From: Ectocarpus siliculosus | Taxonomy: Eukaryota > Sar > Phaeophyceae > Ectocarpales > Ectocarpaceae | DNA: 64,000 nucleotides | NCBI GenBank assembly: GCA_000310025.1 | Contig: FN649758.1 | Span: forward strand, 763,716 to 827,715 | Direction of reading: 5' to 3' | Part shown: positions 1-64,000 of the stretch, piece after piece | How positions within the stretch are numbered: the stretch's first letter is position 1 | Layout of the letters: each line of letters starts with the position of its first letter | Notes under the pieces: model-generated | Database searches by the model: none | What the model was told of the DNA's origin: nothing | What the model saw: only the letters and a program-made list of their open reading frames with translations | Made by a program: the position numbers and the translations under genes

Positions 1-93
1 TTCAAGAGTATCTTGTCGAACCTGATCCAGGACACTGCTGACATCGCTGAGGCCCCACGGTAGAGGGAAATGCCGCCTGTCGTCATCTTCCCC

Positions 94-384
94 TTGCGGT
101 GGTTGCAACGACCCAGAGAGTGATGGGAACGATGTAGTACCTGATTCGCAACAATGCTTGGCGCGTGGAGAGAAAAAGGTCGCCGCATGTGCCACATGCG
201 GCGCAATCAGGTGCTTGGCTGCTTGAGCGTAAGGATGTAGGAGTTTACTAAAATCCTGGATCCTTACGCTCAAGCAGCCAAGCGCGTGATTTTACCGCAA
301 CCTTTTCTCTCCACCCGCCAAGCATTGTTGCGAATCAGGTACTACAACGTCTCCATCTCTCTCCGGGTCGTTGTAACCATCGCA
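94..384. repeat. Foldback (long inverted-repeat) element
   Basis: Two arms of about 90-140 bp are near-perfect reverse complements. The left arm runs from about 94 to 236 and the right arm from about 258 to 384. Shared blocks include CTGATTCGCAACAATGCTTGG at 141-160 against its complement near 320-340, and GCTTGGCTGCTTGAGCGTAA against its complement near 263-283. The left arm also holds a separate perfect 11-bp palindrome at 181-203 that the right arm lacks. The loop is only about 20 bases. This is a MITE or foldback-type element and would extrude a long hairpin. It lies upstream of the first resolved CRTISO exon, so it is probably intronic. Confidence 0.85.
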
Positions 385-411
385 TGTGTGTGTGTGTGTG
401 TGTGTGTGTGT
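385..411. repeat. (TG)n microsatellite
   Basis: An uninterrupted TG dinucleotide run directly abuts the right arm of the foldback element. The 412-937 stretch that follows shows no exon I can place; it is presumed intron or 5' flank of the carotenoid isomerase gene. Confidence 0.9.
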
Positions 412-937
412 TTCGTTTCGACTTTTCCTCTCTGATTGGGTGGAGCAATCAATAAGGTATCCCATCATCATATCCCATCATCCCAGCTGGTGAGAAAATA
501 ATACAAGACACAGATTTCTAGAGGGCAGGAGGGCGGCGAACGAATGTGTCCAGCCTCTTGGTTTCACAACCTGCTGAAAATTGAGCTTCAAACCCCACCA
601 CATTGTGTGTTTCGTGTACAGCGAGACTTGCTCATCATTGTCGGTTCGGTCTGCCTTTGTTGTGAACCACAGAATATTGTGTTCATCGCGGTATCGCGGG
701 GCGGGAAGGCCGGAAACGCTTTCGTGAAACACGTGCTGTCCGTTTGTGCACGGAAATCGTCGACTCAACAACACGCTCGAGAATACACTGCGGGATTTGT
801 CGGGAGAGTTGATCGGTCAAAACCTTGTATCGATCGGTGGCTCCGAGTTGTCGGCCGTCCCAACGTGCTGTTTTGCGTTGTTCTCCCTCTCTTCTGTGAT
901 GCCTTTGATTGGTCGGTGTTGTCCGGGCAGCCTGCAG

Positions 938-3900
938 GACCCTTTCACTGACGTGTTGGAGAAGCTTAACGTCACCGACCCCTTCGTGAAGAACTGGCTG
1001 AACCTACTGTGCTTCTTGCTGCAAGGATTGCCTTCGGACGGGACGATGACCGCAGTCATGGCCTACATGATCGCCGATTGGTGCAGGCCGGTGAGTGACT
1101 GCGTGTAGCGCCCAACAACCCTAACCTGACAGACGAATATTCGCGTCGTACGAGTGTACGTTTGTTCGCACGCGGCAAGGCATTTGTTCGCACCAAAACA
1201 GGCGCCACCTCCCCACCCCAGTCGGTGTTTGTCAAGGGGGACTTTGCCTGCGCAATCCGCCTTTGACTCCGTATGCTGTGCTCCCATGCGTTGCGAGGTT
1301 CGCTGTGGCTCGGCCATTCCCCAAAGTACACCCGACCCCCCCCCAGTACTTCACCACCTTTCCTTGCCCGCCCCAAACACCCACCATGTCGTCGCTTTCG
1401 GTTCCTGTTTCTCGTCCCTGACCGGCCTCCGGCTAATTTGTTTCCAACAACAGGGGGTGGTGCTAGACTACCCCAAGGGAGGCACGGAAGCTTTGGTAGA
1501 TGCCCTAGTGCGAGGGGTGGAGGGGAAGGGCGGCAAGGTCATGCTCGCGGCCCACGTGGAAGAGGTTGTGGTGGAAGACGGCAAGGCGTGCGGCGTCCGC
1601 CTTAGGGGGCGGAAGGTCATCCGTGCGAGCAGGTGATTGGAGACCGCCGAGCAAGCATTTTCCTGAAAGCGAGTGCTCCGAAACCTACTTATTCTACGTA
1701 TGCAGTGGCCTCCTTTTTGCGTCCCTCATCCCCTCCCCCCCCTCCCGGCGCCGCGGAGCAGGTCAGTCGTATCGAACGCGAGCATATGGGACACTCTGAG
1801 GCTTGTGCCCAAGGGTGCCCTGCCGGAAGATTTCGTGAAGGAGAGAGAGGCCACCCCGCAGTGCAAGAGCTTCATGCACGTGAGTGCTGTGCCAACGCGA
1901 TCGCTTATTGCTTTCTACTGGTGTTGTAGAAGCTCAAATGTTGTTTCTTTTGTTTTCTTCCAGGTCACACGTACGTGTGTTTGGTCACAAAGCTCCTGTG
2001 CGTTCTGCCACCATGCTCTACTTGCTGCTCAGACTGCCTTTCGTGGCACAGAATGTGGGGCTTCGTGACTACGGTTGACCTAATAGCTGGTTCTCCATCT
2101 ACAACCTCTGCTTTTCGTGTGAGGGAATCCGTAGTCTACCCCATTGCGCACAGGTTTGAGGTCCTCCAAGCGATACTCCAATAGTCCTTCTCAATCATTG
2201 CCACAACAACAATGTCTCCCGTATCGATGCATCATGTCTGGCAAACCCTAAACCTCCATTCCGCTGTAGAACAGTCGAAGACAATTGTATACTGTAGCTG
2301 TGAAGAAGAAAGGCGAGGTTCGGGTTGCCCCTATTCACGCCCCCGCAGGTGCACTTGGGAGTGCGTTGTCAAGACCTGATCGACAAGGCAGCGAAAGGGG
2401 GGGACGATGCGTTTGATCCCCGCTGTCATTACGCCGTGGTGGCGGACTGGGATAAGCCCATTGACGACGCGGGCAACGTAATTGTGGTCAGCATCCCGTC
2501 CGTTTTGGACCCATCCCTGGCGCCCCCGGGCTGCCATACGGTGCACGCCTATACGTGAGTGCGCCCAGACGATGCATTACATCGTGCTCGCCATATACAG
2601 GAAGCGTCTCGAGCGAAACCCCGGAATTGATTCCTGTGACTCCAGAACCACGACAGCTGATACTTGTTCCTGCTTGCACAGCGTACGCGACGATACCGCT
2701 GTCCCGAACCCATCGTTCCACATGCTGTAGAATTTTTGGTAGATTCGTTATTTAGGGTTATTCGTCTTCCTTCGCATGAAACTAACTTTCACGTTTTGGC
2801 ATCTTGACCTTTGTCCGCGGCTATGCTACGTGTGCTGTTCTGGCTGCCAACACGATCATGACATTCTTGATACCCCCTAGGGCCGGTTGTGAGCCGTTCT
2901 CCAATTGGGAAGGGCTCGATCCGAAGGGCGAAGAGTACCGCAAGCTTAAGGAGGAGCGAGCTCAGGTCCTCATGGACGCCGTTGAGGTGTGTGGCGTGGG
3001 GTTGGTAGTTGCAGACATATTTTCAGTTCTGTGACGGGTTCTGTAGCAACGAACTGCCAAGGTGCAAGCGACTCGTTGATCGAGTGACTAGCCGGCCGGT
3101 GATTTTGTGTTGTTCTGGGTGACACTACAACATCGTGACTGCACGACCTGCTTGTCCGTTCTTTGTTTTTGTTTCCGTGAACCTTCTCTTAAGTTGGCTG
3201 TTCTCGTGCACCATCGCGGTGTGAACGTGCTTGCGTGGATTCCAGTCTTCACAAGCTTGAAAAATATTCTTATTGCTGTTGAGAGATGAAACCCTCGCGA
3301 CCATTCCCCTCCGTTTCAACCTCTCTCTTCCTGAATTCCCGCACTTGCCCGTTGCATCAATGCTTGACATGTTTGGACGGCTCCTCTACGCAGACTGTCT
3401 TCCCCGACTTGGAAACTCGACTGGATGTCCGGATGATCGGAACGCCGGTCACCGCTCAGGTTTGACCACAAAGCAGACCTTTCCATATCGCCCGTACCAG
3501 GTTATTAGGCGGGACGAGAACCGCGATTCGGCACCACTGGTTCAAATGCCTCCCGACGGACCCCGGTTCTCCCTCGACCGGTGTCACGTGTGGCCGTGCC
3601 ATAGGCGTCATTGAGCGCCCTCCCCAGTGATCGTTCGTCTCTCATCAACCAAGCACCCTCTGGGTTGTCGGACGGGCTGGGAATGCTGATTGGTGTTTTG
3701 ATTAGTGCATCTTTCTGTTGGTTCGCTTGGCTAAGAACAGGGGAAGTGTGCCTCGGAAGGTTTTACCAAAGTGTTCTGGCTGTTCGGTTCTGGGCCGCGG
3801 CTCTTCGGTAGAGATGAAGAATATAACACGCGTGTTATTGTCGTTGGGAAGACAATCTGAAAACCATCATGTGGGTGCTGCTCGACATCGGTACACTGAT

Positions 3901-5069
3901 TGCTGGGCATGGGTGTGCTGGCCTGCACGAGCTGAAATTTGTGAAGACGCGCACATGGCCTGTCGAGAGGTACTTGATGCAGCCGGTTGATTGCCGCGCG
4001 TGATTTTTCTTGGTTTCGACTATCCTTCGCTTCCTGGTTTGGGAGATCAGAACAGGGCTGTTTGGAGAGGTGGACGGGTTTCCGCCACGTTATTTTTCTA
4101 TCGAACGTGTCGCATGTGGCTCACGAGGCGCCCAGACGCGGTATGTTATTTGCAATCACACGCAATCGGAAGAGCTTTGTGGCCGATCGACCGTGATCAA
4201 CATCCTGCACGTTTCTGTTGGCGAGAACTATTTGAGAACATCCTGCAGTATTCTTTTGCCTAGAGGGAGTTTCTCAAAAGACAAGGCTCCCGATCGGCCG
4301 TTTATGTGAACGCACTCTGACCAGACTGCTTGCTGCTTCGCTGTCTCGATCGCTGTCCCGTACTTCGTACCCTCCAGCGTTTCCTGCGAAGAGACCGCGG
4401 AACCTACGGGCCGGAGATCAAAGCCGGTGAGATGAGATGGGCTGTATGTAGTCGTTACACTTTTCCTTCCTTGCAGAGGATAACTCTGGATGAGTCCCGA
4501 AATTGTTGTTGTGCACAGCTTACGTTTGGTCGCAGACAGCAGTCCCGATGCGGACGTGGGTCACTGTTCCAAACATGTCCACCGAAAGCTGGAACCGTTT
4601 AATGGCGAAAGACAAGCATGGGGACGAAAAATTGAGCACACGAATGAATCAGCTCCTCATCTCGCCCCAAGCGTCATTGATTGTTGGCACGCGAAGCGCA
4701 ACGCCTGGCAGAAAGCATGCCTTGCTCGGTGCCGGCTTTGCACGGTGGGGGCCTATGGCCTCACGCTGCGGCCACGAATGTGTGCAACACTCTTACCTCG
4801 TTCATCAGACCGCATGTGCCGACACTGTGCTCGCCTGCCGAATTTGTTGTATTCCCGGTCGCGGCGCCCTCCCTCCAGGACGGGACAAATTTGCAGGGCC
4901 GAACACCCCCCTGCCGGGGTTGGTGTGCACGGGGGATTCCGTGTGGCCGGGGATCGGGGTCCCAGCGGTGGCGGCCAGCGGTACGCTTGTAGCGAACATG
5001 ATGGTCAACCCACTCAAGCAGCTGAAGATGTTGAGAAATATTGACTTCGGGGGGGTTGGTGTTGAGTGA
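938..5069 (+). CDS. CRTISO: Carotenoid cis-trans isomerase (CRTISO-like), 5'-incomplete
   Basis: FAD-dependent isomerase/desaturase-family enzyme that converts poly-cis to all-trans lycopene in plastids. I placed eight exons: 938-1090, 1454-1632, 1762-1879, 2349-2554, 2881-2986, 3394-3459, 4378-4426 and 4879-5069. All have GT donors and AG acceptors, and the phases join into 355 codons plus TGA. Family signatures occur in order: NWLNLLCFLLQGLPSDGT, then DYPKGGTEALVDALVRG, SNASIWDTL, IPSVLDPSLAPPG, KEERAQVLMDAVE, RFLRRDRGTYGPEI, and a C-terminal flavin motif GDSVWPGIGVPAVAASG. The N-terminal Rossmann GxGxxG part and about 250 residues are missing, presumably left of the window. The C-terminus after the flavin motif is less certain. 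CRTISO is favoured over phytoene desaturase because of the GVVLDYPKGG and isomerase C-terminal motifs. Confidence 0.88.
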
Positions 5070-5865
5070 TCGGGATATTACAAGACCGAGATGAAACAGG
5101 CCAACTGAAACGGTCAGAGCTCCTATCCCTATCGGTACTCCAGCTGCTGCTGGTTCTGAGCGTCGCAGTTTTCAGCCAGGCCTACTGCGTAAGACAAGAT
5201 GTTGCGGCCTATCTGTTGCGTAGAAATGCGGAAAATGCCAGACGAGAATTGCAAGATGGAGAGAGGGAGCTAGAATTTGGCGAGCTGTTGAAGGGTGCTA
5301 TTCTGACCCCCACCACACGTTACCGAGCACACACAGTACGCCCACGCCGCAGGCGTTGCTTTGTCCGGCACGTTGGGGCATTGGAAGCCAAGATATCGAG
5401 CACAACAGTTGTGCAACCTTCTTATATCCCTTTTTCCTTTACGAGGGGGTTCCGATCTCTCCGGAGGTAAGAATCTCGCGCTTTTCGAGTAGAAATCGCA
5501 TAGTCGCGAGCGAGTGCACATTGCGAAGGGCGAGAGGGCTGCTGAATCTTTGTCGCGTCACACGTCGAAGGCGAACACAAGCACCGCAGGAGGAAAGGCG
5601 GAAAGAAGTCTTCCGTGTTGGTGTGTGGGACATGCTCCTGCGTGCTGTCGACCTTGAAATACAGACATGATTTGAGTACCAACAGAGGGGCATGTTCGCG
5701 TTTGGTTCGTGCATCACAAGCGGGTTTCGGGCTGGATTTTTTTGTCCAGAATCCACACACACACAGACAAAGCGTTGGAACGGAGAGATCCGCGCAAGTC
5801 TCGTTTTTTTTTCCTCGCTGAGGTTCAAGCAAGCTGAACTTTGGTCAAAAGAAACAAGTTGCCAT
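5070..5865 (+). other. Probable 3' UTR and downstream flank of CRTISO
   Basis: No recognisable gene. Frames here are short and show no family motif. The stretch follows the CRTISO stop codon and ends in T-rich sequence near 5810-5880. I infer 3' UTR plus intergenic DNA; no poly(A) signal could be assigned with confidence. Confidence 0.4.
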
Positions 5866-5929
5866 TAAAAAAATCTGAAAAATCCTAAAGCCCTCAATTC
5901 TGAAGCTTCAGCTTCAGTCTCATCTTTCA

Positions 5930-7051
5930 ATATCCGTGGAACTTTTATTCGCATAGCCCACCCCTTGCCCGACCCTGTCTCAAATGCCGATCTCGAGCTA
6001 CAGTGTAAATCTCGTGGCGCCTTGAGTATGGTGCGGTGTGGAATCGCAACCCATGAGCCGTCCCCAAGTTTGAGCAGCTTCCGCCTCCTGTGGCCGGCAA
6101 GAGTCGACCTTGACTGTTCCTTGCCCTGTTTCGCCATGGGAACGGCCGGTTGAACAGCGAAAGAGGGGAGGGTCCTGCGTGATGCGCGCCACAATCTTTT
6201 TTATTTATTTTTTGCGTTTGTTCTTGAGTGGCCATTGTACACATGCGGCTGCTGCTGCGGTTGCTGCTGCTGTGCTCGGAATGTTCTGCAATGGTCGTAC
6301 GGTTATCGTAGTCAGGTTTGACAACAGTCTGCTCGTTCGTATAGCAGTAGCGGTGCGCATCTATCGCGACGGCAAGCGCATTGAGATAATAGTTCGTCCG
6401 TCGTGCTTCTAGTCTACACAGACAGATAGTGGTGTTCTTCTTTGTTGCCACTTCATACCAGAAAAGAAAGAAAGTCTCCACCAACTTACAGTATCTCCAC
6501 AGCAGTTCGGAAACGACGATTATACTATTTTTCTTTTGCCGTGTTTGTTGTTGCTGAGCGCACATCGGCGGATGTCGCCGTTCGTTACACGTGGTTCAAG
6601 CCTGCGGTGGGCCAGAGGGATGAGAGTGGGTGTCTTCTCTAGAGTTCATGCCTTGTCTTCTCGAGTCTCCCTTCCTTTAGTCTACCTCTCTCTCTGTGTG
6701 TTGCATTTTTGCCGTTAGGGTCCCAACAACATCGAACTTCAATGGCAATCGTTTTGCATCTTGCTGAGTAGGAGGCTATCCGTGTACCCGGTTGCTGCAT
6801 GTGAGGCGATGGGCGCCGCCTCTTTCCGCCAAGCAATGCGCATGGCCCCTACGGTTCGCCGCACATGTATTGCTGTGTGACAGCTTCCAGCGGTTCAGAG
6901 CGGCGACGATGTTTTTCGCCGGTAGGGCCCCAGAACAACGCGAACCGCGACTGTTTCATTGTTTTGGAGTCCCCCACTCACCCAACCCACCCATGATTTT
7001 TTTTTTTTTGTGTTTCCCTGCCGACTAACAACCTCGGCTACTGCAGTGCAG
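5930..7051. repeat. Diverged repeat flanking the Ngaro-like element, left copy
   Basis: Segments near 6018-6115 and 6780-6995 resemble, in the same order and orientation, segments on the far side of the Ngaro-like element near 13582-13680 and 15170-15440. Shared blocks include TGGCGCC(T)TGAGTA, ACTTTGAG..CTTC..CCTCCTG and CCGTGTACCCGG. Similarity is patchy and diverged, and the right copy is longer. No coding capacity recognised. Confidence 0.5.
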
Positions 7052-7260
7052 TTTGTTATAGGCTCAAGAATTCTGGCATTATTTTTCTAATCTTCTACGT
7101 GAAAAATGATGAAAACCCGAGACAAAATAGATCACATGTAGACGAACCGTACCTCCACTCTTCTGGGTCCCGCCCCTACGATGTCCCTATACGCTACTCG
7201 AATTCACGACTCAGCCAATCCGGTACGAGAATAGCCTCTTCCGAGCTATCTGAAAACCAC
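7052..7260 (-). repeat. Split direct repeat B2 (element end)
   Basis: A 209-bp copy of the sequence at 7568-7779, differing at scattered positions and lacking one TTC triplet. Its outer edge, TTTGTTATAGGC, marks the minus-strand 3' end of the Ngaro-like element. Confidence 0.9.
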
Positions 7261-7359
7261 TATTTACACTACTACGTGGAAAACTACACGACGTTGACCC
7301 GATCAACTTTGTGCAACCTGATTCCCTCCCTCTCTTGAGCGCTAGGGTGGGCGGGTGGG

Positions 7360-7567
7360 AAAATCGATCAAGGCCCTAACTTCCACGCTCCTTCCTCTCG
7401 CTACCTCAACTATTTGTTTGACTGCACTAGCGTTCTCTTCCCCGAGACGCGGGTGCACAGGAAGACTGAAGACTTTGCACGCAGGGGACGCTCAGCGCCC
7501 GTCCCCTGCTTTCTTTCGAATTCAACAACGCCTTCCACAAACAACGCTTTCCTTCTGAACGCTACAT
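7360..7567 (-). repeat. Split direct repeat A2
   Basis: A 208-bp near-identical copy of 13368-13575. It starts AAAATCGATCAAGGCCC and ends CGCTACAT. It abuts B1 without a gap, which is the diagnostic B1-A2 circle-joint template. Confidence 0.92.
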
Positions 7568-7779
7568 TTTGTTATAGGCTCAAGAATTCTGGCATTATTT
7601 TGCTAATCTTGTACGTGAAAAATGATGAAAACCCAAGACAATATAGATCACATGTAGACGAACCGTACCTCCACTCTTCTTCTGGGTCCCGCCCCTACGA
7701 TGTCCCTATACGATACTCGAATTCACGACTCAGCCAATCCGGAACGAGAATAGCCTTTTCCGAGCCATCTGAAAACCAC
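7568..7779 (-). repeat. Split direct repeat B1
   Basis: A 212-bp copy of the B repeat, adjacent to A2 and next to the tyrosine recombinase gene. It pairs with B2 at 7052-7260. Confidence 0.92.
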
Positions 7780-7806
7780 GCCATTGTGCAGGCTGAGTGT
7801 ACTGTT

Positions 7807-9045
7807 TTACTCTCTTCTTCCTCCTGTAAGTCCCACGGAAACCGCTTCTGCTCCTTCTCCCGCTTCCCTTACGTACACCATGAACGCTCGCGACTTCCAG
7901 CGCCTAGCCCGCGGAATCTGCAAGTCCGACACGCCTTGCGCGGCTAATTGCGTGGCGCCACCAATGCGACCCGAGTGCAATGCGTACTGTGCCGGATCCT
8001 TCCCTGCACAAGCAACCATCCTCCTCAGCGCGACTACAGCTTCCAAGCGAGTAACCACCTTCCACCCAGATGCACCCATCCTCGTCATCAAAGGGGCACG
8101 TCCGGGAAGGCTCGGGTGTACGTTCAGGAGCTCCACGATCGCTTCGAAGGCTCCGAAAGGCGCCCTACCAGATTCCTCCGACCCGGGCTGCGGGTGCGTG
8201 TGATCGTGCATCCCTCTCGATTCTGATCTGCTTTTGACGCCACGAAATGGATCCTGACTGAATCCGCACGCGCTCTATCTTCAGTCTCCACTTGAATGTC
8301 TCCTTGAAAGAACCTCAAGCAGTCACGCGTCAAACAGAAATCTGGATGGACGAGGCCGTTCGCGTACGCGAACAATTCGGAAGCTCGGCACAGGAGAAAA
8401 TACGACAGCGTCAGTCCTAACCAGAAAACGTTTCCTCTTTCCTCCATCCGGAGCGCTCGCAACCGTGTGGTAGCCTTGCGACAACATCGACCACGTGAGG
8501 GGCAACCTCACTTGCGTTTGCTTGCCCGTCATCCCTCGAAAGCGATCAATCCCTTTCCCTGCCGCCGTAATCATACAGTGCGACGTGGGAGGCTCCCACC
8601 CCGTACATAGCTTATGGTAAAACTTGATAGCCGCAAGGTATCCCCGAACTGTGGACTGCTGGTTGTTGAACGAAAACAAACGACACGTCATAAATTCGAG
8701 GAGGAGCGCGATGATCTCGGGCTTGTCCATCGAATTCAACCATGGTTCTTTGCCCTTGTGTTGCATAAATTCCAACCACGTCTTCCACTTCGCGGCATAC
8801 ACCTTGTGCGTGCTTCCCCCGATCGACGCGCTCACTAAAGTATCCACCAACCGCGCGACTTCCGTGCTCATCCCCCCTTCTTCCTGCCCTGTTCCTGAAG
8901 CGTCCGTAAGCGGAGGGTTCGAGGAAACGTTGGAGGTCACGGGGGTTGTTTGGTCGATGATTTTTAGTGAGGTGTCGTCATGAGATTCCACAACGTTCGA
9001 TCGTGACGGGGTTGTAGGTTCTTTTTCCGCAGTACGAAGGAACAC
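7807..9045 (-). pseudogene. Tyrosine recombinase of the Ngaro-like element, frameshifted
   Basis: This would integrate the circular DNA copy of the element. The N-terminal SAM-like core-binding part (8480-9045) reads SASIGGSTHKVYAAKWKTW. The catalytic part follows in two other frames. It keeps the first Arg in LLCRASELF (near 8385), the His-x-x-Arg box HSGRIGGAT (near 7970) and the tyrosine in FMVYVRE (near 7880). Two frameshifts, near 8465 and near 8200, break the gene. It belongs with DIRS-order recombinases and not with a phage integrase, because it lies beside the RT of the same element and inside its split direct repeats. Confidence 0.85.
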
Positions 9046-9111
9046 ACTTTTTCTCCGCGTGAACCGAGTGGTATCTTACGCCAATCGTTTGTGTTGGTGA
9101 ATTGTCGGACC

Positions 9112-10994
9112 CTATCGGCTAGTTCCGACCTCGGCCATCGAGAGATCCCGTCCGCGAGCGTGTTTTTTACGCCCGGGAGGTGTTTTTGCCTCGTAACTCC
9201 ATTCTCCCGAAATCTCGAGACGTCCTAGCATTCTCATCATCAAACACGCGCGTTTGTCTCTGGCCCCGCCGCACCGGTTTGACCATGTGACGGCCGCCAT
9301 GTTGTCACCGCGCATCAAGACAGGGTCGTTGTTATTTTTTGGGCGATCCCCTACGAGACTGTGCATTACCCAGGCGGTCACTACCATGCCCACGAGTTCG
9401 AGTAGATTGATCGTGACGCTGCAGGTCTCCCGACGCGCGGCCTTTTGTTTCAATTCGGTTGCGAAGTCCAAGGGCAGGTCGTATCTCCAAAACACCCTTT
9501 TCTCTGGACAGAAGCCGCCAACGGCGTCGAAACTAGCGTCTGATAGATAAAGTCGATTTGGCTGGCGTTTTACGACACCGTACCACGGGGCGTTCAGCGA
9601 CTCTCTAGCTGTGAGCAATTCGTGTTCGATTGCCCCCTGACAAAATCCAGGTCGTCGTGGAACTCTCTCCCTAGTTCTACAACGCGGCTACAGTTTCTCG
9701 TGTGTTTCCTGTGGAGTCCTGTGAGTCTCAACAACCTCCAGACGAAGTACCTTCCGGCCCGAACCACGTACGTGAGGTTCCACAGCTTCCCGGCTATGCT
9801 AAACACTTCTTGCGCTGTCGCTTCACGCTTGTGGCGCGGCCAGTCGATTTCTAAGGCTGTTTTTATCGCCTCTGCTTTCTTCGTCGTCAAAGAGATTTTT
9901 AGCTCGTGCGAGTCGATGGCTAACCCTAAGAATTCAAGCTGCGTGTCCCAGTTCGAACTCTTCTTCGGCCCGAGTATAGGAGTCTCCCCCGGTTCTCCCG
10001 GGCCGAACAAGCGAACGTAGTCTGATGCTAAAGACGCGGACACAGTCAGCGCTGACAGGTCGTCGGCCGATTGCTGGGTTCTCAGGAGGCCGTGATCATC
10101 TACGTAAACGACTGACATGAAATTGCTCGACCGATCGCCTCCTTTTGTGGCGTGAACTGTGGCGTCATCCAGCACGGGCGTAGGGTCGCCTTCCTCCCAC
10201 GGTTCGATGATTCTTACGTGATTCATCATGTTAGCCGGTCCAACCGAAGGTCAGGCGGAAATTGATGACGACGAGGTCGCCGACTACGTCGCTGAAGTTG
10301 TGTGCTTGCTCAGGTTCTACTCGAACGTTGCGATAGGCGTCGTTGACGTCCGTCGTTGACATGAGGATGCGGAGCGTTGGGTTTTTGGCTCGCAGGCTAA
10401 CTAGCTCCGACAGGAATTTTGGCAGGGCTTCGGCGCAGAGGCTAGGGGGTACACTGTCGACGTCTGCGTCAGCGTTGAGTCCTCCTTTTACTCCTTTGAT
10501 GTCAACGTCGAAACGCAAGTCGTTGATTATCCTAACCTTGTGGGTAACGACCGCTCCCAGCGGCGACACGCGCAGGTTTGGGATTTCATACGCCGCCGAT
10601 TTTTGAATAACGAGGCATCTCTCTCTACGTCCTCTGCGAGTTTTTTCCAAATGACTGGTAGGTGCTCGTCAGCCGACCGGTGGTTTCCGTAGTTCAGCGC
10701 GCTTGCAAGGTCGGCTTTGGACGGGGGGGCAATCACTGGTACCCCTCCAGTAACGATTGTCATCAGCTCTTCGATCTGTGAAAACCTTTTAGGTCCCCGA
10801 AATATTGTCTGACGTGGTTCGGGTCTACCGGTGGTGTAACCAGGGTTCCGCCGAGCGACCGTGCTACCTTCCCTATCGAACCACGGTTGTCTCGCATCAT
10901 TTGCGTGCAAACCTCTGCTAGTTGATACATAATTCGTTCTCTCTCTGGTTGTTCGAGGTTTGTTTTTCCGAGTGTTGCTCTGTCCTCGTGCCAC
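9112..10994 (-). pseudogene. Reverse transcriptase-RNase H of the Ngaro-like element, frameshifted
   Basis: Copies the element RNA into DNA. The RT fingers and palm run through HKVRIINDLRFD (near 10530), STTDVNDAYRNVRV (near 10345) and the catalytic YVDD box in FMSVVYVDDHGLL (near 10085-10120). The RNase H-like segment follows, with YLSDASFDAVGGF (near 9530) and RGDNMAAVTWSN (near 9305). Frame changes lie near 10600 and at about 10230; the latter follows FGWTG and looks like a one-base loss. No methyltransferase follows. The gene is inactive in this copy. Confidence 0.85.
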
Positions 10995-11124
10995 CTCGCC
11001 ACGTGTTTTCGCTGTGTTTCACTGCGCCCTTGGCCCTTGGGAATCGATGATGACCCGACGTGGGGAGGGCTACGATGACGCAAGACTCGCTGTTCCGTGC
11101 TGTTGGTCGAGCGCAGTCCTACAA

Positions 11125-12493
11125 GTTGTGTATTGCGCTGGAGCTGCTGCGTGGGGGTGAAGTGTGCGTGGTGCGTGAGAGACGGTTGTCGTCGTAGTGC
11201 CGACCCTTGGACCTTTTCTGGTAGGGTGGGACTTCGAGGACAGGTCGTGTCTGACGCGCCAGGCGCGGTGACCGAAGTGAGACGCGTCGATTGTGCCTTG
11301 TCTGGTACACGTGCCTCGTGGGATTGTGTGCGAGACGGGTGATGCGTCGCCGCTGACGCGTTCAAGGCTGCTGGCGGCGGTGGAGACGTTGGCTGCAGCG
11401 CGTCTGACACTGAGTACCCCGGGGGGCGTGTGAGAGGCGAGGCGAGCCCCGTGTCCGAATCGCCGACTTCTCGCGTTGTGGTAGAGACGAAAGTCTCCCT
11501 GTGTCCGACACACCTACGTCTGCGGGTTGTGTGGGAGACAGGTGACATGACATGTCTATCATTCTGGTCAGCGGTGATGCCCGTCGGCCTGCTTCGCGTG
11601 TTCGTGGCGGGATCTCGTCAATTCGTGTAGGAAACGGTGGTTGTGTCGACATTTCGAGGGCGCCGGGCCTGGAGTGTGGGGACAACCTACTATCCGATCG
11701 TACAGGTGGGCGAGATTCGGCTACGTCGAGGTTTGTGGAGCTACCAGACGGGTGCGTGTGGTTGGTCCACCTATGCCTTGCTGCGCGACCGCTGCTGCTC
11801 AACGTGAGTTGTGTATTGCGCTGGAGCTGCTATGTAGGGGTGAAGTGTGCGTGATGCGTGAGAGATGGTTGTCGTCGTAGTGCCGACCCTTGGACCTTTT
11901 CTGGTAGGGTGGGACTTCGAGGACAGGTCGTGTCTGACGCGTCAGGCGCGGTGACCGAAGTGAGAAGCGTCGATCGTGCCTCGTCTGGTACACGTGCCTC
12001 GTGGGGTTGTGTGCGAGACGGGTGATGCGTCGCCGCTGACGCGTTCAAGGCTGCTGGCGGCGGTGGAGACGTTGGCTGCAGCCCGTCTGACACTGAGTAC
12101 CCCGGGGGGCGTGTGAGAGGCGAGGCGAGCCCCGTGTCCGAATCGCCGACTTCTCGCGTTGTGGTAGAGACGAAAGTCTCCCTGTGTCCGACACACCTAC
12201 GTCTGCGGGCTGTGTGGGAGACAGGTGACATGACATGTCTATCATTCTGGTAAGCGGTGATACTCGTTGGCCAGCTTCGCGTGTTCGTGGCGGGATCTCG
12301 TCAATTCGTGTAGGAAAACGGTGGTTGTGTCGACATTTCGAGGGCGCTGGCCCTGGAGTGTGGGGACAACCTACTATCCGATCGTACAGGTGGGCGAGAT
12401 TCGGCTACGTCGAGGTTTGTGGAGCTACCAGATGGGTTCGTGTGGTTGGTCCACCTATGCCTTGCTGCGCGACCGCTATATTGCTCAACTTGA
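11125..12493. repeat. 683-bp tandem duplication inside the Ngaro-like element
   Basis: Unit 1 (11125-11807) and unit 2 (11808-12493) begin with GTTGTGTATTGCGCTGGAGC and remain highly similar along their length, with scattered substitutions. The same reading frame (a product starting SPVSHT) occurs in both units. Confidence 0.92.
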
Positions 12494-12775
12494 GTTGCTC
12501 ACCGTGAAACAGGGCCGGCGAAACCGACCCCGGCGTGGGCGCGTCCCGAGGCCCCACGGACCTGGCGACGTCGGCGAACCAGGTACCAGCGTGTCCTGAC
12601 TCCCCTTCCGCACCTACTGTCGGCCCTGCCGTATGGCAGAGCCCAACCTGTCAGAAACCTCCCCCTCCCCCCACCGCCCCTCCCTCCGGCGCCGCGCTCC
12701 TGGTTCCCTCCTCCACCGCCCCTGCCACCGTTGACCGTCATGCTGAAGCTGCCCACACTGGGCTGACGGAGCTGC

Positions 12776-12776
<1 letters not shown>

Positions 12777-12820
<44 letters not shown>
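12777..12820. repeat. (CTG)n run, poly-Ala in the ORF1 frame
   Basis: About 14 consecutive CTG triplets on the plus strand, encoding poly-Ala in the minus-strand ORF1 frame. A second, interrupted CTG-rich stretch at 12930-12997 encodes the Gln-rich run. Confidence 0.9.
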
Positions 12821-13367
12821 GATGGTAGCGGCTGCGGCGCCGCCGCCTGCTGCGGCGGGGCCTGCGGGGGTGGCGGGACCTGCGGGGTGGGGAAGCGGCG
12901 GAGGTGGCGGGGGAATGCCGCCGGCGGGTTGTTGCTGCTGTGGCTGCTGCTGCTGTTGTGGCTGCTGCTGCAGCTGCTGCTGCTGCTGCTGCTGCTACTG
13001 CAGGATCTGTCCCTGCTGCGCCACCTGTTGGTGTAAGGCCGCCATTTGAGCTTGGTGAGCGTTCATGAACTGGGTGAGCATGGCCTGGATACCGCCGATT
13101 GGGTTCGCGCCGGCACCCTCCTCTGGTCCGTTGTTTGCAGGGGGGGCGTCGCCGCCGTTGTGCTCGGCTGCCGGCGGAGCGGCTGCAGCTGCGGCTGCGT
13201 CGGCGGCTGCGACCACGGCTGCGGCAGCGTTTACAGCGGCGGCAGCGTCTGGGGCGGCGGCGTTGGCTGCAGCGGCGTTGGCTGCGGCGCCGTCGTACGC
13301 GGGTGCGGCTTCGGCCGCGGCTGCGTCTGCTGCTATCTTTGCCTGGACCGCATTTTGCACTGATGTG

Positions 13368-13575
13368 AAAATCGATCAAGGCCCAAACTTCCACGCTCCT
13401 TCCTCTCGCTTCCTCAACTATTTGTTTGACTGCACTAGCGTTCTCTTCCCCGAGACGCGGGTGCACAAGAAGACTGAAGACTTTGCACGCAGGGGACGCT
13501 CAGCGCCCGTCCCCTGCTTTCTTTCGAATTCAACAACGCCTTCCACAAACAACGCTTTCCTTCTGAACGCTACAT
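13368..13575 (-). repeat. Split direct repeat A1 (element start)
   Basis: A 208-bp match to A2 at 7360-7567. Its outer edge CGCTACAT at 13575 is the 5' end of the element on the minus strand. Confidence 0.92.
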
Positions 13576-15480
13576 ATTTCATGGCGCCTCAAGTACGGTT
13601 CCGTAGGGAATTGCAAATCACGACCCCTCCCCGACTTTGAGTATAGCTTCAACCTCCTGCGGCGGATAAGACCGACGTCAAACCCTAGATTTTGTCTGTC
13701 TGTGTCGCCATGTGAACATCCACGAACAGCAAGCAGTTGGAGAGTCACAACAAAGAGGGTCCGCTTCGCCACCAAGAAGACAGTTCTTTTTTCGATTCTT
13801 CTGCAGCTGGATATGATGCTACCATGTATCGGGTACTGCTGTGGTTAAGCTTGAGGGATTGGGTCTACGGCAGCATAATATTCTGTGCGAGGAGTTAACG
13901 CCTTCCTCGCGTAACGATGCGCATCTCCCACGGCAAGCAGAATGAAGTACGTCATCATGACGTTTTTTCTTGTGACTAAGGGCTATTGTTATCGACCAAT
14001 AAAACACGAAAAAAAAAACCAAACCGTGTTTTCTTGAACATATATGGAGGCGTTTTTCCCCGAAAGCATGCAAAGAAGGAGTCGGGTTTTTTTGGGGCTT
14101 GCTCTATTTACGTTTTCGTGTTTTTGACAGAAACATCGGACAAGCGCACCGCGGGCGCTGTAACATCACTGAGAACGCTAGAAAGACCTGCCAGACTCAC
14201 GTCCAGGTCTGTCTGTTGTGGAGATGGACAAGCGGCAGAAGCGGCGTTCAGTCCGTTCTTGGTCCAAAACTAGACATTGCGTGGTGCTCTCGTCTTCAAC
14301 TGCTGCTGTTGGTGCTGGGGAATTTTTTTCGATCACACATAGCAAACACGGAAACAGTAGAACGAGTACAGCAGCACCACCAAGACCTCCAAAGCGCTGA
14401 TTCCTTCGGTTCGGCTGTCTATATGATACCATCTCCCGGCGCCGTGCTGCTTCGTGGGTATTGGGTGCTTGGGTGCTGCTCAATAAGGTGTGTGAGAGAC
14501 GTGTGCCACCTCACCAAAATGCCGTTGGAAAAATTGCGGCGAGATGATCTGTTTTTGGTCGGACACATCAACATCAATCCACGGCGCCACGCAGCAGTAG
14601 AGCAACAGGGCCTCCAACACGCTAAATTCTTTCGGATTGGCCATCTATATGATGCTGGCCGTCAGCGCGGCTGCCGCCCTATGATTGTTGAGCTCGTCTA
14701 CCTTTGGGTAGGTGGTGGTCAAAGATGGGAGTCGCAACCGTGAAAAATGAGCTGGCAAACTGAAGAAATCGCAAGCAACACCCACCAGGTTGCGACACTC
14801 TGCCGTGCGCCTGTTGTTGCTGAAAACTGAAAACAGCAGGCCGGACGGACGGGATCTTTCTAAGTCTGTTGTCCTCTGTGCCGGGTGCTGCTTATTGCGC
14901 TTTTATCGCTGCTCTATGGTGAGCAATACCATGTCAACCTGTTGTGTGCCGAGCAAAGCGTGTGTGTATTCAGGGAAGGAAACGTACTTTTTGCGATGAC
15001 ATCACGAAAAGAACAAGCAAAAAAAGTCGGGTTTTCTTTTAACCGTTCCGTTTAAAAAAGAACGATTTCGACGTTGCGTTAATAATAACCCTAAAAGTTC
15101 AAGTTCGCCCGGGCGTTATTGTTCTTACCGGAGAGAGAGACGAAACTTCTACTACAGTACGTACCAGTCCGTGTACCCGGGTACTGCATGTTGTGAGGTA
15201 GTGGGTGCTGCCCCTGCTCTTTGCTGCGGTACATGGAAAGCTTCCGGTGGGTCAGAGCGGCAAGGGGGCCTTGTTTCTTCACTTTTTCTTAGCTCTGCTC
15301 TCCTCTACTTTGTTTCCTGTCGCTGGCGGTCTCTCTTTTTTTATCGCCCTTCGTTCTTGCTTGCAAGAAACTGTGAGGATGTAAACTGGCTGAGTCTGGC
15401 TGTTTCTTGGGGTCCCCCGCCCACCCACGACCCACCTGTCGGTTTGATTCGTGGTCTCCAATAATATTTCAGCAGTAGCT
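13576..15480. repeat. Diverged repeat flanking the Ngaro-like element, right copy
   Basis: Contains segments similar to 6018-6115 and 6780-6995 on the left side, in the same order. It also has an internal diverged duplication around 14380-14430 and 14620-14655 (GATTCCTTCGG / AATTCTTTCGG ... TCTATATGAT). No gene recognised; frames are short. Confidence 0.45.
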
Positions 15481-18448
15481 AGTTGTCTACAGGACAGCGC
15501 TACTACTGCTGCGTCCGTCCATGGGTGGGTGCAACAGAAGAGCCCCGGCGACTGGTGGCCTTCTGACCTGATCGCAGAGAGAGGTTCCTGTCACTACCAC
15601 AATACGACTCTTATTAAATGTCCATGACCGGGAACGCGTACTACGCCTCTCCTTTTATTTTTTATTTTTCTTAATTAATCTTCTTTTTTCTTTTTTCCCT
15701 CTCTCCCGTCCGTTTCTTTCGTTTCGGAGAGGAAACCTACTGTGAAAAGCGCATTCATACTGTAGTCCCGGATTCTTTCCCAGCGTGCGGAGAGCGCGTT
15801 CTGGTGTGTTCTCCTTTTCATTCGGGTGTGACGTGCGTACTACATGTATGTATGTAAACGAAAGAAACAGATCAACGAGATGATTGGCGGCATTCTTGAA
15901 AGCATGGAGTCCCTCGGCACCAAAAAGTGCATGCGCATGGATGGGCGTAGTGAGAAGTCCCGGTCGAAGACTGACGGGTTTTTCGGGTGCGCGCGAGGTC
16001 GCCTCTATTATTCTTTTGCTTTTTTTCTTTGTTGTCCAGTCTATGGCTGGCTGCTACCTCGCATAGCGTATTGAAGCGAGCGGGGGGTCCTAGACTAATC
16101 TTTCGTTGACTCGCGAACCATCAATTGTATTTTCGTTCAACTTTTTTGGGTAAAGATAGCCTGTGACCATGGCGGGGATCGACCGCGTCAAGTGTCAAAC
16201 TATATGATACATAGTAGTACGGACAGACGAAGAAGGTACTGGGTAGACAGCAGAACGAACGGGATTGATTGTAATTGATTGTGAAGACAACAACAACGGA
16301 ACTGCTGGGTTCGTCCATGTATAGTTTTTGCAGCACTTGTGAAGCATTTATTTTTAGCGTATAAAACGACTTCTTCATGGATGGAGGTGTCAATATCAAC
16401 TACTAAATAAATACAAAAACTTACTGGAGTATGGAGGGTGCTCCTTGTTCTTATTATGCATGGCATGTACCGGCAAGGTGACATAATATATCGCATCATC
16501 GATATTCACAGCTAATAATGTTAGTCCACGACGACGAGGATGTCAAACGATAGGTTTGTTTCGGAAAGCTATCGGCGCCAACGCCGCCCGGCCACGCCAC
16601 GCTTTCTGCTGTGGAGTAATAATCGAGCTTTGAAAATTACAAAAAAACGTTCAGAGGGTGTGGCATCTTTATGTCATCTACTCTGTGTACAGAACTCTTT
16701 GTCGTGCTCGGTGGGCGAGCGTGTTGCGGTGTGCACCCTCGACTTCATTAACCGCTAAAAAACTGGAAAGCTTCAGACAGACAGGCAACGCGACGATACT
16801 CGTCGAGTTGCTATCACAATAAATACCGTAGACGAACATGAGATACCGCACGGTTCAGGACTGTGCTGTTTTTTTAGTACGCGATTAAAGTATTAATCGT
16901 CTTTTCGCTCAGGTTTGGGCGCGCTAAGCTTGTTTGGCGCACGGCACAAACGCCAATAACAATATTCTTTTGTTCACACCCCGCCTTCATCAACCCCCGT
17001 CTGGGAGTATTCTGTAGTCTATGTTTATCACGCGTGTTATACCTTTCAACGTTTACAAATGTTTTCACACGGACGGGTGGGTGTGGTATTTATTTTGTTG
17101 TATCTTATACGGAACACGTGACATGGCCTCGTCACAGCAATTAATTTGAGAATTGGCAAAAGGCGGATCTTTTCGGGGTGTTCTTCCACTGCTCTGTGCT
17201 GCAACGTACATGTCTGCATTTCCACTCTTCCGCGGATATCTTGCATTTGAGGTCGGAGATCCAACTCTCTAATCCTCAAAATAAATCGGGATTTTATTCC
17301 TGGGGTTCTTGGTTCCTCCTATCTATCCATGAGCTTGGCAGGCCGTTAAATTTATTTTAGTCAATCTCTTCCCCGGGCTCACCAACCAGGTACCATGTAC
17401 TACTGTACTCAACAAGTTCTCATGTTTGACAAGTTGAGAATGAAGTTTTTCATTCAGCACGGCCGCGATCTATCTGTGCTTGTTTGCTACCGAGAAATTG
17501 GTGACAGGCGAAAAAGATAGATAGGTATCACGCCTCGTCACGCAGCAAATATGAATATTAACAGATGCTCCGAGCATCCTATATCCTGCATGCAGGGCAA
17601 GCAGAAGTTCCAAGCAACCATGATGCCTACGATTCACCATGCTTGGTGCCCAGCAGAGGGCAGCCATTCGATTGTTCTCAACAATTTGGTGGACAGATTG
17701 CGATGACACGGAAGGCGCACGCGTCGACCGAATACATCCATCCGCTCTCTCGTTGTTCCCGCGTAGCTTGCACCTGGTTTGCCTTGGCTCCCGGAAGGTT
17801 TCTCTCCCCACATCGGAGACAAAAATCTTTACCGTTGTTGTGTAGTGAGGGGCATGCTGAGTATCTCTTTTCTCGCCCTCCGTGGGATCCCACGTACTCC
17901 CAGCAACGAAGAGCAGGAGCATGAGGAGCAGGAAGAGGAGGACGTGAAACGGTCCAAATGGTCTATCCGAGTTCAACAAGGAGCACAACGGGAGCAAACT
18001 CGCTCCATCAACCTTGCCGAGATGCGACAAGAGCTGGTTAGTTTCTCCTGCTGCTGCATGTCAACCTACTGCTTATAAGTAACACACTGCTGTATGTAAT
18101 CGCTGCTGTTACGTACGTGCATGAATATATGATACGTACATACATGGTGTATCCGCACAAAAATGGTCCGGCCTTGTGTGACATGAGACCCCGGGTAGAC
18201 GTCACAACTACATTGCTGCTGCTTTCCTTGCGGTGACGGCTGTGGAAGATTGCAACAGTAGGCTCCCCGTGCTCTGCGCGCTTCCAAACAGGCGTACGCG
18301 ATGAGTACGCGATGGCCGCGAAAGCGTTTGTTTGTTTCTCCTGAAGGAGATGCCACAGCAGGACTCCAGACTATGTAGACTTCTCGCTTGACCGGTCTAG
18401 ACTGCTGTAAGCTGCGGCCCCAACCACGTTCATCTCTCCTGATCGATA
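15481..18448. other. Gene-poor stretch with uncertain exon-like frames
   Basis: No recognisable gene. A frame at about 17900-18034 encodes an acidic, charged peptide (EEQEHEEQEEED, then KRSKWSIRVQQG) ending at a GTTAGT donor-like site. A frame near 15844-15975 encodes KKQINEMIGGILESMESLG. Neither has a family match I can name. They could be exons of one plus-strand gene, but I cannot join them in phase. Confidence 0.3.
16098..16320. repeat. Short interspersed repeat, copy 1
   Basis: Shares ordered blocks with 18961-19131: GGGTAA..TA..CCTGTGACCA, ATCGACCGCGTC, GAAGGTACTGGGTAGA and TGAAGACAACAACAA. On the opposite strand it has a tRNA B-box-like GCGGTCGATCCCCG. Further copies lie at 18449-18603 (inverted), 18961-19131 and, more diverged, 25805-25945. 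Confidence 0.6.
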
Positions 18449-18450
18449 GT

Positions 18451-18493
<43 letters not shown>
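18449..18493. repeat. (GTT)n microsatellite
   Basis: About 15 consecutive GTT units at the outer edge of the left inverted arm. The right arm ends in the related, interrupted (AAC)n. Confidence 0.9.
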
Positions 18494-18603
18494 CTTCACA
18501 TAAAAAACCGTTCCGATCTCTCTCTACCCAGTACCTTTATACTTCGTATGTCCGTACTGATCCAACACTCGACGCGGTCGATTCCCGTGGTTTACTGGCC
18601 CCG

Positions 18604-18755
18604 GAACAACAGCAAGATGCTCCCGGAGAAGCTGAATACGTTCGTCACGAAGACGCCGAACTCCATCCTTTGTGGGAGGAGGAGCTTGAAGTCCACGACA
18701 AGGACGGGGGAGAACGAGTTGACATCGCGGTGTTGTTCGACGTGCAGTCAAGGTA
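18604..18755 (+). pseudogene. Possible C2-domain-like exon fragment
   Basis: One frame gives ELHPLWEEELEVHDKDGGE followed by VDIAVLFDVQS and then a good donor, AAG|GTATGA. This resembles the strand order of C2 domains (NPxWxExxEFxV ... LxVxVxD). A preceding VTKTP in a second frame would fit too, which would imply a frameshift. Not certain. It lies between the two inverted repeat arms. Confidence 0.3.
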
Positions 18756-19131
18756 TGACACGGGTAAATATACAGACTCCCACGTGACTACAAATTCTTC
18801 ACGCAGGACAGCTGACCGTGACTTACTGTAAAATTGCGCATCCGTCCATCCACGCATGTAGTGACTGCTAGTAGTCTCAGTTGATACCCTGCATAGCGCG
18901 CAGAGGGAGTGGAGGATTCCAGAATATCTGTCGTTGATTTCTATTGACTTGCGGACCCCTCGGGGCCAGTTTATTTGAGTGTACCTTTTTAGGGTAAGTT
19001 AACCTGTGACCACGGGAATCGACCGCGTCGAGTGAGTGTTGGATCAGTACGGCCATACGAAGGTACTGGGTAGAGAGAGATCGGAACGGTTTTTAATGTG
19101 AAGACAACAACAAAAACAACAACAATAACAG

Positions 19132-20127
19132 GTAGTAAGTGTTTGATGTGGGGGTGATCTCGAGCAGTGGTATACAAGACATGTGGCATATTCTAGAAGT
19201 ACAACGCAGGCCCGTAGTTGAGGCACTGGCCCGTATTGTAGTGCTGCCTCGTCAATAATCGAGGACGAGCTTGCATTTCTGAGTTTTCCAAAGTCTTAAG
19301 TAACTCCAGTACAAACCTTCCGCTGCCCCCCCCCTGACGTCCAATGTTTTGTTATAATTTGAGATTGTTGGCTTTGTAACACATACATACAGACAAGCGG
19401 TCCGCGCAGATAAAGCGGTTCGTGATTTGCCAAAACCACCCATTTTTCTCGGGATGCGTCGCCTCATTGTCTTGTCTGGTTCAACGTACATATATATGCA
19501 TATATGCATACCATATTTTCATCGTACCGCCACGCTATTGACGGTTGAGGGCTCGGGCTGCACCTCAGTTTCTTTTTTTCGTTGTTTTCCCGTATTTCCC
19601 GTATTTCCCTGCCGGGTCTCTTCCCGCCTGCACGCAGGGGCTAGATCCAAATTTACTACTGTAGATTCATACCACCTACATGAGGTTACCTGAGATCACC
19701 ACCTCCGTGCGATGCAATTTTTTTGAGTGAACAAGTTAATTAAGTCGTCACACGGGTGGGTGTGGTTTTGTGCATTTGTGCATTGCATGCATGTCGGGCG
19801 TGGTGTCCTTCTAGCGTCCTCCCGTGTGAAAAAACACGTTGCTTTACAGATAGATCCCACATGTGTGACAGCAATGGGGTGTGATACGATCACCCGTGTG
19901 ATGACGAAGCGCGCTCATAGGACCCAACCTACAGGAGGTTATGATCCTGACGGGGCGTGATACTGTCCCCCGTGCGATGAAGTGCACTCAATACCGGATC
20001 CTTTTTTTCTAAAGGCAGGGGATGTGACAACCGGGGAGTTTGAAAATAGTGGGGGAAGGATAACGTCCCCCTGTGTGAAGAGGTACATATATATGCATAC
20101 GCTCAAAGGAAGAACCCACACACAGAT
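19132..20127. other. Non-coding stretch with degenerate short repeats
   Basis: No gene seen. It contains AT-rich ATATGCATATATGCAT near 19490-19510. Loosely repeated motifs (GTGATACGATCACCCGTGTGATGA and similar) occur between 19740 and 20100, spaced irregularly. Confidence 0.4.
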
Positions 20128-20142
20128 AGGCGGGGGGGGGGG

Positions 20143-20240
20143 TGTACTCATAGTCGTGCATGCCGTAGTCGTTTGACCATTGACCTCGCATCCCTACAAA
20201 GCCGGGACGGAGCACGCCGGGTTCTCACCGGACCAGGCTC
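20143..20240 (-). mobile_element. R600 retroposon, 5'-truncated 98-bp copy
   Basis: Matches the last ~98 bp of the R600 family (full copies at 50347-50933 and 59634-60222), reading TGTACTCATAGTCGTGCATG onward on the plus strand. It is flanked by a direct repeat TAGGCGGGGGGGG at about 20128-20142 and 20241-20253. An intact 3' end, a truncated 5' end and a target duplication are the hallmarks of target-primed retroposition. Confidence 0.85.
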
Positions 20241-20253
20241 TAGGCGGGGGGGG

Positions 20254-21040
20254 TGCAACAAAAGAAGATACATGAGAGGTACACGCCGGTTCATCGCGTG
20301 CTTTGACTTCGTACGCATATTGCAATAATACGCTTTAGAATGCCTCGCATTCACAATGCACACAACGTGTAACCGGCACTTCACACCTGGTTGTGCCAGT
20401 ATTACGAGTGAAATATTGACAGTCATGAACGATGAAAAGACGCACACTCACAGCTATCATTCGAGCTGGAATTATGTACAGTACGTACAATAGTACGGAA
20501 ATTACCACCTTGTTTGGTGTGGCGTTTAACGTCAACGACCATGGGACATTATTTTCCGCTCCGGTTGGCGGTACCGGCATATCGGCATTTTTTTATTTTG
20601 CTGCCACCTCCGAACCGCCGAAAAGCGCAAGAATACCACCCACCTCGATTGCATTGCCCCCGTAAGGCGTTACCTCCAACATAGTACCGCGGCGTTTTCG
20701 TGTTACTACCTCCGCCGAACTCGCAATTGCGCCAACCGCCGAAAACCTGCGTGCCGTAGGGCAAAATCCCGCTGAAAATGTGTGTTCGCCTAAAAAAAAC
20801 GGTGCCGAGTGAACCCATGAAAATATGAGAAAACGACGTTGCGGAGCGTGGAGCCGACGGTGGAGTTTGACCCATAGCAGTCTGAGCCCCGGGCTTCTCC
20901 GCAGGGTCGTTAACGGCCCCTCCACGGTACTATCGGCGTTCATGTCTATGGCGCGCAGGTTGCTTGCGATTGGGTGCTTGCCGGGAATCCAAATCGGGGA
21001 ATCGGGGAACGTCGGGCAGATGATACGGATATATCACGCC
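20254..21040. other. Non-coding stretch with CCGCCGAA-type motifs
   Basis: No gene recognised. Between 20540 and 20830 several degenerate ACCGCCGAAAA / GGCGGTACCGG motifs recur. A similar set occurs at 60840-60990, so a diverged repeat is likely. Confidence 0.35.
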
Positions 21041-21043
21041 TAC

Positions 21044-21240
21044 ACTTGAGAACTTGGCAGTTAAGAAGTTCATGCTCAACATTGTATCCAACATGAGAAC
21101 TTGAGTACCCCGTATGAACCTCTACATAAAATATAGATAGCTGCCATTTGTAGCTCACAAGAAGGATTTCGGCCTCGGCCAACATAATAGGTTCTTAAGT
21201 GCGGACTCTATCTGTATGTAAAATAGGTACTTCATGAATT
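21044..21240. repeat. Dispersed repeat shared with intron 1 of the hydrolase gene
   Basis: GAACTTGGCAGTTA, TTCATGCTCAACATTGT and TATCCAA recur in order at 47065-47130, followed by weaker similarity (TAGCTCACAAG / TAGCCCACAAG) to about 47260. Diverged and non-coding. Confidence 0.5.
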
Positions 21241-23400
21241 TCAACCTACACAACAGAAACAATGCGATGTTCCCTATCTACACAGCAGGTACGCAAGTTT
21301 TCACTCTCACGAAGGTGAGGAAATGCATGCTGAGAACGCGTTTGACACGAACGTTTCACCCAGCACGTCATCAACGGCAGCAGAGTAAATTCCTGCCAAA
21401 TTTGTGGCGTTTAAGAACGCAGTGAGATGACTGTTGCGGCGAAATTTCGGTTGGTGGCTGACAGACGCGAGCTGTCCTTTTCCGGACATGTAGATGATCT
21501 CAACCAACCTATTTGCCTACCTCCGTTCCGATTTTCTTTTTCATCAGGACGACCGGGCAGCACGAGACATTTACCCAGTCAACCACGACGATCAACATGT
21601 CAACCTTCCGACACGAACCCGACCAAAGGCGAGAAAATACACGTACATTGGTCCGATGCAGCAAGAGGAGGCGTCGCCACGCGAGGCTCCCGCTGGCGTT
21701 GTCACGTGTTGCCCCTCCCACGACCGTAGCCCTCTTCTCGCCAGCATGGTAGACGTCCACGAAAAACTCCGCGCCCCATCGCTCTCTCTCCCTCGTTCTC
21801 CAGGACTACGCTCTGGGTGCCATTAAGCCCGGTCGCTTCGCCCGTTGATGGCCACTTCGGAGCCATCAAGATAGCCGTGACCTACCACGCGGAAGACTAC
21901 TGCGTGGCGGAAGGGTGAGGTTGGGTGAAGGGTGCTCGGATGGCCGTTGGTGTTATTTTTGCTGTCGCCGTCGTCGTCTTGTCTTCAGGAAAAAAATATT
22001 TTCTAGTCCTAGGTTTATGCAGTACCTTCTCTCCCGTGTGGAAGCGGAACGAACCGAATCTCCCTCGTTAACCGTTAGCCAACAAATGAGGTGAAAGTTA
22101 TAGCTGACGGTCCAAACTTCAAAGGGAGGTAAAAAGAGGTCGTTTCAATGGCAGATCCAGCGTCGGACAGAGCAGAGCAGCCGTTTGTCCGGCTCATATG
22201 GGACATTAGTCCGCGCTCAACGCCGCCTTCAACATAGGCGGCCGTGTAGTCCGTGCCTCGAAACGCTGGCGATCTCTACGAGGGCTTGTACTCGCCTGGG
22301 ACCAACCCGGTCCAACTTGTACGAGAAATTTTCCCATTCCCTGCCCTCGAAGAAAGCAGGTGCCCGAATGAGGAGCGTCGGATTGGGAGGTTTCTCATGC
22401 TACGCTTCCCGCTACCCCGAGTTTCTTTCCTTGCAGCTCATGGGCCCTGTGCCGCTCATACTTGTACCGAAGGATGTTGGTCCAATATCGAAGTTAGCAT
22501 ATGGTCAATATGCATCTTCGCAAAATGTTTCGACCATGATCACTGCTGCTGAGCTACGGCCATCACCATGTGTGTTGTGAGTCAGCTTCGATGCTCTTCA
22601 TTTGTTCCCCGTTCGGAGTATCTGCTGCCTGCCGGTTCTCTTGACGTTTGATCGTTCTCGTCCGCAATGTGCTGGTCAAGACCAACAGTCGTTGCTTCCA
22701 AGAAGATCAAACCCATTTTCCCGGAGGGCTGCACGTCAAGTCGCGGGGGGTGTTGCAAAATAGTAGCGCTTCCCTTGTTCCCTCATGGACGATGCTCCTT
22801 CCGCCCTTTTCCTTCGTCATTCGCGCGGGACAGGTACATGTTCGCCCTGTTCTGCGGCCTGGTTCCCCTGTCTTGGATCGACGCTCTCGTCCCCTCCCCT
22901 CCCTGGGAAGAATGCAAGACGGGCAAGAAGATAATCGAACGAAACAGGTCGCTCAAAGTGCGGTCTTCTGAGAACGCCGTGTCCTCTTCGGATGATGGCG
23001 ATTTCCGAGCCGGACTTTCGACATTTCAAGCGGAAGTACAACGCCGCACTGGGTGACCCAGGCGGCTTCCATCCCCTGCGAACCACGCCAGCCTGGGAAA
23101 TTACTGAGAGTACAAGTATTTTCGGGCCAGAGTCGTGGCGAACTGCTGTTTATCGGTGTGTTTGGTCGTCACTCCCCTTTGCCCTTCTTCGTCTTTTTCA
23201 TTGTGATAAATACGTTTGCGTATTCTAGGCAAACTTTTGTAGAATGCCCCTGTTCACGTTGCCGCGGACCGGTGCAAGCTCTCTCGACGGTGTCGAATGG
23301 AACTAACCTACCTCGAGATCGACGTGGTTTCGACTGTATGTCCTGCAACCGCCAGGCCAGCCCCTGATATGGTAAAGCTTCACGCAATGCCTACCACCCG
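21241..23400 (+). other. Possible unresolved exons of an unidentified gene
   Basis: Some frames look exon-like. One at about 21803-21914 ends VDGHFGAIKIAVTY...EDYCVAE before GTGAGG. A second begins after TTGCAG at 22436 with LMGPVPLILVPKDVG. A third, at 22831-23056, carries the hydrophobic YMFALFCGLVPLSWIDALV. I could not join them in consistent phase and recognise no family. They may belong to one plus-strand gene or be chance frames. Confidence 0.25.
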
Positions 23401-25800
23401 AGATAATTGCAAACGGTAAGCGGAAACAGAGCCTGCTATTTATTGGAGGTGAATGTAGCCGATGATATCGTGGCTGTGTCGGTTGGTTCGATGTTTGAAG
23501 GCACACGCCTCACGGATGGTGGCGTTCATGCTTTGTTTCACCCCGTGATTGACCAAGTTGGTAGATTGTCACCCCGTGATTTACCAAGCTTGTAGATTAT
23601 GCTATTGGTTTGGGGGTACTGGAAGTGGTTGTACTGACGAAAGAGGGTTTGAGCCGCTGAAGCACACACTGGGTGCGGTAATCAAAACGAGATTGAGACA
23701 GAGAAACGTTGGGGGTGTGGGCACCATCCCGGCCGAAAACTTCGGAGAAACCTTTCGAGAGAGAGCAACGCGCGATGATGATGAACGCGTCCACACATCG
23801 TTATTGCTCGGACTTGAGTTGTACCTTAATATTCAGATGCGGTCTTGCTGTTGGGTGTACTCGTGATTTTGGGTGCAAGAACCCTCATCTAGAAAAGGTA
23901 GATAGTTCAGAGAGAGCTTCTTCTAAGCAGATTGTGCATGGAAATCGTGACCAGTGTTGAGTGGGAGCGTGGGAAATAGGAGCATTCTTTTGATGGGCAG
24001 CCGGGCCCAGAAATATAGAGGATATCTATCGGCCGAGCAACACGCTGTCATGATGGTGGCCTCAATACGTCGGAAATGCTCTGGCATGGTGTCCCCAATC
24101 GCCTCTGATGCGGTGGCGGATAGGATAGGATAGGTCTACTCTTGGGTTAGGAGTGCAGGAAGCGTCAATGTTGAAGACATTATGCTTGTGAAGCAGATTG
24201 TGTACGGCAATCAGACATTATGAGTGAGATGGGCGTGGGAAATATGGGCAATCTTTGATTGGCCACCAGGCCAACAATAGTAGGACAAGCTTCGCCAAGA
24301 GAGTGATCCGCGGTGAAAATAGGTGCGTGGTGATATGGTAGTGGTTGGAGAGGTATTCGTGGTGTTAGAATGAAAAAACAGCGCCATGGCCACTTTAAAC
24401 AGCGCCATGGCCACGTTCGAAAGCGAGTGCGAAACCCTGCATAGTTCATCATTTAAGACGCGGCATATTCAGTCCGTGAAGAATCTGCATGCTGGGTTAC
24501 TGATTTTCTTTGTAGACTCTGCAGGTGTCATTCTCCATTTTCCTTGTTCTCCCTCATGTCAAAGCCAACCCAAAGGCCGGCGCCTCAGGAGAAGAAACAA
24601 GAGCAACTTAGTTTGTCGATCTAGGCGGCTGGGAATGGTGATTGCGACGAAGGCTGAATTGGCTTTCTTTCGGCAAGCTTGGTGTCCTCAAGGACCCACG
24701 GCAAGGCTGCAGGAAAGGCGCCGCACGAGTGTAGCTTTCGGCGGGGATGCGCTATCAATGTAGCACGATATCGTAGGGCCATTGGTACGTCCGCAGTCTC
24801 GTTTCCGGTGCATTGGCTCATCGATCATTGCTTTTAACACGGCTTTTTTTTCGGCACGGCGGCGAATGCACGTACTTGTCTTGTGTCAGAGAATATAGAT
24901 ACGATTGTATGTTGCGAGGGGGGAACGTGGCGGCGCACACAGGACGGTTTGGTTGTGTGTGGAACTATGCTGGAAATGAGCTACCGTAGAGTAGAGAGAG
25001 GGTAAAATGGACCCGGCATCCTTTCATCCTACGATGACACCATATAGCCTGCATAGCATAGGAACCATCCTTCCTCCGCGAAATGCAGGAAGAATATTGT
25101 GGGGCTTTTTCTGGTTTTCTTTTCCCCCGAATGTTTGGCTGGTTTGGTGTTGTTTGCGATTTACTGTTCTTCTATTGCACCCTACTTTATTTTATTTACG
25201 TGATTTTCTCCATTGTGAACGCATGCATGTGATCGACGTCCACGATGATTTGTGTCTCGGTGTTGGTGTTCATTTCGCTCCCGCTTGGCACCATTTTTTT
25301 TCTCTTTTGGTTCTGGAATTGCGCATCCAGGTACATACAGCTCATCGGAATGAGTGAATGAATTCCACCTTGCAGGATTTGGGTGTGCACGGGAGTGTTG
25401 CAGGTGCCGGAACTGCTGTTCATTGGCAGAACGATTTCACAGGTAGTTTTCGAGAGATTGTGAACACTGTATGAAAAGTGCCGCACAAAAAGTCATTGCT
25501 TTTTCATTTCCTTCGACCAGATAGAGGAATGACATGGATCACCAGTTGGTAAATGTTTCCGGCCCTCGAAGCGCAGAACAAGGATAGAACCACGCCATTT
25601 CATTTCTCGCATGATGGTCATCCTGATGTTTCTCGTTTCTTTTCTTGTCCTTGTCCTTGTGTGTCGAGTTTAAGTGATAGGTTACGAATAAGGCATCTGC
25701 AGACATTTGCCTGACATGTTGCCTGGTGCGTCTGATGTTTAGGAGCCGATATTTTAGTCTGTTAAGGTATCACGTTGATGTTTACAGGATTCGATGGTTT
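23401..25800. other. Gene-poor stretch with small tandem duplications
   Basis: No gene recognised. Short tandem duplications are visible: CACCCCGTGATT(G/T)ACCAAG at 23540-23595, AAACAGCGCCATGGCCAC twice at about 24377-24415, and GATAGGATAGGATAGG near 24121-24137. Confidence 0.4.
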
Positions 25801-25804
25801 CTCT

Positions 25805-25945
25805 TTTACGCTTAAATTGTGGCCAATTTCGGGGAGTCAGCCTGTGACAACGGGACCCTAACCGCGCGGGCTGGATCTCAACGCGAATGTTTGCAAGACT
25901 GCTGGAAGAAATCGGAACGGTTTCTCGCGTGAAGGCGTTTTCAAG
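25805..25945. repeat. Short interspersed repeat, copy 4 (diverged)
   Basis: Keeps the blocks CCTGTGACAACGGGA, ACCGCGCGG and ATCGGAACGGTTT in the order seen at 18990-19110. It is the most diverged of the four copies. Confidence 0.45.
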
Positions 25946-27739
25946 TGGTTTGTGACCACGAAAACCTGTTTCTCTGTCTTCAAAGAATGGACGCGAGGAT
26001 TGTAGGGACTACAGATTAGACGACTTAAAAAGAGAACACGAAAACAAGAACCATGGCAACAAAGTTGTGGCCGAGTTTCGGTGGTATTATAGCGGCAACC
26101 TACGTATCTGTGCCCAAAACTGGACTCCTACGCTTGCTCATCCTCTCTATTATTTCCAACACCTAACTATGGTTTGGTCTGGTCGGGAGGAGATGTCACC
26201 GCTTCAAAACTTGGCGCTTAAGGATTTTCAGCCGGGAACAAACCCATATACGAGAACGTTATCATCAGGAACAGGTGCTGATGAGGTTAGAGGTGGATTC
26301 TGCCCTCGCAGACAATGACGGATCCCCGATACAGCGACGGCTGCAAGACACGAACGCGGTGTTGTGTGGGTGGGCGTGGGGGTGCGAACATCGGGTGCTG
26401 GGTGCCTTATCCAAAGGTTAAGCTCAGGGCCAAAGGCTGACATCGACTTAGGCTGGGAAGGAGTTGGACGTGTGGTTCAGGCATTCGGAAAGAAACCTCA
26501 ACAAGCTAGACATCAACGCGTCGACGGTGACTGTGGAGATATCACGCTATGGGTGGGGAAGCAATATAAAGTGGCCTGCGCAATGTGAAAAGCAGTTTCG
26601 CCCTCTCGAATCCTGTGGCATGGGCATGACAGCAGACGATTTAGGCGATGATCGAACCACGTTGGAGGTGTCGGACCGGCTGAATGCCTTAATGCGACGC
26701 TGACTCCTGTTCAGCGACATTGAGAGAGCGTAGGCGGTTGGTAGCGACGGATGAGGGGGGTTCGGTGACCAGGCCGCTGGGTGCGAAGAGACGGAGTTGG
26801 GGGATGGCGGGCAGGGTGCCAACAGCGGGGAGGGCGGCGACTCAAGCGACGAAGATATGACCGGAAGTCTTACTTATTTTCTATAATTGTGGCTGCTGGA
26901 ACAGAGTCGTCGTTGCTTTCGTTCGCGTACTGGCTTCCAATCGAGTGGACTGCCTGGGGCAGTGAACTAGGGAATTGAGCCCATTGCCCAACTCGGAATC
27001 TGAGACGCAAACAATTTTTGGACGCAGTATTTTACAGGGTGTCCACATGACTAGAAATTGATTATGAGCTGGAGGTCTTCGACCCTACGCGTCCGACACC
27101 CAATTCTTTCTGAAACAATGAAAACGTTTGGTCGACACGGACCAGAATGAACCTCACAAAGCCAACGTCTTGGTTTCAGCTCACACCCAAGTCAAACCCA
27201 CCCCGAACTCAAGGGGGCGACGAATAGATCTGCCTTCCCCCGGTAGTGCGAGGACACTCACTGTAGCCAGGGATGCACCGATCCACGTCAAGAAAAAAGC
27301 ACAGCCAGGCCAGTAAGAGCCGAGGCAGCGAGCCCTCATCATGGCTACTACTTACTGTGCATCAGGCTGCTAATGTCGCCTGGCACGGCTTGCCAGGCCA
27401 GAACTGACACCTGGCATTTTTCGTATTTGACAACCCCGTGCATGTGCCAACATTCTCGCACCTTCAAGGCCGGTGCCCGCTATTGTCTTCGCAAGTGGTA
27501 CAAGAAGAAACGGGTCCGACCGCTCATCATTATCGTACCCCGTACTCTGCCGCAGTCCTCCCTCGAGACTTCCGCGACGACATAAAGGCCTTCATCCACC
27601 ACCACTCCATTGGCGTTTAACCATCTTCACCAAAGTACCATTGACTCCAGTTTAAGGCAGGAAACTACTGCATACGTTTTCTCCACTCGTCGATTCCTTT
27701 CTGTTGATTTCCGACATCAAGTGTTGCGCGGATTCTACA
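25946..27739. other. No confident gene
   Basis: Frames such as 26464-26703 (LNKLDINASTVTVEIS) and 26067-26318 have protein-like composition but no motif I recognise. The rest shows no coding signal. Confidence 0.3.
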
Positions 27740-28210
27740 CTAACCTACACCCTGCGACTGTGCTTCCGATATGCGTATGTATGCGAAGGGTGGTGTCACG
27801 CTAGTTGGAGCAGCAACCGAAATCGACTCCCGCCACTTGTGATTGTTTTCGTTCCGAACCCACACCATCCCGCCTCTCCCGTCGATGACACGCTTCATCT
27901 CGTCCCTCAAGTCTATGTAGCCATCACCATCCCGGGCGTTCTTCCGCCTCCTGGGTTCCTCGTTTCCCATGAAAACCTTCAGTGCTTCGTACGAGGCCCT
28001 CGTATCCCTTTGCAAATCTGCGCCGATGTTGTCCTCACCCGAAACAGCACGAAGCAGCGCCTCCTCGTCGAGAGTGCGGTCGACTAGCTCCTCGACCAAC
28101 CCATCTTTCACGTCCTTCAGGAAATCCGAGATATCAACGTTCAGTCCTGTCGTTGCGTTCAGCGCCACCTTCGCGGTCACCATGGCCACCTGTACGAAGA
28201 GGGCGCACAA
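27740..28210 (-). CDS. Unidentified minus-strand exon
   Basis: An open frame of about 150 residues with balanced, protein-like composition. It begins after an acceptor-like CAG|GTGGCCATGG near 28195 and includes LNVDISDFLKDVKDGLVEEL, then GYIDLRDEMKRVIDGRGG. The C-terminal part after about 27810 looks less protein-like and may be intron. I recognise no family. The helical, charged composition suggests a soluble protein segment. No flanking exon could be joined with confidence. Confidence 0.4.
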   Translation of the reverse strand: MCALFVQVAMVTAKVALNATTGLNVDISDFLKDVKDGLVEELVDRTLDEEALLRAVSGEDNIGADLQRDTRASYEALKVFMGNEEPRRRKNARDGDGYIDLRDEMKRVIDGRGGMVWVRNENNHKWRESISVAAPTSVTPPFAYIRISEAQSQGVG

Positions 28211-28626
28211 ACGAAACCGACGACAAACAATATACCACAGCTCATGATCACTCGCATGTCAAGGCAGATAACCAAGCCACCTGGCCCCAATAGTTCACGC
28301 CTTGGAAATGTAAACCCGTGTTGCATTGCGAGAGGCGTCCATTTGGAATGCGACCTCCCCCAAAAACAGCAGGGTATCAGGAAGAGTGGAACTTCACCGT
28401 AGAACCTCACCCAAAAATAGTGTCACCGACTCCCACCGGTTTCTTACAATTCTTGTCTTACCTGCAGCACAGGCGATATTTTCTTCACCCATGTTGGGTG
28501 GCTTGGTGCGCCCGGCGCAGTTGTAGACGGCAAAAATAAAAGAACCGCGCGGCGAGTTTGCCGGCAACGATAAAATACAGTAAACTGCCCACGGGTGTGG
28601 TAACCCGTCGCATCTATGATGTTCCG

Positions 28627-28793
28627 GAGCGTGATAGCTCTGATGTGTTGACGCTGGTGCTGTGATAGCTGTTGTGATGGCGTGATAGCCTAGAGGCGTG
28701 AAAGCCTGGCAGCGTGATAGCTGGTGGATAGGTAGTATGGGCACGGGCGTGATAGCCCAGGGCGTGATAGCCCAGGGCGTGATAGCCGGGAAA
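28627..28793. repeat. GCGTGATAGC minisatellite
   Basis: The decamer GCGTGATAGC or a close variant recurs about eight times at irregular 12-25 bp spacing. The last three copies are close-packed with CCAGG spacers (28749-28790). Confidence 0.8.
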
Positions 28794-30272
28794 AAAGAAG
28801 ATGAATTAATCAAGGGCACGTGGCCAACACCGTTGCAGACACGCATACATACCCAGAAAACAAGAATATGTGGCAAAGATGGTACCACCATTCCCCCAAT
28901 TTACTACAACTGCGGAACCCCAAAAATTCCCCGCCCCATCTTCTAGGAACATTCCTCGGTCGCAATAATCTGTCAATGCTGTGAGTACATCCAACAGCCC
29001 CCCTGCTCGCTGCATTGTCGAGATTATTCCCGAACTGGCTTATGTTATGCATCACACGAAACCCATCCCAAAAACTCCAGAAATCAATGTCATGGTTCAA
29101 CAGTCGTTTCTCCTCCCATTCTCTTTCAACAACCATAAACCATTCAACCAGAGAGACTAGTTCGAACTTCCATTGGTCGAAAACGAACCAGAAACACCTA
29201 CTAACTACCAGAATCTCCATCGGTCTCCATTGTATCCAGAATCTCCAAAGATAAAAACATTCACTAAAAACCATTAAACCAGAAACACTTGACTGGAATT
29301 CCCATCGGTTCCAAACCACTAAACCAGGGACACCACCAACAATTTCCATCGGTCGCTCATGAATTTCAAATTCCCAATATCAAATCATCCAAAACTCAAA
29401 TCGTGGAAACAACTGCAATGGGTTATATCAGGAACAAATGAAAACAAACACAAATGCAAACACATCCAACACCGTCCGGGACAAATCACTTTCCGAGGAT
29501 ACTTCAAATCCACAAGTAGCACAAGAATCATGATTGCACAAAAATGCTCGACTCCACAACACCTCATCCTCATAACAACACGAAGACCATCAATAATGCA
29601 GACAAAAAAACGCTTCCGAGTATTTTCTTAATGCAGACAAAAAAACCCTTCCGAGTATTTTCTATCGGCCAATCTTGAATTCAATGTCCAACAAACACGA
29701 TGAAATTACAAACCAGAATACCTCAGCAACATGGAACAACACCAAACCTGCCTCAGAAACAAAATCTCCTTGAAGCATGTGACATCGCTACGTGCCCTGC
29801 CTGCGTGGTTGACAGCGCGAGGTGCATTGGAGTCATGGAGTGCTACAAAGATAGGCCCCCCTTCCTCTTTCATTATTTTTCCTCAAACACAACCTCCGTT
29901 CAGTTTCCTAAAATACCTTTTTATTTTCTTCCTGCATACCCTACCCATACATTTCTGGCTACGGCCCCCCTTCTCCGAACACCAGACGTGAACGGATCAA
30001 CCATCTACTCGATAAACGCATCTTGTGACATTTGGGTACTGGAAACAACACAAAAATCGCAATCTGCATTGTCAATTCCCGAACTCTGCAAATAGAACAT
30101 CTAAAACAGACGAAACATTCCATTCTCCGAAACATTGTGGCAGTTAATTGTCATGACACACCAATTCCCCCCCCAATGACAATTGACAACAGCATCGAAG
30201 ACATATCATTTTATAGAAATAGAGGGGTTACCCCTGGCCGATGGTACATGGAGAGGCGCGCCAAATACACAT
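28794..30272. other. A/C-rich non-coding stretch outside the large retroelement
   Basis: Strongly A/C-skewed on the plus strand, unlike the surroundings. Diverged tandem units (AACCA..AAACCAG.....TTCCATCGGT) repeat between about 29130 and 29360. A 36-bp unit, AATGCAGACAAAAAAAC..., is duplicated at 29596-29667. An imperfect hairpin, TAATTGTCAT / ATGACAATTGA, lies at 30143-30188. No gene. This may be an older element remnant. Confidence 0.45.
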
Positions 30273-30564
30273 TAAAAGGAGGGGAAGCCGTGGGCGGTAG
30301 CTTGCTCCTAGAGATAGATGAAGGTAGGTTCTGTCGTTGACACGCTTGTCCACGATCACGATGAGATGAGAAAGTTGCTTGTTATTGCTGAGAGACGATC
30401 AGCAAGGGTCTGAGGTGAAGTGGGGATCCAACTTCACCTCAGGGGGTACGCAGACTAGACAAATCCTAAGAGGGTAGGTGTCTGAAGGGTATACCTCCTG
30501 GGACCGACCCACATCCTATCAACAATAAGATGTACCCTATTCAAGCTAGCAGCCACACTCCTTA
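30273..30564 (-). repeat. 3' LTR of the NADAR retroelement
   Basis: A 292-bp sequence nearly identical to 44885-45175. The termini are TAAGGAG...CTCCTTTTA on the element strand, a short inverted repeat and not the usual TG...CA. A weak polypurine stretch (AGGGTGGG, plus-strand 30572-30579) lies just inside. Confidence 0.9.
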
Positions 30565-31896
30565 ACACTAGCCCACCCTGAATATCATATATGCAGATTC
30601 TATACTCAAATCAATGCTCAAATCCTAAAAGCTACAACGAAGATTTGAGCTGACGATTGATGCTCATGAATCGAAGATATGACTCTTCACAAAACATCCA
30701 AAAGGAGGGTGAGTTGTAGAAACATCCCGAATCAACCCCCACACCATCATTGAGACGAAAGATGGATGCGAATGGCCACGAGACAACACATCGACATCTC
30801 AATGACAACGCTCCTACCAATGAAGGGATAAGGCCAAGAAAAAATGTAGTGCTGCACCGCACGCTATCCGCAACAGACGACGGCAAGGGAAATAAAGTCC
30901 AAAATCTAAACGCCACACACCACTCTTTTACGCGCACCCGCGCGTATGACAATGGGAGGAATGAGGGCGACTACCCGAGAGAGTCCCAAAATACGACAAC
31001 AAAACTCAAAACCCAAGCAAATTTCCGAACGAATACGGCCTTTGATACTGGACGCGACGTAAAGGGGAAAATATGAACGCAATCAATCTAGGAAAGCGTC
31101 AAGGAAGGGCAGGAAAAATGAACGACGACAGGCAGACCCACTGACAACAATTTCCAGCGATTCCGAGAACTCAAACCGTATAGAGAGGTGGCCACAGCAA
31201 GACCTAAAGAAAACCAAGAATGCAAAGCATGAATGATGAACGTCTGAGAAGCGATCTGACGAACTTGTCCTGGCTCACTGGCAACGCACAACACAGAAAG
31301 ACTCAAACAACACAGAAAAGTCGCAGAGATACACACAACAACACAACGACTCAAGGGCTCGACGATGAGGAAGGCGTCGTCTGCAGGTAACGATGACGGA
31401 GACGAAGTAGAACGAAGTGTGGATGACGACGAATGTCCACGGGAGAAGACGACGCCACTGGATGGAAGCCCGAAGTAACAGGCCTAGACGACACTTCGGC
31501 GGCACGGTGGAGCTAAAAAAAAATGAGCTGGCAAAAGGCGAACCAAGGGAAACCCGAGAAACTCGGTGTTTGCCTGGTCAGAGGCGAACATACCGACGAA
31601 ACTTGGGGAACTCTTTGTCCAAGTGTTCAGAGGCAAATAACACCGACGAAACTTGGGGAACTCTTTTTCCAAGTGTTCAGAGGCAAACAACACCGACGAA
31701 ACTTGGGGAACTCGTTTTCCAAGTGTTCAGAGGCAAACCACACCGACGAAACTTGGGGAACTCTTTTTCCAAGTGTTCAGAGGCAAACCACACGGAGAAA
31801 ACAAAAACAAAACAAAAAAAAGAACAACAAACAAACAAACAAACAAACAAACAAACAAGGTCCAAGATAGACCAACTCGAACCTCAAACGGCGACG
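30565..31896 (-). other. 3' untranslated region of the NADAR retroelement
   Basis: About 1.3 kb between the pol stop codon and the 3' LTR. It is A-rich on the plus strand with no recognisable gene. It holds a 50-bp minisatellite and a (CAAA)n run (about 31826-31858). Confidence 0.7.
31593..31793. repeat. 50-bp minisatellite, four units
   Basis: CCGACGAAACTTGGGGAACTC begins at 31593, 31643, 31693 and 31743, exactly 50 bp apart, with nearly identical units. It is tandem without spacers, so it is not a CRISPR array. Confidence 0.95.
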
Positions 31897-34800
31897 CTAG
31901 GAAGAGATATTGGGAACAGCCGACGGTAAGGAGTCAGTAATGGGAGGAGTGCGATCCCGGGCGTCGCCCAAAGGGCGCGAGCGATGTTTTTCTAAACACC
32001 ACGATCCACAGACGGCGTCCAAGGCGGTGGAGTAGAGGTGCGCCGGCAGAGGGAGAACGCTGGGGCCCGGGTCATCCAGAAATCGAACGATGTACGAGCC
32101 GTCCTGATGAGCACCAATACGTCCTGTCCACCATAATCCGTCGCGGGCCTTGTACCACAGCCGCGCTCCCACTGGAAGGGGCGAAATGCTGAAGCGACGG
32201 AGCCAAGTCGCGTGAAGCACAAGGTCAGCCCCAGGAGGCAAATAGCGTTCGCCACGATTCCGGGCTAGCTCCCGTTGTGCCGCGCGTGTCCGAGCCACTC
32301 GATACGTGCGGTTACCCTGCTTGCTTTGGCAGACCTCTCGAGACCAGTACAAGAGGATGTGTCGACGGAATTGATCGAGATCGGACTCCCGTTCCCAAGA
32401 AGGAGTAGTCAGGCCTAGCCAATGCGTCTGGTACAGGACGGCGAGAACGCCGCTACGGCCCCGCACCAATTGGTGTCCCGAAATGTAGTCGACCTCGAGG
32501 CGCCCGACAGGCGCCGACACATCATCCGCGGTGACGTGAAACGGTGGACATTTATCGCCGAAAGAGTGCAAGACATAACGCGAAAGCTCCGCGGGTAGAG
32601 ATTGAGGCAGGTCGTCCGTCTCGTATGGGTTGCGACAGGGCTTGCAACGAAGGACAGATACGCGACATCGAGCAGCTGGGCCGGAAAGATCCGAAGGCAG
32701 GTCCAGGTAGAGGAGTTTACGCGCCAACGGGCTTCCATCTGGGGTGGCGTCGGCCGAAGCGCGACCCACCGCAAGAACTTTGTAAGGCCCCGTCCAGGAA
32801 AGCGCGAATTTGGCCTTGAGCACCTGTTGATCCGTGTCCTTCCGCACACCCTGTCGAATTGTAGCAGCCGTGTTGTAGACCCAAGCCCACCCGCCAACAG
32901 TAAATTGCGGGAGCTTGTGGATGGCGTCCAGCAGGGATGAATTACTGCGTTCGACTCGCGAGATCTTCAGGGCGTTGTACTCACGGACCAGGTCGTAGGC
33001 CCGGCGCTGGCGATCGACAGCCAAGTTGCAGTACTCGAGTTGGTCACGGGCTAAGCTTTGATGACCACCGACCGTTGGATGATCGAAGACCGAAAGCGGA
33101 AGCCGCGGAATGCGTCCGATATGGATCTCGTTCGGCGCCAATCCAGTCGACTGGTTCACGGAATTGTTGTAGGCAAATTCAACGTGCGGGAGATGTATGT
33201 CCCAATCGTTTTGCTGGTCGTTGACGACTACCGCAAGCATCTGAGCCATCGTGTGATTGACGCGTTCCGTGCCGCCGTTGGTTTGCGGGTGGTAGGAGCT
33301 GGTGGTGACTTTCTTGATTTTCATCATCTCATAGATCGCCATGGAGAGCTTCGAGCAAAAATGCAGTCCGTTGTCCGACAATAACGTAGTCGGACATCCC
33401 CACTTGGTCATGTACTGGTTGACGAAGATGTGAGCCGTCCCTTTCGCCGTAAATTCCGCCGCTGTAACCGCGAACATGTCGGCTCTCCGGCTGAAACGGT
33501 CTGTGAACAATAAAATGTAGGAGTTGCCCTTGGCAGTCACGGGCAGGGGTCCGAAGAAGTCGACGCCGACGACCGTACCAGGCCCCTGTGGCAATGGCAT
33601 AGCGATGACGGGCCACCGAGCGGTTTGACGCGAAGTCTTGCGAGCTTGACACACCAAACACGCGCGAAGCCACCAGCGTACGGATCGATCCAGACCAATC
33701 CACCAGTAGAAACGCTCAAGCAGACGTTGTGTACGATGAACACCAAGATGGAAGGACGCGGTGGTATGGCAGGCATGAAGGACCCACGGGTGCATCAGCA
33801 TGGGCACGTAGACACGGGGCACACCAGTATCCGGTAGACGAGTGGCCCTGCCGCCAGAGCGCCCGATCGGCGATGGCGCCGGTTTATGTACGAGGAGGGT
33901 GACGTTATCATCGGTCGTGTGCAGCCTGGTTTTCGCCGCCAACGCAAGGACATCGTCTAACCGAGGGGAGCGGAGCGGGGCACTAAGGGTGAGCAAGTCA
34001 GAAGGGGGTGGGGAGGGAGAGCCACGAGACAGAAAACGCATAGCCACCACGCATTCGCTCTCCCGCTGTTGTTCCCTAGCCCAGTCCACAGTGCCGAAGC
34101 TCTGAACGCAAGCTCGCAAATGTGAGGGGTCCAAGTCAGTCGGCTCCAACCCAGAGTCAAGCGATCCCACGGAAGAGGCTGTAGAACGAGGAGCCTCAAC
34201 GACTGGTGAAGTTGCAGACAGCGGTGTCACCCTAGGAGGAGGCATCGGGAGGGGCGAAGTCCCAGGCGAAACCTGGATAGAGGGCAAAACCGAGGATGCA
34301 GCGCGCGCCGATGCCGGCGAAGGCACCTGTGGCGCAGAGGCAGTCGACGAAAACGCCGACGTTGGCGTCGCAGATGACGGCAGGGGACGCGTGCCGGTCT
34401 GGATGGTCTTGTTTGTCGAGCGGGACCTGCTAGGACGACGGGCAGTGGACGATGCCCGAGGGACGATGGTAGCCCGCGGCTGGCGTCCGAAATAGGTGGG
34501 ACCGGTGACGGTGCCTCCAGAAGCAGCGGCGGTCTTGGCCCGAGTTCGTGAAGAAATGAGCGGTCCCCGCTCCGGAAGCGAAGACAGGACGTGCACATAT
34601 CTATTCGCCAAAGACGCGGCCGGAGACATTCCGCGGGACGTAGCCGGAGCCAAACAGGAAACAGGCACCGGAGACGCGGAAACATGTGAGACCACGAAGA
34701 CTCCCGAAGACCTCCGAGAATCTTGATAATCAATCGGTGAGTCCGATCGAACATCCAGCAGGCGCGGGTGATGACGGCGAAAATCCCCAAAATCGGATGG

Positions 34801-37800
34801 CTGTAGCGCTGGGGGTGAAAAGACTCCTGCGGAGCAGGGAGGGCGGAGCCCACCCAAACCGACCTCCGGCGTAGACGACGAGTGATAGTTGAGTCCACAA
34901 GCCCGAATGAGGAAGACACCAGCGTGATCGACACCATCAATGCAATCGGGGCCGGTTGTGTCCGTGTCTTGTGCTGGTAAAGGCAGCCGCGAAAGGAAAT
35001 CCGCGTTGCCGTTTGCCGAACCTTTCCGATATTTCAGGGTGTAGGTGAAGTTGGACAGGAATTCGAGCCATCGTTGTACCCTGGCGTTGTGTTCTCCAAC
35101 CTTGCCAATGCTCTCTAAGGCTTTGTGATCTGAATAGATGATGAACTTGGTTGACCACAAATAGCCCCGAAGACGCTTAATGGCCCAAACAATGCCACCA
35201 GCTTCCAGATCCAGAACAGTCCAGTTCCGCTCCGCCGGAAGAGTAGCGCGGCTGATGTACACAATGGGTCTTACCGAGCCATCGAGTTGTTCTTGTTCCA
35301 GGGAGGCTCCAAATCCGTCAATGCACGCGTCGGAGCACAAACGGAGAGGACGGCTGTTGTCCTCGACCGCAGCCCAATCCGGGAAGACCAAAATCGGGGG
35401 ACGCGCGAGTTCGCTCAACAACGTTTTGACAACCTTGACCATGCCCGGGGTGTACTTGAAGGGGACGCCTTGTTTGAGAAGAGAGTTGAGAGGCCGCACC
35501 TTGGTGGCGAGATTCTGAAGGAATTTCCGGTAGTAGCTGAGGCCACCGAGGAGGCTCCGAAGCTGCTTAACATTCGTCGGCGGCGGCATGTGCGTGAGCG
35601 CCCTAACCTTGACGCCATCAGGGCTAACCCCAGCCGGGGAGATGGTGTGACCGAGGAAATTGGCGTGGGTTGCGCCGACACGAGCCTTTCCTGGAGACAG
35701 CTTGAGGTTGTACTGGCGCAGCCTTTTGAAAAACTCGATCATATTGAGTACGTGTCCCAGAGGTTCCTCATCGAAACAGATAACATCATCCAGATAGGCA
35801 AGCACACGCTCCAGACCGTGCACCACTCTGTTGATGACCTTGACGAACCAAGACGGGCTGGCGTTGGCTCCTTGCGGCATCCGAAGCCATTCGAACAACT
35901 GCGTGGGAGTGCAAAAGGCGGTGAGCGGGACAGTGTCTTCGTCACAAACGATCTGGTGGAAGGCCGAATTGAGATCGAAGATGGAGAACACTTTCCCGGT
36001 GTAGAGAGAATCCAAGATACCGTCCACCCGAGGGAGAGGTTGTCCATCCAAGTCCACCAGGGCGTTGAGTCGTTTGTAGTTGACGGTGATGCGAACCGAT
36101 CCGTCCTTCTTGGGGATGACGACCAGGGGAGAAGCCCAGGGAGAAGTGGAATGCTGAATGAGCCCTGCCGCCAAATACTGATCCAAAACGGCATCCACTT
36201 TCTTCTGCATTAACGGGTTAATACGATACGGGCGCGATGCGACGGGCTTCGTCCCGGCGGGGACAGAAAGAGCGAATGGCATGACGGTGCAAGAACCAAA
36301 ATCGGTTTTCGAAGTAGAGAACACGTCGGAATACTCAACAAGGGCGTCGGCAAAACGATCAATAGCCTCCGGTGTCCATCCCGGGTTGTGAAGATCGAAA
36401 GCGATGTCGTGCATATGTGCGGGCAGCCTAGCCCACAATCGCAGAAAACTGGAGCGCTGGGCCTCGGAGAAGCGGTCAAGCAGTTCTTGTGGAGGCGGCT
36501 TCGGAGGAGGCGGGGCGGAGGCTGGGTCCGGAGAGCGGCGAGTCCCGGACTTGGGGCCAACGGCGTTGACCCGATGCGGTGATGTAGAGGATGGGGGGGC
36601 GGTGGGAGTCGAAGAAGGAGCCGCCTTCAGAGTTTCTACCGGTACTCGTAATAGCGGTGCAGCAGACACGCCAAGAACGTCGCCCGGCTCCAATTCGGCA
36701 CAACCTGCAAGGGGAATACGCTGAAGACCATTGGAAACAAATGCATCGGGGGACGAAAGTGCACCCACTTCAGGTCGGAACGATACGAGATATTCGCCGA
36801 TCAGCGCAGGCATGCCCGAAGAACGGACGAGGTCCTCCTCAACAAGGGCCGGCTCCGGCCCCAAGGAAATGCCCGAGCTCCCTGCATATTCGAGGTGAAA
36901 CGAAGAGGCAGGAGCGTCGTCGTGCGTAGCGTAAACACACGCGCCAGCGGTGAAACGTGGAGAGAGCGTGAGCTCGCCCATAACCCGGCCGTCCGGTCCA
37001 GGGTGGGGGAGGGTGGTGAACACTCGAGAGTTGAACCGCATCCAGCTATCGCGACCCAGAAGCACGGCGTGCCCCATGGCGGCATCTGGAACAACGCAGG
37101 CCCAGACCGCCAACGAAGCGGTAGCTCGAGCTCCATGAAGAAAATTAACGTTGAGACGAACTGACCGAGTGGTCACAAGGGCGGGTCCATCACCAAACCC
37201 ACCCCAACGACGAGAGGGAGAAACACGAACGCTGCCAGCTGTCAAGGCTTCAGCAGCTATCATGGCGGTGACCACGGAGTCGGACACAAAAGACGCAGGA
37301 GATCCAGAGTCCAGCAGCGCCACTCGCGCGAGTTGAGAAGTGGCTGTAGGTCCTCCATGCAGCAGAACCCGGGTGGTGTAAGAGTCCGAGTCCAACAGGA
37401 GCGTGCCGCCGACCAGATCGGGCCCGTGTTCCAGAAGAGGAGGTTGGTCTGCACAAGCGGAGGTCGAGGCCACCAGATGAACACCAGGAGCATGGTCCCC
37501 CGGAGCGTCCAAATGGAGACAGGCTGGGTCTTCACCCCGGTCCTCCCGTGACGACGAACCTGCCGCGGTAGCAACCTCGTGGATGCGTCTACGGCCCTGT
37601 GGAGGAGGCTGCGAAATGGGAGGTGCGGGAGAAGTGGAGGCGGGGAGAGCTTCGCCAGACAGGGGACGATCACGCAAAAGGCGCCGAACTTCCATCAAAG
37701 CTTTTCCCAACAAGTTTTTACCGCTAGACGCCCACTTGGATGAAACGCTAGCCTCCGGAAAGCATGCAGACATGCCGATACCCCAAACGCGATCGAAGGG

Positions 37801-39027
37801 GCTGGCTTCCGCAAGGAGGCGGGTACCCGTCTCCAGTAAATGTTGTTTCATGTCGTGGTTTTGAGCGAATTTGGCATACGACCCCGTAAGCACGATCTCT
37901 TCTCGACGACGCTCCCATTCAGCATAGTCAAAAGGACGTACGTTACGACCCAAGTACTTGTGTGTCTTAGGATCTGGTGCAGCCATGATTTTGTCATACG
38001 ACGTCATATCCCCAAACAACTTCGCTTTTTCAGACATCAGAAATTGCTCACCACATGAATAACGTACCCCCAGTACGTCAAAAGCCGAGGGAGTCTATTG
38101 CGAGAACACAGACGGAGGTTTCCAGAAGAGGAGGACGTCATCCGAAACGTACTCGCATTTGTCATCAAACGGCGGAGCCGGTGCAGGGCGCAGAGGCAAA
38201 GAGCGGGCACCAGGCACGGGCGGGGGTGGGCCAAGCGGACGGGTCCTCATCTCCGACGGGGAGGACCCAGAAAGCGAGGGAGGAGCGGGCGAAGTCGCTC
38301 CGGTCCATGATCCGGAGGGCGGCCTACGGGCGGCGGCTCCGGCGAGGTCAATGTTAGCAGAGGCCATTCGGCTATTAGAGACCTGTTCGTTAGGAGAAGT
38401 CTTTCCTGCGGCAGACGGATATGTGTGAATGGACGCAGGGCGCTCTGGACTACTCCCCCGTGACAAAGGAGCCGAACCTTCCACAGAACGGTGGGCACTA
38501 CCATCCGATCCCGATGGCAGTGGTGCAGTCAGCACGTTGTGGGCAGCAGAGGAAGACGCATTCGTATCAGGTGCTGCCACACGGGGGCAGCGGACGGTCG
38601 AAGACAACGAAAGCTGCGAGAGAGAAGGAGAATCGACGGGGTCCCCGACGAGTGTAGAAGAAGGCTCGTGTGCTATCCGAGAAGAGGCCCGGCTGACAAC
38701 ACCAGGAGAGTCTTGGCGAACAGTAGTAGACGAGGTTCTTGTTCCTTCTGTAACCCGAGACAGCGAGGTGAGCAGGGGTGAACCACTCGACGTCTGACCT
38801 CCCTGTCGCCCACACCACAAAGGTTGTGCCGGAGTGGGGTTGTCATGTCCAATACCAGCAGACGATGAGGTGGGTGACGAGGAGGCGGGCCGAGAAACTA
38901 GATGTGATTTGGGGGCGTGGGGAGTATCCAAAGAAGTAGGCTGTACACGAACATCCTGGGAAACTCCAAAAGGGTGCACGGTGGTTGCTAGTGACGGCAG
39001 TACCGGCTGAACTCCGCCATCGGCATG
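31897..39027 (-). CDS. pol: Pol polyprotein: linker-NADAR-protease-RT-RNase H-integrase-chromodomain-Tudor-like
   Basis: One frame, open from the Gag stop to 31897 except for a TAG at 38095. Residues below are numbered from the Met at 38037. After the NADAR domain, the aspartic protease has LLDSGSPAS (Asp243). RT has NYKRLN, FDLNSAFHQI and the catalytic YLDD (Asp750-751). RNase H has LCSDACIDGFG (Asp903). Integrase has a zinc-binding H..H..CLVC segment (about 1425-1470) and catalytic Asp1493, Asp1555 and Glu1591 at DD35E spacing. GPY/F has WTGPYKVL. A chromodomain-like segment (about 1845-1900) includes YISGHQLVRGR and SWERESDL. A Tudor/SH3-like segment (about 1955-2000) includes LWYKARDGLWWTGRIG. 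The chromodomain and Tudor-like parts would guide integration to modified chromatin. Confidence 0.92.
37669..38154 (-). other. NADAR (YbiA/DUF1768-like) domain within Pol
   Basis: The segment spans the whole NADAR fold. The first strand is VLLFWKPPSVFS. Then come YSCGEQFLMSEKAKLFGD with the conserved Glu, HKYLGRNVRPFDYAEW, IVLTGSYAKFAQN, LLETGTRLLAEASPFDRVWG and the C-terminal GKNLLGKALMEVR. Family members hydrolyse N-glycosidic bonds: YbiA-type proteins act on riboflavin-pathway intermediates, and other NADAR proteins are reported to remove ADP-ribose from guanine. The key residues I can see are kept. A TAG at 38095-38097 replaces the codon where this family usually has Trp (FSxW). The domain lies between the Ser/Pro-rich linker and the protease in the same frame, so it belongs to the element and is not a chance neighbour. 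Confidence 0.88.
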
Positions 39028-39723
39028 TCATTTCTTACCCTTCCAGCCCCTCTTAGCCGAAGTGGAAGCCTCCGATGAGGATTCTGTGTGCGAGGACTGT
39101 TTCATGTCCGATGTGTCAGATGAACGGCGGGCGCGTCCCGAGGAGTGAGCACGGGGTGGGTTGCGTCCTGTAGGTCGTCTATACGAGGTCATGCGCTTTT
39201 TCCACCGACTCCAAAGTGCGGGATCTTTTTCCATGCAGAGCTTGATGTCATTGTTAAGCAGGCCTGTGGCGTTAATGAACCCACGAGTACAGGATTTGAA
39301 GGAGTGGTCTTCCCCTAAGCAGTTGAGGCACTTGCCCTTGTACAGCCGAAGCGCGTTGCGACGGTCTTCAGCCGAGACCAAGGGGGTGGTGAACAATGGC
39401 GGATCATTCTTGGTTAGAGCCATCTCACTAGCGACGTTGTATACCTCTGGAAAGTGTCCTTGCAGCGGCCAGTCGCTGTAGTGCAACAGAAAAGGGTCTC
39501 GATCATCATAAGGTAGAGGGTCAACACTCATCACCGCAGCCGAAGAACCTGGACTCCACGAAGGGGTCACCGACGACCGCAACGCCGAAGAAGCTACAGC
39601 ACGCGAAACAGCAGACGAACTCCGAGCATTCGTGGAAGACACCGAAAAAAAATCGTCACCATGTACCGCCGGCGTGTGCGCGAATGCACGCTTGCCAACA
39701 CATCCCACATATCGTCCAAACAC
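39028..39723 (-). CDS. gag: Gag C-terminal part with zinc knuckle (nucleocapsid)
   Basis: Contains CLNCLGEDHSFKSC (plus-strand about 39293-39345), a Cys-x2-Cys-x4-His-x4-Cys zinc knuckle that binds the element RNA. A basic tail ending KGWKGKK precedes a TGA at 39028-39030. The frame is the same as Pol and is one base off the capsid frame upstream; the two overlap at 39594-39723, where an 8-T run (plus-strand A8 at 39645-39652) lies. Confidence 0.85.
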   Translation of the reverse strand: MFGRYVGCVGKRAFAHTPAVHGDDFFSVSSTNARSSSAVSRAVASSALRSSVTPSWSPGSSAAVMSVDPLPYDDRDPFLLHYSDWPLQGHFPEVYNVASEMALTKNDPPLFTTPLVSAEDRRNALRLYKGKCLNCLGEDHSFKSCTRGFINATGLLNNDIKLCMEKDPALWSRWKKRMTSYRRPTGRNPPRAHSSGRARRSSDTSDMKQSSHTESSSEASTSAKRGWKGKK

Positions 39724-40455
39724 GAAGCATGTCGCCCAAAAGGGGCTTCCATGGAGAGCTGCTCACCCTTGTACACCTGTCCAGACACTACGGGAAACTG
39801 CTTCAACATGGAGTCGCGAACAGCTATCTGCACTTGTGCATCCGAAGGCTTGAACGCGTGATGAGAAACCATGACAGTCATGGCCAGAGCCTTATAGCGA
39901 CGAATATATTCTCCGTACGTCTCGCCGGTGGACACGCCAAAACTACGAAGGCGATCGATCCCCGAGCTCTTGTCTTGAGTGTCCCAGGCGGCCGCCAATT
40001 TCTGGATGAAGAACGCGTACGTCGAGGGCCCGGCCGGTTCCTTGCGCAGATGGTTTTCTACCTGTTGGAAAGTGGCATCAAGAAATTCCAGCGTGGCACG
40101 GTTGGTGGTTTGACCTTCAACGACAGCAGCACGAACACGTTTGCGCAACAACGGAAGCCATCCTGCGACCCAGGTGGAGGAAGCGAAAGTCTGCTTGCGT
40201 TTGACGTCGCTTTTGTTGAGGATCTCGGTGACCACGCCCTTGCAGCTAGACGCGAAACGAGCAAATTCATCAGGATCAGAACCAAGGGGCAAGCGTGTGA
40301 CACTATCAAGTTGTTCCGGCTTCAGCTTGTCCATCTTGTCTTGAATGCGGATGGTGTCGGCCTCCGCTGCAGCGGCGTCCGCAGCGTCCAAAGCCTCCTG
40401 CCTCGTCCTCGCCCCCGTGGAAGACAAAGGCAAGCTAGCATCATCCTGAGGCAAC
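39594..40455 (-). CDS. gag: Gag capsid region
   Basis: Helical region with capsid-like features: FLDATFQQVENHLRKE, then STYAFFIQKLAAAW, TGETYGEYIRRYKALAM and VQIAVRDSMLKQFP. These resemble the retrotransposon Gag pattern (ETYGEY.RRY.AL). It would form the particle shell. Its frame matches the upstream Gag segment (41166-43507) exactly once the 620-bp R600-plus-duplication unit is discounted, so both were one gene before that insertion. Confidence 0.82.
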
Positions 40456-40544
40456 GGCGATGTCGCGTTGGCCGGTGACGCCATGACGTGGCCAGTCGCC
40501 GGGCGAGGATCGATCAGGATAGACGTACGCGGGAGGGGGGGGGG
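40456..40544. repeat. Left copy of the 89-bp target duplication
   Basis: Identical to 41076-41164 apart from the length of the terminal G run (12 against 10 G). It ends GTACGCGGGAGGGGG, where the R600 insertion begins. Confidence 0.92.
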
Positions 40545-40546
40545 GG

Positions 40547-41069
40547 TGTACTCATAGTCGTGCATGCCGTAGTCGTTTGACCATTGACCTCGCATCCCTA
40601 CAAAGCCGGGACGGAGCACGCCGGGTTCTCACCGGACCAGGCTCTCACATCACCAAGCGCGAAGCGCCGTGAGGTATTTGGCGAGTCGCATGAAGGGTGA
40701 GCTGCATCCTGCAAAGGGTGTTCGGCATCTTGTGCTTACTTCCTTGCGTACGGATGACAGCTACGTATGACTTAATTTATTTTCTGGTGCTTTCACTTCC
40801 AGAGACAGTTGTAAGCACTGTGTAACTGCCTCGAGGAAGCTTGACCATTTTAACACAACGTGGTGCGATCATCCCCCGTTGCGCGGAGTGAGGTTTCTCG
40901 ACCCCGCACAACATGATCTAGTCGACCACCATTATGGTTACCGCCAAAAAAAAACAGAGGTAAAAAAAAAAGACGGTAACCTGGTTGCCGAGTTCACGAA
41001 GTGAATTGGCTTGTTTTACAACGTCGTTGCCAATCGACGAAAACCCAATCCCGATGGCAAACACCGAGT
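40547..41069 (-). mobile_element. R600 retroposon inserted in gag
   Basis: About 523 bp matching R600 at 50347-50933 in the opposite orientation. The minus-strand sense reads GGTGTTTGCCATCGGGATTG ... GACTATGAGTAC. It has one copy of the 5' unit, where the other full copies have two. G runs lie at both junctions. A long direct repeat flanks it (40456-40544 and 41076-41164). Its insertion cuts Gag into two ORFs. Confidence 0.9.
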
Positions 41070-41075
41070 GGGGGG

Positions 41076-41164
41076 GGCGATGTCGCGTTGGCCGGTGACG
41101 CCATGACGTGGCCAGTCGCCGGGCGAGGATCGATCAGGATAGACGTACGCGGGAGGGGGGGGGG
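41076..41164. repeat. Right copy of the 89-bp target duplication
   Basis: Matches 40456-40544 at an offset of 620 bp. Both copies encode the same Gag peptide, PRTSILIDPRPATGHVMAS. Confidence 0.92.
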
Positions 41165-41307
41165 CACCACCAAAGGCTGTTGTAGCAGAGCTGGGGCGGT
41201 CGACGCTGATGGCACCACCAAAGTCTGTTGCGGCAAAGCTGGGACGGTCGACGCTGATGACACCACCAAAGGCTGTTGCGGCAGAGCTGGGGCGGCCGGC
41301 GCTGATG
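41164..41307 (-). repeat. 48-bp coding tandem repeat in Gag, three units
   Basis: Three 48-bp units encode a 16-residue repeat of the form APALPQQPLVVPSAST. It lies in the Pro/Ser-rich linker just before the R600 insertion site. Confidence 0.88.
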
Positions 41308-43507
41308 ACGATGACACTGCCATGGCCCTGGCAGCCGCCTCATCGTGAACCTCGTACCCTGAACGAACTCCCGAGGAACTCGAAGCATGGTCTTGCAGTG
41401 GTGCCAAATGCGCCCGCGACGAAAAGGGTGGGGCAGAAGGTGGCATGCTAGGGGCGTTCGAGGGCACAGAAGGTGGTACATTCGAGTCGGCAGCAGCATC
41501 CACAACTTGGCCAGGCGTTTGCGCGCGCAGGAGAGTGAGCACTTGTTCCAACAGCATTTCAGTACGGGAAGCCGAAGTTGAGGCGTGTGATGCAGCATTG
41601 CGTGGTGAACCAACCCGTTCGTCCAAAAGCAAGGAAGATGTGGGCTGATCTACCACGGTGCGTGTAGGGGCATGGCTTTTAACCGCGGCGGAATGTTCAC
41701 GAAGTTGCATGTTGGCAAGTTTGAACGCCAAAGTAGACACGGGCGGCGGTCCTACATCAGCGGGGGGAAGCAAAACCGGTGGCGAAGAACAGAGTGAACC
41801 ATCTTCTGAGGCAGTCTTACGTTCCCCCAACAGCCCAGAACTACGAAAATCACACCGATCATACTGCACTTGCCTGCGACCCCGACCTGACTTCCGTCGC
41901 CCTTTGCCCCCTCGACCGCTGTCCGAGCTGGTCGCCCTGCTGTTGCCCCCGCTCCTCGTCGGACTCCGGCTGCGGCTACGCCTACGCGAAGGCGTGTTGC
42001 TCCCGCGGCGGTCGCTGCTCCGGCTGCAACCACGCCGAGACGAAGGTGCGTGACGTGGCTGGCGGTCGGTGCTCCGGCTCCGGCTCCGGCTCTCGCGGTG
42101 TCGACGCTTGGACGAAGATTCCGCGTACCCCCGCCCGCCATCTTCAACACCCGGCCCTCGCGAAGTGCGCTCGGCCGTCCCGCTCTTGGCCGTGGGGGCT
42201 TGATCACCCCAACGGCTCCTCCGGCTGGTGGAGGCAGGAGCCGCCGACAGACTGTAGTCCTTGGTCCCTCCGGAACCATACGCACGGCTTGCAGAATCCT
42301 GCTGTGGGAGCTGCAGATCATGCTGAAAATCTTCGTTGGTTGCAGTACGAGCTAGCGGCAACCGAATTCCCCCATTGTGCACCACCACCGCGGTTCCCTG
42401 GGGACCCTCGGTGAAGGAAGCCCTACGGAGAGCAGACACTAACCGAAACACACTCTGTCGTAAGGACGGTTCAAGCTGGTCGAGGAACGGACTCGATACA
42501 AGATGTGCAAAACCAAGGTCTGTATAAGAGTCAGGACAGCGGTCACGCACAATTTGTTGGAGGCCAGCAAAAAGGGCACTAGTTCGGTCAGCATCATGGA
42601 AGGTGATCACATCTGTGGGCGTGGAAAGGGGGCGGGACAGGAACGCTGTGTCTTCTGCGTGAAACCTGTACTCCTCGGCTTCGTCGTCCGACGCGCCATC
42701 GGCATCCCCGGCCGGCCCACCCAGCGTCACAGAAACCTGGGGAGCAGCAGCCACTTCCGGAGCCGCCTGGGGCGTGGGAGGGGGCACGACACGACGATGG
42801 GCGGGTCGCGAAAGCAAAGTTGAAGCTTGCGGCCGGTGCCCGAGGTCCTCCAGCCGTGATCGGAGCGCCCCCTGCTTCGCCCTAGCAGCCCGGACATACT
42901 CCTCGCGCGCCGCTAGTTCCGCTTTCTTCTGTGCAGCAGCCCGAGCAGCCTCACGCTCCTCCTCCTGCTTCCTCGCAGCCTCCGCCAGAGCAGCCTGACG
43001 CTCCTCCTCCTGCCTCCTCGCAGCTTCCGCCAGAGCAGCCTGACGCTCCTCCTCCTGCTTCCTCGCATCATCCGCCAGAGCAGCCTCACGCTCTTCCAGC
43101 AGCTTCCGCTCTTCCGCCGCCGCTACCTCGCTAGCCAGACCGCGGTGCCACATCTCGGTCAATTCTTGAAAGGCGGCGAACTCATCTTGCGACAAGTGCA
43201 TCACCATGTCTTCCTGCGGGAGCGAGAAAGGGCGAGCGCAAATGGGGGAACCAGGAGACAAACGAGCTGCCCTGACCACGTCGCGCAGGGAGATCCGTCC
43301 AGCGGTGTACGCCTGTTCCAGGTCCGCCGGATCCGCCGTGGCGATGTTGTACCTCAGGTCATCAGCTGTGGACGCGCCTGGAGTGGACTCGCTCTCGTCG
43401 CCCATCCCGGCCCCTGCAATCAGCTCCACGGTGGACGGCTCGCCCTCGGCCTCGTAATCGAGGATTTCCTCATTGCCGTCCATCCTTTCCACATGGCCGC
43501 TGGACAT
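41166..43507 (-). CDS. gag: Gag N-terminal region with coiled coil and Arg/Ser-rich segment
   Basis: The frame is open from far upstream (44083). I place the start at the ATG at 43505-43507, because the sequence after it (SSGHVERMDGNEEILDYEAE) is acidic and protein-like whereas upstream is leader. A charged coiled coil of repeated QEEERQAALAEAA units lies at about 42930-43110. A folded-looking segment follows (about 42400-42700), then an Arg/Ser-rich block (about 41890-42060) resembling SR-type RNA-binding regions, then Pro/Ser linkers. The gene continued into the capsid region before R600 split it. It is long for a Ty3/Gypsy Gag. Confidence 0.75.
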
Positions 43508-44568
43508 GGTGTTTTCTTTTTTCAAAAAGACAGGGCCAGAGGAGGGGCAGCTACTATCGATTTTTACAAGTGCAGAACGGCCAGCAACAGCAGATGTGTC
43601 TCCCCCAACCACTGTTGCGACAGTAGAACCGATTGCAGCGGAAACAGTAAAACGGGGCGTAATCGCGGTAGAAGCAAGCCGAGGTCCATGCGAAAAACGG
43701 AGATACCCACAGGATAGCATACGCCCGGTGATAAAAGCTTGATGTACACGAGGTTGAAGCGGATCCAACCAAGCAGAAAAGGCGTCCAAAATCACACCAT
43801 GCCACGCATACACAGCAGTGGAAGCTAGCACAAAAGGACCGGTATTAAATGGAGACACGAGATTGTCCGACCAAAACACACGCAGAGCAGCACGGCGTTC
43901 CTCCGCAACGGGTGCCGAAGTGCGAGCAAAGACCGCTGTGGGTTTGCGCTGTTGAAAGGTTTCCAATTCGAATGCCTTGAGGGTGAATGATGCTCCAAAA
44001 AAAATTCCATGTGATTGCGAAAAATGGAGGGAAGGCTGGTGGGGCGGCTGACACCCAATTTGTGTGCACACAATGCTCTCCACGTCGAAACAAGCGGAGT
44101 CAAATCGGAGAGCACCACAGGGAAATCCGCGGACATCGGCCGGTACGCCGGCATGAATGCAGTGGAAGTGGTAGCGGACGCGGGAAGCATGCTATCGTCT
44201 CGAGTCCCGCTACACAAAGACAGCAACTCCGGTTGCTTCATGCAAAGCGTGTCCGCCACCGAAATAACTTCATGGACCGCCGATGCAGACAAAATAGCTT
44301 GGGAGGGGCGGCGAGCGTAGGAAAAATCACCTACAACATCGCGATGACCGCCGAGACGCGTATCCTTCGCAAGGTCCCAGTCCCTCGGGCGCTTAGCGAA
44401 AGCATCGCAAGCCAGCATCCTCTACAAGAGAAGAAGCAGAGAAGGCTAAGTCTAGAATCTCGTGGGTGGTGAGACCAAATAACAAACAACCCCGTGATTA
44501 TGAAGAAAGCGTGACAACAACACACAGCAGTGTGGAGGCCGCGTCCAGCACCCGCTTACCGTGTAATG

Positions 44569-44596
44569 CCAGCTGACGCCAAGTTTAAAGGAGGGG
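44569..44596. repeat. Internal copy of the LTR-edge plus primer-site joint
   Basis: A 28-bp exact repeat of 44868-44895 (CCAGCTGACGCCAAGTTTAA...GGGG), which spans the inner edge of the 5' LTR and the candidate primer-binding site. The 88-91 bp that follow end in CCTCCTTA (about 44675), the same terminal motif the LTRs use. This looks like a small LTR-like segment nested in the leader. Confidence 0.7.
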
Positions 44597-44867
44597 CTGA
44601 CGCCATGTGCGAAGGTGTACCGATTCTGGTAAAAGTCAATCGACGGATACCCTGCGAATCGGGTCCTCCTTAACACTCTCCACCCACAGAATTTACCCTC
44701 AACTGGGAACCTCTTGTGGCCAGGACGGGTAATTCGATGGAAGTGTCACAAGGTTCTTTATAGGATCGATTCCAAGAGGTGTTCTCAGGACTGACACACA
44801 TGGTGTCCATGGGAAAATGTCCAAGTCAGGAGAAAAAACGTGCACCCAAGGAGATTCGAACCAGTAT

Positions 44868-44880
44868 CCAGCTGACGCCA
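44868..44880 (-). promoter_or_regulatory. Candidate primer-binding site
   Basis: Element-strand TGGCGTCAGCTGG begins four bases inside the 5' LTR. TGG complements the CCA end of a tRNA, as in most LTR elements. I cannot name the tRNA. Confidence 0.45.
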
Positions 44881-44884
44881 AGTT

Positions 44885-45175
44885 TAAAGGAGGGGAAGCC
44901 GTGGGCGGTAGCTTGCTCCTAGAGATAGATGAAGGTAGGTTCTGTCGTTGACACGCTTGTCCACGATCACGATGAGATGAGAAAGTTGCTTGTTATTGCT
45001 GAGAGACGATCAGCACGGGTCTGAGGTGAAGTGGGGATCCAACTTCACCTCAGGGGGTACGCAGACTAGACAAATCCTAAGAGGGTAGGTGTCTGAAGGG
45101 TATACCTCCTGGGACCGACCCACATCCTATCAACAATAAGATGTACCCTATTCAAGCTAGCAGCCACACTCCTTA
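44885..45175 (-). repeat. 5' LTR of the NADAR retroelement
   Basis: A 291-bp sequence matching 30273-30564 with about one substitution (GCAC/GCAA near 45015) and one A indel at the inner edge. It would carry the element promoter, but no TATA box is obvious. Confidence 0.9.
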
Positions 45176-45179
45176 ACAT

Positions 45180-45956
45180 CTGCATATTTTCGCTCCCGTC
45201 GAGATAGTAGGCTCGGGTGACAAAAATTGCTGGAGGTATTCCATAAAAGCTTTGGTCTGACACGCAGGCTCGGAATTTTGGCGCCGACCGGCCAAGCCGT
45301 CAAAGCCGCGTGGCTGTCACGCCGTCACCAATTTGAAAAATTTACGTAGTACTTATTAAAGCATAAAATATCAAGTCTACACAGTACACAAGTTGCAGTA
45401 CACATTGTTTTTCCGTCTCTCGGCCATCACCAATTTTTACCCCGCCCAGCGTGTTCTCGCCTCACATCTCCGATGGCTTTTGGTCACGATGTAGCCGCAG
45501 TGTGTGTACCCCGGATCTTCGCCCAATCCCCACTCAACATTCCTTCTCGGTAAAACATCGTGTAAGCGAAAAGGTTTTGTCTTGCGCAAAAACTGACTTG
45601 AAACTTAGTCACAACGGAAGTTACATGTCTACTTGTAACATGAAACGTGTGTCCAGTATTATAGGCGCGCCACACTGTCTCTTACCTGCTTGTGCGATAG
45701 TGTCTGGCCCCTCACGCTCGGTGCACCTAGCCTTACAAGCCGGCGGGAAACAGTATCCGTGCTCGCCCACGCAAAACTGATGCGGGAGTCAGTGAAGGAG
45801 TGTCGGCAGAAGAGTGCCTTGGAGAGAGAGCCAGCTTACGAGAGAGTCAGTCGGTATCCCCCATCCCCGGACTTATCTCGCCGCGTTATCCTGTGAAAGC
45901 CGTCATGTCCAAAATGGAGCACTGCATCACGAAGCTTGGTCAGCCTTGGCGGTACA
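45180..45956 (+). other. Upstream region of the hydrolase gene
   Basis: No gene seen. AT-rich sequence at about 45330-45400 may be promoter-proximal. This is the only non-repeat sequence between the large element and the hydrolase start codon. Confidence 0.35.
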
Positions 45957-48900
45957 ATGGTCTTGTGCAGAGTTATCTCTGCTGTGTTCACTGCAGGCTT
46001 GGGGATCCTGATCGCTGGTGTGGCGGACGTGTACACAGGGGTAAGCGAGACAGCGGTAGACGGCAAGCAATGTATTTTTATCCGCAGTTTGTTGGCGCAA
46101 CCAGATTCCATCACAACAAATACTGCCGTTCATCGCATGTGGTTCAAACCGTGCTACCGGGACTGCTGTGCCGCATCAAATGCCAAGGGTAGAAGGTGGT
46201 GCGCAATCAGGAGCTCGAGCACGTAAGATCTACGGGGCAAGAATCCCTACTGCTGTATCCTGCGCTTGCTTGGTGGGGCGCTCCTGCACACCTACATCGT
46301 TCTTGTCACTATCAACCATACTACAGTTCCTGTCCCTTGTTTGCAAATTTGTCTTGGCTAGTCTTGGGGGGCTGCTGTACATGAAACGTTCAGAACATCC
46401 TGCTTTGCTCAGGCACCTACTGACGAGACGTATGTACCACTATGTAGCGGCATGTACTGCTGCTGTAGAGGTGCCTCCGCGCTGACGGGTCTACAGTACT
46501 GCTGTGGTTCATCGAGCCGCCACCGCAGCAGGGTGCAGTGCAGCCTGTTGGGTTGGTCACACAGAGGGGTTCTGGCATTGCGAGCCTGGTGCTTGTGTCA
46601 CGTGTTTGCTTGTCCTTCGTTTGTGCCGTTTGCTTGTGTGCTTGTGCCACTGACCCCCTTGCGTCTCAATCTTGCTTCATCGCGGCGGTTGTACCAAAGG
46701 TCCACATCTACATGTATGTAGTTGATTCGCTACAGTAGCACGGATGTACGTACTGTACATGTCTCGCCGCATGGGGCGTTACCAGGTTTGTTCGTTTGTC
46801 CTGTCTTCTCGTGCCACAATCTCCCGCGCGCGGTTGTTTGTTGTGTGTTGTGTGCTCGTGCTTCCTTCGGGATGCAAGTGGCGCGCAAGAGCAACCTACA
46901 GCAGTACAGCAGGGGTGGTCATCCAGATCCTACTTTTTCAAGGACTTGGCAGTTGCTGAAGTACTGAAGTTCATTGGGCATACACCGAGGTCGTCAATCC
47001 AACGCTAGAGTGGTACAAGCGTGTTATTCCCCAGAGAGGTGCTAGACATAGTTTGAGCGCCCGCACCTAAGAACTTGGCAGTTACTGTAAGCACTTCATG
47101 CTCAACATTGTCGAAGTATAGTATCCAATATAGCAAGTTGAGCATAATTTGTGAGCCCGTTTGACAACCTACACTACACACTACAGCAGCTACAGACTTA
47201 ACTCCAGAGGCCGCGTATAGCCCACAAGCATAACAACTCTAGTGGAAGAGCCCCACCCTCGGCTAAAACTACTCTAGAATAGAGTAATAGCAAGGCAAGA
47301 AACTAATGTATAATAGTAGAAGAGGTTGCATCGTTTTCTGTCTGTACCGCGAACATGCTCTTGGCTTCTCGCGAGGGCGGCGATACTGCGGGGCACCCGC
47401 TCGACACACTTGTCCTATTGCTTTGGCTAACATGCTATGCACGCACGCCACACCCTACGCTTTTCCCCCCGTTTGCTTCGGGCACCCGGACGGCCAGACG
47501 GACTTGCCGCTATTTGTGAAATTGGAGAATGTGCCCGAAAGCGAGCTGATTACGTCGCCAGGCTTTGCGAGATCCGTGAAATGGTTCTACTCCAAGGTGA
47601 GACCGAACGAAAACTCGTACTTCTATATATACAATTTTCTCTTTCTATGTGGTTGGTCACACGCTCGACTACACGCTTCGCTTGCGAGTGCTACCAGGCT
47701 CTTCAATAAGCATAGTAGAGTTTGGTGTGTCCTGATCGAATCGGGAAGAGGCTGGCCACTGGTTGATTCTGCTCTTCGGTCTACAGAAGTAGGTTCTCGT
47801 TCTTGTCGTTCCGCGGCGATTCTCTCTCTCCTTACCTCCCGTCGTCCCGTCGTCCCGCCGTCCTATAATAGGAGGTTGGCACTGCTGGAATGATGCCGGG
47901 CTTAAAGTTTCACGTTGGTGCTACAGATAGTACATTTTTGTCACATGTACCACGTACCTTTCGATGGCCACTGCTGCCTCCTCGATCTCCGCGTCTCTTC
48001 TCATCCCGACGCTTCGGTTCTGACTCGTGTGGTGTAATCGCCGTCACCCGCCTACGTCCTCATACCCGATGTTGTTTGTTTCGTTTATTCGTGTTGACGT
48101 TTCTGGGCCACAGGGGGTGAGATGCCACGCCTGGCTGTACGTTCCGACGGAAAAGGGCGAGAGTGCAGAGGCCGGACGCCTCCCGCCTATCGTGCTCATG
48201 GCGCACGGCATGGGCGGCCAAAAGGTGTGTTACGGCAATGACGTCGGTGGGGATTCAGGGTTCGGTCGGACTTGGTGTAGTGGCCTCGGTGGATCTTGCC
48301 GGCTGGACGTGGGGGGCATGAGATCGATCCCACACACACCCGGAACGATTTTCAGAGCTCGATTAGTGTTGGGGACAAGAAGAGTGATGGGGGTCGCAGC
48401 TTTGGAACCGTCTCATGGAGAGCTTTCCGCGAACGTATGATTTATTTTTCTTGTTTGAAACCCTCTTTTGTGGCGGAGAAATCGATCGTTAACACTCGAT
48501 CCATCAAGGGTGTGTGGATTACTATCTTGCCCAACCCATGCTGACGTTCAACCTGGCTAATCTTGGGGTTGCTAGATAAAGGGCCGACAAAGCCGACCCT
48601 GCAGCTTGCCATGTCACATGAGGTGAACTAAGCCCCTGCGGCCGTTGCTAGCTTCGTTTGCTGGATTCTTGCCAAACGACCGTCGGAATTACTCCGCCAG
48701 CGCCACAATCCCTCGCGACTTCCGATTTGTTTTTTTGTGCCTTCTTCCGTCTGGTTGAACGTGCCTCGTGTAAAGGATATGGGCTTGGGCAAATATGCGG
48801 AAGCCTTCACGGAACGTGGCATTGCCACTCTGGTCTTCGACTACCGCACGTTCGGCGGGAGTGACGGAATGCCCAGAAATCTGGTCGATCCCTGGAGGTG

Positions 48901-51900
48901 AGCGTTGCACGGTTTCACCAGCAAGCGTCTAGAGGCCTGGGCACGACGGCTGGGAACCATTGGTACCCTCACAGTCTCCGCCGGAACCCCCCTGATGGGG
49001 GACGCTTACAGACAAGGATTTTTTTTCGCAACGTCCCACAAAGAACATGTACTGCTGTAGCATGTCGTTTCCGATGTAGATCAGTTGGTTGGTGGGGTTC
49101 ATTTTATTTTCGACCGCACCCACACAAAGAACGAACATAGGTAGCGCCGTTTCCCTCGTGTGAGAACAGCCGACGCGATGGGTGTCCCCTCGGCCTTCCC
49201 CATTGTTGGTACTTCGTATATATGCTAGCGACCCTCGCCCCCTTCCCCTCGTCGGCAACCTAGAGTTCCGGGTGTTGGTAGCCACGATCCGGCATTGGGG
49301 GGGCACCGTAGATGTGTCTTGTTGGTCGTGACGAAAAGAAGCAAGATTAGACGGGTCTCGCTCCCGTCAGTTTTCAGAGAACAACTATTAATAGGCTGAT
49401 TCCGTCTTGTTCGCTTTTTCTACTATGAGGCCAACCTCCCACGGCGTGTCTCTGCCGTCGCCCCTTGCACCTACCAACCTGCCTCATGCCACCGTGTGCA
49501 ACGTCCCTTGTAGCCACCTGTTCATGCCACGATGCCGCTTGCACCGACCTACCTGCCTCATGCACCTGTCCAACCGAACCAGGCACGTGGAGGACTACAT
49601 TGCGGCGCTCGACTACGTCCGCGGGCCAAGTCTGGCCGACGTGATCGACAGCTCGCGCGTGGCCTTGTGGGGCACCTCCTTCGCTGGGGGTCACGTGTTG
49701 AACGTTGCTGCGGCTGATGACGTCCCTAGCCGCGTGGGAGACATCCGAGCGATCATCTCGCAGGTAGGTGATTTCGAGAAGGGCAGGGGGTGATTCAGCG
49801 CTGATTGGGCCTGGGGTTGGAAGACCGGGGCGAGTGATTGGCTCGCCGGTGGGGGGGGGGGGATGCTCCGTGTGGTAACGTAGCGCGCATATCTGTGCTT
49901 TCTCGTGTGACTACCGATGTCGGACTGAGATGCCTGGTCATCGTGTGGCTAGTGGGAACACGCCACTGTCTCAATCTTCAAACGTTTTCCTCCTCTGTGG
50001 ATGATTGACTAATGGCGCCGCATCGCGCGGTGCCTGTCGCACGTTTTTGTTGGCGGTGCATTGGTACGCGATGCTGCCATGGTAGAGATGGGTCACTAAC
50101 TAGTCTATCCCTTTTCTTCCCTGGCGCGGCACAAAGAGGTGACTGCAACGTGATAATAGTACTGTGTCCTGTGCAACCTTCCTCCTGCATGATCCCGGCT
50201 AATGAGTCGGACATGTGCACCGGAACGCGTGCGGACTGGCGCCAGACTTGATGGAGTAAACACACACACACACACCACACACTTTTTCTGTCTTTGATCC
50301 GAAGGATAGTTTAGCCTCCCCCATGCTGCCCCCTCCCCCCCCCCCCGGTGTTTGCCATCGGGGTTGGGTTTTCGTCGCTTGGCAACGACGTTGTAAAACA
50401 AGCCCCCCACTCGGTGTTCGCCATCGGGATTGGGTTTTCGTCGCTTGGCAACGACGTTGTAAAACAAGCCAATTCACTTCGTGAACTCGGCAACCAGGTT
50501 ACCGTTTTTTTTCTTTTACCTCGGTTTTTTTTTTGGCGGTAACCATAATGGTGGTCGACTAGATCATGTTGTGCGGGGTCGAGAAACCTCACTCCGCGCA
50601 ACGGGGGATGATCGCACCACGTTGTGTTAAAATGGTCAAGCACCCTCGAGGCAGTTACACAGTGCTTACAACTGTCTCTGGAAGTGAAAGCGCCAGAAAA
50701 TAAATTAAGTCATACGTAGCTGTCATCCGTACGCAAGGAAGTAAGCACAAGATGCCGAACACCCTTAGCAGGATGCAGCTCACCCTTCATGCGACTCGCC
50801 AAATACCTCACGGCGCTTCGCGCTTGGTGATGTGAGAGCCTGGTCCGGTGAGAACCCGGCGTGCTCCGTCCCGGCTTTGTAGGGATGCGAGGTCAATGGT
50901 CAAACGACTACGGCATGCACGACTATGAGTACACCCCCCCCCCCCCCCCCATGCTGCCCCCTCACGGGGTCCCAGTTCATGGCAGATAGAAGTGTTTTGT
51001 GTTTTCAACCGCACTAAGACTGACGTATTTTCATTGGTCAGCTGGTAGCGCGGTCGATGCTCATAATAAAAAAAAAACACACACACACACACACAACTCC
51101 TGCGCCCCCCCGCCGGGTAGAACGTTCTTGTAGAGAACGAACTCGCGTTTTTTTAATCCCGGTACTGTACAGTACAAGACTGACGTATTTGCAATGGTCA
51201 GCCGGTTAGCGCGATCGATGCTAACTCGAAAACGCACACGCGCTTAACACGCTCGCGAGCAGCGGTTCGTGGTCTAGCAGCTCGTTGGATGGCACGGTGG
51301 GCTAAGGCCATGCTCCCGTTCTCGCCATGCCGCTGTTAGGTTCCCCACCTAGACGGCCGTGCAGCCAGCAAGAGGAGCTTGAAGATGCGAGGAAAGGCTG
51401 GTGCCTTGAAGATGGCGGCGGCAGCAATCGGTGACATGCTCAGGGGTCTCCTAGGCATGCAGGCGGTGAGCATTCTCCCTTATAGCGGGGGCGAGTTTTG
51501 GACACAGTGTGTATACTCACGAACTAGACCGCGTTCTCCCACACATTTTCTGGAACTAAATCCCGCTGGAAACAAAATCCTCCGCAGAGAGAATCGAACC
51601 CGCAAACGGTCATTTGTGTGTTGTGGCACCAGGTTCATGGCGGGCAGTCTGGTTTAGCTGTGAACATGATTGGAGGGAGGAGGGCTTCACCGTTGCCCGT
51701 TAGGCACGCGTTTTGAGGTCATGGTGTTACTCAAAATAGGTTGGGAGAGGGCGTGCGTGTCGCAACACTCGTGCTGGGTCACGCCGCGCGTGGACCCTAA
51801 CTCCCATGAGGCTCGGCCATTTGCTTGCTGTGGCCATTGTGCTGATACCGCTCTCCTTCCCACCTATTGCTGTCTCGACAGAGGTACGTCGGTCTGGTGA

Positions 51901-54894
51901 GTACCCGGGAGGAAGTGGCCCTCATGCAGCTCTCGGAGGATGAACGCGACAACTACTTCGCAAAGGTGAGCCACTCGCCATGCGGCGTCTACGATTGTCC
52001 CGTTGCTTGGACGACATCCTTCTGTCCTTGCCAACGTGGTTGAATTGCGGGGGCGCAGGCCCCTTCTCGCTCTGTCATAGAGTTGGTGTACCGATCGCAA
52101 ATCGCAAAAGAAGGATCAACACGAGCAACCGTACCTCGGTTGCGGCTGATTGGTTAGACTTGTCTCGTACATTGGTCCGTCGGGAACCTGAAGATATCAC
52201 ACCACTGGCTATGGTCTAACCCTGGTGTGTACCTGGCGCGTAATTTCTGGAGGTTGTTGATTTTCCCCCCTGTTCTGTTTTGGTGTCTGCACTTGGTCAA
52301 CCTACACTAATAGTATGGCGCTCCTTTTCCTGGACGGAAAATGTCTGTCCGTGTTGCTCCCACTTTGTCTACCGTTCCGCCAGTCACCAGCCCGTCTCGC
52401 ACGGTACATGTGCCCAAAACATAAGACAGCTACGTTCCTCCTTCAAGTTTTCTCTCTCAATCACGGTTCAGATTGATCGTTAGCCATGTCTTAAGAATCC
52501 TTACCCCTTTTTCCTTTTCTTTTTGTTGTAGCACCCATCAAAAACTCTTGGCGGGTGGAGGAACCAGGTCTGCGCCCGCGTCGGAGCAATGGTGGGAATG
52601 TACAGCCCGATCAAGGCTCTCCCCAAGGTGCGGTGCTGTTGGTTGCAAGATAGATATTCATTTTTTTGTTTTGCTCTAGTTCATGTCTGGCATGCACACG
52701 TTTTGCGCTGCTGTTGTTGTGGGGACTTTCGGAGGTACAGTCGCTTGGCTAGGTCGCGGTTCTTCCTCCCTCATGCTTGCTAGGCGTCGGTTAGTGTAAC
52801 ATGAGTCCGGCGAGTGGAGATGCCTTGGGATTAGGTGGTGGGTTTATGGACCAGTGGTCGCTGCCACGGTACGCGTTAGGTGTTGGGTGAAGACCTACCA
52901 GAGTCGAAACGTATGCATACAAGAGTTCCGAGTTATGCCCGTCAATTTGTGCCGCTTATTTTCATCGGAAGAGAGACAGGCACCAAGAGAGGTCGGGAAG
53001 ATTATTACAACAGTCCGCGGCTTCTGGTACAAGAGGGGAGCCAGCCGTGGCCTTGCCACTGCCGGCCGTGTCGGCAACAGGCGTTTTCCCTTTGCCTGTT
53101 TGTATGGTCTTGCTGAGTAGAAGGTGGTTACGAAGTAAATGAGTCACCACTCTCCCTGTCTTGGGGTGCTGTTCCCCTGCAGATGGCTCTCTATGGCTGT
53201 TCAGCTTTGATCGGAACAAACGAAATGTGGCAAGCCCGTTGGAAGGGGAGAAGGATGTTTTGTGCGGTGTGCGCGCTCTCATGTGTTACTTCGTGGTATA
53301 CCGCTCGCAGTCCGCGAGGGGGAAACAAGCAACCTCAGAGTGTGAGGGCCATGTGTCCTGAACGAGAGCCTCCTTCGGCGGTGCTGTGCTCGCACCCTTT
53401 GCATACGCGCCTGCCTGCAATGCGCGTGGAACGCAGGTTCGGCCGCCGATTCTCTTCATCGCGGCGGAACACGACCAGCTGTGCCCGGTGGGCACGGTCA
53501 GGGAAGCGGCGGCGCAGGCGATCAACGCGAAGCTGTCCATCCACGACAAGACGCACTTCGACATCTACTTGGGGGACACTCTGCAGGTGACGGAGAGATT
53601 ATGGAGGCTTTTTTTGAACCGCCTTAGCGAGGGTTTAGTTAATGATCTACAGTACTATGAAAGAGAGATAGGGGTTTCGTACGCATGTCCCTAACCCCAA
53701 CCCCCACCAAAAACCAAGCGTCACAACATCCTCGCGAACGCTGGTCTTGTTGGTCTTGTTGGTCTTGTTGGTCTTGTTGGTCTTGTTGGTCTTGTTGCGT
53801 TATTCCTCGAGGCGGCGTTCCTGAATTGTGGTGAGGCGGAGCAAGGCGCTTGGTGTGTTTCACTAGTGTTTCGTTGGATGGGAAACCTTGAGAGAGGAGA
53901 GGCGGGTTCATTGTCTCCGGAAAATAGCATTACGCCGCCATGAACACGTCTGTTCCTGATAATCGTTGTGTAGAGCGTAGGCATGCAAAAGCACTATTCA
54001 TCATCCATGGCCAACGCAGCCCGAAGGCACTGACAGGAACGAACCAAAGATCCTATAAGGATACTACAAACAAGCCTAACAAGAAACCACGATATAGCCA
54101 AAACACAACTGGTGGCCCGAATTCGACGGGGGGCACCACCTTTGCGTTCAACCTCGCTAGCTAAAAGCCGAGAGCAACTGCATGTTTTGCCCCTGGCGAA
54201 TATAGAAGGAGGCATGCAACACCAAAGGCGCGGGCAGTGATATCTTCTGTCTTCGATGCAAATTTCGCTCGCACCGTTTGAGAGACAACGCACAGGCTTT
54301 CCGGGGCAGGCTGTTTTTTGGGGGACGCTAGTCCTGCCTGTTTCTCGTTGAGTCATTGTGGGGTTCCAGGTCATCCTGATTGTATTGTGGTTGACCTCGC
54401 TTCATATCTGTTTTCATATCGGTCCGCCTGACCCTGCCTGCGGCTTACATCGTGCAGTTGTTAGGCTAGGCTGATCGTCGGCCGCAGAGGGAGGCAGGAT
54501 ATGTCCCCAAGAGTGAAACGGATGGGGAATAGCCCATGCACCGCAATGTCACCAGACATGGAGACGATGGGAAGCAACAGCATTATCTGAAGGAGGCAAT
54601 ATTAGCGTTAAGGGCCCCCGAATGAAAGCCTGTCTGTGCTCCATCTTGAACGCATTGTTTTTCACCAAGTTCATTACCCACCGCGGTGCCGTTTGCCGGT
54701 TCGAGTCTTTGTTTTCCCTCTTTTTGTGTGTTGCTTTGCACTTGGTAATGCTACCACTGTTTTTTGGTGCACCCGTCCTCGGCACCTTTTATTCAATTGC
54801 GTCTTTGTCCTCTGCTTCCGCTTGCCACCACCACCACCACCAGGCGATCCTGAAGGATATGGGCGACCACCTAGAGGAGCACCTTAAGCCGTGA
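45957..54894 (+). CDS. Alpha/beta-hydrolase family protein
   Basis: Ten exons: 45957-46040, 47498-47596, 48114-48224, 48776-48897, 49583-49763, 51373-51465, 51882-51965, 52532-52627, 53437-53586 and 54844-54894. Phases join into about 356 codons ending in TGA. Exon 1 encodes a hydrophobic leader (MVLCRVISAVFTAGLGILIAG), a likely signal peptide or anchor. The core has FYSK-GVRCHAWLYVP, oxyanion segment MAHGMGGQ and DYRTFGGSDG. The Ser nucleophile elbow is GTSFAGGH, with Asp in FIAAEHDQLCP and His in DKTHFDIY. This order fits FrsA/dienelactone-hydrolase-like hydrolases (COG1073 type). The substrate is unknown. The AAG acceptor of exon 4 and the start of exon 6 are least certain. Intron 5 carries an R600 copy. 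Confidence 0.87.
47065..47260. repeat. Dispersed repeat in hydrolase intron 1
   Basis: The partner of 21044-21240, with shared ordered blocks GAACTTGGCAGTTA, TTCATGCTCAACATTGT and TATCCAA. Diverged. Confidence 0.5.
50347..50933 (+). mobile_element. R600 retroposon in hydrolase intron 5
   Basis: Full-length copy reading GGTGTTTGCCATCGG ... GACTATGAGTAC on the plus strand. The 5' part is a ~65-bp unit (TTGCCATCGG..TTTTCGTCGCTTGG..TAAAACAAGCC) present twice. It includes the hairpin TTCACTTCGTGAA (near 50473-50485). It is bounded by C runs and by a direct repeat CCCCCATGCTGCCCCCTC at about 50318-50335 and 50946-50963. No protein is encoded, so it must be mobilised by another element. Confidence 0.9.
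53742..53798. repeat. (TGGTCTTGT)n minisatellite
   Basis: Six to seven perfect 9-bp units within the last intron of the hydrolase gene. Confidence 0.92.
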
Positions 54895-57539
54895 AACCGT
54901 TGCGGAAATGATCGTGACAGGTTCGTGTGAAACTTGGCTTGTTCGCAGCACCCCGAGCCAACAAATATGGATAGAGGGCGCCTGCAAGTCTTCGAACCGC
55001 GAATAATCACAGCCGTCTTATTCAAGGGGGACCTAACCCCCAGTGGCGGAGTCAAGTCACGGAGGAAGCACACCAATGCGTGACGCTCTCTCAGCGAGTC
55101 CTTCTTTTTTTTGTGGGAGAAAAACAAGTTGGGGTGAATCGGTAACTGGACGGGGGAAGGTGGGGTTGTGTGTATCCGCCACGAATGCGATGTGAATGCG
55201 TTCATTCGGGGTCTGCAGTTTGTTCTCTGTCGGGATGCCTGTCTTCGCCAGAGCCGTCGCAAGAATATTTCATTGATACTGTTCCCTGCCGGTGAGCGAT
55301 TACACTGTCACGTGACGCCGTCATTGCAACCCCCCCACCTTTGCCTTAGGGTTAGGGTCAGCCGTAGGTGAACAACAGGTCGTCGCAAGCGAAATGCGAT
55401 TGGCTTTTTGATCGTTGTTCGTCAAACCAGCGCGCCGAAGGCTGCCACGAGCTACTGCTGTGCTATAATAGTCCCCCCTATTGCATTGGCACAGGCTGAG
55501 AGAGTTCCTGATAAAATCGTGAGTCTGGTACCTTGTCGCCGAGCCTATCGTGGGTACCCCCACGCCGCTCATTGGATGGGTGTAATTTGGACGTTGATCG
55601 TGCGGGGCGAAGGGGCAATACGGGGAGCTCAAAAAGCTGGCGAGATCAGTGTAACGTGAAAACCATTTACAATGAGCACGTGGCGGTACATGCGTGCATT
55701 GATTGGAGAAGACACGAACATTCTCCGGCCTATGGAGCACATTACGCCGTAGGAAGAATCACCATGATCGTCCTGTCTATATTGTAGTAGTGGTGAAGTT
55801 TGCTCGAGCCTAGCGTCCAGAGCTTGCCCCAGAGGAGGAAAGTCAAATCATAGCTATATTGTTTCCGTGGCGTAGATCTGGCCTTCTTAGCACGAAGCAG
55901 CAGGTCTGCCTCCCCTTGCCGTGTTGTTGTCCCGATGACCATGCGAAAGGCGCCCAGCCCGTGCCTGGTGCTTACCATGACGAGGTAGGGAGGGATCGGA
56001 TTTCCTAGTCACGTGTGACTTGGGTTCCGTGGTGTGGTGGTCGGCCATCCTGTCGCTGTAGTTGGAGCGTGCGCACGATCTTGTTGATACCTTGTGGGCA
56101 TCGCCGAGCAAATGGCGATTGTAGAAGGGGGATGGCGGTAAGCTTCCCAATTCGGTTGACTTCCTTCCCTGGTGATATCTGATGTGGGTGTCTTTAAGTG
56201 TGTTTGTCGTTTGGTGTGCTGTAGTGTATTCTCGTCCATTATGTCATGTCCTCACTCAAGTGGTGTGCTCTTGGGCGCTAGTATGACTGGGTGGGGGGTA
56301 GCTTGAGGCCGGGAGAGATAACAGCACGGTTATCAGCAGGGTCAGGCATGACTTTCTCGAGCAAAATCTTGCGACCGTCCAGGTGGTAGCTTCGAGTCTG
56401 CTCGACGGATATGTTTTTTTGTTTAACCACTCCTGCTGCTGCAGAAGCAGTGCTCAAGAATAGGCTACGAGCAAGATGTAGCTAAGGATGTTTTCCCACG
56501 GGTTGGTACGGCAGAATAGACGTCTGACATGGCTTCGAGCAACAGAGGGATGAAATTAATGAAAGTCTTCGAAAGGGGCTATTGACCGTGTCGACCGTTG
56601 GCATTGACACGTTTTTGTTGGGGTTCCATCGGCAGGTAAGACTTTCCCATTGGCCCCTTCATGCGTACTTCGTCTGTGTTGCTTATTTTCCCTGCGTGTG
56701 TGCGGAGGAAATGTTTGAGCGTGTGTACGAGCAAGCAAGTACACGAGCGCCTCTGAGCAGAATCATAATATATCCCCCGCCTTACATTGTCGCAAATGAC
56801 ATCCTCGGCAAAATAATATCATGTCCGACATGCCACGAAAATGGAAGGGGAACTTTGAAACACAAGGGTGACAAAGTGAAGTTTTTATTCCAAGCTGTGA
56901 ATACCAAGGAAGGCCTTAAACCCTTTAATTTTCGCAGCTGCTACTACTGTGCGTAGTGGCAGTTATTGCTCAAAATCCAGGAGCAAGCAAGAACCATCAA
57001 GGTCGATCGATCGTCGCAAGTAAGTGTGAAACTAGTTGTGCCTTGGGGGTGCGTTTCTGCTGGAAACTCCTCTCGGATCGCTGGCTGCCTCTAATCCTTA
57101 ACCGTCCAAATTAATAAGCTCAATTTTCATATCTACCAGGTATCAACTTGTTTTTCTGCACTACTATTGTTACCCTGAAATACTGCTTTATCTGGAAGTC
57201 ACGGGCATGCATGGTATGTCACTCTTTGTCTGATGGGAAGAAGGAGCTCGGCACTCTCCAATTTCTTGGGCGGGACTGTTCTTCAGTAGCCCCATTCGCC
57301 GCAAAACATTTATTTGCGATTTTTTTCTGCGGAGGAACTGCGTTATCTACATGTTCCATGGAGGACGGTTGGGGTTCACAGCCCGTGCAACACGTGGTGA
57401 GAACTAGCGAACGGCGGCACAAGCGCGGCAGAGTTGGTCTTCCGTGTTCGGTGCGGGAGACGAACACGAAACCGCTACTACTTGTAGGTATGTGCCTGGC
57501 GTGTGCAGCCACGACGCGACAGAGGCACGGTTAGAGAAT
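54895..57539. other. Downstream flank, no confident gene
   Basis: 3' UTR of the hydrolase, then intergenic DNA. The frame at 56690-56956 (YIVANDILGKIISCPTCHENG) has a lone CPTC motif but no family match, and I do not call it a gene. Confidence 0.4.
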
Positions 57540-57958
57540 ACCCCATGGTTGGAGGTCATGTGCGGAAATCAGGCGGGGAAACACTCCTTCCAATTCGTGC
57601 AAGACCCACATGACAGACATCATCAATTTTCCCGCTCCCATGCCCGCGATGTACACATGCATGCGCCACACCCGCACCTCTTCCAATATTGAAGGAATAG
57701 AAGCGTACGTACTGCACAGCCTCGTCAACCCAACTAGGAAGATGCACTCTATGGGAGGTTGATGTCTTGGGTTTGATATAGAGCGATGGGCCTGGCAATC
57801 AATGCATGCCAGAGGTTCGGGGGGGGTCCACGTTGTTTGTTCGTCAGAGATTGCATGCCCGGGCTGGGGTAATACCTCCCGTCGATCGTCACTCCTTGCC
57901 TCCTGCACTCCTCATCTGACAACCCTGCACAACCTGGTTCCATTGGACGAGTACACAT
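57540..57958 (-). pseudogene. Possible glycosyltransferase-like fragment
   Basis: In one minus-strand frame HRVHLPSWVDEAVQYVRFYSF occurs. A second frame continues with WRMHVYIAGMGAGKLMMSV and WVLHELEGVFP. The combination (a W-D-E..Y..F acceptor-type segment followed by H-x-Y-x-AGMG) recalls GT92/DUF23-type glycosyltransferases but needs a frameshift near 57690. An upstream frame (GLSDEECRRQGVTIDGRYYPSPG) may belong to it. Likely a degraded gene remnant; identity uncertain. Confidence 0.3.
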
Positions 57959-59595
57959 CCATCGGGGTTGGTTGCAATGTCCACCGCGCCGGACGGGCTA
58001 AGCATGTGAGAGATGGAATTAATTCCCTGTCAGATGATTCAAATCGGGCAACGGTAGCGTGCTGTCGAATTCGAAGCGAAAGACGATTAGATTTGAATGC
58101 ATTTCACGTATGTATATACCACGAACACTGTATGCATGTATGTACCTTGTCTGCATAACATGCGAGAGCTATGTTGTAGCCGTATCGTATTCCTTGTGTG
58201 GCGGCTGCTGGGCGTGCTACTGCTGTGTTGTCACGCGAATAAACGTTGGCAATGTGAATGGGGCGCACATACATACATACATAGACTACATCGGGATGGC
58301 GGGAATATAACAAACACAGAGGATATGATTGATCGGGAAGGAAGCAACCATGACCATGCCCGAGTGCCCGAGATGATACTGGTTGGTGACATCGGAAATT
58401 GACGAAATGAGGGAACAATAAATTTTAATAGTGACTGTGATGAGATGTGTGTTGTACTCTCCATTTATTTGCTTGCTCGGGTTCCGAGAAAAAATCGTGT
58501 TTATAACGAATAACGTTTCTCTTTCAGACAACAAGGCTTTTCTTCCGATGATCTCCCCAACCCACTTGCCCCCTTTCTGCTTCGCTCTCCGTCTGCTCTG
58601 TCTTGTTTTGGGTGCTTCTGACCTCCCTCACACCATTATCATCAACCGAAATACTTTCGTTGTCAGAGTTACAGCTGTGGTGTTGATGTTTTCAACCTTG
58701 AAAACAATGCTATCGCTAAAACTTCGGAACCTGACGGCAAGCGACGACGCAATTGCCCGCATAAAGCCATCTGGCAGGCGACGGAGGCGCTGCTGATGGT
58801 GATGTGGACAATTTTCTCGACACTTCCCCCCCCACCCTTGAAATATCTAAATGAGCGCCTTCTATTCCTTGACCAGGCTGCGATACTTCAAACACCTCGT
58901 GACAAAGCGGTTGAGCCTACAGGGACTTCAAAGCCGCATCCCAGACTATCCAACCTGTCGATCGACCACCGAGAGTATTACGAGTAGCGTGCAAGCGTAC
59001 CCAAGAACGAACGTAGTGAACGAGTGGCCTATCTATTATGCAGTACGATGGTCCGGTTCGATGCGGGAGTTCACTAGAAATATTGCATTGCGTATATGTA
59101 CTTCTTCTTAGCAAGACCCGAGCAATTCATTCGTGGTCGGCCTTTTCCAAAGTATGAGGCAGTGAGTGCGGTGAGAGCTTCCCGAAATCGTAATAACGTG
59201 TTTTTTCTTATTGAACCTTCCTCCGTTCGTTGTGGTCGTGGATGATTGGACTTTGAATCGGTCTAGGTTTTCATGCAACCTACGTAAAGTGAATGCTTGT
59301 GGTTCCCGCTCATTGACTATATATTGTATTCTACGGATCGATGGCGAGAAGTAGGAACTTGGGAATAACCCATTATCGCACCACCGGCAAAATGGCAAAC
59401 CAAGAGACGAGAAGCGTTTGGCGAGAAAATCCCACCGGTCAAACCCAAAATCTGTGTGGTATACTCTATGATGACTCCGAATTTCCGTCCGTGAAACTAC
59501 CGACCTCCCTGGTGGGCGGTACCGGTACGACAGAGCATACCGCTGGTTTACGGCCTCTCCCATTGTTGGGTTTTTTCTCCTCCTCCCCCGTCCAC
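57959..59595. other. No confident gene
   Basis: Frames here (for example 58431-58796 on plus) have no recognisable motifs. Short ACATACATACATA runs occur near 58268-58282. Confidence 0.4.
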
Positions 59596-59620
59596 GACGG
59601 CATGCACGACTATGAGTACC
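59596..59620 (+). repeat. Remnant of an R600 3' end
   Basis: GGCATGCACGACTATGAGTAC followed by a C run. It is identical to the last bases of R600 and lies directly before the next R600 copy, so it is either a truncated older copy or part of a duplication. Confidence 0.75.
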
Positions 59621-59633
59621 CCCCCCCACCTTC

Positions 59634-60222
59634 CTCGGTGTTTGCCATCGGAGTTGGGTTTTCGGCGCGTGGCAACGACGTTGTAAAACAAGCCCCCCCC
59701 TCGGTGTTTGCCATCGGGATTGGATTTTCGTCGCTTGGCAACGACGTTATAAATCAAGCAAATTCACTTCGTGAACTCGGCAACCAGGTTACCGGCTTTT
59801 TTTGTACCTCTCTGCTTTTTTTTTTTGCGTTTACCATATTGGTGGTCGAGTAGATCATGTTGCGCGGGGTCGAGAACCCTCACTCCGCGCAAGGGGGATG
59901 ATCGCACCACGTTGGGTTAAAACGGTCAAGCATCCTCGAGGCAGTTACACAGTGCTTATAACTGTCTCTGGAAGTGAAAGCACCAGAAAATAAATTACGT
60001 CATACGCAGCTGTCGCCGGTACGCAAGGAAGTAAGCGCAAGATGCCAAACACTCATAGCAGGATGCAGCGCACCCTTCAAGCGACTCGCGAAATACCTCA
60101 CGGCGCTTCGCGCTTGGTGATTTGAGAGCCTGGTCCGGTGAGAACCCGGCGCGCTCCGTCCCGGCTTTGTAGGGATGGGAGGTCAATGGTCTAACGACTA
60201 CGGCATGCACGACTATGAGTAC
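59634..60222 (+). mobile_element. R600 retroposon, older full-length copy
   Basis: Matches 50347-50933 over its whole length in the same orientation but with more substitutions (for example TCGGCGCGTGG for TCGTCGCTTGG). It has two 5' units and ends GACTATGAGTAC at 60222 without a C run. Confidence 0.88.
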
Positions 60223-63060
60223 ATGTAATGGAGCAACTAGTGTATTTGCATTGTACGAGCGTTTCATGAACGTTGTATGAGGGCTTATTGGATATTTTGA
60301 ATTTTCTTTGGATGTGGATATTTGGCGACGTTGAGGGGTATTGAAGTAGCTTGAAGGAAGATCAAAATCCCAGCCCCGCTCCCTCACTCTCCGAGTGGGC
60401 GCTGAGCGGACCTGGTCAAAGAAGGCTAAACAAGAGATCAAACAACAACTAACTGTGAGTACCCGAAGCCAGGAGCAACGAACTTGCTCCCTTCCCTCTT
60501 TTATTTCTCTGTTCCTCCATAACATTGTGGCGTCGTCTGGCATTTGGACACCGGTCCTTCGCTTCAGTGCTCATCGTTCGCGTGAACGTCTCGCCTTTAA
60601 GTCTTGTCGATTTTTTTTAGTTTCCTGGTTTTAGAGAGGGCACGGTTTTGCTCTCTCTGACTCACTCGGTGGGGCACTTTTTGTTTTGACGTGTATCGTT
60701 TGCTCCGGTCGTGTGCGCGACGGGCGTACAGGCCTCATGCGCGAGGGCTTCCCCTCGCATGGCTTTGTATACACCCCCACCCCCCCCGTCAAAAAGTCGT
60801 TACCGCAGAAAAACTCAGCAATACTGCCCACCGTCAAATTCCATACGGCCAATTGGAAATAGATGCCCCCTATTGGTTTTAGCCCCTTCCAAAGCCTTCA
60901 CGGCCAAAATATGCAAGATATGCAATAGTACTTGTACCGCCTACCGCCGAATGGCATTACCGCCAGAATTTTTGTGTCCTGCAAAAAAAAACAAGTTACC
61001 GAGAAGACCATTCATTGCAGTTCCCCCTGTCTGTCCAGCCACCCCCTTTTTTCGGAATCCCTTGTCGGGATAGTTCCGACCCGCATCCTTCGCTTTCTTC
61101 AAGGCCCACGGAACTCCGTGTAGTCACAGCCAACCCTGCCGGCAAGGTATACAACACAAGTTCCAAAAATATATAACAAGAAGATTCGTAAGTAAAAGGG
61201 GAGTATTTGCATCAACTCTCTCCTTCCTTGCCTTTCTGTATGTCAACACCTTGCTTTCTACAATACACGCGTGCCCCCTACGATGAAGTCGGATCCCACA
61301 ATAACAAAAGCGACTATCCCATTTATACACGATCGTGGAGCAAGAGCGTCAAGCGAAATTACACTTGCCTTTTTCTTTCCCAATATCAAGCTACACCTAC
61401 CTTCAAAAGTTTGTGCTCCGTCGTACTCACGCCCAACAGAGCCAGGAGTAAAGAAAACGCCAACAACAGTTTGTACTCCGTCATACTCACTCCCCACAGA
61501 GCCAGGAGTAAAAATACATGATATTTTCGATTTGTCTGTCCACCTCCGTTGCATGTCGACGATCCTTCCTTGTGATAGGCAAAACTACGGTTTCTTCTAC
61601 AGAGAGAGACGTACGCCGGGCTTTCCTTTCCCGTCGAAAGAGAGAGAGGACATACATGCGTGGTAAGTGAGGATAGAAAAGAACGAGCCGACCACATCGT
61701 TCCATGGCATGCATATGATATTTAATTGTTTTTGCTTTCTGGCGTGGTGGCGTACCGTGCAGCAAGAGCAACGACTTCTCCGACCAGATGTCGTGCCACG
61801 CGGTAAGAACAACAGCCCAATCAGACCACATCAATGTCTCGTTTTCCCCTCCGCAGCTCAACGATCGTTCAGCGAAGAGATCTCAACGCCAAAGCTCGAA
61901 AATATTTCGTGAGAATGCACACTACGAGATCACGGTCGACGAGGGAAACGGACGGCTGAATGAATCGTTCTCGCGATGATAATTATGTGAGGCATGCACC
62001 GAAGAACGAAGGCTGAGAAACACGGAGAAACACTGTGTCGAGAAATGAACGGCAACGAAAAATATTAAGCTAGACGACGTCCACACGGAATGTGAAAAAA
62101 AACAGCCATGATAATTCAACATGTCATGCAGTTGGTTTCACGTCCTGTGACTTCTCAGGGAAATTCGGACGCATGAGCGTCATCCCACTTACTTGCCGGT
62201 CCGAATGTTGCGATCTTGTTACACGTATTTGCAATAAAGACCTTTGCTAAGAACTGCCGCGACATAGACAATATATGATACCCTACACTACGAAAACGCA
62301 TCAAACAGACAAGAAACGAATGTAAACCAAACATTCATCCCGTCGCCGAAACAAAGAACTGCCGCTTAAAACTACCTGGGGCTATCTACCTCCCCGGCTA
62401 AACTCTGTGAGGATGAGACGGCCCACCTCGCCGAACAACGCCACCTTTCTTCCCGATGTCACTCCCCCGCTCCTCAGCTCCCCCCCTCTTCACCGCGCCT
62501 GCCCCCGGTATGGACAACCAATCTGCAAACCAGATGCTGCCCCTTTCAAGGCCATGTGCCTGGAGAATTCATACAACAACGGCACCAAGCCGACCCACAA
62601 CTGAGAAAGCTCACCCCACAGAGACATCGGTGCAGGCTCAAACCCGAACGATAGACATGTTCTTTCCACATTCCACACAATTTCGAGAGTTAAATAAAAA
62701 CTCTCAACATTGGACCCCCAACAAAAGATGATGTGTTTTTGGAAAGAATGAAAAATCACGAATAAACTCGAGCTCGTCGTTGGCCGAAGAACTAACCGAA
62801 AAAATAAAAATCACAAGCAACCCCAAATAAGCAAGCAAGCTCACGTTAAAAAAAGAACAGGTAGGTGCCACCACGGACACCAAAGACCACATAGATAAGC
62901 ATTGCACTCAAACGATGGAGGGTGTGAATCCTGAATCGGTACACACGGTGCTGGTGTGGGGAAGCCGGAAATGCGACTGATGCGTAGAGCTGAAGCTGGT
63001 ACTACGGCAGAGTGCTACTAATATATGGAAATCACTCTTCCACACAAACTATATCCCTCC
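60223..63060. other. Repeat-rich non-coding stretch
   Basis: No gene recognised. Degenerate CCGCCGAA motifs recur at 60840-60990, as at 20.6 kb. A ~60-bp unit (TTTGTxCTCCGTCxTACTCAC..ACAGAGCCAGGAGTAAA) is present twice at 61410-61512. Confidence 0.45.
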
Positions 63061-63075
63061 CTCCGCACGACCTAT

Positions 63076-63330
63076 ACCTCCCCGCCCGACATATGCCTAC
63101 CATCACCGCTTTTACGCCATGCGTAGGGCACTCCTACCACCTTATCAACCAAACTGGACCTGGTGCGATGTGAAGCATACGACACGCCCAATATACCTCC
63201 TCCCGCCCGGCGTACACCTCCCCGCCCGGCCTATACCTACCATCACCGCTTTTACTCCATACGCAAGGCACTCATACCACTTTGTCAACCAATCCGAACC
63301 TGGCGAGATGTAACATACGACACGCCCGAC
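63076..63330. repeat. 140-bp tandem duplication
   Basis: ACCTCCCCGCCCG..ATACCTACCATCACCGC and the following ~110 bp occur at about 63076 and again 140 bp later (CCTACCATCACCGC at 63096 and 63236). The units are about 85% alike by eye. The stretch after them (63331-63784) has no recognisable gene. Confidence 0.85.
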
Positions 63331-63784
63331 CCCCCTCTGGGTCGGGCAGTACCCGACAGGTGAAGTAGTGTAAAACCATGTATCAAAAGTATCCACGAAA
63401 CTACGTAGGTGGACCCCGTATATGCATAGCGATAGAGAAACTATATTTCTCGCTAGGCTATAAGTAGTAGACTTAGCAATCCATCAACTTTAACAACTCT
63501 AAAAGCTTGGCAGATGACCGCGTGTAGATCTCGGTTACAGAAAACCGAGATAAACGTGCACGCTAACCGCTTTTTTCGGCATGCATCGGAGCTGCATGTT
63601 GGCGCCACACGAATGAGCTCTGGAGGGTGTGAGGGTAGTGAAACGACTTACATACTCGACCGGGTAATAACATTAGGAACAAGACAAGACACGAACGCTC
63701 AAAAGGTTCGGGAAATTTAGAAAGATGGACGCCGGAAACGACCAAAAATACTACTGTACTTCAAATAATACTTACCAACCACAT

Positions 63785-64000
63785 ATGCAAACAGAGAGAA
63801 TTGCAGCCACGCGTAAGTGTTCCCGCAGGTCAGCGACGACCACACACATGAATGATAATTTCAAGCCGGCCCCCGAAATTTTCCCATTTTGTACGCAAGG
63901 AAGGGTGGTTCATGCCGCCAACGCGGGAGATGATGTCATGGGAGTCGCCAAGGCCGGCATCTTGGTGTCCTTCGATGACGACTTGACTCTGCTGTCGGCA
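63785..64000 (+). CDS. Open frame running off the right edge, unidentified
   Basis: The frame opens at ATG 63785-63787 and stays open to the window end (72 codons). The sequence after the second Met (63849) is protein-like: NDNFKPAPEIFPFCTQG, VVHAANAGDDVMGVAKAG and FDDDLTLLSA. A splice acceptor (CCGCAG|GTCAGC near 63830) would also be possible. I recognise no family; it may be the first exon of a gene to the right. Confidence 0.35.
   Translation, partial: MQTERIAATRKCSRRSATTTHMNDNFKPAPEIFPFCTQGRVVHAANAGDDVMGVAKAGILVSFDDDLTLLSA

What the first reader, a model, noticed from the sequence alone, without database searches (positions are those of the whole stretch)
37669..38154. NADAR domain built into a Ty3/Gypsy retrotransposon polyprotein
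Between the Gag zinc knuckle and the aspartic protease, in the Pol frame, lies a full-length NADAR (YbiA/DUF1768-like) domain with its conserved Glu (CGEQF), LGR, ASPFDRVWG and GKNLLG..LMEVR motifs. Retroelement polyproteins normally carry only replication and integration functions here. NADAR enzymes cleave N-glycosidic bonds of ADP-ribose-type substrates. A young element carrying one could reverse host ADP-ribosylation of its nucleic acids or proteins, or use it in replication. The function is inference; the fusion is seen. I do not know whether such elements have been described.
Basis: partly seen in the sequence, partly recalled or inferred. Interest (0 to 1): 0.88.

Follow-up and report, generated by a model that had tools for sequence, protein, structure and literature searches.

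The report
NADAR enzyme inside algal jumping gene
A large family of LTR retrotransposons in the brown alga Ectocarpus carries, in its polyprotein, an enzyme domain of the kind that removes ADP-ribose from nucleic acids; the fusion was already published in 2025, but its kinship to the alga's own genes and its likely route of expression are added here.

Summary
On the minus strand (37672-38127) lies a NADAR domain (PF08719, 8e-41) between a Gag zinc knuckle and protease-RT-RNase H-integrase of a Ty3/Gypsy element with 296-bp LTRs, in Ectocarpus siliculosus. It is no one-off: 150 NADAR places were scored in this genome, and 95 of 109 places of the matching reverse transcriptase have NADAR just upstream. 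The fusion is already in print for this genus (PMC12477816, Genome Biol 2025). The window's own copy is broken: an in-frame TAG cuts NADAR, and Gag is interrupted.

Added here: (1) eight ADP-ribose-contacting residues of the solved Phytophthora NADAR are kept in 22 of 30 element copies, all eight misses among the weakest hits; (2) the domain is constrained about as strongly as protease and RT; (3) its nearest kin in trees are brown-algal cellular NADAR genes, which favours capture from algal mRNA over direct bacterial transfer; (4) Gag and Pol share one frame across a conserved UGA with a possible stem after it, so NADAR is probably made by stop-codon readthrough and packaged with RT.

Best reading: a particle-borne de-ADP-ribosylase protecting the element's RNA, cDNA or proteins. 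Activity, readthrough and packaging are inferred.

The parts
37672..38127 (-). NADAR (YbiA-type) domain, first domain of Pol found by profile; cut by an in-frame TAG at 38095-38097 in this copy
38095..38097 (-). in-frame TAG inside NADAR; 129 of 150 scored NADAR places of the genome have no stop inside
31897..38094 (-). Pol ORF (2065 aa after the TAG): NADAR - PR - RT - RNase H - integrase - chromodomain-like tail
38098..39027 (-). N-terminal part of Pol between the Gag stop and the TAG, same frame
39028..39030 (-). TGA that ends Gag, in frame with Pol; TGA kept at this junction across subfamilies
38992..39030 (-). TGA, 8-nt spacer, possible 6-bp stem (16-nt loop in this copy): candidate readthrough signal
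39289..39330 (-). Gag zinc knuckle CLNCLGEDHSFKSC
39031..44191 (-). Gag region, broken in this copy (frame change, 531-bp repeat inserted)
37279..37317 (-). protease-like motif LLDSGSPASFVSD
35641..36117 (-). reverse transcriptase RVT_1
35047..35361 (-). RNase H
33286..33804 (-). integrase (H2C2 zinc binding; rve core below its cut-off)
32341..32496 (-). chromodomain-like stretch, below the Pfam cut-off (E 0.11)
44883..45178 (-). 5' LTR
30272..30567 (-). 3' LTR

Best explanation
A Ty3/Gypsy lineage of brown algae captured, once or a few times, a spliced mRNA of an algal cellular NADAR gene and keeps it as the first enzyme of Pol. Ribosomes make Gag; a small share read through a leaky UGA-C stop and make Gag-NADAR-PR-RT-RH-IN. 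NADAR is thereby packaged in the particle at the dose of RT. There it hydrolyses N-glycosidic ADP-ribose adducts, most likely on guanine of the element's own RNA or nascent cDNA (or on particle proteins), so that reverse transcription is not blocked. Shown: fusion, copy number, residue conservation, constraint, kinship, the conserved in-frame UGA. Inferred: readthrough, packaging, enzymatic activity, substrate, benefit.
For: Domain match far above cut-off. 150 NADAR places scored of 230 candidates, one of them the cellular gene; 129 without a stop inside; 22 lie in open frames of 2014-2580 aa (my counts, leaving out two odd frames of 10,887 and 6,365 aa). 92 of 109 RT places have NADAR 0.6-2.6 kb upstream on the same strand, 87 of these at 1.49-1.68 kb; 95 with the extra places. 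In 28 of 30 loci read, NADAR has a PR match beside it, in 27 of 30 RT as well. Residues E43, K50, R79, W89, R93, E125, D130, W133 of the P. nicotianae NADAR (roles: PMC11543638, passages) are all kept in 22 of 30 element copies read, the window's included. Between subfamilies NADAR is 55-67% identical with third positions near saturation (p3 0.55-0.71) against p2 0.22-0.31; the one computable pair gives dN 0.275, dS 2.87; PR (47-60%) and RT (59-73%) behave alike. NADAR model: mean pLDDT 93.8. Tree of 53 rows: 17 element rows, 10 brown-algal cellular rows and one unnamed row form a clade at 97/88, with 24 other rows (6 named, all bacterial; 18 unnamed) outside; 99/82 for the like clade among 139 rows (bootstrap not settled). 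The cellular gene at L027 has two introns inside the domain, and its joined exons equal a deposited 391-aa protein letter for letter; element domains have none. In 23 of 26 sequences the first stop after the knuckle is a TGA followed by C; a 24th has a TGA at its relative's distance after an earlier stop.
Against: No activity was measured. No DarT or Tpt1/KptA match in the genome, so a nucleic-acid ADP-ribosylating host enzyme is not identified; PARP gave four short matches (E 5e-6 to 4e-4). Of three further contacts named in PMC11543638, K75 is kept in 17 of 18 element rows, Y84 is Phe in 18 of 18, and D86 is kept in 1 of 18. Eight of 30 element copies, all among the ten weakest hits read, have lost contact residues; two of these (L024, L026) keep NADAR's ends in frame while its middle lies in another frame, so the domain may be dispensable in some copies. 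Fourteen of 109 RT places showed no NADAR. Only 10 of 26 sequences run unbroken from the TGA into NADAR. In the Candida element Tca2 a similar UGA plus predicted pseudoknot did not direct readthrough in yeast (PMC2194720, abstract and passages). In two of three trees cellular rows fell between the two element groups or left them unjoined, which would mean two captures or a return to the host.
Confidence: 0.42

Rival explanations
1. The element took NADAR directly from bacteria (the origin suggested in PMC12477816), and the algal cellular genes are a separate acquisition.
For: Single-domain NADARs with bacterial names are 51-58% identical to the element domain, against 53-60% for the five brown-algal cellular ones. 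The published blastp left out Ectocarpus and found nearly only bacteria. The algal gene may itself stem from bacteria (PMC7922944, passages).
Against: With algal cellular genes included, elements and 10 brown-algal rows group apart from 24 other rows at 97/88, with Chrysoparadoxa next; 18 of those 24 are unnamed. P0003 and P0008 also share the stretch FD.TREYVS ahead of the domain.
Confidence: 0.2
2. NADAR works on small molecules (NAD or ADP-ribose derivatives, riboflavin-pathway intermediates) or on protein ADP-ribosylation in the cell, not on the element's nucleic acid.
For: TIGR02464, named for riboflavin intermediates, matches best in NCBIfam. PMC9503650 posits soluble ADP-ribose derivatives for viral NADARs in general and macromolecular adducts made by host enzymes for RNA-virus ones (passages). 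The host has PARP-like matches.
Against: Placement in Gag-Pol, beside PR and RT, points to a particle function (inference).
Confidence: 0.25
3. NADAR is a passive or purely structural/binding segment of Pol.
For: L024 keeps a 2346-aa open frame with the domain's middle out of frame. Two of three further contacts, Y84 and D86, are not kept.
Against: Eight contact residues, the catalytic ones included, kept in subfamilies only 55-67% identical.
Confidence: 0.1
4. Pol, with NADAR, is made not by readthrough but by splicing out the stop, by reinitiation, or from a separate transcript.
For: Gene model P0001 leaves out the stretch that holds the stop; Tca2 precedent against simple readthrough.
Against: TGA kept in 24 of 26 sequences (C next in the 23 whose context was printed), across subfamilies whose Gag pieces are mostly 21-47% identical to the window's; stem pairs 56 of 60 cells against 17-45 for slid partners, two positions with changes on both sides.
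Confidence: 0.3
5. A one-off capture in a single copy.
For: None found.
Against: PMC12477816.
Confidence: 0.01

Closest known systems
NADAR-carrying Gypsy lineage of Ectocarpus (e.g. Gypsy-12_Ec32), PMC12477816, Genome Biol 2025
   Same: Same genus, probably the same reference strain (inferred); [quoted passage not shown] chromodomain reported at the C-terminus, a sub-cut-off chromodomain-like stretch here
   Different: The paper left the origin as possible horizontal transfer, with nearly only bacterial hits; its main text does not hold the words readthrough or stop codon. Its family consensus sequences were not compared, so family identity is not tested
NADAR in ORF1 of Tx1 LINEs of Crassostrea gigas (reported in PMC12477816)
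   Same: Retroelement with a NADAR domain
   Different: Non-LTR element, divergent domain
dUTPase in Gypsy elements of Postia placenta (PMC2864245)
   Same: A captured enzyme of nucleotide metabolism, in PosPlaTy3-3 also at the N-terminus of Pol (passages)
   Different: Different enzyme and chemistry
NADAR of Phytophthora nicotianae (PMC11543638; entry 8bau by recall and by residue numbering)
   Same: YbiA-type, eight contact residues shared; that enzyme hydrolyses ADP-ribosyl-guanine
   Different: Not part of a retroelement polyprotein; Y84 is Phe in the elements
Esi0017_0056 of Ectocarpus (PMC7922944), very likely P0124/L027 (same 391-aa length, genus and domain)
   Same: Same domain, same algal clade in the tree
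   Different: Cellular gene with introns, stress-induced, no retroelement domains; that paper's main text has no 'retro' or 'transpos' word
UGA-separated gag/pol of Tca2 and UAG of MuLV (PMC2194720)
   Same: Gag and Pol in one frame with a stop, an 8-nt spacer (Tca2) and a predicted structure
   Different: Tca2 has the order PRO-IN-RT and its signal failed in yeast; no pseudoknot was shown here

Membership tests
Ty3/Gypsy (Metaviridae) LTR retrotransposon | Pol order PR-RT-RNase H-integrase | tested here: met
   PR by motif only
Ty3/Gypsy (Metaviridae) LTR retrotransposon | flanking LTRs | tested here: met
   296 bp, 99.3%
Ty3/Gypsy (Metaviridae) LTR retrotransposon | short target-site duplication | tested here: inconclusive
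   none seen by eye at the ends printed
Ty3/Gypsy (Metaviridae) LTR retrotransposon | RT clusters with Gypsy RTs in a tree | not tested
   rests on PMC12477816 for the lineage
NADAR superfamily | profile match over the curated cut-off | tested here: met
NADAR superfamily, YbiA subfamily | glutamate at the E125 position (Asp in BC4488 type, His in phage type) | tested here: met
   31 of 31 sequences: 29 element loci, the cellular gene and the window; criterion from PMC11543638
NADAR hydrolase of ADP-ribosyl-guanine | enzyme activity | not testable with these tools
   needs an assay
Gypsy-12_Ec32 lineage of PMC12477816 | sequence identity with its family consensus | not tested
   consensus not held; agrees in architecture, host genus and domain
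stop-codon-readthrough Gag-Pol | Gag and Pol in one frame with a single stop | tested here: met
   10 of 26 sequences unbroken into NADAR; the other 16, the window included, carry further stops or frame changes; TGA in 24 of 26
stop-codon-readthrough Gag-Pol | conserved downstream RNA structure | tested here: inconclusive
   6-bp stem, 56 of 60 cells paired in 10 distinct sequences; the 3' arm was picked for best pairing; not in the minimum-energy fold of every row; no Rfam family over its cut-off
stop-codon-readthrough Gag-Pol | measured readthrough | not testable with these tools
   needs a reporter

The most novel reading that the evidence does not exclude
Brown algae defend against retrotransposons by ADP-ribosylating their nucleic acids, and this lineage answered by stealing the host's own reversing enzyme and packaging it in its particles through a UGA readthrough: an eraser carried by a retroelement.
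Probability: 0.13. Interest if true: 0.88.

Novelty: already known. Interest (0 to 1): 0.45.

Why it matters
The fusion itself is in print, so the discovery claim falls. It still offers an experimentally handy case of ADP-ribose biology meeting retroelements: a conserved enzyme domain, in high copy number, in a model alga, with related cellular genes in the same genome for comparison. If the enzyme acts on the element's RNA or cDNA, nucleic-acid ADP-ribosylation would become a candidate genome defence in a eukaryote.

Tried and rejected
Rejected: one-off capture; chance match. A host writer of the mark was looked for and not found among DarT and Tpt1. A Tudor-like fold after the chromodomain-like stretch was suspected; the model was too poor to use (mean pLDDT 37.7), the sequence search of solved structures gave one irrelevant match at E 0.17, and fold search was off. 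Viral contigs gave two NADAR loci, used only as rows of the tree. 744 of 50,697 phage records match, all under 60% identity: distant kin. Rfam gave only two sub-cut-off matches near the Gag stop. dN/dS between subfamilies is mostly not computable because synonymous sites are saturated.

Rows dropped: the residue table used 18 chosen element rows (12 of 29 element loci, the window, five deposited proteins) and left out L024 and L026; therefore recounts all 30 loci and the window. The 53-row tree leaves out 86 of 111 unlabelled rows, the 8bau row, two viral rows and P0104 of the 139-row tree. The element rows alone as one clade are neither shown nor rejected (p-AU 0.114, 0.089). The stem count leaves out L009, L016 and L025.

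Literature searches for the fusion: NADAR + retrotransposon, NADAR + ADP-ribos (8), NADAR + brown alga (34), YbiA + transposon + Gypsy (35), DUF1768 (70), NADAR domain + reverse transcriptase + polyprotein (71); for readthrough in such elements; for host gene capture in Ectocarpus elements; for dUTPase. Of PMC12477816 I saw passages only, not its supplements.
Full report
What is there. The finding is on the minus strand. A 2065-aa Pol frame (31897-38094) carries NADAR, then RT, RNase H and integrase, with Pfam E-values of 8.1e-41, 1.9e-25, 1.1e-27, 6.2e-13 (H2C2) and 1.3e-6 (rve, below its cut-off). A Gag zinc knuckle is at 39289-39330, upstream, and a protease-like DSG motif at 37279-37317, downstream of NADAR. 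LTRs of 296 bp with two mismatches bound the element at 30272-30567 and 44883-45178. No target-site duplication was obvious there.

This copy is broken. An in-frame TAG at 38095-38097 cuts NADAR. Gag changes frame near 39.6-39.8 kb and holds a 531-bp insert that L014 lacks, a repeat that also occurs at 50403-50935 and 59693-60223 on the other strand. Of 150 scored NADAR places, 129 have no stop inside.

Host. The genome holds 189 Mb in 492 contigs. A NADAR gene on contig C24, its three exons joined by eye at splice-like sites, gives a 391-aa protein that equals P0124, named Ectocarpus siliculosus, over its whole length; the longest contig given for P0124, 3,847,105 bases, is the length of C24. 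It has the length of Esi0017_0056, a 391-aa DUF1768 protein whose gene is induced by abiotic stress (PMC7922944, abstract start and passages).

How common. Of 150 NADAR places scored (230 candidates) I read 30, the 20 best and 10 weakest. In 28 of 30 a PR match lies beside NADAR and in 27 of 30 RT as well; L021 has lost PR and RT, L030 is decayed, and L027 is the cellular gene. A search with the window's RT gave 109 places (108 of 599 candidates scored); 92 have NADAR upstream on the same strand within 6 kb, 87 of them at 1.49-1.68 kb. One search adds C11, C63 and C54, making 95 of 109. Of the 14 left, one lies 1.4 kb from a contig start (C396) and two are pieces of one place (C489); I could not read them.

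Is the domain working? The Mol Cell paper names residues of the P. nicotianae NADAR that contact ADP-ribose (PMC11543638, passages). Eight (E43, K50, R79, W89, R93, E125, D130, W133) are all kept in 22 of 30 element copies: the 20 best loci, L029 and the window. The eight copies that lack some are all among the ten weakest hits; E125 is kept in every one. K75 is kept in 17 of 18 rows, Y84 is Phe in 18 of 18, D86 is kept in 1 of 18. Matching 8bau to that protein is by recall, borne out by its residue numbers with an offset of two. Subfamilies are 55-67% identical in NADAR with third codon positions near saturation, much like PR and RT, while Gag pieces outside the window's own subfamily match at 21-47%. 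I read this as long-term purifying selection. The piece after the TAG folds with confidence (mean pLDDT 93.8, 52 rows). Against: L024 and L026 carry NADARs whose middle lies in another frame.

Origin. Search with an alignment of five element domains and the cellular one gave 7746 proteins, 120 listed; most are unnamed, named ones are bacterial or algal, at like identity. Trees separate them. Among 53 rows, 17 element rows, 10 brown-algal cellular rows and P0069 (unnamed) form one clade at 97/88, Chrysoparadoxa joins next (97/95), and 24 other rows (6 named bacteria, 18 unnamed) lie outside. The elements with P0069 stand together at 84/85 there; in two earlier trees with fewer cellular rows the two element groups were split by cellular rows or left unjoined. 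A single element clade is not rejected (p-AU 0.114). Two cellular genes in this genome are split by introns: L027, and the orthologue of P0008 at C24:2125206-2127066, where separate exons match at 92% and 81%. That P0009-P0012 are cellular is inferred from their length, N-termini and place in the tree. Element domains lack introns. So capture of an algal mRNA is the simplest account; the direction element-to-host is less likely, because the host genes have introns and an extra N-terminal Cys/His stretch, but it is not excluded.

Expression. In the element the Gag ORF ends in TGA and Pol goes on in the same frame. Among 26 sequences with a knuckle match, the first stop is this TGA, followed by C, in 23; L025 has a TGA at its relative's distance after an earlier stop; L009 and L016 differ. 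In 10 of 26 the frame runs unbroken from it into NADAR; the others, the window included, carry further stops or frame changes. Eight bases after TGA a 6-base arm can pair with an arm 16 or 19 bases on. Ten distinct sequences from 23 loci give 56 of 60 pairs, against 17-24 for partners slid by 1-2 and 44-45 for 3 (a codon step); pairs 1 and 3 change on both sides. The partner arm was picked for best pairing, so the count leans towards the stem, and the stem is not part of the minimum-energy fold in every row. UGA-C is a leaky context (recalled). I take readthrough as likely, not shown; Tca2 warns that a similar layout can fail in a reporter.

Mechanism. An enzyme at the front of Pol, if cleaved out by PR, would sit in the particle beside RT. 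Gypsy elements of Postia carry a captured dUTPase, in one family also at the N-terminus of Pol (PMC2864245, passages); NADAR may likewise keep nucleic acid clean, by clearing ADP-ribose from guanine in RNA or cDNA. What would write that mark in Ectocarpus is unknown: no DarT or Tpt1 match, four short PARP matches (these searches read exons one by one and can miss split genes).

Known or new. [quoted passage not shown] The finding is thus already known. The link to cellular algal genes and the conserved in-frame UGA were not in the passages seen, nor in the listings.

Noticed in passing
window 38992-39030 and L001-L029: Conserved in-frame TGA between Gag and Pol with a possible downstream stem, across subfamilies of this Gypsy lineage.
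   Followed up: partly
L027 3115-6601: Three-exon cellular NADAR gene of Ectocarpus (P0124), with an N-terminal Cys/His stretch like that of P0008 and P0010-P0012.
   Followed up: yes
window 40545-41075, 50403-50935, 59693-60223: 531-bp repeat, 92-98% alike, one copy sitting in Gag of this element between 89-bp direct repeats.
   Followed up: partly
window 32116-32166: Tail of Pol after the chromodomain-like stretch looks Tudor-like to the eye (WYKARDGLWWTGRI); model too poor to tell.
   Followed up: partly
L024 4821-5270, L026 4797-5246: NADAR copies whose middle is in another frame while the outer frame stays open.
   Followed up: partly
G000:C3:3913787-3914242 and G000:C489:435177-435536: NADAR hits reported inside open frames of 10,887 and 6,365 aa; may be repeats or withheld bases.
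   Followed up: no
window 8323-9075 (-): ORF that resembles a tyrosine recombinase (by eye).
   Followed up: no
window 31542-31841: 50-bp tandem repeat, about five copies, between the 3' LTR and the end of Pol.
   Followed up: no
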